A DNA stretch of 64,000 bases, from positions 6,961,501 through 7,025,500 of the forward strand of contig NC_092572.1 of the NCBI RefSeq assembly GCF_037975245.1, written 5' to 3'. The stretch is from Apostichopus japonicus (taxonomy: Eukaryota > Echinodermata > Holothuroidea > Aspidochirotida > Stichopodidae). Below the pieces are notes generated by a model that was given only the letters and a program-made list of their open reading frames with translations, did no database searches and was not told the DNA's origin. Positions 1 to 64,000 of this stretch are shown piece by piece; position 1 is the first letter of the stretch; each line of letters begins with the position of its first letter. A program made the position numbers and the translations under genes.

Positions 1-472
1 TGAGTGAGAGGGTAGGGGAGGGGCATGGTGAGGGGCTAGAAATGTCCAACTAGTGAAAAAAAGGGGGAAGTTTGTAGGAAATTGGCCTAGATATTTACCA
101 TATATCGTAGAGACAACATTGCACCTTTCCACATTGTCGTTTTTCGTAATGTATACCCCAGTAAAGATGTCATGCATGGTAATAAAACCGAACAAAGTAA
201 CTTCGTGGGATTTCAGTATACCCTGCCCTTCCCTCCCCCTTCCAGTATATCCTGCCCTTCACCACCCCCCCACCTCCCCCTCCAATATTCCTGACCTTCC
301 TCGTGCTTGTTGCTTGCAAATATATCACATGCCAGAAACATGGAGTTGGTACACCATGGAATCTTGAACATCGTTCGAGCCAACCTACTGAGAATCCATT
401 CTGATCTTCAAAATTAGGTTATCCATACCTGTACTCGTCCGTCTGTGATATGTACAGTGTATATATACTTAC

Positions 473-616
473 CATGGTTGTTGCTAAGACGAAAACCATT
501 AAACGACCACTCGATTATGGGCTGCGGTTGAGCCATTACAGTACATTTAATAACGCCCTCCGTTCGAAAATTTAATGTCTGTCTTTGCTCAGACGCCATA
601 TGAGGAAATGTTATAC
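473..616 (-). CDS. Exon 4: first half of Ig domain 2
   Basis: The exon is 144 nt, with acceptor CATTCTAG and donor GTAAGT. It has the strand-B cysteine (VIKCTV) and strand-C tryptophan (IIEWSFNG). The strand-F cysteine must lie in the next exon, beyond the left edge. Confidence 0.65.
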
Positions 617-3600
617 CTAGAATGATTGAGAGAAGAGAGAACATAAAATGTGATAGTATGAAAGAGACTGAAACGACGAAAAGCGGGGTGAGGTAGTGGT
701 GGAAGGGGGGAGGGCGGGGTGAGGTAGTGGTGGAAGGGGGAGGGGTGGCGTGGGTGGTTTTGTAGGGGTGGCTCAGAATATTTTTAGCGACGGTTCACGA
801 AAGATGAATGAATGAAAGTGGAGAATTGAGAAGTAATCATTTTTGGTTTGTTTGGACTGTTTATATAATTTATACATTGGCATGCTTTCATATTGTACGG
901 TGTTTTACGATCAGGGCATCGAATAACAGGTCGGACGGCCAAGACAATTATGTCACCAGACACCCCGCTCCCCACATCCCCCCCCCACCCCACCGCCTCC
1001 CACCCAATTTTGGGATCATAAATTCATAGTACATTCTTGATCCCATGTCTCCACGGGTATTTAATCCCGGGCCTTGGAGCTGTTACCGGAACCCCTCTCG
1101 TCATGCTCATGATTTCAACTACATATGAGGACGTAAAAGTGTGAGACTGGCAAGAATGTCAATATCTTCAGTTTTACTAACCTTTTAATTCACTAAAGTG
1201 AAGAATTAGTGGAGGATCGAGGGTTTCACAAAGATAAGGGAAAACTCCATGAAAAAAAAATGACTACGGATAACCATTCGACTACTATTATAAAACAAAC
1301 TGGCCATACCATCACTAGTGTCAAATATCACGGAGCTTTTGCATTAGTTTAAAATATCTCCCCGGATAGAATGCTCATGCAGTGGGATGCTCTACACTGT
1401 CATACCGAACTGCATCTGTGTAACTGACAGACAAACTGACTCACCGAACAGTTCGATCGTTTTATTCCAGCAGTGCATGTCCGAGATACACTGATAGGTA
1501 CCAGCGTCACTAAAGTTTGTCAGCTGGATGCGTAAGATCGCGTTACCATCTCTTTCTGTGTGTGTACCTGAAACAAGATATAGAAGATGCGGTGTTTTAC
1601 CCACGGGCAATATACGAGTGCAAGGGGCGGGGGGGGGGGGGAGGTGAGCGTTATTGTGACGGTTGTAAGGGTGGAGAGATGTTGATAAGGCACAGGGTCG
1701 GACTTATAAGCTACTCAACTATACCTCTTTACCACCTGTAATGGTCACCACGGATCAGGATATTGTCCCAAAATAAGCTAAAAAGCCAAAATTAGAAGTA
1801 TTACTTTCTTTCACTGACAGTTTTACTGCTTTTTAAGACATAATTGAAACAGTCATGAATGTCTGGGGAAGTGCCGGGCGGTTCAGAAAGTAATTTTGAT
1901 TATGTGTTTCACTTTTGCAGTCATTAGCATAATAATATTTTACCTAATAAGGTAATTAAAACTGAATAGAAGAAAATGATGATTGTATGGATATCTGTAA
2001 GTGCCATCATGATCAAATTACGCTAGCAGTTGTGAAGAGCTGTTTCGTGGCCAACATCTATGCTGAGGTACTTAATTCCCTTAATGAAGTTTCGTGTCGC
2101 TTCTTCTTTTTTTTCTCGCCGATATTCATTCTCCCTCTCTTCAAAAAGAATTAAGTGTTGGCCAAACTCCACCAATTTTCCAAGTGAAGTACAATCAAAC
2201 AAAAGGATATAGGACACCATTTTGTTTATAAATAAGATTACGATAAATAGTCAAGTATCTTAATACGAATTCGTACATATGATTGTATCTATAAATATTT
2301 CCGACTTATATCAAGGAATGCAGTAGGCCTATCTAATTTCTTGATATGATATGACTTAAAATAATGCAAAGTTAATAACCAACTCGGAAAACACACTTTA
2401 CTCCACAAGAGTGTCCGAGATTATAAGTGTTTTGATTGGTAAATTTCACTGTTTCCTTAAAAAGAGAAATCCTACAAAACTTATCTCTGATCAGAGTCAA
2501 AGATATCCTCTTTAGTTTAAGCTAATTTTGCGTGTAATTACGCATTTATAAGAGTGAAATTTTACTCCACAAAAGAATAATCACTTTGGACACTCTCTAA
2601 GAGCGAATTCTTAATCTCTTGAATATAAAAGCATATTCTGGTTACTAAAGTTGATAGTTGAACAAAATTGACGAAAAAGTTCTGAATATAACTGTGAAAA
2701 CCACATTCTCATAGCATATTTTATTGCAAAATTATAATTTTTTTAGATTTAGTGATTGTTTGTAAATGCATCTGGCAACAGCAGAATGGATGATGACATC
2801 CGGGCACTTCGGCTGAAAATGTCTTTGTATTTCTTAATAATTTATCAATCAAATTATTCACAAACAACAATAATATTTTTACAACAAAGATTCATTTTGA
2901 TGAATTTTAAGTACAGAGAACTTTGACAGCTATGCAAACATCCCAAATGTATTATGTTTGAAGGATAATTCAACAAGAAGAATATAATAGGCTAAGTAAA
3001 GCTTCCAAAGAGCATTTTTCCAGATGACGTCACAGACCCCCTGCTGTGATCCAACTTCCTGGAATAGTTGAAGGTTTAGCCAGTCAAACTAGATTACATT
3101 CAATCAAACATATCTCGATTTAGGGGCATTATATTGGGTTCAACTAGCAGTGTTGAACACCAGAATACCACTTCATAGGGGGGGGGGGGGGGGTATAACA
3201 AACCACAAAGTTTGGCAACCATAGTCATAGCTCCTATATGATTATTATTTTTTTTATAAATCAATGTAGTCTTAGCATTATACTCTCTCGGTTTTCGAGC
3301 AGATCGTTGCCACGTGGACCAAGAAAAGTGGTCACCAGATCACCCCTAGGGCGTTCACATCCGAGTTCAAAGGATGACCCAATTCGATGGACTTCCTTCT
3401 CTTGAACAACGCAGTTAGAACCAGCTGGGGAAAGAAAAAATGGAAAATACACAAAATTATGAAATGTTCATTGTCGTCATTATTTCACCAATTGTTGTAA
3501 ATGTTTAAAAAAAATAACATCCTGGGGTTGCTGGCTCTGTTAATTATTCCCGGTATTTGAACAATGTTGCAAGTATCCATGTAAATGTCTAAATGAGGAA

Positions 3601-4788
3601 AGTTATTCGAGGATGGAGTATATAAATGCATCTTAAAGTTTCAACATACGTGACTATTATTTGACGTTTTAGCATATTTTGGGAGTGAAGGGGAATGGAG
3701 ACGGGGGTGGGTGGTGTGGGGGTGGGGTGGGAGACTTTGATAAAACTTAAGTGGAAAATATTGTTATTTGGCACTGCTAAACGTATAAGGCTGGTCGCTA
3801 CATGTTCGTTTTGCTCTTTTGTTTGTTTTCAAACTTCTCATCTTTGTGCAAAACTGACCAAAAACTGAAGAATTCTGCATGATTGCACCCTGTGACAGAT
3901 TGCAGCGGCTCATTCCATTCAGAGATCAGGACACGGGCTCGATCTCAGCAATTACTTCTTCATCATAAGCAATGAAAACGGGTGCCGGGTGTAAATGAAA
4001 CCCATGCACCCTGTAGCTTGCGTACTGCATGTATGCATATATAGCATATGAGCTTAGTATATATAGTATACATATATATTTTCCTTTTTTTTATATCATC
4101 TGCCCCATAGTTCAGTTCAGTTAATATATTTCGCATATACATAGACATACAAAAACAGTGCAGTAATGGTATATACAGGATACTAGAAAGAAAAAAAAAA
4201 CATAAAATGTGTATCAAAGCTAGTAACCCTATTAAGAAAAAGATAGAAAATAACAGAACAAAGTAAGAAAGAAAAACAAAATAATGTCAATCACGGTATT
4301 TAGAAGTTAGATAACTCTTTAGTTGATACTTAAATGAAGCAAATGATTTCGAATGTCTAATACCAGTTGGAGATTATTCCATATTATTTGCAATAGTCTG
4401 AACATAATATACCCCGGATAGAATATTACAGGGGACGGTGGGGAGGGGGGGGGGCACAGGGGGTTCTACATTGTCATACCTACAATCAGCTTCACTATCA
4501 CTATGAAAAATTGCAATTGTCTGTTATTGCCGGTCACACAGTAGGCTAGAAGAGATCTGCCCTAGGATATAATATTTGCCTACACGACAAACCGACAACG
4601 ATATGAAGACTATGTTTAAAATTTTACATTAATAAAATAAATACCAAAGTAATGCTTATTAATATATATTTTTTTTGGGGGGGGGGGGGTAGCTGTTGTT
4701 ATTTTGCTGCAGATATGGCAAAGAACAAGAACGTTAACTTACCAGCGACTGTAAAAATTGCCAAAAGAATGTAAATTGGATTCGCCAT
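473..4788 (-). CDS. Ig-superfamily gene, 5' part (4 exons, truncated by window edge)
   Basis: Four minus-strand exons join in frame: 4743-4788, 3284-3424, 1445-1567 and 473-616. Every junction is phase 1 with GT...AG borders. The predicted N-terminus is a short hydrophobic signal peptide, then one complete Ig domain (strand-B Cys in ELGC, strand-F motif SDAGTYQC) and the first half of a second Ig domain (VIKC ... IIEWSF). The product is therefore expected to be secreted or membrane-anchored. The donor of the last exon leads off the left edge, so the rest of the protein and its class (receptor, adhesion molecule or other) cannot be told. Both Ig domains are split by an intron, unlike the first two Ig domains of the receptor gene at 28-59 kb, which argues that this is a different gene. 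The Ig assignment is firm; the identity is unknown. Confidence 0.7.
617..1444. other. Intron 3 of the Ig gene, nothing recognised
   Basis: This intron holds a G-rich stretch repeated twice (near 690-760) and a C-rich tract near 970-1000. No coding or mobile signal was recognised. The neighbouring introns 1568-3283 and 3425-4742 likewise show only G homopolymers (1627-1640, 3178-3193, 4677-4690). Confidence 0.5.
1445..1567 (-). CDS. Exon 3: second half of Ig domain 1
   Basis: The exon is 123 nt, with acceptor TTGTTTCAG and donor GTGAGT. It encodes ILRIQLTNFSDAGTYQC, the DxGxYxC signature of Ig strands E-F, followed by an N-glycosylation sequon (NKT). Confidence 0.7.
3284..3424 (-). CDS. Exon 2: first half of Ig domain 1
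   Basis: The exon is 141 nt (2+138+1). It has a cysteine at SNCVV and the strand-B cysteine in FELGC. The usual strand-C Trp appears to be replaced by Phe (VTTFLGP). The donor is GTATAA after CGA GAG A, phase 1. Confidence 0.6.
4743..4788 (-). CDS. Exon 1: start codon and signal peptide
   Basis: The exon reads MANPIYILLAIFTVA plus one base and ends at a strong GTAAGT donor. It is a short hydrophobic leader of signal-peptide type. The next in-frame exon begins 1.3 kb away after a pyrimidine-rich acceptor (TTTCCCCAG). The ATG follows AAA, a good initiation context. Confidence 0.65.
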
Positions 4789-4929
4789 TTTAGAAGACCT
4801 GTTTAGGAGCCTCGTCAATTTAAAATGCGGTAAATTTCACTTATATGTTCACTGATGCACATTTCAATTAATCTACGTTTGCTCTATCTTACGGAAGCGT
4901 AGAAGGGACATTTCATTTCACGTTTGATG

Positions 4930-5165
4930 AGATGTAACAATTCGTCAAAATGACAAGAATCTGAATGGAAAATAATGTCGACCCATAAAAATTCATCAAA
5001 ATGACAAAACTCTTAAAATTTACATTTTCGGGCGTTGCACTAACTCGTCAAAATGGCAAAAATCTGAAAATTTGACGTTTTGACTACTTCATATAGCAAC
5101 TCATCAAAGTGACAACAGAGATGCATTAACTCGTCAAACTTGAGAATGTGCAAAGAGTGACAACT
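4930..5165 (-). repeat. Degenerate tandem repeat with CGTCAAAATGAC units
   Basis: About four to five diverged units contain TCGTCAAAATG(A/G)CAA and TTGACGTTTTGAC. The same family is found on the other strand at 58021-58230, where the units are cleaner. The flank also matches: CTTACGGAAGCGT near 4890 against ACGCTTCCGTAAG near 58245 in reverse. It is a dispersed element, not a gene, and lies just upstream of the minus-strand Ig gene start. Confidence 0.6.
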
Positions 5166-5189
5166 TGACGATATTATACCAGAGTTCTG

Positions 5190-8100
5190 TTATTTTTCCA
5201 GATTTGGAAGAGTATACAAGTCGGTATAGGTTTTTAGCATTTTCAATTAAGTGTTATTTAAACTTAAAATCTGATTCCTAAAGTGGTAACCCAAATTGGG
5301 CATGATCTTTATTTGTGATTAAATGTAGTGTGAAAGTTTCTAGTCAACAACAGATTGTGATATGCAAGGTTGTGTTTAATTTTAACGATAGAATACGATA
5401 TACACCTTTAAATCTTAACGAACGTATAAACATCCCAAATGAACACCTCTTTGTTATAGTTTCATTCGTTGCTATACATATACTTTATATATAGCAATAT
5501 TAAACTATTCAATAACATTATCATATGCAAAAAATTTTTTTTAACATAGGCCTAATGAAAGTTCCACATTACAACAATGACGAAGATTTGAAACTGTTCC
5601 CGGAATCATTGTCTTTTACTTCACGAGTTAGAGTGAGTTCATAATAGGTTCTTAAATTTTTAAGTTACGGTTTCAGTTTATTCACGAAGTTCAAGACTGT
5701 TGTTTAAATCTTCGGCTGTAGCTAGGTTATGATATTTTGCAATAGTAGGCACTTTACCCACAACGATTAACCAGTGTTGTATTCAAGTACTGTTTGAATC
5801 CAAGTACCAAGTACCTCCAAGTAATTGAGGTTCCGAGCAACAAACTGATTAAAAAACTCCGAGTACTACTTTATACAATCCGTGTACAGAGTATGAGTAC
5901 TATTTACTTCGAGCATTCTACGATTCTTTTGATTGATTTATTAAATTAAGAAGAACCTTATAGGCTACTCATTACTCATTCTAAGCAAAGGGTGCAAAAG
6001 TTGACTGCTATACAGTATTATGCGAATCTTGTCATCCAGTTTGGGCAAAATCAGTCTCCCTCAATATCACTCGAAATGATATAATTAAACCTTTGAGTAC
6101 CAAATCGAGTCCCTAGATCAGCGCATATCTACTATCAAGTATGGATATACTGCTGCTACCTGGCGAGTTGGTGTAGGGTGGGTACGTGTCTATAGTACTG
6201 GGTCACGGGCTTTTTTATAACTATGCATCCGATAATATATGGAGGAGGCCCATAGGAAACTATGGGAACATATAGAGAATAGTGAATTCTCAATTTTTTA
6301 ATAAAGGCTACTGCAGTAAAAAATGTAGAGTCCAAAGAAAAAAAGGTGCCCCGGTGGTGATATTATTATCCCGTAGAGACCCAACCTTGGCTACCAACTC
6401 TTGTGGGTATACATGGAGTTGATTACGGCATTTAGTCTGACCGTGGGACTCGCTGTAGATGACGTCGACGGTCAGTTAAATTGAAATCAAAGTTTACTTT
6501 CAATTTGCAATTTTTAAAATAACAAATTGGACAATGCGTCCTCAAAGGATATATCAGTTCGCACAAGGTCAATGTTCTTCTTTCAATATATGTACTACGA
6601 AGTTGGCCCACTCATTTCTCGGAACTTATCTCTCTTTATAACTTTGAAGTGTTTGTATTCAGTATTCAGCCTATAGTAGGATGTTTGCACGCCATATGAT
6701 AATGAAACAGTTTTCTTACGGAACTCACACACGCGCGTACACATCAAACTTGAATCACGGATCCTGCCCAAATAGCCGGCTCTTTGCTTGAAACCCTTTT
6801 AGCTGAAAGTTGTAAAGTATTAACGTTATATAGTCGTACAGGGTATACCCATGACTCGAATAGTCATCATTCTTTACACTGTGCTCATTTGCCATTGGCT
6901 GCTTCTTCCTCATCCACCCCTTTTCACTAACTTACTTACGTACGGTACCCCTTCTTTCAACCCACCTTTCATCAAATTCACCTTCCCATTTAAGATGTCG
7001 TAGGCTACCCACAATTCAATTTCTCTATTTGACTCTCTAAAGTATAGGCTTCTCGCTTTCAAGTACTAGAACATATAGATAGACATTTTGAAGTGATATG
7101 TCCTACGTATATCCATCATATCAAAGCTTTGCGCCACCATATCAAGCTTGGCGCTCGTGACTACTAGCGGCACTATAGGCTTGCAAATTTCCATACCATG
7201 ACGGTTGAGATTTTAAGGATAAAAAGATGTAAACATTTAGTAAAGTATTTACACACAAATAGACTCGCTGGCGTAAAAAAATATAGGGGCAGCCAGTCCA
7301 CAGGGTGCTGAGGTACAACCAGTGAACCGAAGCATACAGGGGGCAACCATGTCCACAGGCTGCTGAGGTACACCCAGTGTATCGATACTGTGTGATCATC
7401 GTCAGGTGGTTATGGTGGTTCCCTAGAAGGGGGTCATAATGATACTTTGATCCAGCCTATATTGTCACGTAAAAGTTAACAATAATTTGTACCACAAACA
7501 TAGCTTACTAAGTAAAACCTTCATCAAGATGGTAATTTCTATTTGCGAAGGTTTATTCATAACATTTACGATAAATGTTAGTATTCTATAATTAGATACA
7601 TTCAAAAATAACATATTATCCGGTATAAGATATGTTTAGCTCATTAAAAAACGATTGCTGTTTTGTGATTGGTTCTAAGTTTATAATAAACCGCTTAGAG
7701 TATACATTTGCTTAAATCAGTGACTGCTCAAAGAATCCTGTTTACAGGCTCGCATTTTCATTATGATTAAATGGGGTGTACAGAACTTAATAACGAATTT
7801 AGTTACTCAGAGGCGTATAGAAGGTTAGTTCCGATTGTGCGTACTGTATAGTATTAGATACATGGAAGTGCGTGAAAGGGGTATAGCATTTTCAGACAGT
7901 GCTTGTCTTACATAGCCATTTTGAAGCACAGAAATAATTGCAGAAAAGGGGATTACTCTGAAATTGCGAAAATTTGGGAATGAATTTCCTTCATTCTCTG
8001 TTACGGCTTGCATTTTACGAATTTATTAAGGGGGTACTTAACCCCATTACTCCTACCTCAGTTCCTACTCCTCTGAGCGTGCTGTTCGAATGATATGAAC

Positions 8101-8900
8101 TTGATACCGTGCACAATATGCCAATGAGTGTAAAGTGCAATTTCGTTTCAGGATTTTCGATCCCATATTCCGTGAACACAAGCAGATGGCGAAACTAGAT
8201 GTACTTGTGATATCACCCTTACCTGGCAAAATTAGGCGTATGGGGAAACAAAGCGTCAGCTTCACTTTTTTTGGATCGACTTCTCGGGGTCCCCCGCCGT
8301 AAATCATTAATGACTATATTTTATATCTTCTTTCTTTTCTAAACTATACACGGAAAATAAAGGTATTTAACATCTTACGTCTGTCACTCTTGCAGAGTTA
8401 CGTATTCTCATGATGAGCGAACAAACAAAAATAATTATAGAAAGACCTAACACAAATGCTATACATGTTATTCTGCTAGCCTGTCCCGGAATGGTCGGCA
8501 ACTAGCAACAGCTTCCCGGTCGATATCACTTTCACCAGTAAATTTTGAATGCAGCACGCACTCAGAAAAAGGATTTTCACATACCATACAAGTTCGTTTA
8601 TGTTCTCTAACTTGGGCAGGTAACATTTGGCATGTATATTATTGCATCTAGTTTTACTTAACATTGTACTGGCAGATGGGTTGAAAGAGCCTTGTCTTTT
8701 GTTTCTCATGATATCATTTAGACTTCCGTCCAGAAAATTGTATCCATTAAACTTTTCTAAAGTTCAGTGGCTGAAAATTAACCTTTGTTTGAAACATTGT
8801 ATCTCTTTAATGCGGCCGAATGGCAGGTGTACTTATCCGCAAATAAATAACCAGCAGATTTGTAATGGCATTATCCTTCACTGCGGTTTGCTTTGGAAAC
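5190..8900. other. Intergenic, no gene recognised
   Basis: No splice-bounded ORF with recognisable protein character was found on either strand. There are stretches rich in GTACTCGAGTACT-like words near 5780-5900, related to the words at 46431-46520 and 47260-47420, suggesting a dispersed repeat. Confidence 0.4.
7285..7380. repeat. Two-copy direct repeat, about 53 bp
   Basis: Two near-copies, each starting AGGGG(G)CA and including GTCCACAGG(G/C)TGCTGAGG, lie head to tail. No function is apparent. Confidence 0.6.
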
Positions 8901-8929
8901 GGGTCGTAGTTACAAAGTAGATCGACCCC

Positions 8930-9400
8930 TGTTTAGGACTGTTTAGGGTAGTAACACCTGTTTAGGGTAGTAGCATCGCCTGTTTAGGGTAGTAGCACCT
9001 CCTGTTTAGGGTAGTAGCACCTCTTGTTTGGGGTAGTAGCACCACCTGTTTAGGGTAGTAGAACCTCCTGTTTAGAGTAGTAGCAACTCCTGTTTAGGGT
9101 AGTAGCACCACCTGTTTAGGGTAGCAATGCCACCTGTGGTCCTTTTGGCGTTCTATAATAGCACCTTCCGTTTAGGGTAGTAGCTCCACTAATTTACAGT
9201 AGCATCGCCGCCTGTAGTAGTACTAGTAGCATAGTAGCATCGCCTATTTAGAGTAGTAGCGGCAGCTTTTACAGCAGCATCGTTTCTTAGGAGTAGTAGC
9301 AACTTCTGTTTAGAGTAGTAGCACCTCCTGCTTAGGGTAGTAGGACTTCGAGTTTAGGGTAGTAGCACCTACTATTTAGGGTAGCAGCACACCTGTGGTC
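8930..9400. repeat. Minisatellite, unit about 22-23 bp (CTGTTTAGGGTAGTAGCACC)
   Basis: About twenty imperfect units of the CTGTTTAGGGTAGTAGCACC type run head to tail. Two larger blocks inside it (near 9124-9160 and 9391-9425) share CACCTGTGGTCCTTTTGGCG, so there is also higher-order structure. Confidence 0.85.
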
Positions 9401-9424
9401 CTTTTGGCGTTCCATACTATTGGC

Positions 9425-10545
9425 GTTCCATAGATCCTGACTAGGAGAGCAGCTCCTGCAATAGGAAACTGAATGGCGCATGTGATTAATACCAGTGTTA
9501 ACCTTGAATACTCACTTAATCCTTCGTGAAGCCCACCAGACAACAACTAACGGCTATAGGCTAGGTGCTTCCGAGGGAAAGAGCTTAGGTCTTAGGGATT
9601 TTGTTTGTCTGTTATTCCTCCTTCATTTCTAGTCTTCTGATTACCGTCCAAACGTGCGGTTCTGTTGATTCCTTCCTTGTGAGTGTAGGACCCATATCTT
9701 CCTGTTGAACACACGAGATCTTTGCCTAACATTGACTCACAAAGTTAGGAATAGGCCTAATGTTAAGTCTAGGTTAACGTTAGTCTAGCTTAGACCGGCA
9801 AAAGCTTACTGTAGACTAATACTAGTGTAGGTCAGCTTCTGTTACTTCTGCTTCTGTTATATACTCGTTAAAAACCCCTCTCGGGTATCACAACGAGGAT
9901 GTTGGTGCGCAGCGCAGCAGTGCTAATTATAATACGCAGGCAATCTTGTCTTAAACACCTCAAGACTAGGGCTCTCTTTAACGGCCAAGGATTGTGTATT
10001 CCAGTCTTTTATAGTCCTAGGATAGAAACTATACTGAAAAGCATGATGATTATGTGGAATTTGTGTTAGCCTAGGACTAGATGCTAGTCCTAATCATGTA
10101 AAGGCCAAAACTCTTAGTCTTTGGACAACGGCTATGATTTCTCGGTCTAAATACCACTGCTGTATTAGTATTAGGCTGTGGCGTTAACTTGGACCGAGCA
10201 CAATGCCGCTACATTTACACAATTACAGTATCGTCGGTATGCCTAGGCCTAGTAATAATAGTAAGACCTAACCTTAGGGTCTAACTTGGATTTCACTGAG
10301 TTCTGACTTTCTTACGCTGTAACTAGGCTAGGACTAACTCAGGCCTACTAATTCTAAGGTAGGTTTCAAGATCCCAACTACTCAAAGATGACAACAGTTT
10401 GCAATAATTTTGTTCTGAAAATATTCAGACCTATGCCACAGGTTCGCTATGTTTTTTTTAATAGGCAAATGAGTTTTTTTTCACAATGGAAAACAATTTT
10501 AGTAGCCTTTAATACCTGCATCCATATGATAATGCTTTTTTTTTC
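9425..10545. other. Intergenic upstream of MRPL37
   Basis: No coding signal was recognised. The sequence is rich in TAGGCCTA-type words but shows no clear repeat structure. Confidence 0.35.
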
Positions 10546-10690
10546 AACGTGGCTATTTTTACGACCAGGAGTAACAATAATTTCCGGTTAGGCATGCGCA
10601 GTTGCTTTAACGTGGCTATTTTTACGACCAGGAGTAACAATAATTTCCGGTTCCGCATGCCAGTTGCTTTATTTACTTTACTGCGCATGC
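10546..10690 (+). promoter_or_regulatory. Duplicated promoter module with ETS and NRF-1-like sites
   Basis: A 63-bp unit (10546-10608) is repeated directly at 10609-10670. Each unit carries TTTCCGGTT, the ETS/GABP core in reverse (AACCGGAAA), at 10581 and 10644. The first also has GCATGCGCA (10592-10600), close to an NRF-1 half-palindrome; the second has decayed to GCATGCCAG. Another GCGCATGC lies at 10683. Nuclear genes for mitochondrial proteins are commonly driven by NRF-1 and GABP in animals. No TATA box is obvious. The position is right: the probable first exon ends at 10746. Confidence 0.55.
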
Positions 10691-10963
10691 AATGAAGAAA
10701 TCCCCGAGACATCAACATATTTCACAAGGTGGGCATTTCAATTGCGGTAAGATCTCGATATCGTACAGCACAGTATGTATACTGGCCTACGGTATCTAGC
10801 TCAGCGAATCTTAGGAAATATGACCAGTTCAAGTAGAAAAGAAAAATGCTAGGTGGTGTCTCATATAAATATATGTGATGCGTATATCGGAAAGTCACAT
10901 CTACTGATTCCTCGTCATCAGTCTCGTTTACAGTACTGACACAACATTCATGTTTCTTTACAG

Positions 10964-13900
10964 TTACCATGGCTCTGCAATCTCTCAAAGGCAGCATTCT
11001 TGCCCAGCAAAGCCAGTGTTGCTTTGTTCTAGCTTGCCAGTCTCGTCGTGGTTACCGTCCAGAGAAAATGGCCCAGATAAGAAGGGACTCCCTTGAAGAA
11101 AGGAAATCACTCAGTAGAAGGGTCTACGAGAAGCTAGGATTTCATCCTCCATATCTTGACAGATCGTAAGGAATGTTTTGTAATCAACTAATTGACAAAA
11201 AAGAACTGGTTGAAGTCATTAGGCAGATGTAATAATTGTGAACGAGGGAGGGGGGAGGGACTTGAAGGTGAGAAGTTCATATTAAGTTACAGTAGCATTA
11301 TTAAGACTTGCAGGGAATGGTAGTCAAAGATGGTAACAGTTCTTTTCAGCAGTATTTGGAGATGTAAAAACATATATCAGCTACAAAATAAGAACATTAC
11401 AGTAGGTTTAATGGTCAGGTTGATTGAGAAACCAATCATGTGATGCATATTATCAGCTTTCTCCCTTAATTATAAAACAATACATGCATGTTTTGAAGTT
11501 GAAATAGTATTACACTACCTCACATTCATATGAATCAGTTATGTACACAATTGTTGAGTGGATTTATTTTTTTAATATATTTTTAAATATATTTTGAATA
11601 TTAAAGTATCATTTTATTGAATGAACCTTCATAGATATCACCTTCACATGTGTAAGTATCTATCATTGCACACACGAAGCAGCTAAATTCCCCCATTGTC
11701 GTCGGTTTCTTTCAGAGTAACATTTGAGGACATTTACAACAAAGAAAAGAGAAAGACTGTTCCGGAGGACCACCCTCTCTACCAGAAGCGTCCTGCATAC
11801 TCTTTTTCAGCGAAGTGTCGACTGCAGGAAGGTTTGAACCAAACCCTCTGGCTGACAAAGAGTGTCCTGATGAAAGATAAGGTAATGCTTTTGAATGTGT
11901 CCGGTTGGGTGGGAATAGGGGCGGGGGGGTGGTATACTGGTCAGGACAATTGGGCAGTGCCTGAGGGCCTGGAGCAAGGGGGGGGACCTTTTGTCTCCTT
12001 AGTTTCCTACAGTGGTGTTCCGTCAATGTTGACCTAATCGTCCGATTTCAAAACGTCCGAAATCGTCCGAAAACGTCTGAAAACGTCTGAAAGTGTCTGG
12101 TTCCGTCCAAGCGTCCGGTTAGAAAAAAACCCGTCATACCCAGTATTCAAAGCCAAAAGCGTCCGAAAACGTCCGATGTAAAGTTTACTAGCCCAATAGT
12201 AACAAAAGAGTGGAGTGTTTATCTAGAGCATTTGCGGTCACACGGCCGCGACCATTCCTAAGCGTGATAACAATAGCCTGTAAGGATTACAAGTTCACTG
12301 AAAAAACTCTGTGCAGAAATATTTACTCACTATCATTTACTATTTTGAGACTTACAGCTACCAAGGAAATTTTTTTAGTGTCATACGACAATTTAATATC
12401 GGTAAATACATACAGCACTTTTTGTTAACAAATATTATTAAAAGCGTGCTAAGTTCAAAGTTCGATTCCCCCGCGAGGTGGTACAGTACCGTCTCGTCCA
12501 TTTTGACACGAGAGACGGACGAAGCTCTGTGCCTAAATTGAGATTTTAAAGGTTACTAGGAAAAATACTCAGGCCAGGAAAAAAGAGGTAACACGGGAAA
12601 CTCGTTCCCGGGAAATTTCAGTGGCTCGCGGGAAATTTTGGTGCAGAGATAAAAAAAAATCTTCGTCACTCGCGGGAAATTTTGGAGCAGAGATAAAAAA
12701 AAAACAACAACAGACAGCACAAACATGTAGAGGGAGGAATAAAGAAAGATGGAATGGGGAAAATGAAAAGAAATAAGACGTGTCCGACAATAAAACATCA
12801 TATGTGAACCATTAAATTAGCACATTAAACTCTATTATTACCGATTTACCGTCAGCCACTATATCTGCGGGTCGATATAGGCCTACGTGCACTACGTGAC
12901 CTAGGCTACAAGTTCAACAAATATCGAACGTTACTTGGGCTCAGCATGTTACGGGACTTCAAAGTTATTCTGAAATTTTCGTTATTTATTTTTCCTTCAA
13001 ACGAGGATTGTGAAGGTTCCCATGTACAAAATCTTACCCTTATGCATTTCACCTCACTTTGTTATAATAATTATAACGATTTAATAAATTTTGAGCCAAA
13101 ACCGCAGGGAGTATATCCAGTTTAAATCCATCTTCGCAAGGGACTGTATATTATTATAGCGTAGGGTACTGGTACACACTGCTTGCGGTATTTCAGAGTT
13201 GATGCTGTAATGAAATGGATTCGTTTATTAATGCGGGGGGTCCCACGATGTCATTTATAGTTATATTTCGCCACTTTTTTCATTTTTAAGATTTTTTGTA
13301 CGAAAGATTGATATTGTACGTATTGAAAGTTTATTTTCTGGAGTAAACAACAGCCGATTAACGATATGAATAAATCTGTACTATTCTTATGTATGTAGTT
13401 TATAATCCCGTATTTACGTAGCCCCTATGTTACATTCTTATTGTCTGAAGTTCCAAACACGTGGTGACTTGTTGATAGTTAAAAACTTTTCATTGTGAAC
13501 TTTTGAACTTGAAGGGGTTGCAGGTGCGCGCACAAAGTATTGACTACCCTGGAAATCTAGGTCATGTCCCGGTTTCTGCTCACAAGCCTGACACCTGTTA
13601 ATTTGCATTCTTTTCTGACCTAACAAGGAGTTGTTAAAACCCTGGCAAACTGCCAAGAAAACGTGCAACACTATATTAACCCGTGTCGCAAGAGAGGAGG
13701 GGTGGCCCAAGCAGTCTCCCAGGTACCTTGCTTAGCGCGTGTGAGCTCAACCTTTGCTGCAATGTGCTTTACCCTGGATTCATGGAAGTAAAAGTATGTG
13801 CGCGAGATTTTACGCCCTGTTGTTTGTTTCTCAACATGTTCAAATTTTGCGAATAACATTTCCTCATCGTCAAAAAACAGACTTCGATAGCCATTGAAGA

Positions 13901-16900
13901 AAAAAAAAGGAAAATAGCCGGACGATTGAACGGTGAGAAAAAATACACCGTAGCGGTAAAAAGTTCGTAATATTTGCATATTACTAGTACTTTCAGATGT
14001 TTCCGACAGTGTTACATTTCGTGGCGCCTTGTGTGTCTGGTAATGGGGTACGTTCGGCGTTATCAATAAAAAGCTTAGCAACTTTGAAGGAGCTACGGGG
14101 GTGACATCATTGAAATTATTTAAAAAAAGGTTCAATACGTGTTACATATTAAACATTAAACATTTTCGGTTGTGTCGGCAGGAGGAGGTAAACAATACAG
14201 TAACGATGCTGTAGTGTATTTATATTCGTTATCCAGTCTGGGATTTATTGGATTACTTCATGTGTACCGTTGTTTTGAAAATGTTTTGAGCCTAGGTAAA
14301 ACGATATTTTTGTTGAACGGAAGCAACTCAGAACCAGGATAAGATATAGTGGGAATGGTTGATTGTCGCCCAACACCGATGGGCATTATCATCAATATGT
14401 CGTTATTTCTCTTATTTCTTGTGACTGTTCCCCACTCCTTCTGCTTGAATTTTTGTTTCAAAAGGTTAGTAAATAGTTGTTGTACATTGCATGCTTTTGT
14501 CAAAACATGACGTTACTTCAATATATTTCTTCGCAGTTATTTTGTGTTCAAACTTGTATCACCTTTGACTTTGTTTGTAGCAGAAATACTACCCTGTACT
14601 GAAAGTTTATTCCGTCCGGATTATCGGACGGTTTCAGACGTTTTGCGGGCTGATAATAGAACTGCCTCTAAAATCGCTTTTGAATAGAAACATAGTTTAG
14701 CTTTAAGCGTCCGGATTATCGGACACATGACGCTTTTCTGAAATGAAAGGGTTCTTGCCTCTGTAATCCTTACTGTTTTGTTACTTTGAGTCGGGCTAAA
14801 AACGTCCGGATTATCGGACAGAATCGGACATATCACCATTGTAACTTCTATTGTAACAAACTGAGAAGATCGATTTAATCTGGTGTGAAAAAGTAGGCAG
14901 TAAACCGCAGGTTCCGTCCGGATTAAAAGTGAATATTGTTGGAGTAAAATGTACAAAAGCGTCCGACCGTCCGGAGGTGTCAGAAAACGTCCTAAAGTGT
15001 CCTAAAGTGTCTGGAAACGTCTGAAAACGTCGCGTCCGGACGGTCGTGTCAACCTCGACGGAACACCACTTGTATTCAAAACTGACATGTAATACACTCG
15101 TGTACAAGTTTTGTACTATTATTGTGGGTTTTTTCAATTAGTTAGCTAAATATCTGCACTTCTTCTTAGGTGGAGGGTCTAGGACCCTGTCAATGTTTTA
15201 TTACTGGGTTTCTGGCTGGTGGACTGGTGCGCTGATTGTCTTTGCTCGAGAGCCAAGGTCACTGTCAGCCTGTCCGTGAGATGTTTGCAAGATGCTTTTC
15301 TATGTGTTTAACTATGTCCAGTTCATTTATAGTTGAAAGTGAAAGCGACAAAAGTTCTTCATTTAAAGTGGTCAGTATTGCCTCTAAATATACTAGAAAA
15401 TCTAAAATGGTCAGCGCTATTCTGATGTTGTTAAAAATACCTTTACATTCATTCCATAAAAGTATCTAGAGGCAGTGAATACTTTGGTCGATCATGCAGT
15501 AATTGTAGACACTTGATAGCCTTCTCACATCGTCTTGTAGATGCCCAAATCTGTGTCGGAGACCGTATCAAATCTATCCATCCCAAACATGGAGCAGAGA
15601 GTCACCGAAGCCGTTAGACACTGCCGACAGTTTGATACAGAAGAGAAGGTCATCAAAAGGGAAAGATATATGTATGTTAATCTTGGATTCATTTTTATTT
15701 ATGACATTGATTTGGTCATACTTTTAGTTTCTTCCGATCTCTGTATTCTTTAAGACATTAAAGATTTAGAAATAGAGTAATAGACTTAGAAATGTTGAGG
15801 CCAACAAGGAACCAATGCTTGCAACAATGCTCCTTTTCTAGTTTCAAATTTTTGGTCAAATCATACCTTACAAAATTGAAAATATCACACCATCTTTCAG
15901 ATGAATAATTTGGCCGTAATATAACAACTCTTGTGATGCTATAGAGATGGCACCAACTGAAATGAAAAACATGGCTGTTGTTTCTATACTTCAATATTTG
16001 TGATATTTCACTTCACTCACATGATACTGTGTGTCAACAACACCCATCTCTTTCGCACTCCTGTTCCCCATCCTGGTACTTCTCACTTCCCTTCCAGCTG
16101 CCATGCCCCTTTCTTTCACCATTCCTTTCCAGTTATCTTTCCCGTTTACCTCCAGCTCCCTCCTTGTTCCTCTTTCCCACCTCATAACCTTCCCTGTCCC
16201 TTCCCATTACTTTCCCCATTCTCATTCCAACTGCCCTTCCCCTTCATATTACCCATCCTTCTCCCACTCCACTCCTATCAGCTCTTCTGATAACTCATGA
16301 TTATTCATCTCAACATGACTATTCATCTCCATATGATTATTCATCTCCACATGATTATTTATCTCACATGACTATTCATCTCCACATGATTATTCATCTC
16401 AAGATTATTCATCTCCATATGACTATTCATCTTTACATGATTATTCATCTCCACATGACTATTCATCTCCACATGATTATTCATCTCACATGACTATTCA
16501 TCTTTACAGTTATACTCAGATTCAGTACCTCCAACGGCTGAGTCAATTACTGGGACCAGAGCTGAGTCTAAATCAATCAATCACAGAAAATCACTATGTG
16601 GAGTCTTCTTGGGATAGAGGTCAGTTAAAGGTCAAAATGTCATAGGTCACTCCTAGCCAGAGTCGATTGGTACTTGTTATGCATCTGTCCTAACTCCCTA
16701 TCAAATCCAACATATTTTGAATTGACTAAATCAATGCAACGAAATGTGCAAAGTGAATGTGCGTGTGTATGTGTGTGATGGCTTGGCTTGTACAAGATGA
16801 GTCATTTAGTGATGTTAATTTTGTAGTTAGTGTGTGGATTGACCTCGGTGAATAAAAGAAACATTTATGTTGTGAAAGTCACAGGTCATTGAAAGTTAAA

Positions 16901-19662
16901 GTATGACTTAAGTTGAGACAGGCACAAATATCTTAGCTGTAGAAAACATTATTAGGAGTCATATTGTCTTGTTTATTGGACTATAAAATACGACGACTAA
17001 AATAATCTGCGTAAAGTCATCCTTGAAACAGAGGTCAGTGTCAGGAAACCTTGTCAACAGAATGACTGCAAAGATTATATAAATCCACCTAAAGTGCGTC
17101 TTAAATCATCAAATTTAGCTTACCTGTTTATCATCTGGTTCCTTAATTATCAAAGCTATAGAGTTTCATCTAAAATGGTGCCATAGCACCTATTCGTTCG
17201 AGAAGTTTAAGAAGGAGTATTTTCAAATATTCCCACTATTTTTTCCCCGGCTTTTATTATTTATATTTGCTCCTTGTTTCTATTTCTATAGAGGGTGATC
17301 ATATTCAAGTTGTAGGAGCACCAAAGGGTATCCTGGTATCCTCCAGGCACCCTCTCTCAGCTGCAGCTTCCACGGAAGAGATTGAAGCTACCAGAGGGGT
17401 GGAGATACCAACCTTTGAACCGCTAGCACCGACCCTAGATTTACAGGAAACTCATATATACCAACCTTACCATAATTTCCCAGGTGAGAACAGAAATCGT
17501 ACGGATTCACGCCTTTGACTAAGAATGAGCAAAATTTACTGGAAGAGAGTAAAGACAATTGAAGAAAGATATTTTCTTTCTCTGTTCACAGTTTTGTTTT
17601 ATAAGATCCCAGTCGGTTTACTATCGTTTATTTCACTTATAAGACCAATCTACTGTAGGACATCTGACATTTATCTCACTGCCCATGAATATTCAACTGC
17701 CAGTTTCATAGTTCTTTTGGCAAGAATCGCAAAATCAAGATTGGTCGCCTGATATGCTAATCGATAATTCATCCAGGATAGTTGATGATTTGATGAATAT
17801 ATATTTCACATATATATTATGCAGGCCATTGCTGGCATGTTGTGTATGTGAATACACCAGGCTTAATAGAATTTTGAAGATCTTTCTTTTTTTTAACTCT
17901 CAATGTACTTGCATGTTACTAAGTTATACTGTTAGACCTGACAGGGATTGAGGGTCGATCAGAATGCCAAGTTATGAAGAGGTTGACAGCTAAAAACTAT
18001 CCCTTTTGTAAACTTGATCAGGACCACAGTCTAACAGTCCTGTTGATAGAGTTTACTAGTACCATAAGTGTGTGTAATCAGTAAAAAATGTTCTACAGGA
18101 CAGAATATGATTGAGCAATATCGTGTTGGCTGTTTGGTGTCACATTTCATCTCTTTCACTTTCCTTTCTGTCTGGTAGGTCTAAACATCCCCCCCTCCTT
18201 TCCAATCCCTCTCATGTCCCTTTCCAATCCCCTCATGTCCCCTTTTCCAATCACTCTATCATGTCCCTATTTCAAATCCCCATCTCATGTCCCCCATTTC
18301 AAATCCTTTCCCCTTTCTAGATCAAAGCAACGTGCAAGTTTCTAATATCAAACAAATCCTTTTCTTCTTAACTCAGTAAATATCTTTCTTTCCTTCTTCT
18401 GCAGGATACTTTGAGCCCCATCCGTTTCCGCATGCTCACACTAGAGTAATCTCCAGCTACATGAGATGGCCCATCAAGCATAGTGTAAGCAAAGCTGTCA
18501 TGTACACCTTTGCGGACGGCTTCAGCAGGGCTAAACAGATCTATGGGGTAGGTTGTTCATGCACCCTAATTATATCAAGATTCACATTGCATAAATCATC
18601 AGCATGTTCTTGGTACAGGTAATGTGTTTTAAGTTGAAAGAAGTATTCATCCTTATTTTCAGAGTCGCCACAAAATATGACAGAGTTCATGATGCAAAAG
18701 GAGTAATTATTGCAAAATAGCAAAGAGTAATAAATAATAATATTTATAATTATTTAATATTTAAAGTAATAATAATACAGTGTATTTAAATACTGCCAAA
18801 TAAGAAACAAGAAGTAGCAGCTCTAGGCGCTTACCAAAAGCAAGTCAATTGCAAATCAAATGAACAAGTAAAGAAATGAGTCCTTAGGTAAATCTTAAAC
18901 ATAGAAATTTCAGTGCAAAATCTAATATGGTGTGCTAGCTGGTTCCACAGAATGAATTTTCCCCTTGACAATTATATGCCATTGATCAGCTTTGTTTGTG
19001 TAAGTTTTTACCATCCGGTTGACTGGTTGAAATTAAAAGTAATGTTGACAAAAACTATTTTTTTTACTTTATGGACAGTAAGTAGCCTCATGCATCTCAG
19101 TATTGAGTTTATATGTTATAGTATGGTCAAGAAAAGGTCTTGACAAGAGGAAGGGTGGTGGGGAGGGGTAAATTAGGGACCCAGGGAAGCATAAGCAAAG
19201 TGATTTAATACTTTAAAAAGGTGAACTGGTGGCGCAATTTTCTCTGGGAACCACCCTTGCTCTTGTTGTAACTGTTAAAGATTCATTCTGTATGATACCA
19301 AAAGGCTTATTCCATTGTTTCTTCTTACAATACAGAAGGACTACAATTCAACCTTAAAGACGCCGGTGGTCACCCAGGGAATAGATACGGACGGGGTCAA
19401 CTTCGGTTTCGTTACCGTCCAGATCAACACCCTGGACATGGATTCGAAGGACGGCGTGAGGAACATGATTTGGGTGGACGGGGAGAACCCCTTATATGAA
19501 GATATGTACCCGCAGGACATCAAAATAATCAAAAAGAAGGGTATGAAGAAAAACAAACGGCAAGTAGTAGAACTCATCAAGAAGAGAGACCCCAACCTCG
19601 GTTGCCAGAACCTGGACGTGTCAGTCTTCCAGAAGTTTTTAGCATTCATGTCTAATAAATGA
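10964..19662 (+). CDS. MRPL37: Mitochondrial large ribosomal subunit protein mL37 (MRPL37)
   Basis: Coding exons are 10969-11165, 11716-11881, 15541-15671, 16510-16619, 17292-17483, 18405-18547 and 19336-19662. They total 1266 nt, or 421 residues plus stop, near the roughly 420 residues of vertebrate MRPL37. All seven join in frame across GT...AG borders. Recognised family segments, in order: DHPLYQKRPAYSF then CRLQEGLNQTLWLTKS (residues about 85-115), SSWDREG, ASTEEIEAT, LDLQETHIY, then QGIDTDGVNFGFVTVQINT and MIWVDGENPLYEDMYP, and a C-terminal VFQKFLAFMSNK. The N-terminus is suitable for mitochondrial import. The protein is a structural, metazoan-specific component of the mitoribosomal large subunit. 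The ATG lies in a strong context (TTACCATGG) just after an acceptor, so there is probably a non-coding first exon ending at 10746 (GCG|GTAAGA). Introns carry a DNA transposon and two minisatellites. No poly(A) site was assigned. Confidence 0.93.
10969..11165 (+). CDS. MRPL37: MRPL37 coding exon 1 (phase 2 end)
   Basis: The exon encodes the N-terminal 65 residues, including a basic import-type leader, and ends in LGFHPPYLDR plus two bases. The acceptor TTTCTTTACAG lies 5 nt before the ATG and the donor is GTAAGG. Confidence 0.9.
11716..11881 (+). CDS. MRPL37: MRPL37 coding exon 2
   Basis: The exon carries the best-conserved early block, CRLQEGLNQTLWLTKS. The acceptor is TTTCTTTCAG; the donor is AAG|GTAATG, phase 0. 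Confidence 0.93.
12009..15071. mobile_element. DNA transposon with TIRs in MRPL37 intron 2 (about 3.06 kb)
   Basis: The left end (AGTGGTGTTCCGTCAATGTT, then GAC) and the inverted right end (AGTGGTGTTCCGTCGAGGTT, then GAC) match over about 23 bp. Both ends are packed with subterminal CGTCCG/CGTCTG words; the right side has three perfect copies of GTCCGGATTATCGGAC (14614, 14709, 14804), a near-palindrome. No clear target-site duplication was found. Two minus-strand ORFs inside (13671-14135, 13438-13710) may be remains of one gene, but no transposase was recognised. The superfamily is not assigned. Confidence 0.7.
15541..15671 (+). CDS. MRPL37: MRPL37 coding exon 3
   Basis: The exon encodes MPKSVSETVSNLSIP through FDTEEKVIKRERY, aligning with the human ARLWQTTEEIPKRE region. 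Its first codon is ATG by chance; the exon begins directly after GTCTTGTAG. The donor is GTATGT, phase 2. Confidence 0.85.
16300..16509 (+). repeat. Minisatellite abutting MRPL37 exon 4, unit about 18-19 bp
   Basis: About eleven units of ATGATTATTCATCTCCAC (variants ACTATTCATCTTTAC) run right up to the exon. The final unit, ACTATTCATCTTTACAG, forms the pyrimidine tract and AG of the 3' splice site. A C/T-rich stretch (16070-16290) precedes it. Confidence 0.85.
16510..16619 (+). CDS. MRPL37: MRPL37 coding exon 4
   Basis: The exon is 110 nt and reads I-YTQIQYLQRLSQLLG through ESSWDR, joining in frame to both neighbours (phase 2 in, phase 1 out, donor GTCAGT). The last unit of a minisatellite supplies its acceptor. 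It is easily missed because the reading frame is open over only a short distance. Confidence 0.8.
17292..17483 (+). CDS. MRPL37: MRPL37 coding exon 5
   Basis: The exon encodes EGDHIQVVGAPKGIL, ASTEEIEATRG and LDLQETHIYQPYHNFPG, a strongly diagnostic stretch. The donor is CAG|GTGAGA, phase 1. Confidence 0.92.
18185..18310 (+). repeat. Pyrimidine-rich short tandem repeat in MRPL37 intron 6
   Basis: About five imperfect units of TTTCCAATCCCTCTCATGTCCC lie upstream of exon 6. Confidence 0.75.
18405..18547 (+). CDS. MRPL37: MRPL37 coding exon 6
   Basis: The exon encodes GYFEPHPFPHAHTRV through GFSRAKQIYG, matching the family's segment that ends in LYG. The acceptor is CTTCTTCTGCAG; the donor is GGG|GTAGGT, phase 0. 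Confidence 0.9.
19336..19662 (+). CDS. MRPL37: MRPL37 coding exon 7 and stop
   Basis: The exon encodes the C-terminal 108 residues and a TGA stop. A lysine-rich insertion (KKKGMKKNKR) lies where the human protein is shorter, an expected variable loop. Confidence 0.93.
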   Translation, partial: KDYNSTLKTPVVTQGIDTDGVNFGFVTVQINTLDMDSKDGVRNMIWVDGENPLYEDMYPQDIKIIKKKGMKKNKRQVVELIKKRDPNLGCQNLDVSVFQKFLAFMSNK

Positions 19663-21244
19663 GCAAAAACTGACAGCAGAGGTGTCTGAGAGACGGAAAT
19701 CTTTGGCGTTTCTGATTGGCTACGGATATTAGAGGCGCGGAGAAAACGATGAGGACTTTTACGATAAGAAGAGGAACGCATAGAGATCACAGCTGGATTT
19801 CTCTTCCTGATAACAAATAACAAGACAAATATGCCGAGAGGGAGAGACTCTTCAAGCGTGTGATTGCATCAGAATCCTGAATCTAAAGTCTGCCCAGTGA
19901 GTGTAAATTCATACTAGATTGGATCAAACACAGCAAGCTCTCTTAACCAAATGTCTATGGTTATGGCAAACCTGATCTAAGATGGCGCTAAAAGAGTTGG
20001 GGTCCAGAGCCGACCACTGAACGTAGAAATCAAAGGTGACCTGGAATCAAAGTTGCATTCTGTGCTGCTTGTCAATTAGTGCTGTGCAAGATGCAATGCT
20101 ATCGTGTGTGATACACCAGATCCAAGTCAAACACAGGGCCCTGAGTTTAAAAAACATAGTGCCGAATCAAACATTAGGTCTTAATGCAAACTTTGGTTGA
20201 ACGAGAGCTTAAAACGTAAAGGTGAACTCTTGTTTTGTATATCCATGCATGCTGTGTATTTTGCAATACTGTTGTGTGTGTTAGATTTGATTCAAGATGA
20301 ACACAGGGCCACCAAGTTCCAACACCAAGTTCCAACACCGAGATCCAAATCAAACGTCGCCGATTGTAACTGATTATGGACAAACTGATATGGACTGAGT
20401 TTAAAACTCTGTAAAATGTCCCCCAGTCAAAATGCCCCCCACCCCCACTCGGCAAGCACCAGTATGGGTACAAAGAAATAACGAAGGCATGTGCATAAGT
20501 TCAGACAACTACAATAGGAGTACTGACTCAAGTTGGGATATGCTTATCTGAACTTTGACCTGATACCATAGAGGTGACCATGTTTTAGATGTAGAAAGTT
20601 GCCAGTGCTATCTTGTGATAAAATAGCCTACATCTGTATTCAGTTCTTGATATTTTATCGGTCTGATAATGTTTTGTATTGCTGTTGTAATGCCTGGAAT
20701 TTTGGTGGAGTGAAAAAATTGATATGACTGATAGAGAGAACAAATTATAAATATTCCTATCTGTAAAAGAACTTTTTACCCACTTTAGAAGTTCCCAAGG
20801 CTTTAATACATTTCAATAATGAAACAAAAAAATACCACAAGTGTTTGCTTTATCTCTTGCTGTATCTCGGTTTATCATGAGCGTAGACAATGGGATTTTG
20901 TTACAATTATTGTGATTTTATGTGCAGAGGTGGAGGGTAGGGTGATGTGTTATCATGTTTGTGTTTGCAGATGGTTGGGGAGGAGGAGGGGTGGGAGAGC
21001 CGTTTCTCTGTTAGAGACATGCACATGGTTCAAATGCTACGAATGAGTGGTATCCAATCCCTAGAACTGCCCCCTCCCCACCCCCTCCACTGACGATGGA
21101 GGTGGGTGCTTCCACTTCCTCCACAATGGTCTCTATCAATATGGTTCTATTTAATTTTTATTTAATATTCTATTTTATTAATATACTCAAATAGGGTTTT
21201 GTTTGTACTAATGGAGCCTAGTAGGCTAATTATTTCTTGCGCAG
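19663..21244. other. 3' flank of MRPL37, no gene recognised
   Basis: The start is presumably the MRPL37 3' UTR, but no poly(A) site was pinned down. A short duplicated phrase (CCAAGTTCCAACAC) lies near 20310. Nothing else was recognised. Confidence 0.4.
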
Positions 21245-21400
21245 CCTGTCCTAGAGGTTCTTACCACATCGCCGCCTCGACGTCATGTAATACCCGTACA
21301 ACTGGATGTTTATACGGTGGAGTATCTAAAATCGTTGAAGATCCTTGTATTTGTCCAATGCTATTCTTTGGAGAGGAAAACGGACGACATTGCATTTATA
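21245..21400 (+). CDS. Orphan EGF-like exon (phase 1-1)
   Basis: After an acceptor (TTGCGCAG) this 156-nt open segment encodes ACPRGSYHIAAS through GEENGRHCIY and ends at a GTAATA donor, phase 1 at both ends. It has six cysteines with a C-x-C pair (PCICP) and a final GRHC, the EGF pattern. The EGF exons of the receptor gene 13 kb downstream have the same phases. No other exon of a host gene was found except the candidate at 21618. It may be a relic of a second TIE-like gene or part of an unseen gene. Confidence 0.45.
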
Positions 21401-21617
21401 GTAATAATAACGACATTGCATTTATAGTAATAATAAAACGTTCAGTCGAGTGTAACAAAAAACTGATGTTGGGGGTGGGGGGGGGGGGGAGCAGTGGGAC
21501 ATGTGACTTTGATTTTAAAGAGGAACCTCAAAAACACTCCTCGACATGTCTGGCAAAATCGATTCTTTGTGATCATTCGGGACCAAAAATTTGTTAGTAG
21601 TTTCTCCATCAAAATAG

Positions 21618-21739
21618 CGTTTAATTGGTACAAAACTTGCCGCGGCGGCTTATACGAGCCAGCGATAATTCAGATTAGATCGAAGCCAAATAGCAAAGAC
21701 TATAAAAGAACGATGCTTATCTTCAAGAATAACGCCTCG
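21618..21739 (+). CDS. Candidate half-Ig exon (phase 1 to 0)
   Basis: The segment encodes FNWYKTCRGGLYEP through MLIFKNNAS and ends at GCC TCG|GTAAGC. Its length (122 nt) and phases (1 in, 0 out) match the receptor's first half-Ig exon after its EGF block (36950-37068, 119 nt, phase 1 to 0). The acceptor has a weak pyrimidine tract and no second half was found, so it is tentative. Confidence 0.3.
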
Positions 21740-23170
21740 GTAAGCTGTTGGGGGGGGGGGGGGTGTAACCATCCCCTCTGTAAAGAGCCAGATGGTCTTA
21801 ATCCGAAATGTTAAAGATTCTTTTAATTTGTTACAATGATATTTCATTTCTTTCTCACTAAATTCTGTTAACCGCTACAACTTACTTCGCAGTTATTTCC
21901 CATCCAACCTGCTGCACATCTGCATCCAAACAGATTTGCAGCAATATTGATGCCGACAACAATGTCTGCTTTACCTCATTACAAAGACCTTTGTCATGTT
22001 ATACCAACATTTGCTAGACACTGCTGTTAAATATAAGTGCTTTATCCAACATATCTAGTTTATGTCCGCGTTAGGATAATCTATACCGAACCCTTTATAT
22101 TAGTACATGGTTTCTTTTGCTACCCTATGTGCAAACCAGGTTTTTATTTATTTACTTAAGGTAAGGTAAATATGTCTACCATAGGCGGTATCGAACCTAT
22201 GTTCAAACCAATGTATTTGACTAGTTTTTGTTCAAGTATAAAATAAGCACATGATAGTGATGTTCAACTACATTTGAAATTGCACAGCAGAATAGCCAGT
22301 CTTTAGTTTTAAGTCTTACAGAAATCGTTGTATAGGCTAATGTTCCACTAACACATCTTTGTTAACATGCTTTCTTTTAACACGAGTGTCCTTTTAGTAC
22401 TGACATTGATAGCCACCCGTTTGTGTTTAAAACGTCTGTTTACTATACCGATTCCCAACCACCTTGTATTCCTTACATGACCTATCCGGAAGTTGCCTGT
22501 CATTAAATTTGGTGTTCTCAAAATAAATATGATATTAATCAGAAAAAGTAGGGGAAATTACCTTCAAGTTTTCGAAATGAACGATTGCGTAAAAACACAC
22601 ATAATAGATTACGATTCATTCTACTTTTTGCTTGATTTTATCCTTTATGATCATATGCAGTTAGAATGTAGTTAGAAACAGGAAGCATTGCATTTATGGA
22701 ATTTCTGCCATTAATTCAAATTTGACACGGTAGGCTACATTCGAATATTGAACCGCACTAATTGCTGAAGGTCTGGTACTTATATTATCTTTAAAAACTG
22801 AACACATTCTTGGAAACCGTATTGAATTTAAATTAATAATATATTGCACCACTTAAAACGAAATCCCAGAGGAGGAATTCAGTAGCATTGTACATATACA
22901 GTGGAGAACGGAAGGGTTTCTTCGATGGTCCATTTGTGACGGATTAGCAGATAAATGAAAATGTTGTTATGATTGTGTTGCTAATGGATTGCATTGCTTC
23001 CTCAACAGTGATATATGTCAATTCCCCCGACATTTTGTTTTCTTTATTCAAATGTGTTGGAGATTCTTACTTAAGTAGGACAAAGGTCGGATCATTTTTT
23101 AGTCGCTCATTCGCTTCAATTGCTGGTTAATTCTGTTTATGGTCACAAGGATGCGTGGCAGGGCATATGA
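21740..23170. other. Intergenic, nothing recognised
   Basis: A G homopolymer lies at 21750-21763. No coding exon or repeat structure was recognised. Confidence 0.4.
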
Positions 23171-23177
23171 TATTATA

Positions 23178-25140
23178 CAGGTGCGTATCCAGGGGGGACG
23201 TTGGGGGCGCGCGCCCCCCGGGTAAGAAAAAGAGGACAGAAAAAAAAAGAGAAGAAAAAAGGAAAAAAAAGGGGGAAAAAGAGGAGGAGGAGAGGAAGGA
23301 AGGGAAAAGAAAAATAAGAAAGAGAGAAAAAGGAGGGAGTAAAAGAAAAACGCGAAGACACCGGGAAGAGAAAGAGGAACAGTGACATCATTACAGCGCT
23401 GAAGGGTAGCCAGTGACGGATCAAATTTCGTAAAAGTGTGACTCTCCCTACCCCTTACACCGACAACTCCATTTTTTGACGTTTCCATTTTCCTCTCTCA
23501 CTAATGATCTATATATATACTATATATGGTCTATCATAACGCGTGTGTAGAATTGTGCTCTGAAACCAACTGTGGCTGGTCTCGAACTCGACCGTTTCGT
23601 CGGGGAACATGACGCATTTTGGGATGGGGGCGACCGCCCGCCCCCCCCCCATTCAGCATTTTTTTAAATGATATCGCTAAGTAATTTCAAAATAGAAAGT
23701 GCTTAGAGGCAACTTACAAGGTCTGGGAAGTGTCATTTCCAGCGATCTGGGAGGCATTTTCGGCCAAAATTTTCTTGTACGCTTCGCGCCAACCTATAGT
23801 GGCGCTACGCTTAGATAATTTGCCTACAGGATTCGCCCCTCCCTTGGCAAATTCCTCGCTACGCGCCTGTTCGAATTTGTAATGCAAACAGCAGATATCA
23901 CATCATATCAGTGAGCATGAAAATGGCGTTCCAGGATGAAAAGCCTCAAAACTGTCCGACTTGCCTGAAAAAATAACCAAAAGTTTTCGAGCGCTTCGCG
24001 CGCGTTCAACGTGTTCATGTCAATATCATATAAGCAAGCATCAGTTATTACATCGCATGCCATCATGTACCGTACGGTCCGTTAAAATTGCGCAGTATAC
24101 CGCGGGATGCTAATGTAAACAACGACATGTCTCATGTAGATGTATAAAAAACATGGAGGTCCAATTATGTCAAAACTCTCTTTTACATTAGTAATGGCGA
24201 ATTAGGGGCTGCACCCCCGCCGCGCAGTGGCGGAGCGTCCATACGGTGTTGGTGTAATATGGCGATGACACCTTATTCTTCGTTTATCTGCAAATTAGCC
24301 AGGCCCGGAAAGGGTCATTTCCGGCGATCTAGGGAGTATCTTTACTAAAAATTTTCTGTACGCTACGCGCCAACCAGTGGTGGCGCTCCGCTTAGATAGT
24401 GTCGAAAGCGCCCCTACAGACCATTCTCGCCACTCCTGACCAATACCCCTAGCTCCGCCACTGCCGCCGCGCCTCATACGCCTATGTGTGTAGTGTTCGC
24501 TTTTGCTATTTTTTCATTTCCTTCAACCAAGTTTTATAATAGCCGTAATAAGAGGTTGCAATATTTGTACACCAATAAATTAACTGTGTCTGTTTAGAAA
24601 ATTTCTGACCAACATTCTGCATCACACTTCCCTCTACTCGTGCAATTTTGACCGGTCTGTTAGGGGTTGAGGGGAAGTTTTTCTATATTGGGTTGTCCAT
24701 AGATGAAATTTTGTACAACATTATGGGTATGTTTTGAAGTGAGTTTATTCACGAGAAATGTGAATTTTCAAATTCTGAACAAATATGGGGCTTAAAACCT
24801 TGAAAAGTGGGGCTGACGGGTATTGTGGGCCGCGACGTAGAATCACCTACAAAAGCAAAGACCCACAGGAGATGCGATCAGGTCGAACATGATGTGTGCC
24901 GGGTTGACAATCTTCAAAAAGGTTATGGATGGAAAAAAAAAACTATTAGGAAATACTTGGTTCTCAGGCAAAAAGTGTACATCTGGTTGGTCATTTCAAG
25001 CCCGAGAAGTGCCGTTTCCGGTGATCTTGGGGGGTTTCAAAACAAGAAATTTTCTTGTACGCTGCGCGCCAACTGATGGTGGCGCTCCGCTTAGATAGTA
25101 ATTCGCGCCCCCCGGGTTTGAAAACCCTGGATACGCGCCT
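23178..25140. mobile_element. Composite non-autonomous element, TIR CAGG(T/C)GCGTATCCAGGG
   Basis: The left end (CAGGTGCGTATCCAGG near 23179) and inverted right end (CAGGCGCGTATCCAGG near 25141) match, and TTATA lies immediately outside both. Inside, a conserved terminal module with GCGCCAAC and GTGGCGCTCCGCTTAGATA (or close variants) occurs three times (near 23780, 24355, 25060). This suggests nested or tandem copies of one family. A purine-rich block fills 23225-23380. No transposase was seen. Confidence 0.6.
24225..24463. mobile_element. Nested hAT-type MITE, 239 bp, 8-bp TSD
   Basis: The ends are CAGTGGCGGAGC and its inverse GCTCCGCCACTG. Both sides are flanked by the 8-bp duplication CCGCCGCG (24217-24224, 24464-24471). 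The TIR start (CAGTG) and 8-bp TSD fit the hAT superfamily. It contains one copy of the GCGCCAAC...GGCGCTCCGC module. Confidence 0.75.
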
Positions 25141-25802
25141 GTTATAGGCCTATTCTTTGTCAGTAAATTGGGTATTACCGTTGGAGCAACTAAAGCAAAA
25201 TTGTATAAGCTTTCTTATGGCAATATACAGAATTCAATGATTTAAATGATGATTTTTTTTTCTACCCGGTCTACCAGACCTTTTTATTTTTATTTTAGTA
25301 TGATTATGATATAGGCCTACCACCCTTCCTCCGCCTTGAACTTAGTAACTATTTATTAATTATTAGTAATTATAAATAGATGAGTAAAGCTCCAAGTTTA
25401 TTGGTACTCGCATCGAATGGTTAGCAGAGCTTACCTTGATTTGAAATATTAAAATAATATGTGCGGAAGCCATCATCCTTAATCACCGGTATATCGTTTG
25501 TTAATAGTTCCTCTCCACCAAGCAATCGTTACAAACGGGACTTTCCCTCTGCTGCACTTGCAAATACAGTAACATCGTGAAAAATTAGGGTTATACACTT
25601 TGCTCTGGAAATGTATTTGGAACGCAAAAACAATATTTTAATGATTTCTAACTTAAGTGAAAATAATTTTAATTATTTTAATCATTCAAATGAACAAGAA
25701 AAAGAGAAAGAAAAAATAGTATACATCGATCAGAAATCATCATTCACATATATATCTTTGTTGTCACAGCAACTCAGCTTATCCAGAAGAGGAAACACTG
25801 TT

Positions 25803-26170
25803 TTAAGGCATTGAAGACTCGCCCCAAACCGCGTGCCTCCATCTGAAAATGTTAAGTTTCCGTTGCTTGCAAGTGAAGTTTTTTTTTCGTGTCGCTACAA
25901 AATGCAGACAGTAATGAAACGTGATACCTTGTTATCTTTCATCTAGACCTGAGATGTCCATTGCTGTTAGGTACACTTTGTTGTGGGTATTGAACGTAGC
26001 CGAATGTACTGACTGTACACTAGTGTCTAATTACCGACGGTAACAAGCTGTGTGTGTATATTCTCTGGGATCGATGGTGGTGTGTAACACTTCTGTTACA
26101 CCTCATTCGAAACTCGGTCAGATTACCGGCATGAGACGTTTCTTTTTGCGCGAGTCTTCAATGCCTTTAA
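25803..26170. mobile_element. MITE with TTAA borders (piggyBac-like)
   Basis: The ends are TTAAGGCATTGAAGACTCG and its inverse CGAGTCTTCAATGCCTTTAA, bordered by TTAA on both sides. A second, inverted copy lies at 45963-46251. The TTAA target suggests piggyBac mobilisation (inference). Confidence 0.7.
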
Positions 26171-26341
26171 TGTTTATGTCATCAGTGTAGAGATTCGTTA
26201 TTTGATACCGTATTTAGCTTTGCAAAAACATCCTTTATAACGGCCATTAGACAGACGCAAATAACAATGTGGCTCATCATAAATTGACAAAATGTTAATA
26301 AAACACAAGAACATTTAAAGCGTATAAAGGTCTAACTCGTA

Positions 26342-26711
26342 CAAGGGCGTAGGAACCGGGGGGGGGGGGGGGGCTGGGGGCGCCAGCTCCCCAGTGAAAA
26401 ATGTGGAGGGGCGGAAGTATCATTCCGCCCCCCCCCCCCCCGCTTCGCAAGTCAGAAAACCCCTTTTTCATTTCCAAATGAGAAAAAAAATCTCATTTGG
26501 AGCACCAAATTGCATCTAAGGCCTGGTGAAAATACAAAATGGAGTGGGTGTTGAAGTGTGCTATATTGCACCAAATTGCATCCGAGGCTACCTGGAAATG
26601 CAAAAAATTCCAAAGGGGAGGGGGGACACCCCCTCCCCTTAGACCCCTCCCCCAGGCGGGTCATCAGTCTTCAGCCCCCCCCCCACTCAAAAGTACCTTC
26701 CTACGCCACTG
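26342..26711 (-). mobile_element. hAT-type MITE, 370 bp, 8-bp TSD AACTCGTA
   Basis: The TIRs are CAAGGGCGTAGGAA and (inverted) CAGTGGCGTAGGAA. AACTCGTA flanks both sides (26334-26341, 26712-26719). The interior includes G/C homopolymers and the word CACCAAATTGCAT. A copy in opposite orientation lies at 32538-32978. Confidence 0.8.
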
Positions 26712-26856
26712 AACTCGTATATCATATGTAGGCCTATACAGTATATATCGGCGGTATCAATAGCATAGGTTATCTTTATCTAACAAAAGGAGAAACTTGC
26801 GGGTTGTTTCACTATTTATTACGTTACATTCATCAGATTAAATCAAACTGACTTAT

Positions 26857-27195
26857 AGATCTGCTTTATTATCTCCAATTATAGCACGCTATAGCTAGGA
26901 AATTTTTATGATAACGTAATCGACTTGCCACGGTCGTAAAATCGACCTCAGGCTCTACAATTAGCCTGCATAGCTTCTTTACACTATTAGGCTGTTTGTG
27001 TAAATACTGTGTGGAGATATGTTCATGTCCACAGTGTAGTAAATCATACAGCGTTTCACACAAAGACCCTCATACAAGAAAAAATGTGTGGCAGGCGTTG
27101 CAGTCATTTTACGATTAAGGCAGGTCGATGACTTAACCTCAAGAAACTTTTCCATGGCAGCGTGCGATAGTTGGGGTCTATACAGCAGACCTTTA
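26857..27195. mobile_element. MITE family with long imperfect TIRs (copy 1)
   Basis: The outer ends (ATAGCACGCTATAGCTAGG and its inverse) extend inward as a long imperfect inverted repeat through GTAATCGACTTGCC. The middle has AGCCTGCATAGCTTC and the CACAGTGTAGT region. Other copies lie at 28458-28800 and, partial, at 45733-45895. Confidence 0.7.
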
Positions 27196-28228
27196 AACCA
27201 TGCATATTGTCTTTCACCCTAATGTTTTGTAGCCGAAGCACGTTCTAGACTTTCCTCACCCCACGGCCACGTCTTTTTTGATAACATTTTCATTGTGAGG
27301 CATGATGTATAGGATGGCCAGAATACTGTCACATTGATTATAGCCTATACATCAAATACATTTCCTTGCAAAGAGAATGCGGTGGACGGCCTGAAAGATA
27401 TGAACTTCAAATTAAACTTCTGGGAATTACGGTCTTCAAGTATATGCTCTCCAAACTACTAGCACAGATTTATATATTGCTTTGATTTGACTTTGATACA
27501 TAATATGATATGATGTATTCATGTGCGTTTGATAAAGGTGTGTGTGTTTGGTAAACGTTCTTTAAACGTGCAGGTCCGTCTCCCCTCTCCCATACCCCCC
27601 CCCTCCCCACGCCTCCCCCATCCAAAGCCACGAAATTCACCGTGGATCTTAAATACTTCCGGAATAACAATCCGTTGGCCTGAGATGGAATGACATATAG
27701 CACTGGATGGTCTATCTGTATCAAGGATTTATTTCCTTAAACGGAAATGATGAATGTAAGAGTTGCTGTGAAAGGTGAATAACAAACTATATCTAATGAT
27801 GCGTTATATTGCCATCAGAATACGGTCAGGGCTGGCTATAGTGGAGGTACAACATTAACATATCTATGTATTAGTTTACACATCTGAGCAAAATACTTCT
27901 TGCTCAATACAGCATATACTATTGACAGTATATGCAGGAATTCTTATATATTGTTTGGGAAGGATTTAAACGTTGGAGGGATCGTTTTTTTGCCAATTTT
28001 ATTAGAGATTTCATCATAATTATATACAGTTTGTTACATATTATTACGTACCATTCGTGACCGAACAGTTCTCAAACGACGCCAATTTCACCAACAAGAG
28101 TAAACAACTTGCCATTGAAACATTCTGTGATGCTTGCTGGCGTACTGGCATCTTATCCTCTCTAAAAATCAGGATTGTTTTACTTTTGTTTAGCAGACAA
28201 ACGATCACTCGTTCACGAGGCAGCGGCA
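27196..28228. other. Upstream region of the TIE-like gene
   Basis: No gene was recognised. The promoter of the downstream receptor should lie here, but no clear TATA box or known site was identified. Confidence 0.3.
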
Positions 28229-28280
28229 ATGATTTATTTTACACTGTTGTTATGTTTCACGTGCATAACCCCAATGATAG
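28229..28280 (+). CDS. TIE-like exon 1: signal peptide
   Basis: The exon reads [17 protein letters not shown] plus one base, then donor GTGAGT. It is a hydrophobic leader ending in phase 1, as the following Ig exon needs. Linking it to the gene rests on orientation, phase and leader character. An alternative 5' exon is possible. Confidence 0.55.
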
Positions 28281-31200
28281 GTGAGTTCGTTATGTGTATT
28301 ATTATTATGTGATACTAACTCTAATATTGTAACAGTATACGAGTAATCAAAACCGTAAAAAGGATGGTTATTAGTGCACTTTTGACAATATATAATACTG
28401 TGGTATAACTCATGCATAGGTTAATGTTATAACGACCGCATTTTTGAAGCCCCCAATATTGGTTACAATTATAGCACGCTATAGCTAGGATTTTTTTATG
28501 ATTACGTAATACACCTACCATGGTCTAAATCCACCTCGAGCTCTAAGATTAGCCTGCATAGTTTCTTAACACCGTTAGGCTCTTTGTGTAAACACTGTGT
28601 GGAAATAGGTTCATGCCTACAGTGTAGTTAAACATACAACGTTCACACAAAGACCCTCATACAAGAAAAAGCATGCGACAGGCGTTGCAGACTAATTGTT
28701 AAAAAAAGGTCATTTTACGACCAAGGCAGGTCGATTACGTAATCACAAGAAATTTTTCCATGATAGCGTGCTATAGTTGCGGTCTATACAGCAGACCTTT
28801 AACGACAGTCAGTTTTTAAACTTCATTACGAACAAATGGTACACACTATAAAGTCAGCCGAATGTTTCGCCATGTAATGAATTTGTTTTCTCTCGATATT
28901 TCGACAAACTTTCTGACATGAAAAATCAAAGTTTCAACGAATCACCACTTTTCAGATAAATCTCCAGATACTTCAAAATTTCGACATATCGTCGTTCGAA
29001 AAACATGTCGAACCTTTGCCAAAAGTGCAAAATGTCGGGAACACTTGTCAGTTTGAGATAGCTATGGTTGAACACAGGAGACGCTGGAGTAAAATATTCG
29101 ACATAAACACACCATGCAGGAACTTCAACGGACACGTCAATTACACGCTACTTCGAAAATGTGCTGGAAGTTTCACGATCAAAGTTTAGACAAAGCTGGT
29201 CGAAACTTCAAATAAAATATCAACATTTCTACTGGATTATAAATGTTCGAAATTATCGAGAAAAGTAAATAGTGTAATAAATTGAGAACGAAATAGTCAC
29301 AATTTCTGGGAACAGTCGATATTTGAGTTGGGAAGACCTCTAGCTCCACTATTTTCTGCCCTCTCACTTGTTGATATCTTCCTACGCCACTATAGGTTAA
29401 ATATTATGATGGACATTCGGTTGCGTTGCTAAGCGACCATTCGTTGCTAGGTAATGACGAACGGCGTCGGTCTTCATGTCGTAAGGACTGTCGATTTACT
29501 AGGATGTAGGCTAGGCCTGCGGTTTGACATATCATTATGATGGCATATAAATAAAAAGATAGAGCTTAACGAAACTTCTCAAAGTTGCCAAGGTTATGTC
29601 GGCGTTGATTTACCATGAACAATTTGTGACTTTATAATGCATTATCGTTCTGTTGCGTCCATAGAGACGAGGGAAATTTACATCATAAATTCCACTCCTC
29701 GGGTATCCAGAGATGATACAGTTATTACTTGCCAGGATGTCGATGGAGACCTCACCTCCAATGACCTTATCCTATGGAGGGTAAAGTGGGGTATGGCGTG
29801 GGACATTTTTCGGTCCTCAGCGTCCGATATCGACTCCAGCAGTATTGTAGCCACTTGGGACGAATCTTCCCTGCCAAATCGTTATGGCGCTTTTTACTGC
29901 TCTGGAACTGATGAAAAGGGCAACGTAACGGCATTGAAGATGTCAAGTAACGGTATGTCTTAGTTTACTTTATTGCTATACTACAGGTTCTAGTCAAGAC
30001 ACGAGGGCGGCCAATGGGGTAGTGTTCATTTGTTGGTTGTTTGCGAATTATAACAGGTGGAATGTAACCATGCAGGGGCGGACTGGGTCTCAAAACCGGC
30101 CCGGGCATTTTCACCTAAGACCGGTCCAGTATTCTTTGATATGTTACTTACATAGTGATCGCCGTTCCGGGGAGGGGTCTATAAGGAGATATTTTTGAAG
30201 TTAAGGAATTCCTAGATGCAAAATGGTGCTACATTTCTCAACTTTGTAGGTTATAATAATCCTTTCAAATAGACCCAACAATAATTTTCCAGAAGCAACA
30301 CTTGATTAATCTGAGAAAAGTGTTAAAAAGGTTAAACGTAAACAAATATAGACAAAAATATATGTTTGAGACTGCATGGATTTTATTTAGTTTTCAAGCA
30401 TTTTGTGACAACATGCTTGAAAAATATGGGGAAAAAACCTACATAAAATCCATTAGCACGGACGGGTTGACAATAGCACGTTCTTTTGTTACGAACTAAC
30501 AGACTAACTAACATGGTGGTTTCATAAGCTGATTCACACAGTTAAAAATATGTTTCTACACAGCCCGTCTGTATTCCATTAACTACTGTGAACTACTAGG
30601 CTCCCCAGCCCACCGGGCATTGCCCAAATGCCCGTGTGGCCAGTCCGCCACTGCATGTAACCAATGTAACCAATGCCTCAAGAAATAATCTAGAAGGTGT
30701 TTGGCCACCTTAATGTGTATTGGTATTCTGACACAAAACATTTTTCTCTACACGTTTTTGTGTTAAAAAATTACCTAATAATATCCTACCGTTGTAAGTG
30801 TATGGCACAGTGAAACCTAACCAACTCGGCAGTTCCATGCTTTTGTCTGCTCGATATTGGTGGGAAGCTGTCTTGTAGAAATAAGAAGTACTTCAACAGT
30901 AACCTACCTAGGTGTTTAGAGCCTAACCTCCTGCTCCCGCTGTCAACGATCACATGTGTCTTAAGCCATATCCTTTAATTATTCTTGAAGAGAAATTATC
31001 TTTTCCTTGATGTAAGTTGTCAATTGGTTTTATTCCCCTACCGTTTGTGTACGTGGATGTGTCCGTGGATCTAAAATTACAAGTGTGGAGAGAATGATTG
31101 TGTTTGTTTACCTATATCGGTGTTAAGTGCATACACAAATGTCGGGCTCGTATAAAAAATATTAACGGGCTACCAAAATGTCAAAACCAAAAGCCTGAGA

Positions 31201-34200
31201 GGCTACCACTTTTCAAAAAATTTTTTTCGAGGACTGCAATGTATAGTCTGCTGCTGGATAAGCCTAACCAACTTGTTAAAAATCGTGCGTCGTTGTTTGA
31301 AAAAAGCAGGAAACACTTTCAGATCGGTTACCAAATAATGGTCGATAAAATTGAGCAGCATGGAAAAATCATCAGTTCGGGGATTTCACTTTAAATTTAC
31401 TTAAATGCAGCTAGTGTTTTTTATTCATAAAGTTATCTCTTGTAGCCTATATAAGTTTGCATTTACCTGCAAAGAAGTTATGTAGGTCCGTTATTTCCTT
31501 AGCTACCAATTGAAATTACATGCAATACTTAGTCGCCGTTAGACAACATTGTACCAAACATAAAGAATGGGCTGTATTTTTCTATCCTGATTTAGTAGAT
31601 TCACCCGTCGGCAGAACACCTTTTTAGTATTTCCTTTTTATCACACGGGTATTGATGTCGCCTAGCTTGGCAAGCTTTTGCCCAAGATTACGTTTTGATC
31701 CAACCCTTTTTTTCCCTATGTAATAAATCATGTATTTGTATTAGAACAGAAGGCCTACAGTAGCTACTCGACCTGCGTTATCAAGCACTAATCATGTTTT
31801 TCTTGTCCAATTGTCTCAAAGGTTTAAAATAAATATATTACAAAGTTAGTAAAATGAAAAACATTAGCTCAACATCCATCTCGATAGCTCTAGTATTTTT
31901 CTGAAATATAACATTTTAGAAATGTATTTTTATTCAGATAAATAATTTGTGCAATAATTTATGTAGCCATACATTGTCAACGCATCACATCTTTGTGTTA
32001 CATATTTTTTGTTGTTGATATCTTGATGTGCTGTCCATGTATAACATCCCTTAATATTACATTTCAAAATGTTGATAGCCCGGCAATAGAACAGACTATT
32101 AAGATGGGGAGTTAGGGTCAATGTGCCTCGTTTCACAATTTACCTCTTGCCTTCGTAAATCTCTCGATTAACGGGTTAAATCGACATAATGATTATCGAC
32201 AATTTCTATTTGTAGCCGAGATAAACCCGTCAGCCGATACAATGACAGTTAGTATAGGTGATTACGTGCAAATTTTAATGACGTTTAATAGAGACTTTGG
32301 AGAAGCGATCTGGACGAAAGACGATGCAAACCTCACTCAGACCAACACTTTTAATTACAGAACGATTTACGTTATCGGTTCAGCCTCTAAATCAGATGCA
32401 GGGATCTATTACGCTTATTTCGAACAACATCCTAACCTGGGTGGTTTCACAAGACTCATAGTGAGGGGTAAGTAATGATGTCTCATTTAATTAACTTCTT
32501 AAGCTATTCAAGACTAGTGCCTCAACTAGCTATCTTACAGTGGCGTAGGAAGGTACTTTTGAGTGGGGGCGGGGCTGAAGACTGATGGCCGGCCTGGGGG
32601 AGGGGTCTAAAGGAATTTGGAAATTTTTGTATTTCCAGGTGGCCTCAGACGTCAATTTGGTGCAATATAGCACATTTCAACACACACTCCATTCTGTAAA
32701 CTTAATTTTATATTTTCACCAAGCCTTAGATGCAATTTGGTGCAATATAGCACACTTCTACACCCACTCCATTCTGTAAACTTAATTTTGTATTTTCACC
32801 AGGCCTTAGATGCAATTTGGTGCTTCAAATGAGATTTTGTTTTCTCATTTGGAAAGGAAAAAGGGGTTTTCTGACTTGCGAAGCGGGGGGGGGGGCGGAA
32901 TGATACTTCCTCCCCTCCACATTTTTCACTGGGGGGACTGGCGGCCCCCAGCCCCCCCCCCCCGTTCCTACGCCCTTGCTATCTTAAAACTGGAAATGAA
33001 TGGCAGATTAAGCTAAGTAACATCTATTTTTACTGAAAAGCAAATCTAGTAGGCTACTACTACCATACATAATTTAATTGAAAAGAAACTTCACTGATAA
33101 TGTGTTGCATTAATTGGGTATATAGCACTTTTCACGATCCTAGGCGAAGTTATGATTTTCTTTAAAATGCAATGCTTATACTTAGACGATGTACAGAGTC
33201 TTACCTAATCTGCTTGCAACAATCAGAGCGGAAACTGCCATTCAATTCTGAGACAAGTAAGAAACCAAATTTAAATGTTCTGGACAATAAAACAAAAAGG
33301 GTTTGAAAACTTAGCTGAGTCTGATGGGAAGTGATTATGACACTTGAAACACTATGACACTTGAAACTGCTGCGCACTTAAAAGCTGTCTTAGCAAATAT
33401 TAATTTCTAAATGAATATGAAATTGTTGGATTTGTTTTGAAGGAACCGTGTATAATTTTATAGACCTGGAACTTATATTTTTGTTAATATTAGCAATGAA
33501 ATATTAGTACAATAGAAGTCTGCGTAGAATGGACAGGATATACGTTTTTTACTTATATTCATGCATGTTCAGGACCGTATAATATTGTTGGACCTATCGC
33601 TCTGAAGTATGTTACCGAGGGGCTATGCGTTAAGGAAGAAAAACCACCTGCCTTGGCCTGCACTGAACGCCGAACTGAACCGAATTGGCCTGACCTGAAC
33701 TTGGCCGAACCGTCCTGAACTGGGCTGAACTGAACAACATGTACTGTACGTGACTGCTCTAATCTTAACTAAACAGAACAGAATTGATCTGACCTTAACA
33801 GAACTGACCTGAATTGATGAGAAATGACCGTAACTGAATTGATGACCCAACTTACGCTGATCACTTGTGAAACTGAACTGAAAAGCACTACACTGCACCC
33901 CATATAGCACTGCACTACTCTGAACTGCACCCCATAGCACTTCACTTCACTGAACCCCATACCACTGCACTATACTGAACTACACCCCATAGCACTGCAC
34001 TATACTGAACTGAACCCATAGCACTGCTCTACACTGAAATGCACCCCATAGCACTGCATTATACTGCACCGTGAACCCCATAGCACTGCACTACACTGGA
34101 CTGCACCCATAGTACTGCACTATATTGAAATGCACCCCATAGCACTGCACTACATGCACTGAACCCCATAGCACTCCATTATACTTAACTGCACCCCATA

Positions 34201-37200
34201 GAACTGCGCTACACTGAACTGAACCCATGGCACTGCACTACACTAAAATGCACCCATAGCACTACACTACATTCACTGAACCCCATATCACTGCACTACA
34301 CTGCACTGAACCACATATAGCACTGTACACTGACATGTACCCATAGCACTGCATTATACTGCACTGAACCCCATAGCACTACACTGAACTGAACCCCATA
34401 GCAATGTACTACACTGAACTGCACCCCATAGCACTGTACTACACTGCAATGAGCCCAAAGCACTGCACTACATTGAACTGCATCTCATAGCACTGCACTA
34501 TACTACAATGAACCCCAAAGCACTGCTCTACACTGCACTGAACCCCAAAGCACTGCACTACCCTACACTGAATTGCACCCTATAGCACTGCACTACACTA
34601 CACTGAACAGACCCGAAGTTAACAATATTAAATTTTCTGTTTTAGATTGCCCAGCTGGATATTGGGGGCCACCAGGCTGTTCTGAATCATGTCTAGATTG
34701 TCTGCATAACGGTGTATGCGATGCAGACACTGGTAGGTGTATTTGTCCTCCAGGATTCATGGGCTACCGCTGTCAAGAAGGTAAGCATATGCAAAACACA
34801 TGTTTATGTCCTTTATTGATATGTTTCATTGCATTGTATTTATATCATTTATTTTTTATGTACCGATTAGGTATCTTAAAACATAATCATTAAATATACA
34901 TTATGTACCAATTGTAAGAAAGAAACGATCCATTCATCAGGTACCAACTCATCATAGTGTATACAGCATTATACTACACAGAATAGGCCTACACACAAAC
35001 AAGTGCGACTTGGAACACCTTGCCCTTCTAATAGGATCATGAATGATAGGTGAAAGGTCGTATCCGATTTACTCATGGTGCAAAACGCTTTGGAATACGT
35101 GAACTGTGTCTGAACCAACAGAAAATAGTTGCCGTATTATTTAAATATAGGCATTGTATACAGGGAGTAGGAAGCTTCTAAAAAGTGGGTGCTTAAGATC
35201 AGAGGGGCACTTTTTCATTCCACAACTACCACACGTTATGCTATAAACCGATACACACCGGCATATCACTTAAATATATATGATGCGTTAGTATCCTATC
35301 AATACTATTATGGTGCACGTGACGCTATTTAAAACTAACAAAGGCTTAAGATATCCAAAAGACAGTTCTTCATCAAAGGGGCACATTTTATTTGCTAGTA
35401 GGGAACACTTGCTATTTTGGAAAAAAAGTGGGTGGAGGGGCACGTGCCCCATTGCTCCCCGGCTCCTACCCCCCTGATTGTATTTACCCGCATCTAGGTT
35501 ACCCTGTTGTGATGTCTGATCAGTTGATAGGAAAAAGTTCTAACTTGTAAGAGATAATGATTTTGTTTAAGTATGTAGCATTTGTGGATTATTATAGATT
35601 CAATCAATCAAGTTTATTTGCTACATTCCATTTTTTTGGAATAAATATAGATGGTAATCGATAGAGTAAACAGTAAATATAGAGTATCGAAATAAACTAT
35701 GTAAGATGGAAGCAGAGGAACCAGAAATAAGTGGATACTTTTCTGGTCTGGTCCCTTTGCAACATAGATAGTGCAATGCACAACACCCACCAGACTAGAT
35801 ATTAAAGTCGTTCATCCGACGTGCAGAAAACATGGTTACATAGAGCTTGCACCCAAAACACCAATCGACTTATCTGAAAGTATTTCATAAATTAGCCTGG
35901 ATGCTTACAAATAAAATATACAGTGAATCAAATTTCTTTAAAAGTAAACGCTATTTGTTCTCCAATTTGTTCTATCATATTATATCACTGGTATTTCAGC
36001 GTGTGGAAGTAACGTTTATGGACCAGAGTGTGACCATTCTTGTCAGGCCGACAGTTGTCGCTCTATGCAGTTCTGTTTGCCCGATCCTTATGGTTGTTCA
36101 TGTGCGACAGGCTGGACTGGACCCACATGCGAAGTTGGTAAGTTGTCTTCATGAACAACTGAAGTGACAATCTATTAAAATACGCACAGAAACACCTTCT
36201 AGAACATTAACATGGTGTGACATCTAGGTTGCATATTAAAACGGTCTCAGACTGATTTAAGTATCTCTAAAAATGTTGAACTGAACAATCTTTGTTCGAA
36301 CAATATATACCAAGTTGGTTGATTGACATACCCTCCCCCCCCAAAAAAAAAAAAAAAAAAAACATAAAGAAGAAAAGCCCCACTTATCTCAAATTTAATT
36401 CTACCAGCATTTTCCGGATGACTTTTTGAACATATGTCATGGTTGAATAGTCTTGTACAGACGCATAACTAAGAATACATGCTCCTGCAAGAAACGAAGA
36501 CAAGCGAGGAACTGCCTATTCAACATCCTCCCCACAACGAATCTGAAAAGAACAGTTATGGAATAAACATACTTTAATATTCTAAGTTGTAACTAATCAC
36601 CTCAGCGTGCAAACTCATGTATTTGTTTCTTCTTTTTTGATAGAATGCCCTTGGGGACTTTACGGAGCAAATTGTAATGAGACCTGTAGATGTCGAAATG
36701 GTGGGAGTTGTGAACGTCACGTGGGCTGCATCTGCCCCGATGAATGGATTGGTGAATTTTGTCAACGTCCAAGTGAGTTTTCTTTAAGATTCACAAGTGA
36801 TGTTAACAAGAGAAAACGATGCCTAAGACTGATCTGAATCTGTTATTATATGATACCATTGCGGCAATCACTAAAACGGGCAGGCCGTGAATGAAATCAA
36901 ATTGTTATCTAAATTATCATTTCATTACTGTATTCTGTTTTTCTTTCAGAATTTTACTTTCAAAGTAACCAGACAAGAGTGAGATTGTTCGATGATCCTG
37001 AGATAGGATTGGCTTGTGGCTGTGACTATGAGGTTGAGGACTGCCCTCTACAGGACATGCACATTGAGGTTAGCCTGTTCACGTTCATTATAAATATATA
37101 AGTTCAATCCTGCTTTTCATTTTCCTATCGTTAAAAGAAAGATTTGGTATCTGTAAAAAAATATCAAATTGTTCATGACAGGTAAGAGAGGAGTGATGAG

Positions 37201-40200
37201 TAAACAACTAAACTACTAACTTCGGGGTCTATGTCACATAACAGGCTGTATTCAATAAAAAAATAACTTATGTAAGTTAGTTGAAATTTTGCAGGATCCT
37301 AAAAGATACTGATTGCACTTTTTCCCTTCCTCTCTCTTTAAAGGTCGTCAAACTCACCACTTTCAGGTTGATACAAAAAACTATGAAACTGCTATATTTA
37401 TAACAAAACTGCCGTAACCAATTAGAGTCGTGCTTGAAGCAATAAGAAATTTGAGCTGAAAATCATTCGTAATTATTTGTTATTTACCCTTTATTTCAAT
37501 GACAACATCTCTAAACCGCGGAAAGTATAAAGGTACGCTAACTTGAATACTACGTTTATTACCAGGTCTTACCGATCTTGTCTATGACTACGAGATCGGG
37601 CATCTCTTACTTCACAAAGGTTGGTGATGGCTGGGTACGGGAGAGGATGTAAAGGAATAGCTGGCTGTCAATTGAATTTAATAGCTACGTTTACTGACTA
37701 CAGAAAAGTTGAAATCGCCCAACATGGACCCAAGTGTCTATGTCAATTTTTTTGTTAGTTCCGAAAATGTTTGTCGCTTCTCGCTTGTGACCAAGAAAGC
37801 ATTATAACTCAACTTTCAGCTACTCATGACCACCTCATCTAATTTCTATTATATTTTGGACCACTGTGATTCTTATTTCCCCCATGCAAGCGTTTGCAAT
37901 TGTATCATGTTAACCTCTAATTCGTTCTTCTCCTTCTCTTAAAGATTACTAATCCTAGCCCAATGCCGCCGAATACAAATCTATATGTTGTTGGTTTCTA
38001 TGGGTCATATAAACTATGGAGTGTGACACCGTTTGGCATTGCCGGGAACTGGGATTTTACTTGCTTCGTTGACTATCGCGATAATACATATACTTACAAA
38101 GAGACAGTGATTGCAATAGGTGAGTATCTATATATTCCTGACATCTCTTCCGCATATTCGTCCAACATTCTATTGATTCCATTACCCAAATTGATTCCCT
38201 TCATCTCCTACCAAAATAGCTGTAGTCAAAATAAAATAAAACTGTTAGCAAACTTCTTATCCACTAGAGAGCCTGTGTAAGAGAATGTGTAAAAGTAAGT
38301 TAGCCTGACGTTTCAATCCTAGCAGGATCTTCTTCAAAACAGTAACGGAAGGGACAAAAGCACGCACAGAATACAGACAGGTTAATGAGCATGGTGAACA
38401 CAAAGAGATAGATGTAAGGGGATTAGTAGACAAGGGATGGAGGGAAGAAAGAAAGAAAGAAAAGTGTTCTCCAACTGGGGTCTCAGTCTTCATGGTGTTG
38501 ACTGTTGGTATGTGACAATTGAATCGCTTCTTGAGGGTGGTTTTGGTTTCGCCAAAATACTGGATGCCGCAAACTCTACAAGAGATCAGATAGATGACAT
38601 TAGTAGTTGTGCAAGTGATGTGACCCTTAGTCTTGTGTGTGAGTTGCATGCTGTGGCTGGTGAGGGAATTGGATTCAACAATGTGGTGGCTGCAGACGAT
38701 GCATCTCGAAGTACGATCACATTTGAAAGCACCATGCTGAATGGATGTAGGGTTAAAAGTTAGAGGTGGAACAGCAGCACGCACAAGAAGGTCTCGTAGG
38801 TTGCGTGGTCGCCTGTAGGGGATGGTGGATTTTTCAGGGACGGCTCGTTGGAGTCTATCTGAAGTGAGGAGAATGTTGTGGTTGTTAGAGGTGATTTGCT
38901 GAAGAGGAGGAAGATTTAGGTGGAAGGTAACAACCAAGGGGAGCTTGTTGTCGCAATCTCGTCCTTTTTTTGCCCTTCACTGCCAAAGTAGATGATCTGG
39001 AAAGGGAGCGGACTCTCTGAATGGCTTCACACACCCTTCTGGCACTATGGCCCTGGAAGTAAGATGTTTTACTAAAGCATCTGTATGGCGAATGAAAGAG
39101 AGGAATTGTTAGAACAAATGCGACGAAGCCGAAGTGCTTGACTGTAGGCAATTCCAGACTTGCAGTGACGGGGATGGCAGCTTGAAGAATGGAGATACTG
39201 GTGTGTGTCTGCGGGCTTGGTGTATAAGTCTGTAGAGAGAGAACCGTGTTCCTTGCAAACAGTCACATCGAGGAAGTTAACCTGTTGGTGAGAGTAATCA
39301 GAGGTGAATTTGATGGTGCTGTGGAAAGAATTGATGTGATTGATGAAGGTGAGCAGGCTATCCTCATCACTGGTCCAAACGAAAAAATGTTATCAATGTA
39401 GCGCCACCAGATAAGAGGACGGCAGGGAGCTGTACTTAGCATGCGTTCTTCAAGGCTAGACATAAACAGTCAAGCAAAGGAAGGAGCCATCCTGGTACAC
39501 ATGACAGTCCCGTGTCTTTGAAGGTAATGCTTGCCCATGAGCGTGAAGTTGTTTTTGGTGAAAACCTGTTGCATGAGAACTTTGATGTCAGAGATGGGTG
39601 GACAAGAGTGGACCTTCGTAGACAGGGCTGCATATGTGGTTGCGATACCTTCAGCATGAGGGACGTTAGTGTAAAGAGAAAGTACCGATGATGGCTGTAC
39701 TAGGGATCTGGTTCTTGATATCTTCAAGTTTTCTGAGGAAATCTGGAGTGTCATGGATGTAAGAGTTAATCTGAGGAACTAAAGGTTTGATGAAGTGGTC
39801 CACAAACAAGGATATCTTCTCGGTGGGGGACCCATTGCCTGAGATGATAGGCCTAACAGGGTTACCAGGCTAGTGAATTTTGGGCAGGAGATAAAACCTG
39901 GCTGCCTTACAGTCTGCGGGAGAAAGGAAGGAAACAGCCATCTTAGAGATCTGGTTCCGCTAGTACATACCAGTGATGGTCTGTTTTATCTGCTGAGAGA
40001 AATTATTTGTGGGATCAGAATCACGAAAAGTGTAAATATCGCTGTTGAAGAGATGACGCATGGCTTCCTTTATGTAATCCTGTCGATCATGGAAGACAAT
40101 TGCAGAACCTTTGTCGGCTGGCTTGATGATAATGTCACCGCGAGACATCAGTGAGGAGAGTGCTGTACGCTCATCTCTTGGAAGGTTGTCGTGTGTTCTG

Positions 40201-43200
40201 CGGAGAAGAGAGTTTGACTAGTTAGTCCCAGAGCTGACGACTTGTGTGTAGGCTTCTAAAACAGAGACTCTGTTCTTAGGAGGCATCCAAGAACTTTTCT
40301 TGTAGAAGGGTTCCCGTTCAGGTGGAGGATCATGTAGGAAAACTCAAGAAGGCGAATTCTGCGAAAGAAATGAGTAACATCTTGGCTCATTTCCGCTTGA
40401 TCAAATGACGGAGGATTAGGACAGAAGTTGAGTCATTTTGGAGAGAAGCCTAAAGTCTGCACTGGTAAGAGTAGAAGAAGATTAGTTAACAACTGCAGTT
40501 GAGGATGGTGGTTCAGACTCAGGTGGAGTCTGGGGCCTTCTAAAACGGTTGGAAGTGGTACGTCTGCGTCTTTTCTGAAGGTCAATCATTTTCTTCTTTC
40601 TGTGAGTTCAATATTCTGCTGAGACAAACACAAGTTAATTTTGTTAGTGTACTGAGTCCATTCGTCATCGGTGCAGCATGACTGTAAATCAAGCTTCAGC
40701 CTCAAGATATCATCGTTGAGGCTATCTAAGGACGATTGGCAGTGTTTGGTGATGATGTTGATGAGACGGGTGGAGGTAATGTGTATGACTCAGTTCCACT
40801 CTCTCTGGAGTCCTGGAGGGAGTGTCCCTAGTGCTGGTTGGTGTGTAACCTGTATACCTGAGGAAATAATGCGGGAGAGAGAGTAGAACCTGTAGTTGCA
40901 AAGATAGAAAGAATAGCGCTGTGATTTCTGCATCAAATTTCTGAAAGCAGCGGGATGAGTAAATGATCAAATGAAATGAAAAACTGAACCATAAGAATAC
41001 AAGTACAAATACAGAGTAGATAAGGAGGACCACCCAAAAGGAAAATATAACAGAGCAGCTGAAATAAAAATAAAATAAAATTTTTAGCCAACTGCTTATC
41101 CACTAAAGAGCCTATGTATGAGAATGTGTAAAAGTAAGTTACCCTGACGTTTTGTCCCTTCTGTTACTGTTACTTGTCATTTAGCCTTTGAAAAAGATAC
41201 TGCTAGGATCAAAACGTCAGACCAACTTACCTTTACACAAAATAGTAGTAGTGGTAGTTGTAGATGTAAAACAGCAAGTCTTTGCTATACTTCTTGTCTC
41301 TTGTTCTTCTCTTTTAGTTCTTCTGTCCGTCCGGTTTTCTTCTTTTTCTTCTTCTTCGGATTTTCTCTCTCTTTCTTCCATCTCTGAACTTAACTTAAGT
41401 GTTTCTTTGTTTCTTATTTCTATACTTGGTCACTAGCTGTGAAAACAGCCTTGCAGTTTATTCTAGTGTCCTTCATATGTTAACCTTCCTACTGTAATGT
41501 TACTTTTTTTTTGTATTAATCTTGTACAAACATATGACAATAAATTTGAAATTTAAATTGAAAAATTGAACTGCCTTTGGTATAAGTACTGTTATAAGCA
41601 CGAGTGCGCGCATACGTAATATTACGTTGCACTATATAGTTACGATACAAACTTTTACAATACCCTATAGTGCTAGTATGATGACCAATCCGTGAGAATG
41701 AGTACATGTAACTATGCTAGAATAACAATATGAATACGTACTCACAAAAAGTTTGTCTTGTTGAGATATGCAGTAAATATATTCAAAATCTCTTTTGACT
41801 ATTAAAGGCATGAAGTGCGCAGTAGAACCTAGAATCATGCATTGACCAAACGAGTAACAATTTTTGAAAAGTTAGCAAAGTATGAATTAAGCAAGCAAAA
41901 TATAAAAAAGGAGAGATGAAATGTTTACAACAATTAACAACAAATTCTAATAGATGATCTTGATGCCCCTGATGCAGTGTTCGGCTATCTGTTAAGTTTA
42001 TCGCCTAGTTATCGTAGCTTAAATTATATTTTGCACACAAGATTTGGGATGTCATTAAAGCTGCCATTGTGTCTAACTCACGGGCTTCATTGGATAACAA
42101 AACGACAGAGCTTGTTAAACAAGAGCAGATCCTATATCCAATCTCCAGTTTCTTCTTCTTTTTTTTGTCGGTTGTTTTCGATTATTGAAAAATACGACAT
42201 TTTCTATTCAATTTCTTTGGATAAGTGCATCATGCCATAGTGGGATTTCATTTGCAGATCTAACCATCATCTTTTGATTGTATTTCTTTAGGTTTTAAGG
42301 TCTCAATACGTGTTTGATGATTAATTTCGGAAACAAACTTCCGAAGCAGATTCAATGTTTCGTATTCTAAATGCACTCTGACCAAGTAGGTTTTAATGGA
42401 GAGAAGCTGTCGCAATCGAAAGAAAGAAATTTATTTTCTGTTGCCCTTAAGGCACGAACGATTTACCATAAAATCACTGCGACCGCCCATATCAGCTAGG
42501 TGATTGCACAAATGTAACCGATATGTACTCCTAAGTCTTATGCCTTACGGTCGTAAACAAAACAAAAAGATTTGATTGGCGCATTTTTGTTATTTTCACT
42601 GAGCTTTTAGGGCAGTAAGCTGGAAAAGTCGAAGTTTAAATTTGGCAAACACACATTGAGACTTGAAGGAAAAACGTAACTTTAAAAGTCATTAACGTTT
42701 GGTGATTTACAGGAGGACCATTCCCTACAATCAATTGGTTTGATAACGTTGAAGCAAACCGAGATACCACTGCATCCATGGAATGCAGCGTTGCCCCCAT
42801 GGCAGGCATGGAGATGGATGTTAAGTTGAGAAACGAACAGGGTGATTTATTCTCACACAGTATCCATTCCCCGGGAAGTCCATTTTACTTATTCCATATT
42901 GACGCCCTCGACAAAAACGAAGGGGTGTTCACTTGCGTGGCTACGAGCCAATCAGGTCAAACTGAAAAGAACGCCGAATTGAACGTGCTAGGTAAGTGGT
43001 GCATTCGTCAAATGTATTAATCAAATTTTTAAAGGGTGTAAATCAAATAGAAGTCCTACTTTGTAGCGTTAGTAGGGGAAGTTAATAATGTTATTGCTGG
43101 ATAATGTTCTCGATGGGTGTAAGTTCCAGCTTTAAATGCTTTCAAAATGGTAGTCAGTTTTCGGTTGTGCAAAAAACAATACAATCTTGGAAAGCGTGAA

Positions 43201-46200
43201 ATGGAAACGTTTAAAAGATACATAAGACTTATGGAGTGTCACTGAATAACACGTCTTCAAGTTGAGACAGATTTCCTTTTGCATTTCATTTGTCATAATC
43301 TAAATTCTGTGGCATTGGAAGTTAAAGCTGGTAGTTGAGAGTTGTTCATGTTTAGTATTATCTTGGCTATTGTAATTTTTGCTACTAGGTATACAAATAT
43401 GAATGTTTAGATCAAAATTCTGTCCTTCACGATTTTTTTGACAGCCCCTTTTTTAATCTCTTATATCGGATTTCTCATACTCTTTATTATCTTCTGTTAA
43501 GGAACAGAAACAAGGTCAACAAGTAAGAAAATAATGTCATCAAATCTTTTCCTAGAATAGAAACTAAAAACAATTATTCATCATCTGTGATAGGGGTAAA
43601 AAGTGTTATTTCTGACATATTTCTTGCAATTTACATTTTCTTTTTGAACAGATCAGCCTGTCCCCGGGCGAGCGCCTTCCCTTATCAGCAATAGAAACGG
43701 CGTTGTCAGTTTATACCTGAATACAATACCTTTCGTTGGTGATGGCCCGCTTACAAACATGATCGTTGAGTATAAACAGTCCACAAGTCCAACTTGGAGC
43801 AATACAGGGAAACTCCCTCCGAGCACTACTACCTATCGACTGGAGAATTTGAAAGCCGAGACTCAATATGAAGTTAGGGTTGTATTACTACGTCCAGGTA
43901 TCAGAGACGAGGGTCGAGGTGAACCTGGGCCTGTTTTTACCTTCCGAACTCTCTGCTCAGGTAAATCTTATCTTGAACTAAATAGTGAAAGATCCATCTC
44001 ACTGGAGGTCCATTATGACATGTATATATTTAATAATTGACTGCGATGTTTGAGCGAAATAAGGAAAGTTGGATTCTTAATTATATCTCAACAGCTTTTG
44101 CTTACTTGTTTGGTTTCATTTATTGTTATCATTATTGTTGTTTTTAACAACACCTAGTCTCTGGTAGACTATATAGTGAACTCTAGCCAACTTACCCCAT
44201 TTGACATTGCACGCTACCGTGATTACGCAATTCAAAAAATGCCCCTCTCTCTCTTTATACTTAGCGCCATCAAGTTCCGTTGCTCTTCAAGATTTATCGA
44301 CTGTTGGACTAGACTCAACATCTCTACGCATAGAGTGGCAGGTAACAAAAAAAAACTAGCTCGTTCAAAAATTCATTGTCAAATCTCGGAGTTGCCTCCC
44401 GAAAAGGAAGTTCACTCCATGTTCAAATTCTCCAGCAGCATGTGTAGCCTACCTTGTGTAATCAATTGCCTCTGTCACACACCAAAATTCCACTCAAAAC
44501 CTTAGCCCTTTATTGATGTGTTATGAATAAAAAAAAAAACTTCACTCTCTAATAAAGTAACCAACTCGACGTCCTCTGATATGTTTGTCCACTCAGAATC
44601 CTGTCGGACAAGCCTTCGATAGAATCAATATTTACTACCGTTCGGTGGATCAATACGTTTTCGAAGACGTTGAAGTAAATGACGTGTCTGCTACGTCATA
44701 CGTCCTCAGGGGTCTCCAACAGTACCAGACATACGTAGTACAAGTGAAGTTAATGAACTGCGGTTATGAAGGACCAGCCAGTAACACTATGCAAAAGAGA
44801 ACAAAAGAAGGAGGTATGTGGGGCTGCTATTGTTCTTTCTAAATGGCAAATATTGTCACAACAACAACAACCTGTGAATGAACTGTGATTGAAACAAGAT
44901 GGAGAATATATGTTGCTGGTCGGCTGTTAAGTTTAGGAATATGCTGAAAGGAAGAGGATTATTTTAAATGGCAGTATTTGCCATAAAAGCTTTGTTTAAT
45001 ATCAATTTCACATATTTATTACTAAAGCTGGGGGAAAGTAGGTTTTTAACAAATAAATTAGAAATGTTTATACTAAACGATTTATCTTTCAGGCTTAATA
45101 AATAATAAACACATATATGGTGTTCATATGGACGGTTCTCTACTGCCGTTGCCTGCCTTCTACCTACGTGGTACCTTTTCTTCCGTGTCGTTTAAATTAA
45201 ATTGTCTACTGTGAGAATACAGTAATAGTTAATCCAAATATTCCGTATTAAAAATAATTAAATTTGGACCTTAAATCGTACATACAAGTTTCTCTCTTGC
45301 ATTGTTAGAGTAAATCGGATTTTGTAACGGTATAAAAGGTCCCGAAATTGGTTCGAATACATACCATTGTAAATAGCTAATATTTAATCAAACCTTAACT
45401 ACTTGTAGTAAAACGAGAATTTTTCTAACAAACTTGACGGATAATTTTCCTTACTTTCCAGTATTACCAATCATAAAGAAACTAACACTCTATCTAACCC
45501 TCACGTTAATTTAGGAGTGTTAGCTCAGTGGTTAACGCCGGTGCCTTTCAATCATAAGGTCCCCGGTTCGAGTCACTCCCAGATTAATGTCTGTCGTCCA
45601 GTTACAGAGTTGTTGACAATTGACAATCCATAATCATGGACGTTAAATATGAATGTAAGAGACTGACTTCGATCAGCTTCGCGAGTTCCTGCTTGAAGGA
45701 GGATCTAACATACATACATACACACATGAACATATTTCCACACAGTGTTTACACGAATAGCCTAATGATGTTAAGAAGCTATGCAGGCTATTTGTATAGC
45801 CTGAGGTGGATTTACGACCGTGGCAGGTCGATTACGTAATCACAAAACTTTCCTAGCTATAGCGTGCTATATTTGGAGCCAATGAAGCAGATCTTTGACT
45901 ATACGTATTAGAGAACCGCGTTCCTCTATGTCTTTATTTGAAGTGAAGCCCCACGCCTTGGCTTAAAGGGTTTGAAGACTCGTGCACACAGAAACGTCCC
46001 ATGCTGATAATCTGACCTAGTTTCGAATGAGGTGTAAGAGAAGTACTATACATACAGCTACGGTCAATACCCACAACACAGTGTACATAGCAGCGATGGA
46101 CATCTCATGTCTAGATAAAATATCACAAGGTATCACGTCTCATTACCGTCTGCATTTGTAGCGACCAGAAGAAAACTTCGTTTGCAAGCAACGGAAAGTT

Positions 46201-46644
46201 AACTTTTTCAGAGCACGGGACGCGGTTTGGGCGAGTCTTCAATGCCTTTAACCATAGCTTTGACAAGCCTGCAGTGCCCCAAGTATCCCTAGTATTGTCA
46301 ATTACATTATTGCTTATCAAGATCAAATACATATCTACATTAACAACTATGTATACACCTGGCTGTATATTGCTTGATACCATGGTAGCATGCTGTAATT
46401 CACAGACATTCTGTTAAAAGTACATATCACATTAGTATTCGAGTATACTTGGTGAAAATACTCGGTACTCGCATTCGAGAACAGGTACTCGTTATTTGCT
46501 AAGGACGTGTACTTCAAGGGCACTTATATTAAGTAAAAACCGACGTTCTAACAGGAAGCCCCGCTATTTTTCGATCTTTTTGCATGATATATTCTGAACT
46601 CCGTATAATAGCACTATAAGATGAGAATATATGCGTGATGAACT

Positions 46645-46685
<41 letters not shown>

Positions 46686-49600
46686 TAAGAAAAAAAAACT
46701 GTTTAGCTATACCTAGTTTCTGAATGGGTATTGAATATATATAAATATACATATATATTTATATTTATATATATATATATTGTCTCCTTTTGCAGCCCCT
46801 GGGCCCGTGAGAGACTTCCACGTTGATACCATATCACATGATTCTGTGTCTGTTACTTGGCAACGACCGCAGAATGAGAATGGTCTGATTCGATATTACA
46901 ACATCTCAGCTGCCAGATCTCAACCAGGGACCAGTCTATCAGACGTAAAAGTCGAACAGGTGGATCCTAACGAGAGCAGTTACTTAATGACTAACCTCCA
47001 ACCAGCAACCGATTACGTCATATCCATCAGTGCGGTGACGATACTATCGGGTCCAGTGGAATCACAGTCAGTCACGACCAAAGAGTGGTGTAAATGGTTT
47101 TACTTGTTCTTAATTATAATAGTGTAATAGTATAGTACCTTATAGTATTGTATAGTATAGTACAGGTATACACCTTGCTGTATATTGCCTAATACAGTGT
47201 TAGCATGCTGTAATTCACAGACACTCTGTTTAAAGTACACATCGCATTCGGTAATCAACAGTGTTGTAGTACTCGAGTATACTTGGTGAAAATACCCGGT
47301 ACTATAGCATTCGAGTACAGGTACTCGTCATTCAGTCCTGGGAGGTGCATGATAAAGTAATCGTACTTGGTACTCGCTAAGGACGTGTACTTCAAGAGTA
47401 CTTGTATTAACTAAAAGCCGACGTGCTAACAGGAAGCCTCGCCATTTTTCTTGTTTTTGCATGCTATATTCTATATGCTATATTCAGAACTCCGTATAAT
47501 AGCTCTATAATATGAGAATAAATGCGTGATGAACTTGCATATATATATATATATATATATTGTCTCCTTTTGCAGCCCCTGGGCCCGTGAGAGACTTCCA
47601 CATCGATACCATATCACATGATTCTGTGTCTGTTACTTGGCAACGACCGCTGATTGAGAATGGTCTGATACGATATTATAATATCTCGGCTGCCAAGTCT
47701 CAACCAGGGACCAGTCTATCAGACGTAAAAGTCGAACAGGTGGATCCTAACGAGAGCAGTTACAAATTGACTAACCTCCAACCAGCAACCGATTACGTCA
47801 TATCCATCGGTGCGGTGACGGTGCTACCGGGTCCAGTGGAATCACAGTCAGTCACGACCAAAGAGTGGTGTAAATGGTTTTACTTTTTCTTAATTACAAT
47901 AGTGTTATAGTATATTACAGTATAATATAGTGTAGTATACAAACAATGAATGGTATAGGTGCAATAGTGCAAATATTTCACGAGTTGAAAGATGGAATGT
48001 TCCATTTAACCAGGCGAATCCGAGTTGAATGGAACAAATTACATCTTTCAACGAATGGAAACCATTCATTTTTTGTTTTACACAGCACCTTCAAAATTGG
48101 ATATATTTGGATGTAAAATGCACTCATGCAACAGATTGCATGCAATCAACGAGCAATTGACCAATCAAATGACCAGAATACAATTAGGTGTTGTATAATA
48201 TAGTATAGCATACCAATAGTATAGTATAGTTTGGCATACTAATAGTATAGTATGGTATAAGACAATAGTATAATATCATAGTAGAATAGTATAGTGTATA
48301 ATGGTTCAGAGCAACGGTATTGAGCACTTTCGATATATGCTATATATTGTAACGCTACTGGTCCCTTTTGGTGTGGTCGGTCTTTGCCGGGATCCCTGAT
48401 CAGTCCATGTATGCAGCTTTTCTAGGAGGCATTTGTCCTTTACTGATTCCTTGCTCGTTACCAGCTAGTAACAACCCAACGCCAATTAAAAATAACGCTA
48501 ACTTTATCACACAAATCGAAATAAATTAGATTTACACGACTTCTCGCCTCGTCGCCCTGTACGTCAGTGAATCTACACGTGGAAGGTGCCATCTTGGGCT
48601 AATTGTCTGCGAAGGGGAGATGGACAGTTGCCACGCCTAAAATCATGACGTTTGCCTAATTCACTGCTAATAATCACGCACATATGGGAGACTAGTGACC
48701 AATCAGAGTGCTTCGCGCGGGGAAATCCCCGCAGGAAGGAAGCTTGGGTAAATTCCATACGCATGGGCATGGGTGATCATCTGGCCTACTGCCAAAAAAT
48801 CATAAATAATTAATTGGCTGATGCATACAAGCTGAGCGAGAGAGTAAACAACGAGGGATGGAGACCGCTGTCTCGATACAATATTATGGGCATGTATTCT
48901 AAAAGTATTAATAAAACGGTTCTATCAAATTTGTTCTTTCTTGATTTCTATTTATTTTATTTTTTGAACCAACCAGCAGGACTCCAGAGAGAGTGGAACC
49001 GAGTCTTACACAGCACCTCCACCCGTCTCATAAACATCCTCACCAAACACTGACAATCGTCCTTAGATAGCCTCAACGATGATATCTTGAGACTGAAGCT
49101 TGAATTACAGTCATGCTGCACCGATGACGAATGAACTCAGTACACTAACACAATTAATTTGTGTTTGTCTCAGCAGAACATTGAACTCACAGAAAGAAGA
49201 AAATGGTTGACCTTCAGAAAAGACGCGAACGTACCGCTTGCAACCGTTTTAGGAGGCCCCAGACTCCACCTGAGTCTGAGCCACCATCCTCAACTGCAGT
49301 TGTTAACTTATCTTCTTCTACTCTTACCAGTGCAGACCTTAGGCTTCTCTCCAAAGGACTCAACTTCTGTCCTACTCCTCCATCATTTGACCAAGCGGAA
49401 CTGAGCCAAGATGTTACTCATTTCTTTCGCAGAATTCGCCTTCGTGAGTTTTTCCTAGATGAACCTCCTACTGAACGGGTACCCTTCTACAAGAAAAGTT
49501 CTTGGATGCCTTCTAAGAACAGAGTACTCCCTGTTTTAGAAGCTTACACATGTCGTCAGCTCAGAGGCTAACCAGTCAAACTCTCCTCTCCGCAGAACAC

Positions 49601-52600
49601 ACGGCAACCTTCCAAGAGATGAGCGTACGGCACTCTCCCCACTGATGTCTCCCGGTGACATTATCATCAAGCCAGCCGACAAAGGTTCTGCAGTTGTCAT
49701 CCAGGATCGACAGGATTACATCAAAGAAGCTATGCGTCATCTCTCCAACAGCGATATTTACACTCTTCTTGATTCTGATCCCACAGTTATTTTCTCCCAG
49801 CAGATAAAACAGACCATCACTGATTTGTACCAGCGGAACCAGATCTCTAAGAAGGTTGTTTCTTTCCTCCCTTCCACAGACTGTAAGGCAGCCAGGTTTT
49901 ATCTCCTGCCCAAATTTCACAAGCCTGGTAACCCTGGTAGGCCTATCATCTCAGGCAATGGGTCCCCAACCGAGAAGATATCCTTGTTTGTCGACCACTT
50001 CATCAAACCTACCTGTTCCTCAGATTAATTCTTATATCCATGACACTCCAGATTTCCTCAGTAAACTTGAAGATATTAAGAAGCAAATCCCCAGTACAGC
50101 CATTATCGATACTTTCGACGTCGCCTCTCTTTACACTAACATTCTTCGTGCTGAAGGTATCGCAGCAACATGTGCAGCCCTGTCTAAGAAGGTCCACCCT
50201 TGTCCACCCATCTCTGACATCAAAGTTCTCATGCAACAGGTTCTCACCAAAAAACAACTTCATATTCATGGAAGAGCATTACCTTCAAAGACACGGGACT
50301 GCCATGGGAACCAGGATGGCTCCTTCCTATGCATGCCTGTTTATTTGTAACCTTGAAGAACGCATGCTAAGTACAGCTCCCTGCCGTCCTCTTATCTGGT
50401 GGCGCTACATTGATAACATTTTTTCGTTTGGACCAGTGATGAGGATAGCCTGCTCACTTTCATCAATCACATCAATTCTTTCCACAGCACCTTAAAATTC
50501 ACCTCTGATTACTCTCACCAACAGGTTAACTTCCTCGATGTGACTGTTCGCAAGGAACACGGTTCTCTTTCTACAGACTTATACACCAAGCCCGCAGACA
50601 CACACCAGTATCTCCATTCTTCAAACTGCCATCCCCGTCACTTTAAGTCTGGAATTGCCTACAGTCAAGCACTTCGGCTTCGTCGCATTTGCTCTAACAA
50701 TTCCTCTTTCATTCGCCATACAGATGCTTTAGTAAAGCATCTTACTTCCAGGGCCATAGTGCCAGAAGGATGTGTGCAGCCATTCAGAGAGTCCGCTCCC
50801 TTTCCAGATCATCTACTTTGGCAATGAAGGACAAAAAGGGACGAGATTGCGACAACAAGCTGCCCCTGGTTGTTCCTTTCCCCCTCTTCAGAAAATCACC
50901 TCTAACAACCACAATTTTCTCCTCACTTCAGATAGACTCCAACCAGCCGTCCTTGAAAAATCCACCCTCGCCTACAAACGTCCACGCAACCTACGAGACC
51001 TTCTTGTGCGTGCTGCTGTTCCACCTCTAACTTCTAATTCCTCACCCATTCAGCATGGTGCTTTCAAATGTGATCGTACTTCCAGATGCATCGTCTGCAG
51101 CCAACACATTGTTGAATCCAACTCCATCACCAGCCACAGCATGCAACTCACACACAAGACTAAGGGTCACATCACTTGCACTACCAACAATGTCATCTAT
51201 CTAATCTCCTATAGAGATTGCGGCATCCAGTATGTTGGCGAAACCAAAACCACTCCACAACTTTCTGTCTTTGTCCCTCTCCAGTTTATCTCCTACCTCT
51301 TCTCTTCCCTGAAGCTTTCTTCTCTCCATCCCTTGTCGACTTATAATCCCTTTTCATCCATAGTATTGTGTTCACAATGCTCATTGACCTGTCTGTATTC
51401 TGCGCATTTTTTTTTGTTCCTTCTGTTACTGTACTGTGACTTGTCATTTAGCCTCTGAAGAAGATCCTGCTAGGATCGAAACGTCAGGTCAACTTACTTT
51501 TATATATTTATTTTATTATATTTATTTCTTATTTGATTTACTTCTTTATTTTTAATCTGCTTATTCCATAAGGTGGCATTATCCGTCTAATACAATGAAA
51601 ATAATATGATGGAAAGTCTTAAACCATTTTATCATCATATAGGCTATGAAGGTAGACCGGGGAGAGGCAATGTGCTGGGAGGGTAGCATGGGGAAGGGTA
51701 AGTGCCATTGGGGAACAGGTTAGTGCCGTGGTATGTGAGGCTACTCAAGTTCTCTTTCTGGTGGTATGTCTCGTAATTTAAAGTGGCCGAATACACAGGT
51801 TTTTTACTGTTTGTAGATCCATCTGCTGCTCCAACAAATATACGGGGTGAGTCAAGCGAAACAACTCTCACATTCACCTTCGATGAGATTACCGAATCAG
51901 AACGAAACGGAGTCATTCGAATGTACGAAACCAAGCTCCAAGACTCTACGGTAACAAGTAGTGACGTGCCACCAGTCACGCACAACGTTACCCGAGAAAG
52001 GGTAATGTTTGATAAACTAAAGGATGGAACACCGTACATCTTCAATGTGAGAGGATATACATCCGTTGGTCCAGGAGTTTGGAGTAACGATGTTATAGCC
52101 AGTACGGTGCCAGGTAATTTCATATCACTTTGAATCACTTTTGAGTTTTATTTCTAATAGTTTTTGAATACCTATTGTAACGATGAATGTCTATATAGCC
52201 TACATCTGTATTTAATTAGTTTTATTTAACTCTCTCCTCGTTTTCCAGTTTTAAGAGTTATTGCAGTTATGCAAAATTATTGTATGACCGTTGAGCATGA
52301 TGTGTCAGTGATCACAACTTGGGTTACCGCGTTATTAACGGTCACATATTTGAACGTAATGAAAACTATGGGACAAAAATCAGGATTTTAATTGTTTTAC
52401 AAATTTAGCGTTTGGAAATTAAGAAAAAAAAATGTTTTGCTATACCTAATTTCTTGATGGGTATTGAATACATATAAATATACATATATATTGATACATG
52501 TATATATAAATTGTCTCCTTATGCAGGCCCTGGTCCCGTGAGAGAACTTGATGTTCATACCATATCGCATGACTCAGTGTCGGTTACTTGGCAACGACCG

Positions 52601-55600
52601 CAGAATGACAGTGGTCTGATACGGTATTACAATATCTCAGCTGCCAAGTCTCAACCAGGGACCAGTCTAGCAGACGTAAAAGTCGAACGGGTGGATCCTA
52701 ACAAAAGCAGTTACTCAGTGACTAACCTCCAACCAGCAACCGATTACGTCATATCCATCGGTGCGGTGACGATGCTAACGGGTCCAGTGGAATCACAGTC
52801 AGTCACTACCAAAGAGTGGTGTAAATGGTTTTACTTTTTCTTAATTATAGTAGTGTAATAGTCTAGTCTAGCCTAGTAAAGTCTAGTCTAGTCTAAGCTA
52901 ATCTAGTCTAGTGTAGTTTAGTGTAATCTAGTGTAATACAGTTTAGTGTATACAGTACAGTACATGGAAGTACAGTACAGTACCGTACAGAACAGAATAG
53001 TATAGTGCAGTACAGTACAGTGCAGTATAGCATACTAGTAGTATAGTATAAGGCAATAGTATAAGACAATAGTATAAGACAATAGTATAAAAGTGCGGTA
53101 TAATATCAAAATAGAATTTAGTATAGTGTTATTTTCAAAGCAACGGTATGAAACACGTCCGATATTTGCTATATGTTATGGCCATTCGTTCTAAAAATAT
53201 TTATTAAAACGGTTGTTTCACATATTATTACTTTCTAAATTTACACCTCTCTTCTCACTTTACTGGAATATGCCATGGTTACCGAAAAATAACAATGATA
53301 TACTAGTCAGGCTCACTATGTTCAGAATTATAAATTCGTTGGAATTTTTGGGAGATTTGCAAATCTATACATTTTTGGAAACTGTATAGTGTCATCATCA
53401 ATGATCATCAATGATGTATAGTGTAACAAGCAGAAAACCAATGTTTACCATTTGCCGGACACATATATGGCGGCTATCTTTTAACGGCTAAACCTACATT
53501 TGTAGGGGCAAGGAATCTAGTGGTACCAAGTACAATAAGCTAAACGTAACAACACCGCGGTCATCTTGGATTTTCAAAATGGCCGCCTTAAGAATGGGCG
53601 TTTCTCAGTATCTCAACTTCTAGGTGACATAGAGTCCTGGTTTTAACGGCTAAACGAGTTCGAGCTATCAACTCGCCCTACCACTTGTTTTGAAGCCATT
53701 GAAATTATCTAGGTCTTAGTATATTTTAGGCAGTCATAGGTGCCCAAATTTGGAAATGTGGAACTAAATACCGGGATGCATCATCATAACAAGGCAGATC
53801 CTGAAATGCGACCACTACAAGCGCGCTCTCCGTGCCCACATATACTCATATGTAGCACTTTATGAGATGGCACTGGAGGAATTCTTCACAGACAACCCAC
53901 AACTGAAAGACGCCTGTTTGGAAGTAACGGAGGAAGTAGAAGCTGCCTGCACGGAAGGGGAGAAATGTACGAAGGCCGAATCCCTGAAAGAAGCCAACAC
54001 CACGCTCCTTCAAGCCATGACCACTGCTGACAGACATTCAAGGACTGGGAGACTGATAGATCGAAGAATGCCATGTTCAAATCAATGATGAACTACATAC
54101 ACCGAGTAGAGACGGTCCTGTTCTTCGTGGCAGCATTCAGGAATGCTGACCTTGCGCTCCATCTCGAAGCTGGAGAAGCACTGAGCAAGATGTTCTTTGC
54201 TATGGACCGAATCAAGTACAAGCGACTCTGGCCCCGATACATCGCAGACATGTATGACCTGAGAACCAACCACCCCAACACCTGGAAGGAACTGGAAGCT
54301 GGTAACATATTCGTCACCAAGAACGAGATCCCGTTGGTATCTGTTGGAGCAGGCCACGCATGCGAACATCTGAACAAGCAGATGAAGGTTCGTGCTGGAC
54401 ATTGGCATCTCCAACAACGCCAACGCCAACGCCAACGCCGGACAGAGGTTCTTCATGGCGGCACCAGAACTGTCGTGCCTGTCAAATGAGTTCAGAAGTC
54501 AGTTTGATGCGGAAGTTGGCAAGGCCACAGAGCACCATGACCTTGGACCAAGTGCAGTCAAGAGGGATCATGACGCAATCGACAAAATCAAGGCTGCGCT
54601 CCTGGGTCATGGCAATCCATTTGCCACCGGAGGTGACCAGCTACACAATCTTATCACTCATGCCTACATTCCAGACGAGTACGTGCCACAGATCATGAAC
54701 ATTGACGCCACTGGGCAGAAGTTGTATAAAGAGAACGTGTCAGAGCGAATCAATGGGGACGTCAGCTGTGGGCACTAGTGAAGGAACAGAACAACAAGAT
54801 ATCTGGCAACAAGAAAGCCAGTGTGAAACTCTGTGACAAGACTGTAGACCTGAAGGAGACCAAGGATCTCTACGGAAGGCTAATGGTCCTTGCCAGCTCC
54901 AACCGAGACATTGATCTGAAACAAGCCATCGGGAACTACGAGTTCACGTTGACACCGAGGGCACTGTTCGCGCCAAACCGAGTAATGCTGCCATGCACTG
55001 ACAAGTCAAAGTTGATCCACCTCCTTGAGAAGTTGGGAACAGCAGAACCACCCGATGACGATCAGCAGCAGTTGCAAGATGCAAGTGGTCTGCAGCGCGA
55101 CGCAGTGGATTCTGAAACCATTGACTTCACACACACTGAGGGTGACACAAATCGCAAGATCGCACTGGTGGACGGTATGGTGGTCGTGCAGAAGCTGACA
55201 AAGAAACCAGCCACGGTAGTGACAGTCAAGGACCTTAGTGAATGCTTCAATGCCAGACTGATGTCTCTGAGAAGAGACTGTGATGAGATCATTCTGATGT
55301 TTGATACTTACAAGGCTGACACCCGGAGAGTACCACAAGAGAAAAACGGAGACAAGGGAAGGATCCGGTCCAATATCAGATCAGAGATGGCACCAGCATC
55401 AAACACATCCCGATGAGCCGGATCCTTTCCGATGACAAGACGAAGGCAGATCTGATTGAGTATCCGGCAGTAAGAACCCTGGAGTACAACAAAGACTCGT
55501 CCAAGTTGGTCATCACATCGGCCTCAGGACATACTACAGGCAACAACGCACTGCCCTGAGGACAACAACCATGAAGAGGCGGACACACTGCTGATCCACC

Positions 55601-57371
55601 AGGCAGTGCTGGCATCACAGCGCAACCCACCTGATGCAGAGTTAGTTGTCTTTTTTCCAGACACAGATGTCCTGGTGCTGGTCATAGCCAATAATGACCT
55701 GCTGCTGAGGAAAACGTTCATGTCGGTGGCCTCCGGAGTGATCCAAGTGCAACCAGTATGGACAGCTCTAGGTCCAGAAAAAGCAAAGGCTTTGCCAGCC
55801 TTCCACGCATTTTCGGGGGCAGAAAACACTGGGAGGTTCTCTCGTATAGGCAAGGCAACCTGGCTGCAAGTCTACCTAAAAGCAGACGGAGAAGTCGTCA
55901 AGGCTTTGCAGATGCTTTCAGATGCCACTGAAGTCACCGACGACCTGCTCTCTAGGTTGGCTGCATTAGTTTCTGCTGCATACTCACCAAAGGGCTTGCA
56001 GATTGCAAGCATCCCCGAGCTGCGATGGCATCTGTTCTGCAAGCATATGGCTGACAGTGACAAGCTGCCTCCCACCCCCGGTGCTCTCAAGCAGCACATC
56101 CTCCGAGTCCAGAGCCTAAACATAGTATGGGGTCAGACAAGCGTTGCTCAGCAGCAGTTCCTGGATTCTCTGAAGCACGGCTAGTACAAAGATACAAGTG
56201 GTCAGGTTAAGCCACTCACTACTGAGGTGCTCCCAGCCCCCAAGGCCATCATCAAGATGATGAGATGCCAGTGCAGAGCCGACTGTTCTACAGCTCGATG
56301 TTCTTGCAGGTTTAATAACCTATCGTGTACAGACCTCTGCCAGTGCGGCACTCAGTGTCAGAATGATGATGACTCTAGGAATGACATATTGTTGGCTAGT
56401 GACCATGATGATGATGAGTGAGAGTACTAGCTGAAGATCATGATGATGGTCCCTGCCCTTGAAGTTTAATGATAAACAATTATCATCGTCGGAAGTGTAA
56501 TCTCTTAGTCATTCAGATCATCTACTATCATCTACATCTGTTATCATGTTTAGCCTATTGCACTTGGTGTCAATGGATTCCTCACCCCTACAAATGTAGT
56601 TTACCCGTTAAAATCAGGACTCTGGGTCCCCTAGATGTTGAGATATTGAGAAACATCCATTTTTAAAGCGGCCAATTTGAAAATCCAAGATAGCCGCCAT
56701 ATATGCGTCCGGCAAATAGTAAACATTGGTCTTCGGATTGCTTACACTACACAGTTTCCAAAAATGTATAGGTTTGCAAATCTTCCGAAAAATCCAACGA
56801 AATAACATAATGAGCCTGACTATACTGGTAAGGCTTATTTTCTGGTGGTATGTCTGGAAATTTAAAGTGGCCTAATATTCAGGTTTTATACTGTTTGTAG
56901 ATCCATCTGCTGCTCCAACAAATATACGGAATGAGTCAAGCGAAACAACTCTCACTTTCAACTTCGATGAGATTGCCGAGTCAGAACGAAACGGAGTCAT
57001 TCGAATGTACGAAACCAAGCTTCAAGACTCTACGGTAACAAGTAGTGACGTGCCACCAATCACGAAAAACGTTACCCGAGAAATGGTAATGTTTGATAAA
57101 CTGAAGGACGGAACAGAGTACATCTTCATTGTGAGAGGATATACATCCGTTGGTCCAGGAGTTTGGAGTAACGATGTTATAGCCAGTACGAAGCCAGGTA
57201 ATTTTAAATCACTTTGAATCACTTTTAAGTTTCATTTCGTTTTTGAATAACTATTGTAACGATGAATGTCTATATAGCCTTCATGTGTATTTAATTATAT
57301 TTTTTTAATTCTCTCCTCGGTTTCCAGTTTTAAGGGTCATTGCAATTATACTATATGTAGTATAGCAGCTG

Positions 57372-57408
<37 letters not shown>

Positions 57409-59132
57409 ATAGTAATTTAATAAAGAATAACACACCATAAAAAAAATATATATATATATATATATGTAAATATATATAAATATATATATATATTAATATA
57501 TATTAATATATATATATTGTCTCATTATGCAGGCCCTGGTCCCGTGAGAGATCTTCAATTTTCTACCATATCGCATGACTCAGTGTCTATTATTTGGCAA
57601 CCACCGCAGAATGAGGAGGCTATTATAATATATTACAACATCTCAACTACCAGGTCTCAACCAGGCACCAGCCTATCAGTCGTAAAAGTCGAACAGGTGG
57701 ATCCTAACGAGAGCAGTTACTCAGTGACTAACCTCCATCCAGGAACCGATTACGTCATATCCATCAGTGCGGTGACGATGGTAACGGGTCCAGTGGTATC
57801 AAAGTCAGTCACGACAAAAGAGTGGAGTAAATGGTTTTACTTTTTTAAATTATAATAGTGTAATAGTATGTTATAGTAAAGTGTAGTAAAGTATAGTTTA
57901 GTTTAGTATAGTTTAGTGTAGTATAGTGTAGTATAGTTTAGTATAGTATAGTATAGTATAGTGTAGTATAGTGTAGTGTAGTATAGTATAGTATAGTGTA
58001 GTGTAGTGTAGCCAGTTTATCGGTAAAACGTCAATTTCTTTTAATTTTGTCATTTTGACGACTTGTTGTATCTCGGCAAAACGTCAATTTTCAAAATGTT
58101 GTCATTTTGACGACTTGGTGTGTCTCGGCAAAACGTCAATTTTAAAAATTTTGTCATTTTGACGACTTGTTATATCTCGGCAAAACGTTAATTTTTAGAA
58201 TATTGCCATTTTGACGAGTTTGTTTCTCTTTCATCATCATGTTCAACGCTTCCGTAAGTAAGCATCATTCGTGCTTATCTTAATTTAAGAGGTTAGGGTG
58301 GGGGAGGCGTGTTAATACAAAGACTATTTTTGTGTTTTTTGTTCGATATATTTGAAAGTCTACTTAAATGAACCTTGTAGTTCTTGTACTCTCAATATAA
58401 TGACCAGTTGACTATGATCAACGGAAACCGACTTGACACAATGGGCAAATTCACACGGCCAAACGTGGCCTAATCACTTTTTTTATTTATTTCTATTTTT
58501 CTTTTGTTATATTTATATATTATTTTATTTACTTCTTTATTTTCAATCTGCTTATTCCAAATGGTGGCATTATCCGTCTTGAATACAATCAAAATAATAT
58601 AATAGAAAGTCTTAAACCATTATATCATCATTTCCGCTTTTTATCTTCGCATCACGAGGCTATGAAGGTAGACCGGGGAGAGGCAATGTGCTGGGAGGGT
58701 AGCATGGGGAAGGGTAAGTGCCATTGGGAAACGGGTTAGTGCCGTGGTATGTGAGGCTACTCAAGTTCTCTTTCTGGTGGTATGTCTCGAAATTTAAAGT
58801 GGCCTAATATTCAGGGTTTTTTTTACTGTTTGTAGCTCCATCTGCTCCTCCTACAAATATACGGGCTAAGTCAACCAAAACAACTCTCACTTTCACCTTC
58901 GATGAGATTGCCGAGTCAGAACGAAACGGAGACATAAAAACGTACGAAACCAAGCTCCAAAACTTTCCGGAAACAAATAGCGACGTGCTACCACTCACGC
59001 AATACGTTACCCGAGAAAGGGTAAAGTTTAAGGACCTGACGCCAGCAACACCGTACATCATCCGTGTGCGAGGATGGACATCCGTTGGTCCAGGAGTTTG
59101 GAGTATAGGCGTTGTAGCCAGTACGAAGCCAG
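28229..59132 (+). CDS. TIE-like receptor tyrosine kinase, ectodomain part (19 exons; C-terminus off window)
   Basis: Nineteen exons join in one frame (4237 nt, 1412 codons): 28229-28280, 29665-29952, 32216-32467, 34646-34780, 36000-36137, 36644-36772, 36950-37068, 37945-38119, 42713-42991, 43652-43960, 44265-44341, 44597-44813, 46796-47089, 47576-47869, 51817-52113, 52527-52820, 56901-57197, 57533-57826 and 58836-59132. All junctions are phase 1 except two phase-0 introns inside the split Ig and FN3 domains. The order is signal peptide, Ig, Ig, EGFx3, Ig-type, Ig, FN3x9. Ig-Ig-EGFx3-Ig-FN3 is the TIE (angiopoietin receptor) plan; vertebrate TIEs have three FN3 domains and an ectodomain about half this long. 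TIE-type genes are known in some invertebrate deuterostomes. The transmembrane and kinase exons are not in the window, so the family name is inference from domain order; another Ig/EGF/FN3 receptor remains possible. Confidence 0.6.
28458..28800. mobile_element. MITE family with long TIRs (copy 2), in TIE-like intron 1
   Basis: The ends are ATAGCACGCTATAGCTAGG and, inverted, GCGTGCTATAG. The interior closely parallels the element at 26857-27195 (AGCCTGCATAGTTTC, ACAAAGACCCTCATAC, GGCAGGTCGATTACGTAATC). The rest of this intron shows no recognised feature. Confidence 0.7.
29665..29952 (+). CDS. TIE-like exon 2: Ig domain 1
   Basis: The exon is 288 nt, phase 1-1. Ig landmarks are VITC (strand B), LILWRV (strand C Trp) and RYGAFYC (strand F). 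It carries N-glycosylation sequons (NST, NVT). The donor is GTATGT. Confidence 0.75.
30071..30655. mobile_element. hAT-type MITE, 585 bp, 8-bp TSD TGTAACCA
   Basis: The TIRs are TGCAGGGGCGGACTGG and, inverted, TGCAGTGGCGGACTGG. TGTAACCA flanks both sides exactly (30063-30070, 30656-30663). No transposase was seen; it lies in TIE-like intron 2. Confidence 0.8.
30664..32215. other. Rest of TIE-like intron 2
   Basis: An open reading frame at 31098-31394 has no recognisable domain and no splice context. Nothing else was recognised. Confidence 0.35.
32216..32467 (+). CDS. TIE-like exon 3: Ig domain 2 lacking its cysteine pair
   Basis: The exon is 252 nt, phase 1-1, with acceptor TCTATTTGTAG and donor GTAAGT. 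The fold signature is clear: EAIWTK for strand C and [12 protein letters not shown] for strands E-F. But strand B reads VQILMTF without Cys, and the DxGxYxC position is Ala. Both disulfide cysteines are missing together, so this is a real variant rather than random decay. Confidence 0.7.
32538..32978 (+). mobile_element. hAT-type MITE, 441 bp, 8-bp TSD CTATCTTA
   Basis: The TIRs are CAGTGGCGTAGGAA and, inverted, CAAGGGCGTAGGAA. CTATCTTA flanks both sides (32530-32537, 32979-32986). It is inverted relative to the copy at 26342-26711 and contains an internal direct repeat (ATGCAATTTGGTGC appears twice). Confidence 0.8.
33640..34620 (+). repeat. Minisatellite, unit about 29-31 bp (CATAGCACTGCACTACACTG)
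   Basis: Some 25 units built from CATAGCACTGCACTACACTG plus AACTGCACCC run from about 33880 to 34610. A more degenerate CTGAACTGA-rich lead-in begins near 33650. The array ends only about 25 bp before the first EGF exon. Confidence 0.85.
34646..34780 (+). CDS. TIE-like exon 4: EGF domain 1
   Basis: The exon is 135 nt, phase 1-1: [16 protein letters not shown], then [20 protein letters not shown] and GYRC. The cysteine spacing is EGF/laminin-type. The acceptor is CTGTTTTAG and the donor GTAAGC. Confidence 0.85.
36000..36137 (+). CDS. TIE-like exon 5: EGF domain 2
   Basis: The exon is 138 nt, phase 1-1: [14 protein letters not shown] ... [13 protein letters not shown]. The EGF cysteine framework and closing GWTGPTC are clear. 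The donor is GTAAGT. Confidence 0.82.
36644..36772 (+). CDS. TIE-like exon 6: EGF domain 3
   Basis: The exon is 129 nt, phase 1-1: [16 protein letters not shown], then [18 protein letters not shown] and GEFC. The donor is GTGAGT. Confidence 0.85.
36950..38119 (+). CDS. TIE-like exons 7-8: Ig-type domain 3 (split, phase-0 intron)
   Basis: The two exons are 36950-37068 and 37945-38119. The first encodes [13 protein letters not shown] and [14 protein letters not shown]; the second encodes [14 protein letters not shown] and [12 protein letters not shown]. Strand B and F cysteines are recognisable. The domain is divergent, with extra cysteines. The donor of the first exon is weak (GAG|GTTAGC), and it is the least certain border in the gene. 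Confidence 0.6.
38270..41240 (-). mobile_element. Penelope-like retroelement, antisense, decayed
   Basis: Minus-strand fragments carry typical Penelope-like motifs: [11 protein letters not shown] (40148-39960), SLYTNVPH (near 39670), WWRYIDNIF (near 39400), [15 protein letters not shown] (near 39220), and a C-terminal GIY-YIG endonuclease segment [16 protein letters not shown] (near 38560). Frameshifts and stops interrupt it. Terminal (pLTR-like) pieces lie at both ends: 38283-38340 in minus orientation, and near 41088-41240 a minus-oriented piece followed by a plus-oriented one. It lies in the 4.6-kb intron between Ig-type domain 3 and the next Ig exon. Confidence 0.85.
38303..38340 (-). ncRNA. 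Hammerhead-like motif of the Penelope element
   Basis: On the minus strand a TTGAAGA core is followed by GATCCT, loop GCT and AGGAT, then TGAAACGTC. This resembles the hammerhead self-cleaving motifs reported in Penelope-like terminal repeats (CUGANGA, stem II, GAAA). One core base differs from consensus, so activity is doubtful. Confidence 0.4.
41241..42712. other. Rest of the intron before Ig domain 4
   Basis: The sequence is AT-rich with a C/T-rich patch at 41280-41380. No coding or repeat unit was recognised. Confidence 0.4.
42713..42991 (+). CDS. TIE-like exon 9: Ig domain 4
   Basis: The exon is 279 nt, phase 1-1: [23 protein letters not shown] and [16 protein letters not shown]. This is a classical Ig exon with both cysteines, the last before the FN3 region. 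It corresponds in position to the third Ig of vertebrate TIEs. The donor is GTAAGT. Confidence 0.8.
43652..43960 (+). CDS. TIE-like exon 10: FN3 domain 1
   Basis: The exon is 309 nt, phase 1-1: [26 protein letters not shown] and [11 protein letters not shown] are FN3 strands C to G. The donor is GTAAAT. Confidence 0.82.
44265..44813 (+). CDS. TIE-like exons 11-12: FN3 domain 2 (split by phase-0 intron)
   Basis: Exon 44265-44341 encodes [12 protein letters not shown] and SLRIEWQ; exon 44597-44813 encodes [27 protein letters not shown] and [11 protein letters not shown]. The halves meet right after the strand-B Trp, a common FN3 intron site. The donor is GTATGT. Confidence 0.78.
45514..45712 (+). 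mobile_element. tRNA-derived SINE
   Basis: The head (45514-45580) looks like a tRNA gene: A box TAGCTCAGTGG and B box GGTTCGAGTCA, with a nearly pairing acceptor stem (GGAGTG...CACTCC). The D and anticodon arms do not fold well, so it is a SINE head rather than a working tRNA. A non-tRNA tail follows and ends in CATACA repeats. Confidence 0.6.
45733..45895. mobile_element. Partial copy of the 26857-27195 MITE family
   Basis: It includes ATGCAGGCTATTTGTATAG, GGCAGGTCGATTACGTAATC and the end CTAGCTATAGCGTGCTATA. Only one half of the element is present. Confidence 0.6.
45963..46251. mobile_element. MITE with TTAA borders, inverted copy of the 25803 element
   Basis: TTAAAGGGTTTGAAGACTCG at the left and GCGAGTCTTCAATGCCTTTAA at the right, less one base, border it. 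The interior matches the reverse complement of 25803-26170 (for example GTGTACATAGCAGCGATGG against CCATTGCTGTTAGGTACAC). Confidence 0.7.
46796..47089 (+). CDS. TIE-like exon 13: FN3 domain 3, type A copy 1
   Basis: The exon is 294 nt, phase 1-1: [52 protein letters not shown] and SQSVTTKEW. The donor is GGT|GTAAAT. A hand count gives 9 differences in 98 residues from copy 2, about 91 percent identity. Confidence 0.85.
47576..47869 (+). CDS. TIE-like exon 14: FN3 domain 4, type A copy 2
   Basis: It has the same length, phase and splice sites as copy 1, exactly 780 bp downstream. Exon and flanking introns are both duplicated, so the unit is a recent tandem duplication. Confidence 0.85.
47870..48974. 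other. Intron after A copy 2, before the Penelope insertion
   Basis: TATAGTA-type simple repeats lie near 47905-47940 and 48190-48300. The segment containing GCAACGGTAT...CGATATATGCTATAT (48310-48350) and AATAAAACGGTT (48910) recurs in the intron after A copy 3 (53150-53215), so intron sequence was copied with the exon. No coding signal was seen. Confidence 0.5.
48975..51500 (+). mobile_element. Penelope-like retroelement, sense, 5' truncated and decayed
   Basis: The fragments in order are an N-terminal region (49203-49571, [20 protein letters not shown]), [13 protein letters not shown] (from 49645), [18 protein letters not shown] (49900), [18 protein letters not shown] (50310), WWRYIDNIF (50400), [15 protein letters not shown] (50580), and a truncated GIY-YIG part, [16 protein letters not shown] (51200). 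Private breaks include a 1-nt deletion near 49550 and an indel near 50010-50025. It starts about 260 bp inside the antisense copy's 5' limit and ends in a hammerhead-like hairpin. It lies in the intron between FN3 domains 4 and 5. Confidence 0.88.
51450..51490 (+). ncRNA. Hammerhead-like ribozyme motif at the Penelope 3' end
   Basis: CTGAAGA (51455-51461, fits CUGANGA) is followed by A, a perfect 6-bp hairpin GATCCT/AGGATC with loop GCT, then GAAA (51478-51481) and CGTC. GCCT before the core can pair with AGGT after CGTC as stem I. Penelope-like elements are known to carry such minimal hammerheads with a tiny stem III. One extra A after the core departs from consensus. Confidence 0.5.
51817..52113 (+). 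CDS. TIE-like exon 15: FN3 domain 5, type B copy 1
   Basis: The exon is 297 nt, phase 1-1: [47 protein letters not shown] and [14 protein letters not shown]. The acceptor is TTACTGTTTGTAG and the donor GTAATT. About 190 bp of upstream intron (from 51630) is homologous to that before B copy 3. Confidence 0.83.
52527..52820 (+). CDS. TIE-like exon 16: FN3 domain 6, type A copy 3
   Basis: The exon is 294 nt, phase 1-1: [37 protein letters not shown] and [14 protein letters not shown]. The splice sites are as in other A copies (donor GTAAAT). Confidence 0.85.
52855..53110. repeat. TAGTCTAGT / TACAGTACAG simple repeat
   Basis: A low-complexity stretch follows A copy 3. Related TAGTATAGT tracts follow A copies 1, 2 and 4 (47110-47160, 47905-47940, 57850-58015), so the repeat is part of the duplicated unit. 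Confidence 0.75.
53304..56824 (+). mobile_element. DNA transposon with long TIRs, about 3.5 kb, in TIE-like intron
   Basis: The left arm (from GTCAGGCTCACTATGTT at about 53306) and the inverted right arm (GTCAGGCTCATTATGTT at 56820) match with few changes through ATTTGCCGGAC, ATATATGGCGGCTATCTT and beyond, over some 250-380 bp. The left arm has about 90 extra bp that look like a local duplication (TTTAACGG(C/G)(T/)AAAC and TACATTTGTAGGGG recur). Adjacent TATACTA and TATACTG may be the target-site duplication. Degraded plus-strand ORFs fill the centre. Confidence 0.75.
53867..56421 (+). pseudogene. Broken transposon-borne gene: PIN/XPG-like segment and CXC-type cysteine tail
   Basis: Reading frames in order (53867-54088, 54073-54390, 54392-54765, 54766-55380, 55606-56184, 56227-56421) look like one protein broken by frameshifts; for example the frame changes near 54765 inside a continuous family-like segment. 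Recognisable parts are [19 protein letters not shown]; an acidic beta-strand motif [16 protein letters not shown], recalling PIN/XPG-like nucleases; [20 protein letters not shown]; and a C-terminal [14 protein letters not shown]...[11 protein letters not shown] tail similar to tesmin/TSO1 CXC motifs. From memory, similar multi-copy proteins are predicted in many marine invertebrate genomes. The enzymatic role is not established here. Confidence 0.6.
56901..57197 (+). CDS. TIE-like exon 17: FN3 domain 7, type B copy 2
   Basis: The exon is 297 nt, phase 1-1, nearly identical to B copy 1 ([52 protein letters not shown]). It lies 76 bp after the transposon's right end; the acceptor region survives intact. 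Confidence 0.83.
57360..57525. repeat. (TA)n microsatellite before A copy 4
   Basis: Long TATATA runs extend to the pyrimidine tract (TGTCTCATTATGCAG) of the next exon. Similar TA runs precede A copies 1 and 2. Confidence 0.85.
57533..57826 (+). CDS. TIE-like exon 18: FN3 domain 8, type A copy 4
   Basis: The exon is 294 nt, phase 1-1: [37 protein letters not shown] and [14 protein letters not shown]. It is the most diverged A copy. The donor is GGA|GTAAAT. Confidence 0.83.
58021..58230 (+). repeat. Four-unit tandem repeat, about 52 bp, CGTCAATTTT...CATTTTGACG
   Basis: Units start near 58021, 58073, 58126 and 58178 (C-GGCAAAACGTCAATTTT, then TTGTCATTTTGACGACTTG). Each unit carries inverted CGTCAA/TTGACG words. 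It is the same family as 4930-5165 on the other strand. Confidence 0.85.
58836..59132 (+). CDS. TIE-like exon 19: FN3 domain 9, type B copy 3
   Basis: The exon is 297 nt, phase 1-1: [34 protein letters not shown] and [17 protein letters not shown]. It is the most diverged B copy. The donor is CAG|GTAATT, so the gene continues past this exon; no later exon was found before the right edge. Confidence 0.82.
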
Positions 59133-59508
59133 GTAATTTCATATCACTTTGTAGCACTCTGAGTTTTATTTAGTTTTTGAATACCTATTGTAACGGATGA
59201 ATGTCTATATAGCCTTCATGTATATGTAACTAGTTTTATTTAATTCTGTCCTCGGTTTCCAGTTTAAGGAGTCATTGCAGTTATGCAAGATTATTGTATG
59301 TCCCATGATGGTGTCAGTGACCACAACTTGGGTTACCACGTTACTAACGGTCACATAATTGAGCGAAATTGAGTTGGTTAGCATCATGTTTGATCTCTAG
59401 AGTAAGGCAAAATATGTCACCAAAAACAGAACTAGTATTGTTCGATACAGGTGTCGAACGCCTACAGTGAAATTACGACCTTCATTACCGGTTTCGAACC
59501 TCTGGATA

Positions 59509-59582
59509 TACAATCAGCGTCCATAACCTAGTTGGCTAGGATGTCTGCATACAAAGCCCGGGCTCGAATCCCGGTGGAGGCT
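59509..59582 (+). mobile_element. tRNA-like SINE head
   Basis: An A-box-like TAACCTAGTTGGCTAGG and B box GGCTCGAATCC are spaced as in a tRNA. The acceptor stem is not convincing, so a SINE fragment is more likely than a tRNA gene. Confidence 0.4.
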
Positions 59583-59629
59583 GGAAGTTTTTTCACTGTT
59601 CTGAATTTTCCCTCTCATGGTGTTTACAA

Positions 59630-59649
59630 TTATATATATATATAAATAA

Positions 59650-59746
<97 letters not shown>

Positions 59747-59757
59747 TATAGATATAT
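59630..59757. repeat. (TA)n microsatellite
   Basis: About 120 bp are almost pure TA. ORFs across it are meaningless. Confidence 0.95.
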
Positions 59758-59759
59758 AC

Positions 59760-60410
59760 TGTGCGTTACTATACTGTACACTACATTGTACTGTACCGTA
59801 CTATACTTTACTGTACTGTACCGTACAATGCTTTTTTTGTGTACCGTACTTTAATGTACGTTACTATACTTTACTGTACCGTACCGCACTGTACTGTACC
59901 ATACTATACTTTATTGTAATTGTACTCTACTGTACCGTCCTGTACTGCACCGTACAATACTTGTTTGTACTGTACTGTACCGTACTGTACCGTACTGTAA
60001 TGTACTGTACGCTACTATACTTTACTGTACTTTACCGCACTGTACTGTACTGTACCGTACCATACTTTACTGCACTGTACTGTACCGTACTATACTTTTT
60101 TGTACTCTACTGTATCGTACTGTTATGTACTATACGTTACTATACATGTACACTGCATTGTACTGTACCGTATTATACTTTACTGTACTGTACCGTACAA
60201 TACTTTTTTGTACTGCACTGTACCGTACTGTAATGTACTGTACGCTACTATACATTACTGTAAAGTACCGTACTATACTTTACTGTACTGTACTGTACTA
60301 TACTTTATTGTACTTTACTGTACCGTACTGTAATGTACTATACGTAACTATTATGTACTGTACTGTACCGTACCGTACTGTACTGTACTGTAGAATACTC
60401 TCCAATACAT
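59760..60410. repeat. Satellite rich in GTACTGTACCGTACTATAC
   Basis: Imperfect units with TACTGTACCGTACTATACTT repeat for 650 bp. Long ORFs reading YCTVLYRTV are artefacts of the repeat. Confidence 0.9.
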
Positions 60411-61281
60411 AAAACGTAGGTACGGTATCATTTGAATATGTAAACTATATTTCATAATCTATATTGTATTTGGAGACTCAATGAAGCTATTAGACACATC
60501 GAGACTGAAATATGAGAAACTTGACTCTTTCGTCGAATTTTTGGGTAAGGATATACCCTTATGATATTCTCAAAAATTTCGACCAAAATCACGACTTTCT
60601 CAAATTTCAACCGATGCGGAAAAGGGATGGAACTTTTTGAGTTGACATCAGGGTATTGCATTTGGAGACGAAAATTGAGCAGGATTTCACACATTTACCT
60701 AAAAAGTAACGTATTTGTATACTTCTTGATAAACGATTTAGTGATTGTAATATGTTAAGAAGGGTAAGTATGTAGATTAGCATACATATTCATATATTGC
60801 TCCAATTGACTATTCACTCTTAAGATCAAGAAGTGGTCAAAATAATGCAGACATGTAGAAGTTCTCACTGTGTAAAATGCTACATAACGGATAGCCGACA
60901 CTCTGGCGAGTCATTTTACTTTACAAAGATCAGGTAAATATTTAGCAACTATTTAAGAGCCCATAATATGATCGCCACATGTGAACAAGCCTCTTTATTC
61001 ACCAGCAAACAGATTTTAATAAGTTGCTCTTAGAATGAGGCCTAAATATGCACTTTGACATCCAAGTTTCAAACAATCCTGTTCGATAACATATCGACAA
61101 GAAAAGTTGTTCACACTCCTGTTTCCTTTCTTTTTTACCCCATTTCCAAACACTTATGCGGATTGTTATATGGGTTATGTATGATATTTGTCATCATACA
61201 CAAGGCATTGAAAGCGTCTTGTGTGTGTTTATTCAGAACATCCACACAGAGACATGCATAAAAAAGGTAACTTATTCCATG

Positions 61282-61479
61282 TTGGGACAATTTTTTATAT
61301 ACTGTAGTGTTATGTCTCGCTTCAGAGCACTCGTATTGTCAGTACGAGCAGTATGAATATCATGTTTTCTATCAGATCAAGGTTAGGAACTGTTTGTTCT
61401 GACAATACCATAGTGCTTTGAGAACATGATATTGGAGTACAGTTTAAGATAGGTTATTAGCATTAAGAAATTGTCCCAA
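61282..61479. mobile_element. Small inverted-repeat element (MITE-like), 198 bp
   Basis: The ends TTGGGACAATTTTTTA and (inverted) TTGGGACAATTTCTTA match. Further inverted matches lie inside (AGCACTCGTATTGTCAG against CTGACAATACCATAGTGCT). No target-site duplication was seen. Confidence 0.55.
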
Positions 61480-61769
61480 CTGGCTGTAATCCTTACCGAT
61501 AATACATGCATATTCATTAATACGACCTGCTCGATACAACCAAATGCTGGTGCCATAAATATTGTAAAGACATGTTAAAATAAAACGAAATAATTCAAAT
61601 ATGTCGATCCTTTTTCTAGATTTACGAGTATATGTGAGGTTTGTTTATGTCATAATGGCGTCGTCGAACTGTTCATCCAGAAATCGGACTGCAATCCCAT
61701 CAGATATACCACGTGACACAAATAGTTTGTATGTTTTGAGTTTTGCGCACTTTTTTATTAAGTCTAAGG

Positions 61770-62095
61770 TAAGTGTAAAAGTACAAAAGGGCTCTGACGT
61801 ATCAATTCCTGCCAGGATCTTCTTCAGAGGTTTTACTCTTGACACATTCATCACTTTTACATATTCATTAATTTTACATATTCATTACGTTTACACATTC
61901 ATTACTTTTACATATTCATTACTCTTACATATTCATTACTTTTACACATTCGTTACTTTTACATATTCATTACTTTTACATAATACACATTCATTACTTT
62001 TACACATTCATTACTTTTACATATTCATTTCTTTTACACATTCATTACTTTACAACATTCTTTTACACAGGCTCTGTAGTGAATAAGCAGTTTTG
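61770..62095 (-). mobile_element. Penelope-element terminal relic expanded into a minisatellite
   Basis: Near 61795-61830 the minus strand has CTCTGAAGAAGATCCTGG, the Penelope hammerhead arm. Near 62065-62095 it has the terminal phrase CTTATTCACTACAGAGCCTG seen near 38260 and 41095. Between them about fifteen units of TTTTACA(C/T)ATTCATTAC (about 17 bp) lie in tandem, derived from the element's ATGTGTAAAAGTAA. Confidence 0.7.
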
Positions 62096-63184
62096 CTAAG
62101 AGTTTTGTTAGATTTTGATTCTAAGCAAAGCAACACATATGACATTTTGGTTTACATAGTGTTAGGTTACATAGGCCAATCGAGTAAACTTGAAGTATAT
62201 AATATTTGATTGTATCCTATATGGTAGCAGCCCAACGTACAGTACAATGTGATGTTCTATGGACACATCGTTTGCTTAATCTCCACTATCTTTATATATT
62301 GTTATATGATCATCGCAAGTGACATATCAAAAGTTTACTCTTTGAGAAAAACTTAAAACTCTTGCTTGACCTTGCAGAAAATGACAGGTGTCAAATGCTG
62401 CATTGCTGTGGTGAAGACATCTGTTATGCAACATTCTGCAATGTGGCACTGCATTTATCCCTAACATTGAACTCTTTAAATAATACATATAGCCGCAAAT
62501 TGTAGTCTCAAGCAACATAATCTGTCCATATTTCATGACATTAGTGTGCTAAGATAAAATTCAAAATAGTGAGTTGGGAAGTAATGACATAGAGAATCAT
62601 TTGATATGTGTTTTTACTTAATATCCTTCATTTTTTATTCTATTTTAGGGATATTTTTCTCAAACCTTATGTCATGTGTCCCAGGAGAATATCTCAAACA
62701 TTTCAATCGGCTAACGATGTTGTAAGTATATATATATATTGTTTTGTTTTTCAAATTGTTTGTATGCCTGCTTCAAAGTCGAATGTTTCACAACACGGAA
62801 AGTGAATACATCAAAAGAATGGCATATTTGTTCATTATCGAATGAAAAATGATATCATTCTTGCATTGAAACACGGACTAGTAATAGATATAAATACCTG
62901 TTGGTTTGAATGTTATATTTCATTCATGTCTTTTCGTTTATTTATTCCAGTATAAATGTAATATTATTTATATAAAAAAAGTGAATGCATAATGCATTGA
63001 GGTTTCGATGACTTCATTGCACTAGACTTCTGCTTATTAGTAACAAGAACTAGCTGTACAATAGAAATGACTCGAACCACCATATTGATACAATTACACT
63101 ATGGCATGATAAACATCTTTTAGGCAAAACAAATCTGAGGTTGTTAGAGCATCTATATTCCCAAAAATCATAGCAGCATCCATG

Positions 63185-63320
63185 GGCGTCAGCAGGTTTC
63201 AGAAAGTGAGGGGGACACTATACTCTCTAAGCGGAGCGCTACCATTGGTTGGCGCGTAGCGTACCAGAAAATTTTGGGTACATAAGACCCCCTAGATCGC
63301 AGGAGACGGCCTTCCTGAGT
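63185..63320 (-). mobile_element. Partial copy of the GCGCCAAC / GGCGCTCCGC family
   Basis: CTAAGCGGAGCGCTACCA then GGTTGGCGCGTAGCGTACCA, inverted relative to the modules at 23780, 24355 and 25060. The left end GGGCGTCAGCAGG may be its terminus. Confidence 0.55.
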
Positions 63321-64000
63321 CGTTTTTAGTTACATCAGAACCAGATCTGTGAGGAGAAATTTTGTCTCACAAAACTAAATCCCGACAGAAAGTACTGGTA
63401 GAAAGATGCCGTTCTGACACCAAGGGAGACGAATTACACAGCGTCCATCTCAAAGGAAATATTGAAAAAGTGGCGCCGTCACCTCCGGGATGAGTGGAGT
63501 GGTATATATAATACATGCATGTAGGTGCGAGACGTCAGTTGTATGTGCCCAGGTACTTTAATAATAATAATCAGAAAAAGGCACCGCGCGCAGAGCGTGT
63601 GTAGCGCCTAGCCGGCACTCAACAATAAAGATCTACCATATCCGACGAATACATGTAGCCTTAATTACTTAACCCCTTCACCCCTATTCGTCCGTCCAGT
63701 TCAAGGGACTGGAGGTAGTGATATGAACATTGTAACTCATCACCATCTACCTGTATGGCTTACCTAATCCCTTGGAACCCATACAAACAACATGTGTGCA
63801 AGATTCAATACACTTTCGAATGGTCTCCCCCCCCCCCCCCCCGAACGAATTAAATGGGCAGATTTAGAATATTGGGAGAATGGGAGATAAATGACGGTGC
63901 AAGTGATAGATAGCAGGGGCCCAGTGAGTCCAGATTTCTTGACCTTAAATAGAAAATCGCGCATATGCATGTGATTTTTTTTAATAACTACTCTGAAAAG

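Follow-up and report, generated by a model that had tools for sequence, protein, structure and literature searches.

The window, by which we mean the whole 64,000-nucleotide stretch of DNA that was analysed (C12:6961501-7025500, C-numbers being contig labels), belongs to a genome of 671.6 Mb in 35 contigs. Its + strand carries a gene that runs from a predicted signal-peptide exon at 28229-28280 through exons in the order Ig1-Ig2-EGF1-EGF2-EGF3-Ig3 to nine FN3 domains, the last of which ends at 59132. When the 16 exons from Ig1 to the final FN3 exon, B3, are joined, they yield 1,295 codons with neither stop nor frameshift; all splice dinucleotides are intact and all the introns between these exons are in phase 1, save for a phase-0 intron within the second FN3 domain, F2. 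The tRNA and Rfam scans returned no match.

Exon anatomy and TIE descent

The signal-peptide exon, one of three candidates in a scan, would encode 17 residues and ends in phase 1; its start codon and GTGAGT donor are also present in alpha (fetched stretch L022, ~5970-6021), one of the two other TIE genes of this genome described below. It is followed on the same strand by Ig1 (29665-29946), Ig2 (32216-32467), EGF1 (34646-34780), EGF2 (36000-36137), EGF3 (36644-36772) and Ig3 (42713-42991), all of them recognised by their match to Tie2. EGF1 was also found by Pfam search, which additionally gave an Ig_Tie2_1 match in Ig1 (E=0.0021; 18.8 bits, under the cut-off of 25) and an I-set match in Ig3 (23.8 bits against a cut-off of 23.7), with no Pfam Ig match above the cut-off in Ig2. 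The FN3 part starts with F1, a single exon (43652-43960; fn3, 31.9 bits), and continues with F2, whose first half, F2a (44265-44341, phase 0 at its end), and second half, F2b (44597-44813), score 45.3 bits together. The remaining FN3 domains are single-exon cassettes of two types: A1 (46796-47089), A2 (47576-47869), B1 (51817-52113), A3 (52527-52820), B2 (56901-57197), A4 (57533-57826) and B3 (58836-59132), which is the last exon found. A further exon candidate at 37945-38119 was dropped because its beginning does not match the phase of EGF3.

The preliminary description had called the gene TIE-like, and this holds for the ectodomain: the TIE descent of this part is well supported, since its Ig/EGF portion matches human Tie2 structures at E=6e-56, continuously over residues 5-401 of a 404-residue query. 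The order of the domains is also that of vertebrate TIE1 and TIE2, namely Ig-Ig-EGF-EGF-EGF-Ig followed by FN3, and F1 and F2 can be aligned with FN3 domains one and two of Tie2. When F1-F2-A1 is compared with Tie2 FN3 structures, E=8e-14 is obtained, with higher scores for tyrosine phosphatase receptors, titin and fibronectin. An A cassette lengthens the Tie2 alignment weakly (55.1 bits with A1, 55.0 with A4), and with B3 the score is 51.9 bits and the aligned range stops in the first residues of that cassette. Taken as single families, A and B give their best scores against fibronectin and RPTP structures, with Tie2 outside the best 60 structure matches of either family, and for this reason no one-to-one pairing of A or B with a particular Tie2 FN3 domain is claimed.

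Vertebrate TIE receptors have three FN3 domains, while the window gene has nine, and alpha and beta, the other two TIE genes, have four each. Vertebrate TIE1 and TIE2 differ further in their transmembrane helix and cytoplasmic tyrosine kinase; in the window gene as assembled, neither was found by searches with alpha's exons and with kinase motifs. On these grounds, the gene is best classed as a member of the TIE family by the descent of its ectodomain and, as assembled, not as a receptor kinase. Ig2 is the part through which TIE receptors bind their angiopoietin-type ligand, and that of the window gene is 65% identical to that of alpha over 83 codons.

Two other frames of the window have their own matches. 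The one at 19279-19659 (+) matches mitochondrial ribosomal protein S30 (PDCD9; 32.2 bits, cut-off 25), and the one at 1392-1703 (-) resembles an immunoglobulin V-set (21.6 bits against a Pfam cut-off of 26) and perhaps belongs to another gene.

Alpha, beta and the growth of the FN3 array

Alpha lies at C2:~2.45-2.49 Mb and beta at C2:~2.54-2.56 Mb, with their matches to the B exon at 2478485(+) and 2547710(-), respectively. In the stretches that were fetched, alpha reads Ig3-F1-F2-A-B, with one A and one B and thus four FN3 domains, followed 2.4 kb past B by a transmembrane exon (a hydrophobic stretch, judged by eye) and then by kinase exons with the motifs HRDLAARN, DFGLS and WMAIES. In beta, the fetched stretches hold Ig3, F1, F2 (second half tested), one A, one B and then, ~5.3 kb past B, a transmembrane exon, followed by kinase exons. 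Beta was compared from EGF3 on, and for EGF2 by genome census alone, Ig1, Ig2 and EGF1 being outside the comparison; both kinases were read in part, short of their ends. The exon order is therefore common to the three genes over the parts compared, and the difference lies in the four A and three B of the window gene and in the transmembrane and kinase exons of alpha and beta.

The resemblance to alpha goes beyond the exons. The window copy and alpha are collinear with gaps, introns included, from window position ~22036, before the signal exon, to 59354, past B3, and we regard the window gene as a collinear duplicate of alpha. The K4 kinase exon of beta is 97% identical to that of alpha, while their transmembrane exons are 34% alike (E=6e-4). 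By contrast with K4, the A, B, F1 and Ig3 exons of beta are only 49-62% identical to those of the window copy, and because of this difference the TIE ectodomains appear to evolve far faster than the K4 exon.

The preliminary description had read seven consecutive phase 1-1 exons of 294 nt (A) and 297 nt (B), in the order A-A-B-A-B-A-B after two other FN3 domains, between 46796 and 59132. This proved exact to the base, and the total of nine FN3 domains, counted from the exon structure as F1, F2 and the seven cassettes, is likewise right. Each cassette exon is bounded by an AG acceptor and a GT donor and is in phase 1 at both ends. Pfam fn3 was found above its cut-off in all six of the nine FN3 domains that were submitted (F1, F2, A1, A4, B1 and B3; 31.9-51.3 bits against 25), and A2, A3 and B2 were assigned by their 84-91% protein identity to A1 or B1. 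At the DNA level, the A copies are 84-94% and the B copies 83.5-94% identical to each other, and the six within-type exon pairs that were aligned, from nine such pairs, are all free of gaps, while gaps occur in 9 of 12 comparisons of their flanks. The high identity of the copies as DNA and the gap-free pairs mean that the array is not a product of chance, and, with the diverged flanks and the readable junctions (see below), they are the grounds on which chance or artefact is rejected as its source.

The growth of the array by duplication of exons in symmetric phase, also proposed in the preliminary description, is supported most strongly by the single A and single B in the fetched stretches of alpha and beta and by the count of B exons over the whole genome: there are five matches at E<=1e-5 (38 scored), three in the window gene and one each in alpha and beta. 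No further or broken cassette copy was found in the window (tblastn at a loose E, best 40 pieces per query) or in the next 80 kb past it. F1 has three close loci in the genome, which are the three TIE genes, and five weak matches at 38-40% identity. The comparison with the three FN3 domains of vertebrates, which had served as the baseline for this growth, needs a correction: the array did grow, but its starting point in this genome is four FN3 domains (F1-F2-A-B) and not three. A similar growth, with one phase-symmetric exon for each extra FN3 domain, is known from the tenascins; according to PMC1578592, an FN3 domain encoded by one exon was repeatedly duplicated in tenascin-W, as in the window gene, although tenascin-W is a matrix protein in which one FN3 type was multiplied and not an alternating A-B series in a TIE ectodomain.

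The order in which the copies arose can be approached from trees rooted on alpha, which are (((A1,A2)96,A3)62,A4) for the A exons, with weak support (62) for the node joining A3, and ((B1,B2)92,B3) for the B exons. These trees agree with each other, and each is compatible with an array that began with the pair A4-B3 and gained A3-B2 and A2-B1 afterwards, with A1 as a single addition. The multiplied unit was largely the A-B pair, plus that single A. Additionally, the 300 nt upstream of each A copy were compared with alpha's introns, with (TA)n masked and shuffled sequences reaching maxima of 22-29. The sequence upstream of A2 matches only the intron before A in alpha (score 239; shuffled maximum 25), while those upstream of A3 and A4 match only the intron after B (141 and 68; shuffled maxima 29 and 22). 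Upstream of A1, the junction at 46486-46795 (+) is chimeric and matches both introns in two separate blocks (pre-A 148 and post-B 41; shuffled maximum 22): 46486-46642 corresponds to alpha's pre-A intron and 46699-46734 (46683-46780 unmasked) to its post-B intron; (TA)n tracts separate the two blocks and also follow them. At the junction upstream of A3 (52208-52526, +), the post-B match reaches within 15 nt of the exon, and for both A1 and A3 the post-B match extends into an AT-rich tract that directly precedes the exon, and stops there. In A4, ~185 nt of AT-rich sequence separate the post-B match from the exon, and the joint is located approximately. These matches point to copies joined at or near (TA)n tracts, which would fit either unequal exchange or template switching between the tracts.

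Mobile elements sit between some of the cassette copies. Related retroelement stretches are present at 49185-51490 (+) and 38257-40220 (-), and their frames resemble Penelope-like elements in their motifs, among them a GIY-YIG-like end; two pieces taken from the + copy were without a Pfam match at 0.01. In the intron between A3 and B2, another element (53304-56822) has diverged terminal inverted repeats (pieces 69-86% identical) and several frames, five of which were without a Pfam match at 0.01.

The 3′ end of the gene and its interpretation

The preliminary description saw in the gene a receptor whose stalk had been lengthened, and it had named a downstream region without a kinase as the outcome that would tell against this. 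Such a region is what follows B3 in the window and the next 80 kb, where alpha's transmembrane, juxtamembrane/K1, K3, K4 and K5 exons have no significant counterpart; the receptor reading is consequently unsupported, and the long-stalk receptor is rejected on account of these missing counterparts. The weak matches to alpha's transmembrane and kinase exons (E 0.12, in a transposon-like element, and E 0.66, in repeat-rich intron DNA) are both on the opposite strand. Five kinase motifs are absent from both strands of the next 80 kb, and no kinase was detected at E<=1 when 59133-64000 was scanned with Pfam in its forward frames, all three of them. Over the whole genome, in a kinase census that consisted of one exon, alpha's K4 (HRD/DFG) exon has two places at E<=1e-9 (135 scored), which are alpha and beta. 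The collinear homology to alpha ends at 59354, 222 nt past B3, and farther on only dispersed repeats match.

How the transcript ends can be predicted in part. Retention of the intron after B3 would add 13 residues before a stop codon at 59171-59173, giving a hypothetical 3′ end with a short open tail (59133-59173, +), and the single AATAAA/ATTAAA site between 59133 and 61500 is an AATAAA at 59645. The ectodomain without anchor or signalling domain that is expected of a secreted decoy is thus seen as a lack of alpha-type transmembrane and kinase exons combined with a 3′ end that is predicted only. A (TA)n tract and then a short-unit satellite occupy 59631-60450, just past the truncation point at 59354.

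We consider it likely that the window gene is a dispersed TIE duplicate truncated at its 3′ end, which would encode a kinase-less and probably secreted ectodomain with an FN3 array grown from A and B exons. According to this explanation, a TIE gene would have been duplicated with its signal peptide and complete ectodomain (Ig1-Ig2-EGF1-3-Ig3-FN3), and the exons for the linker, the transmembrane segment and the kinase would have been lost from the duplicate. Its two final FN3 exons, A and B, would have been copied on the spot, for the most part in A-B pairs, until there were four A and three B, the joints lying in or close to (TA)n tracts; as the exons are phase 1-1, every copy would add an FN3 domain and leave the reading frame unbroken. 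All seven cassettes would be spliced in together, and the product, probably secreted, would terminate shortly past B3 or in another exon, although a novel exon farther downstream might supply a transmembrane segment. The non-signalling role of such a protein might be to bind a TIE ligand or partner, either as a soluble decoy or as a matrix-like adaptor with a long multi-FN3 arm. The extra FN3 domains could add length or self-contacts, because in human Tie2 the membrane-proximal FN3 domains mediate dimerisation that is independent of ligand (PMC8560823).

A precedent for decoy action is DAF-2B of C. elegans, presented in PMC13421766 as a truncated, secreted, non-signalling receptor ectodomain that acts as a decoy. 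The likeness lies in the truncated ectodomain, the decoy action of the window gene being inferred only, and the difference is that DAF-2B is an isoform of the receptor's own gene, while the window copy is a separate gene. TIE genes have been described in sea urchin (SpTie1/2 and SpTie-like), starfish (a putative Tie-2-like gene) and oyster. Within the literature searched, which covered the decoy and truncation angle narrowly and subscription papers thinly, no separate TIE gene is reported that lacks a kinase and has a multiplied FN3 series. TIE genes in sea urchin, starfish and oyster, duplication of single-exon FN3 domains and secreted truncated receptors are known already, and what is apparently new is a separate kinase-less TIE gene with expanded FN3. 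If this reading is true, a gene that combines the ligand-binding part with multiplied FN3 domains and has no kinase would be naturally suited to regulate the TIE pathway in soluble form, and it would illustrate how an ectodomain can be freed from its receptor through segmental duplication. The steps of stalk growth are directly traceable, since alpha, beta and the window copy share one genome and the junctions are still readable.

Splicing, selection and alternative readings

Not all the cassettes need be present in each transcript. The donors of the A exons score -1.66, against a mean of 4.72 for nine non-cassette exons, although the Ig1 donor is also weak (0.01) and the splice matrix is a vertebrate-like one. 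Additionally, none of the seven cassettes has G at donor position +5, which is found in six of the nine other exons, and at position -1 the A exon of alpha has G where the four window copies have T or A. The weak A donors mean that some cassettes may be skipped, and as all seven are phase 1-1, the gene might give rise by alternative splicing to proteins of variable stalk length rather than to one nine-FN3 form. According to PMC1578592, most tenascins studied are alternatively spliced, tenascin-W with its duplicated single-exon FN3 being among the family. Against this, the cassette copies are not independent of each other and the B donors are normal (4.55). Alternative splicing of the cassettes is a tentative possibility, somewhat short of an even chance, and it is compatible with the truncated, probably secreted duplicate that we prefer.

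A second alternative is that the window gene is a free-standing, secreted TIE ectodomain gene, which arose by duplication without the kinase and is under diversification, with an expanded FN3 arm that is spliced to variable length and under positive selection. Its product would then tune the TIE signal in soluble form or take part in coelomic recognition. Behind it stands the comparison of B3 with B1, which differ more in the exon (49/297; 16.5%) than in the flanking introns (47/554; 8.5%; p=6e-4). The other pairs are not significant in this direction: B2-B3 goes the same way (p=0.052), A3-A4 gives p=0.46, and B1-B2 (p=0.052) and A1-A2 (p=0.021) go the opposite way, and in all of these comparisons the flanks are the BLAST-alignable ones, which biases them toward similarity. 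A codon test for positive selection gave omega 1.71 for B1/B2/B3, not different from 1 (p=0.13), and 0.55-0.80 for the four A triples (p 0.08-0.49). Positive selection on the cassettes is thus suggestive only, and a diversifying gene of this kind seems rather unlikely.

The rate of change in the rest of the gene bears on whether it works at all. The window copy has no stop in its 3,882 nt of coding sequence, and its silent divergence from alpha is ~17%, therefore ~8.5% per branch; in neutral simulations, divergences of 3%, 7% and 8.5% produce on average 4.5, 10 and 12 stops, respectively. The dN/dS ratio against alpha is 0.79 for Ig3+F1+F2, 1.04 for Ig1+Ig2 and 0.74 for the EGFs, none of which differs from 1, while EGF2 appears constrained (omega 0.18, p=0.034, as one of five exons tested and uncorrected). 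In a three-gene test over 304 codons (Ig3, F1, F2b and EGF3), omega was 0.21 on the deep branch to beta and 0.93 on the window and alpha branches together, and equality of all branches was rejected (p=5e-7). Neither omega=1 on the window branch (p=0.25) nor equality of window and alpha (p=0.19) was rejected in this test; alpha's own branch had 0.50, and the value of 5.4 on the window branch is unreliable because this branch is very short (0.013). The open frames, together with ratios near 1 against alpha and 0.21 on the older branch, suggest that frames have been kept while the protein sequence evolves rapidly in the window copy, in alpha or in both.

A dN/dS near 1 against alpha would also suit the decay of a dying copy, and the gene might be a duplicated, unexpressed pseudogene whose exons are relics. 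The loss of its 3′ part and the non-rejection of omega=1 on its own branch go with this reading, which would stay compatible with the data if function was lost very recently. It is opposed by the 16 intact exons, for which between 4.5 and 12 stops would be expected neutrally at 3-8.5% divergence, by the constraint on EGF2, with the restrictions given above, and by the broken cassettes that were looked for and not found in the window among the best 40 tblastn pieces per query. We judge a pseudogene to be improbable.

Far less credit is due to the reading that the gene is a functional TIE receptor, with its transmembrane and kinase exons at a distance of more than 85 kb or split from the rest by a misjoin near the repeats at 59.6-60.4 kb. 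The (TA)n tract and short-unit satellite just past B3 are places where assemblers can err, but the transmembrane exon is only ~2.4 kb past B in alpha and ~5.3 kb in beta, the collinear homology to alpha stops at 59354, ahead of the repeat block that begins at ~59631, and the only two places of alpha's K4 in the genome are each in another gene, so that we hold this reading to be very improbable. Least credible of all is a spurious multiplication of the cassettes through haplotypes joined in error. A1 and A2 do start 780 bp apart, and their exons are 94% identical, but the DNA on either side of them is 10-13% different and has upstream indels, the divergence of other pairs reaches 20%, some copies are separated by mobile elements, and the junctions are readable and different.

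Some other regions of the genome resemble parts of these genes. In the search with EGF2, the close loci were three, the window's included, and there were 61 weaker matches of 42-56% identity, many of them clustered at C16 ~14-20 Mb and C2 ~26-29 Mb, which possibly represent a large TIE-like or multi-EGF family. Partial matches to the kinase family PF07714, many of them alike, form local clusters on C17, C18, C19 and C21 among the matches listed, which do not include even alpha. Finally, a very long run of FN3 on one strand extends over C23:15068877-15124715, part of it with near-equal scores and a spacing of ~510 bp.
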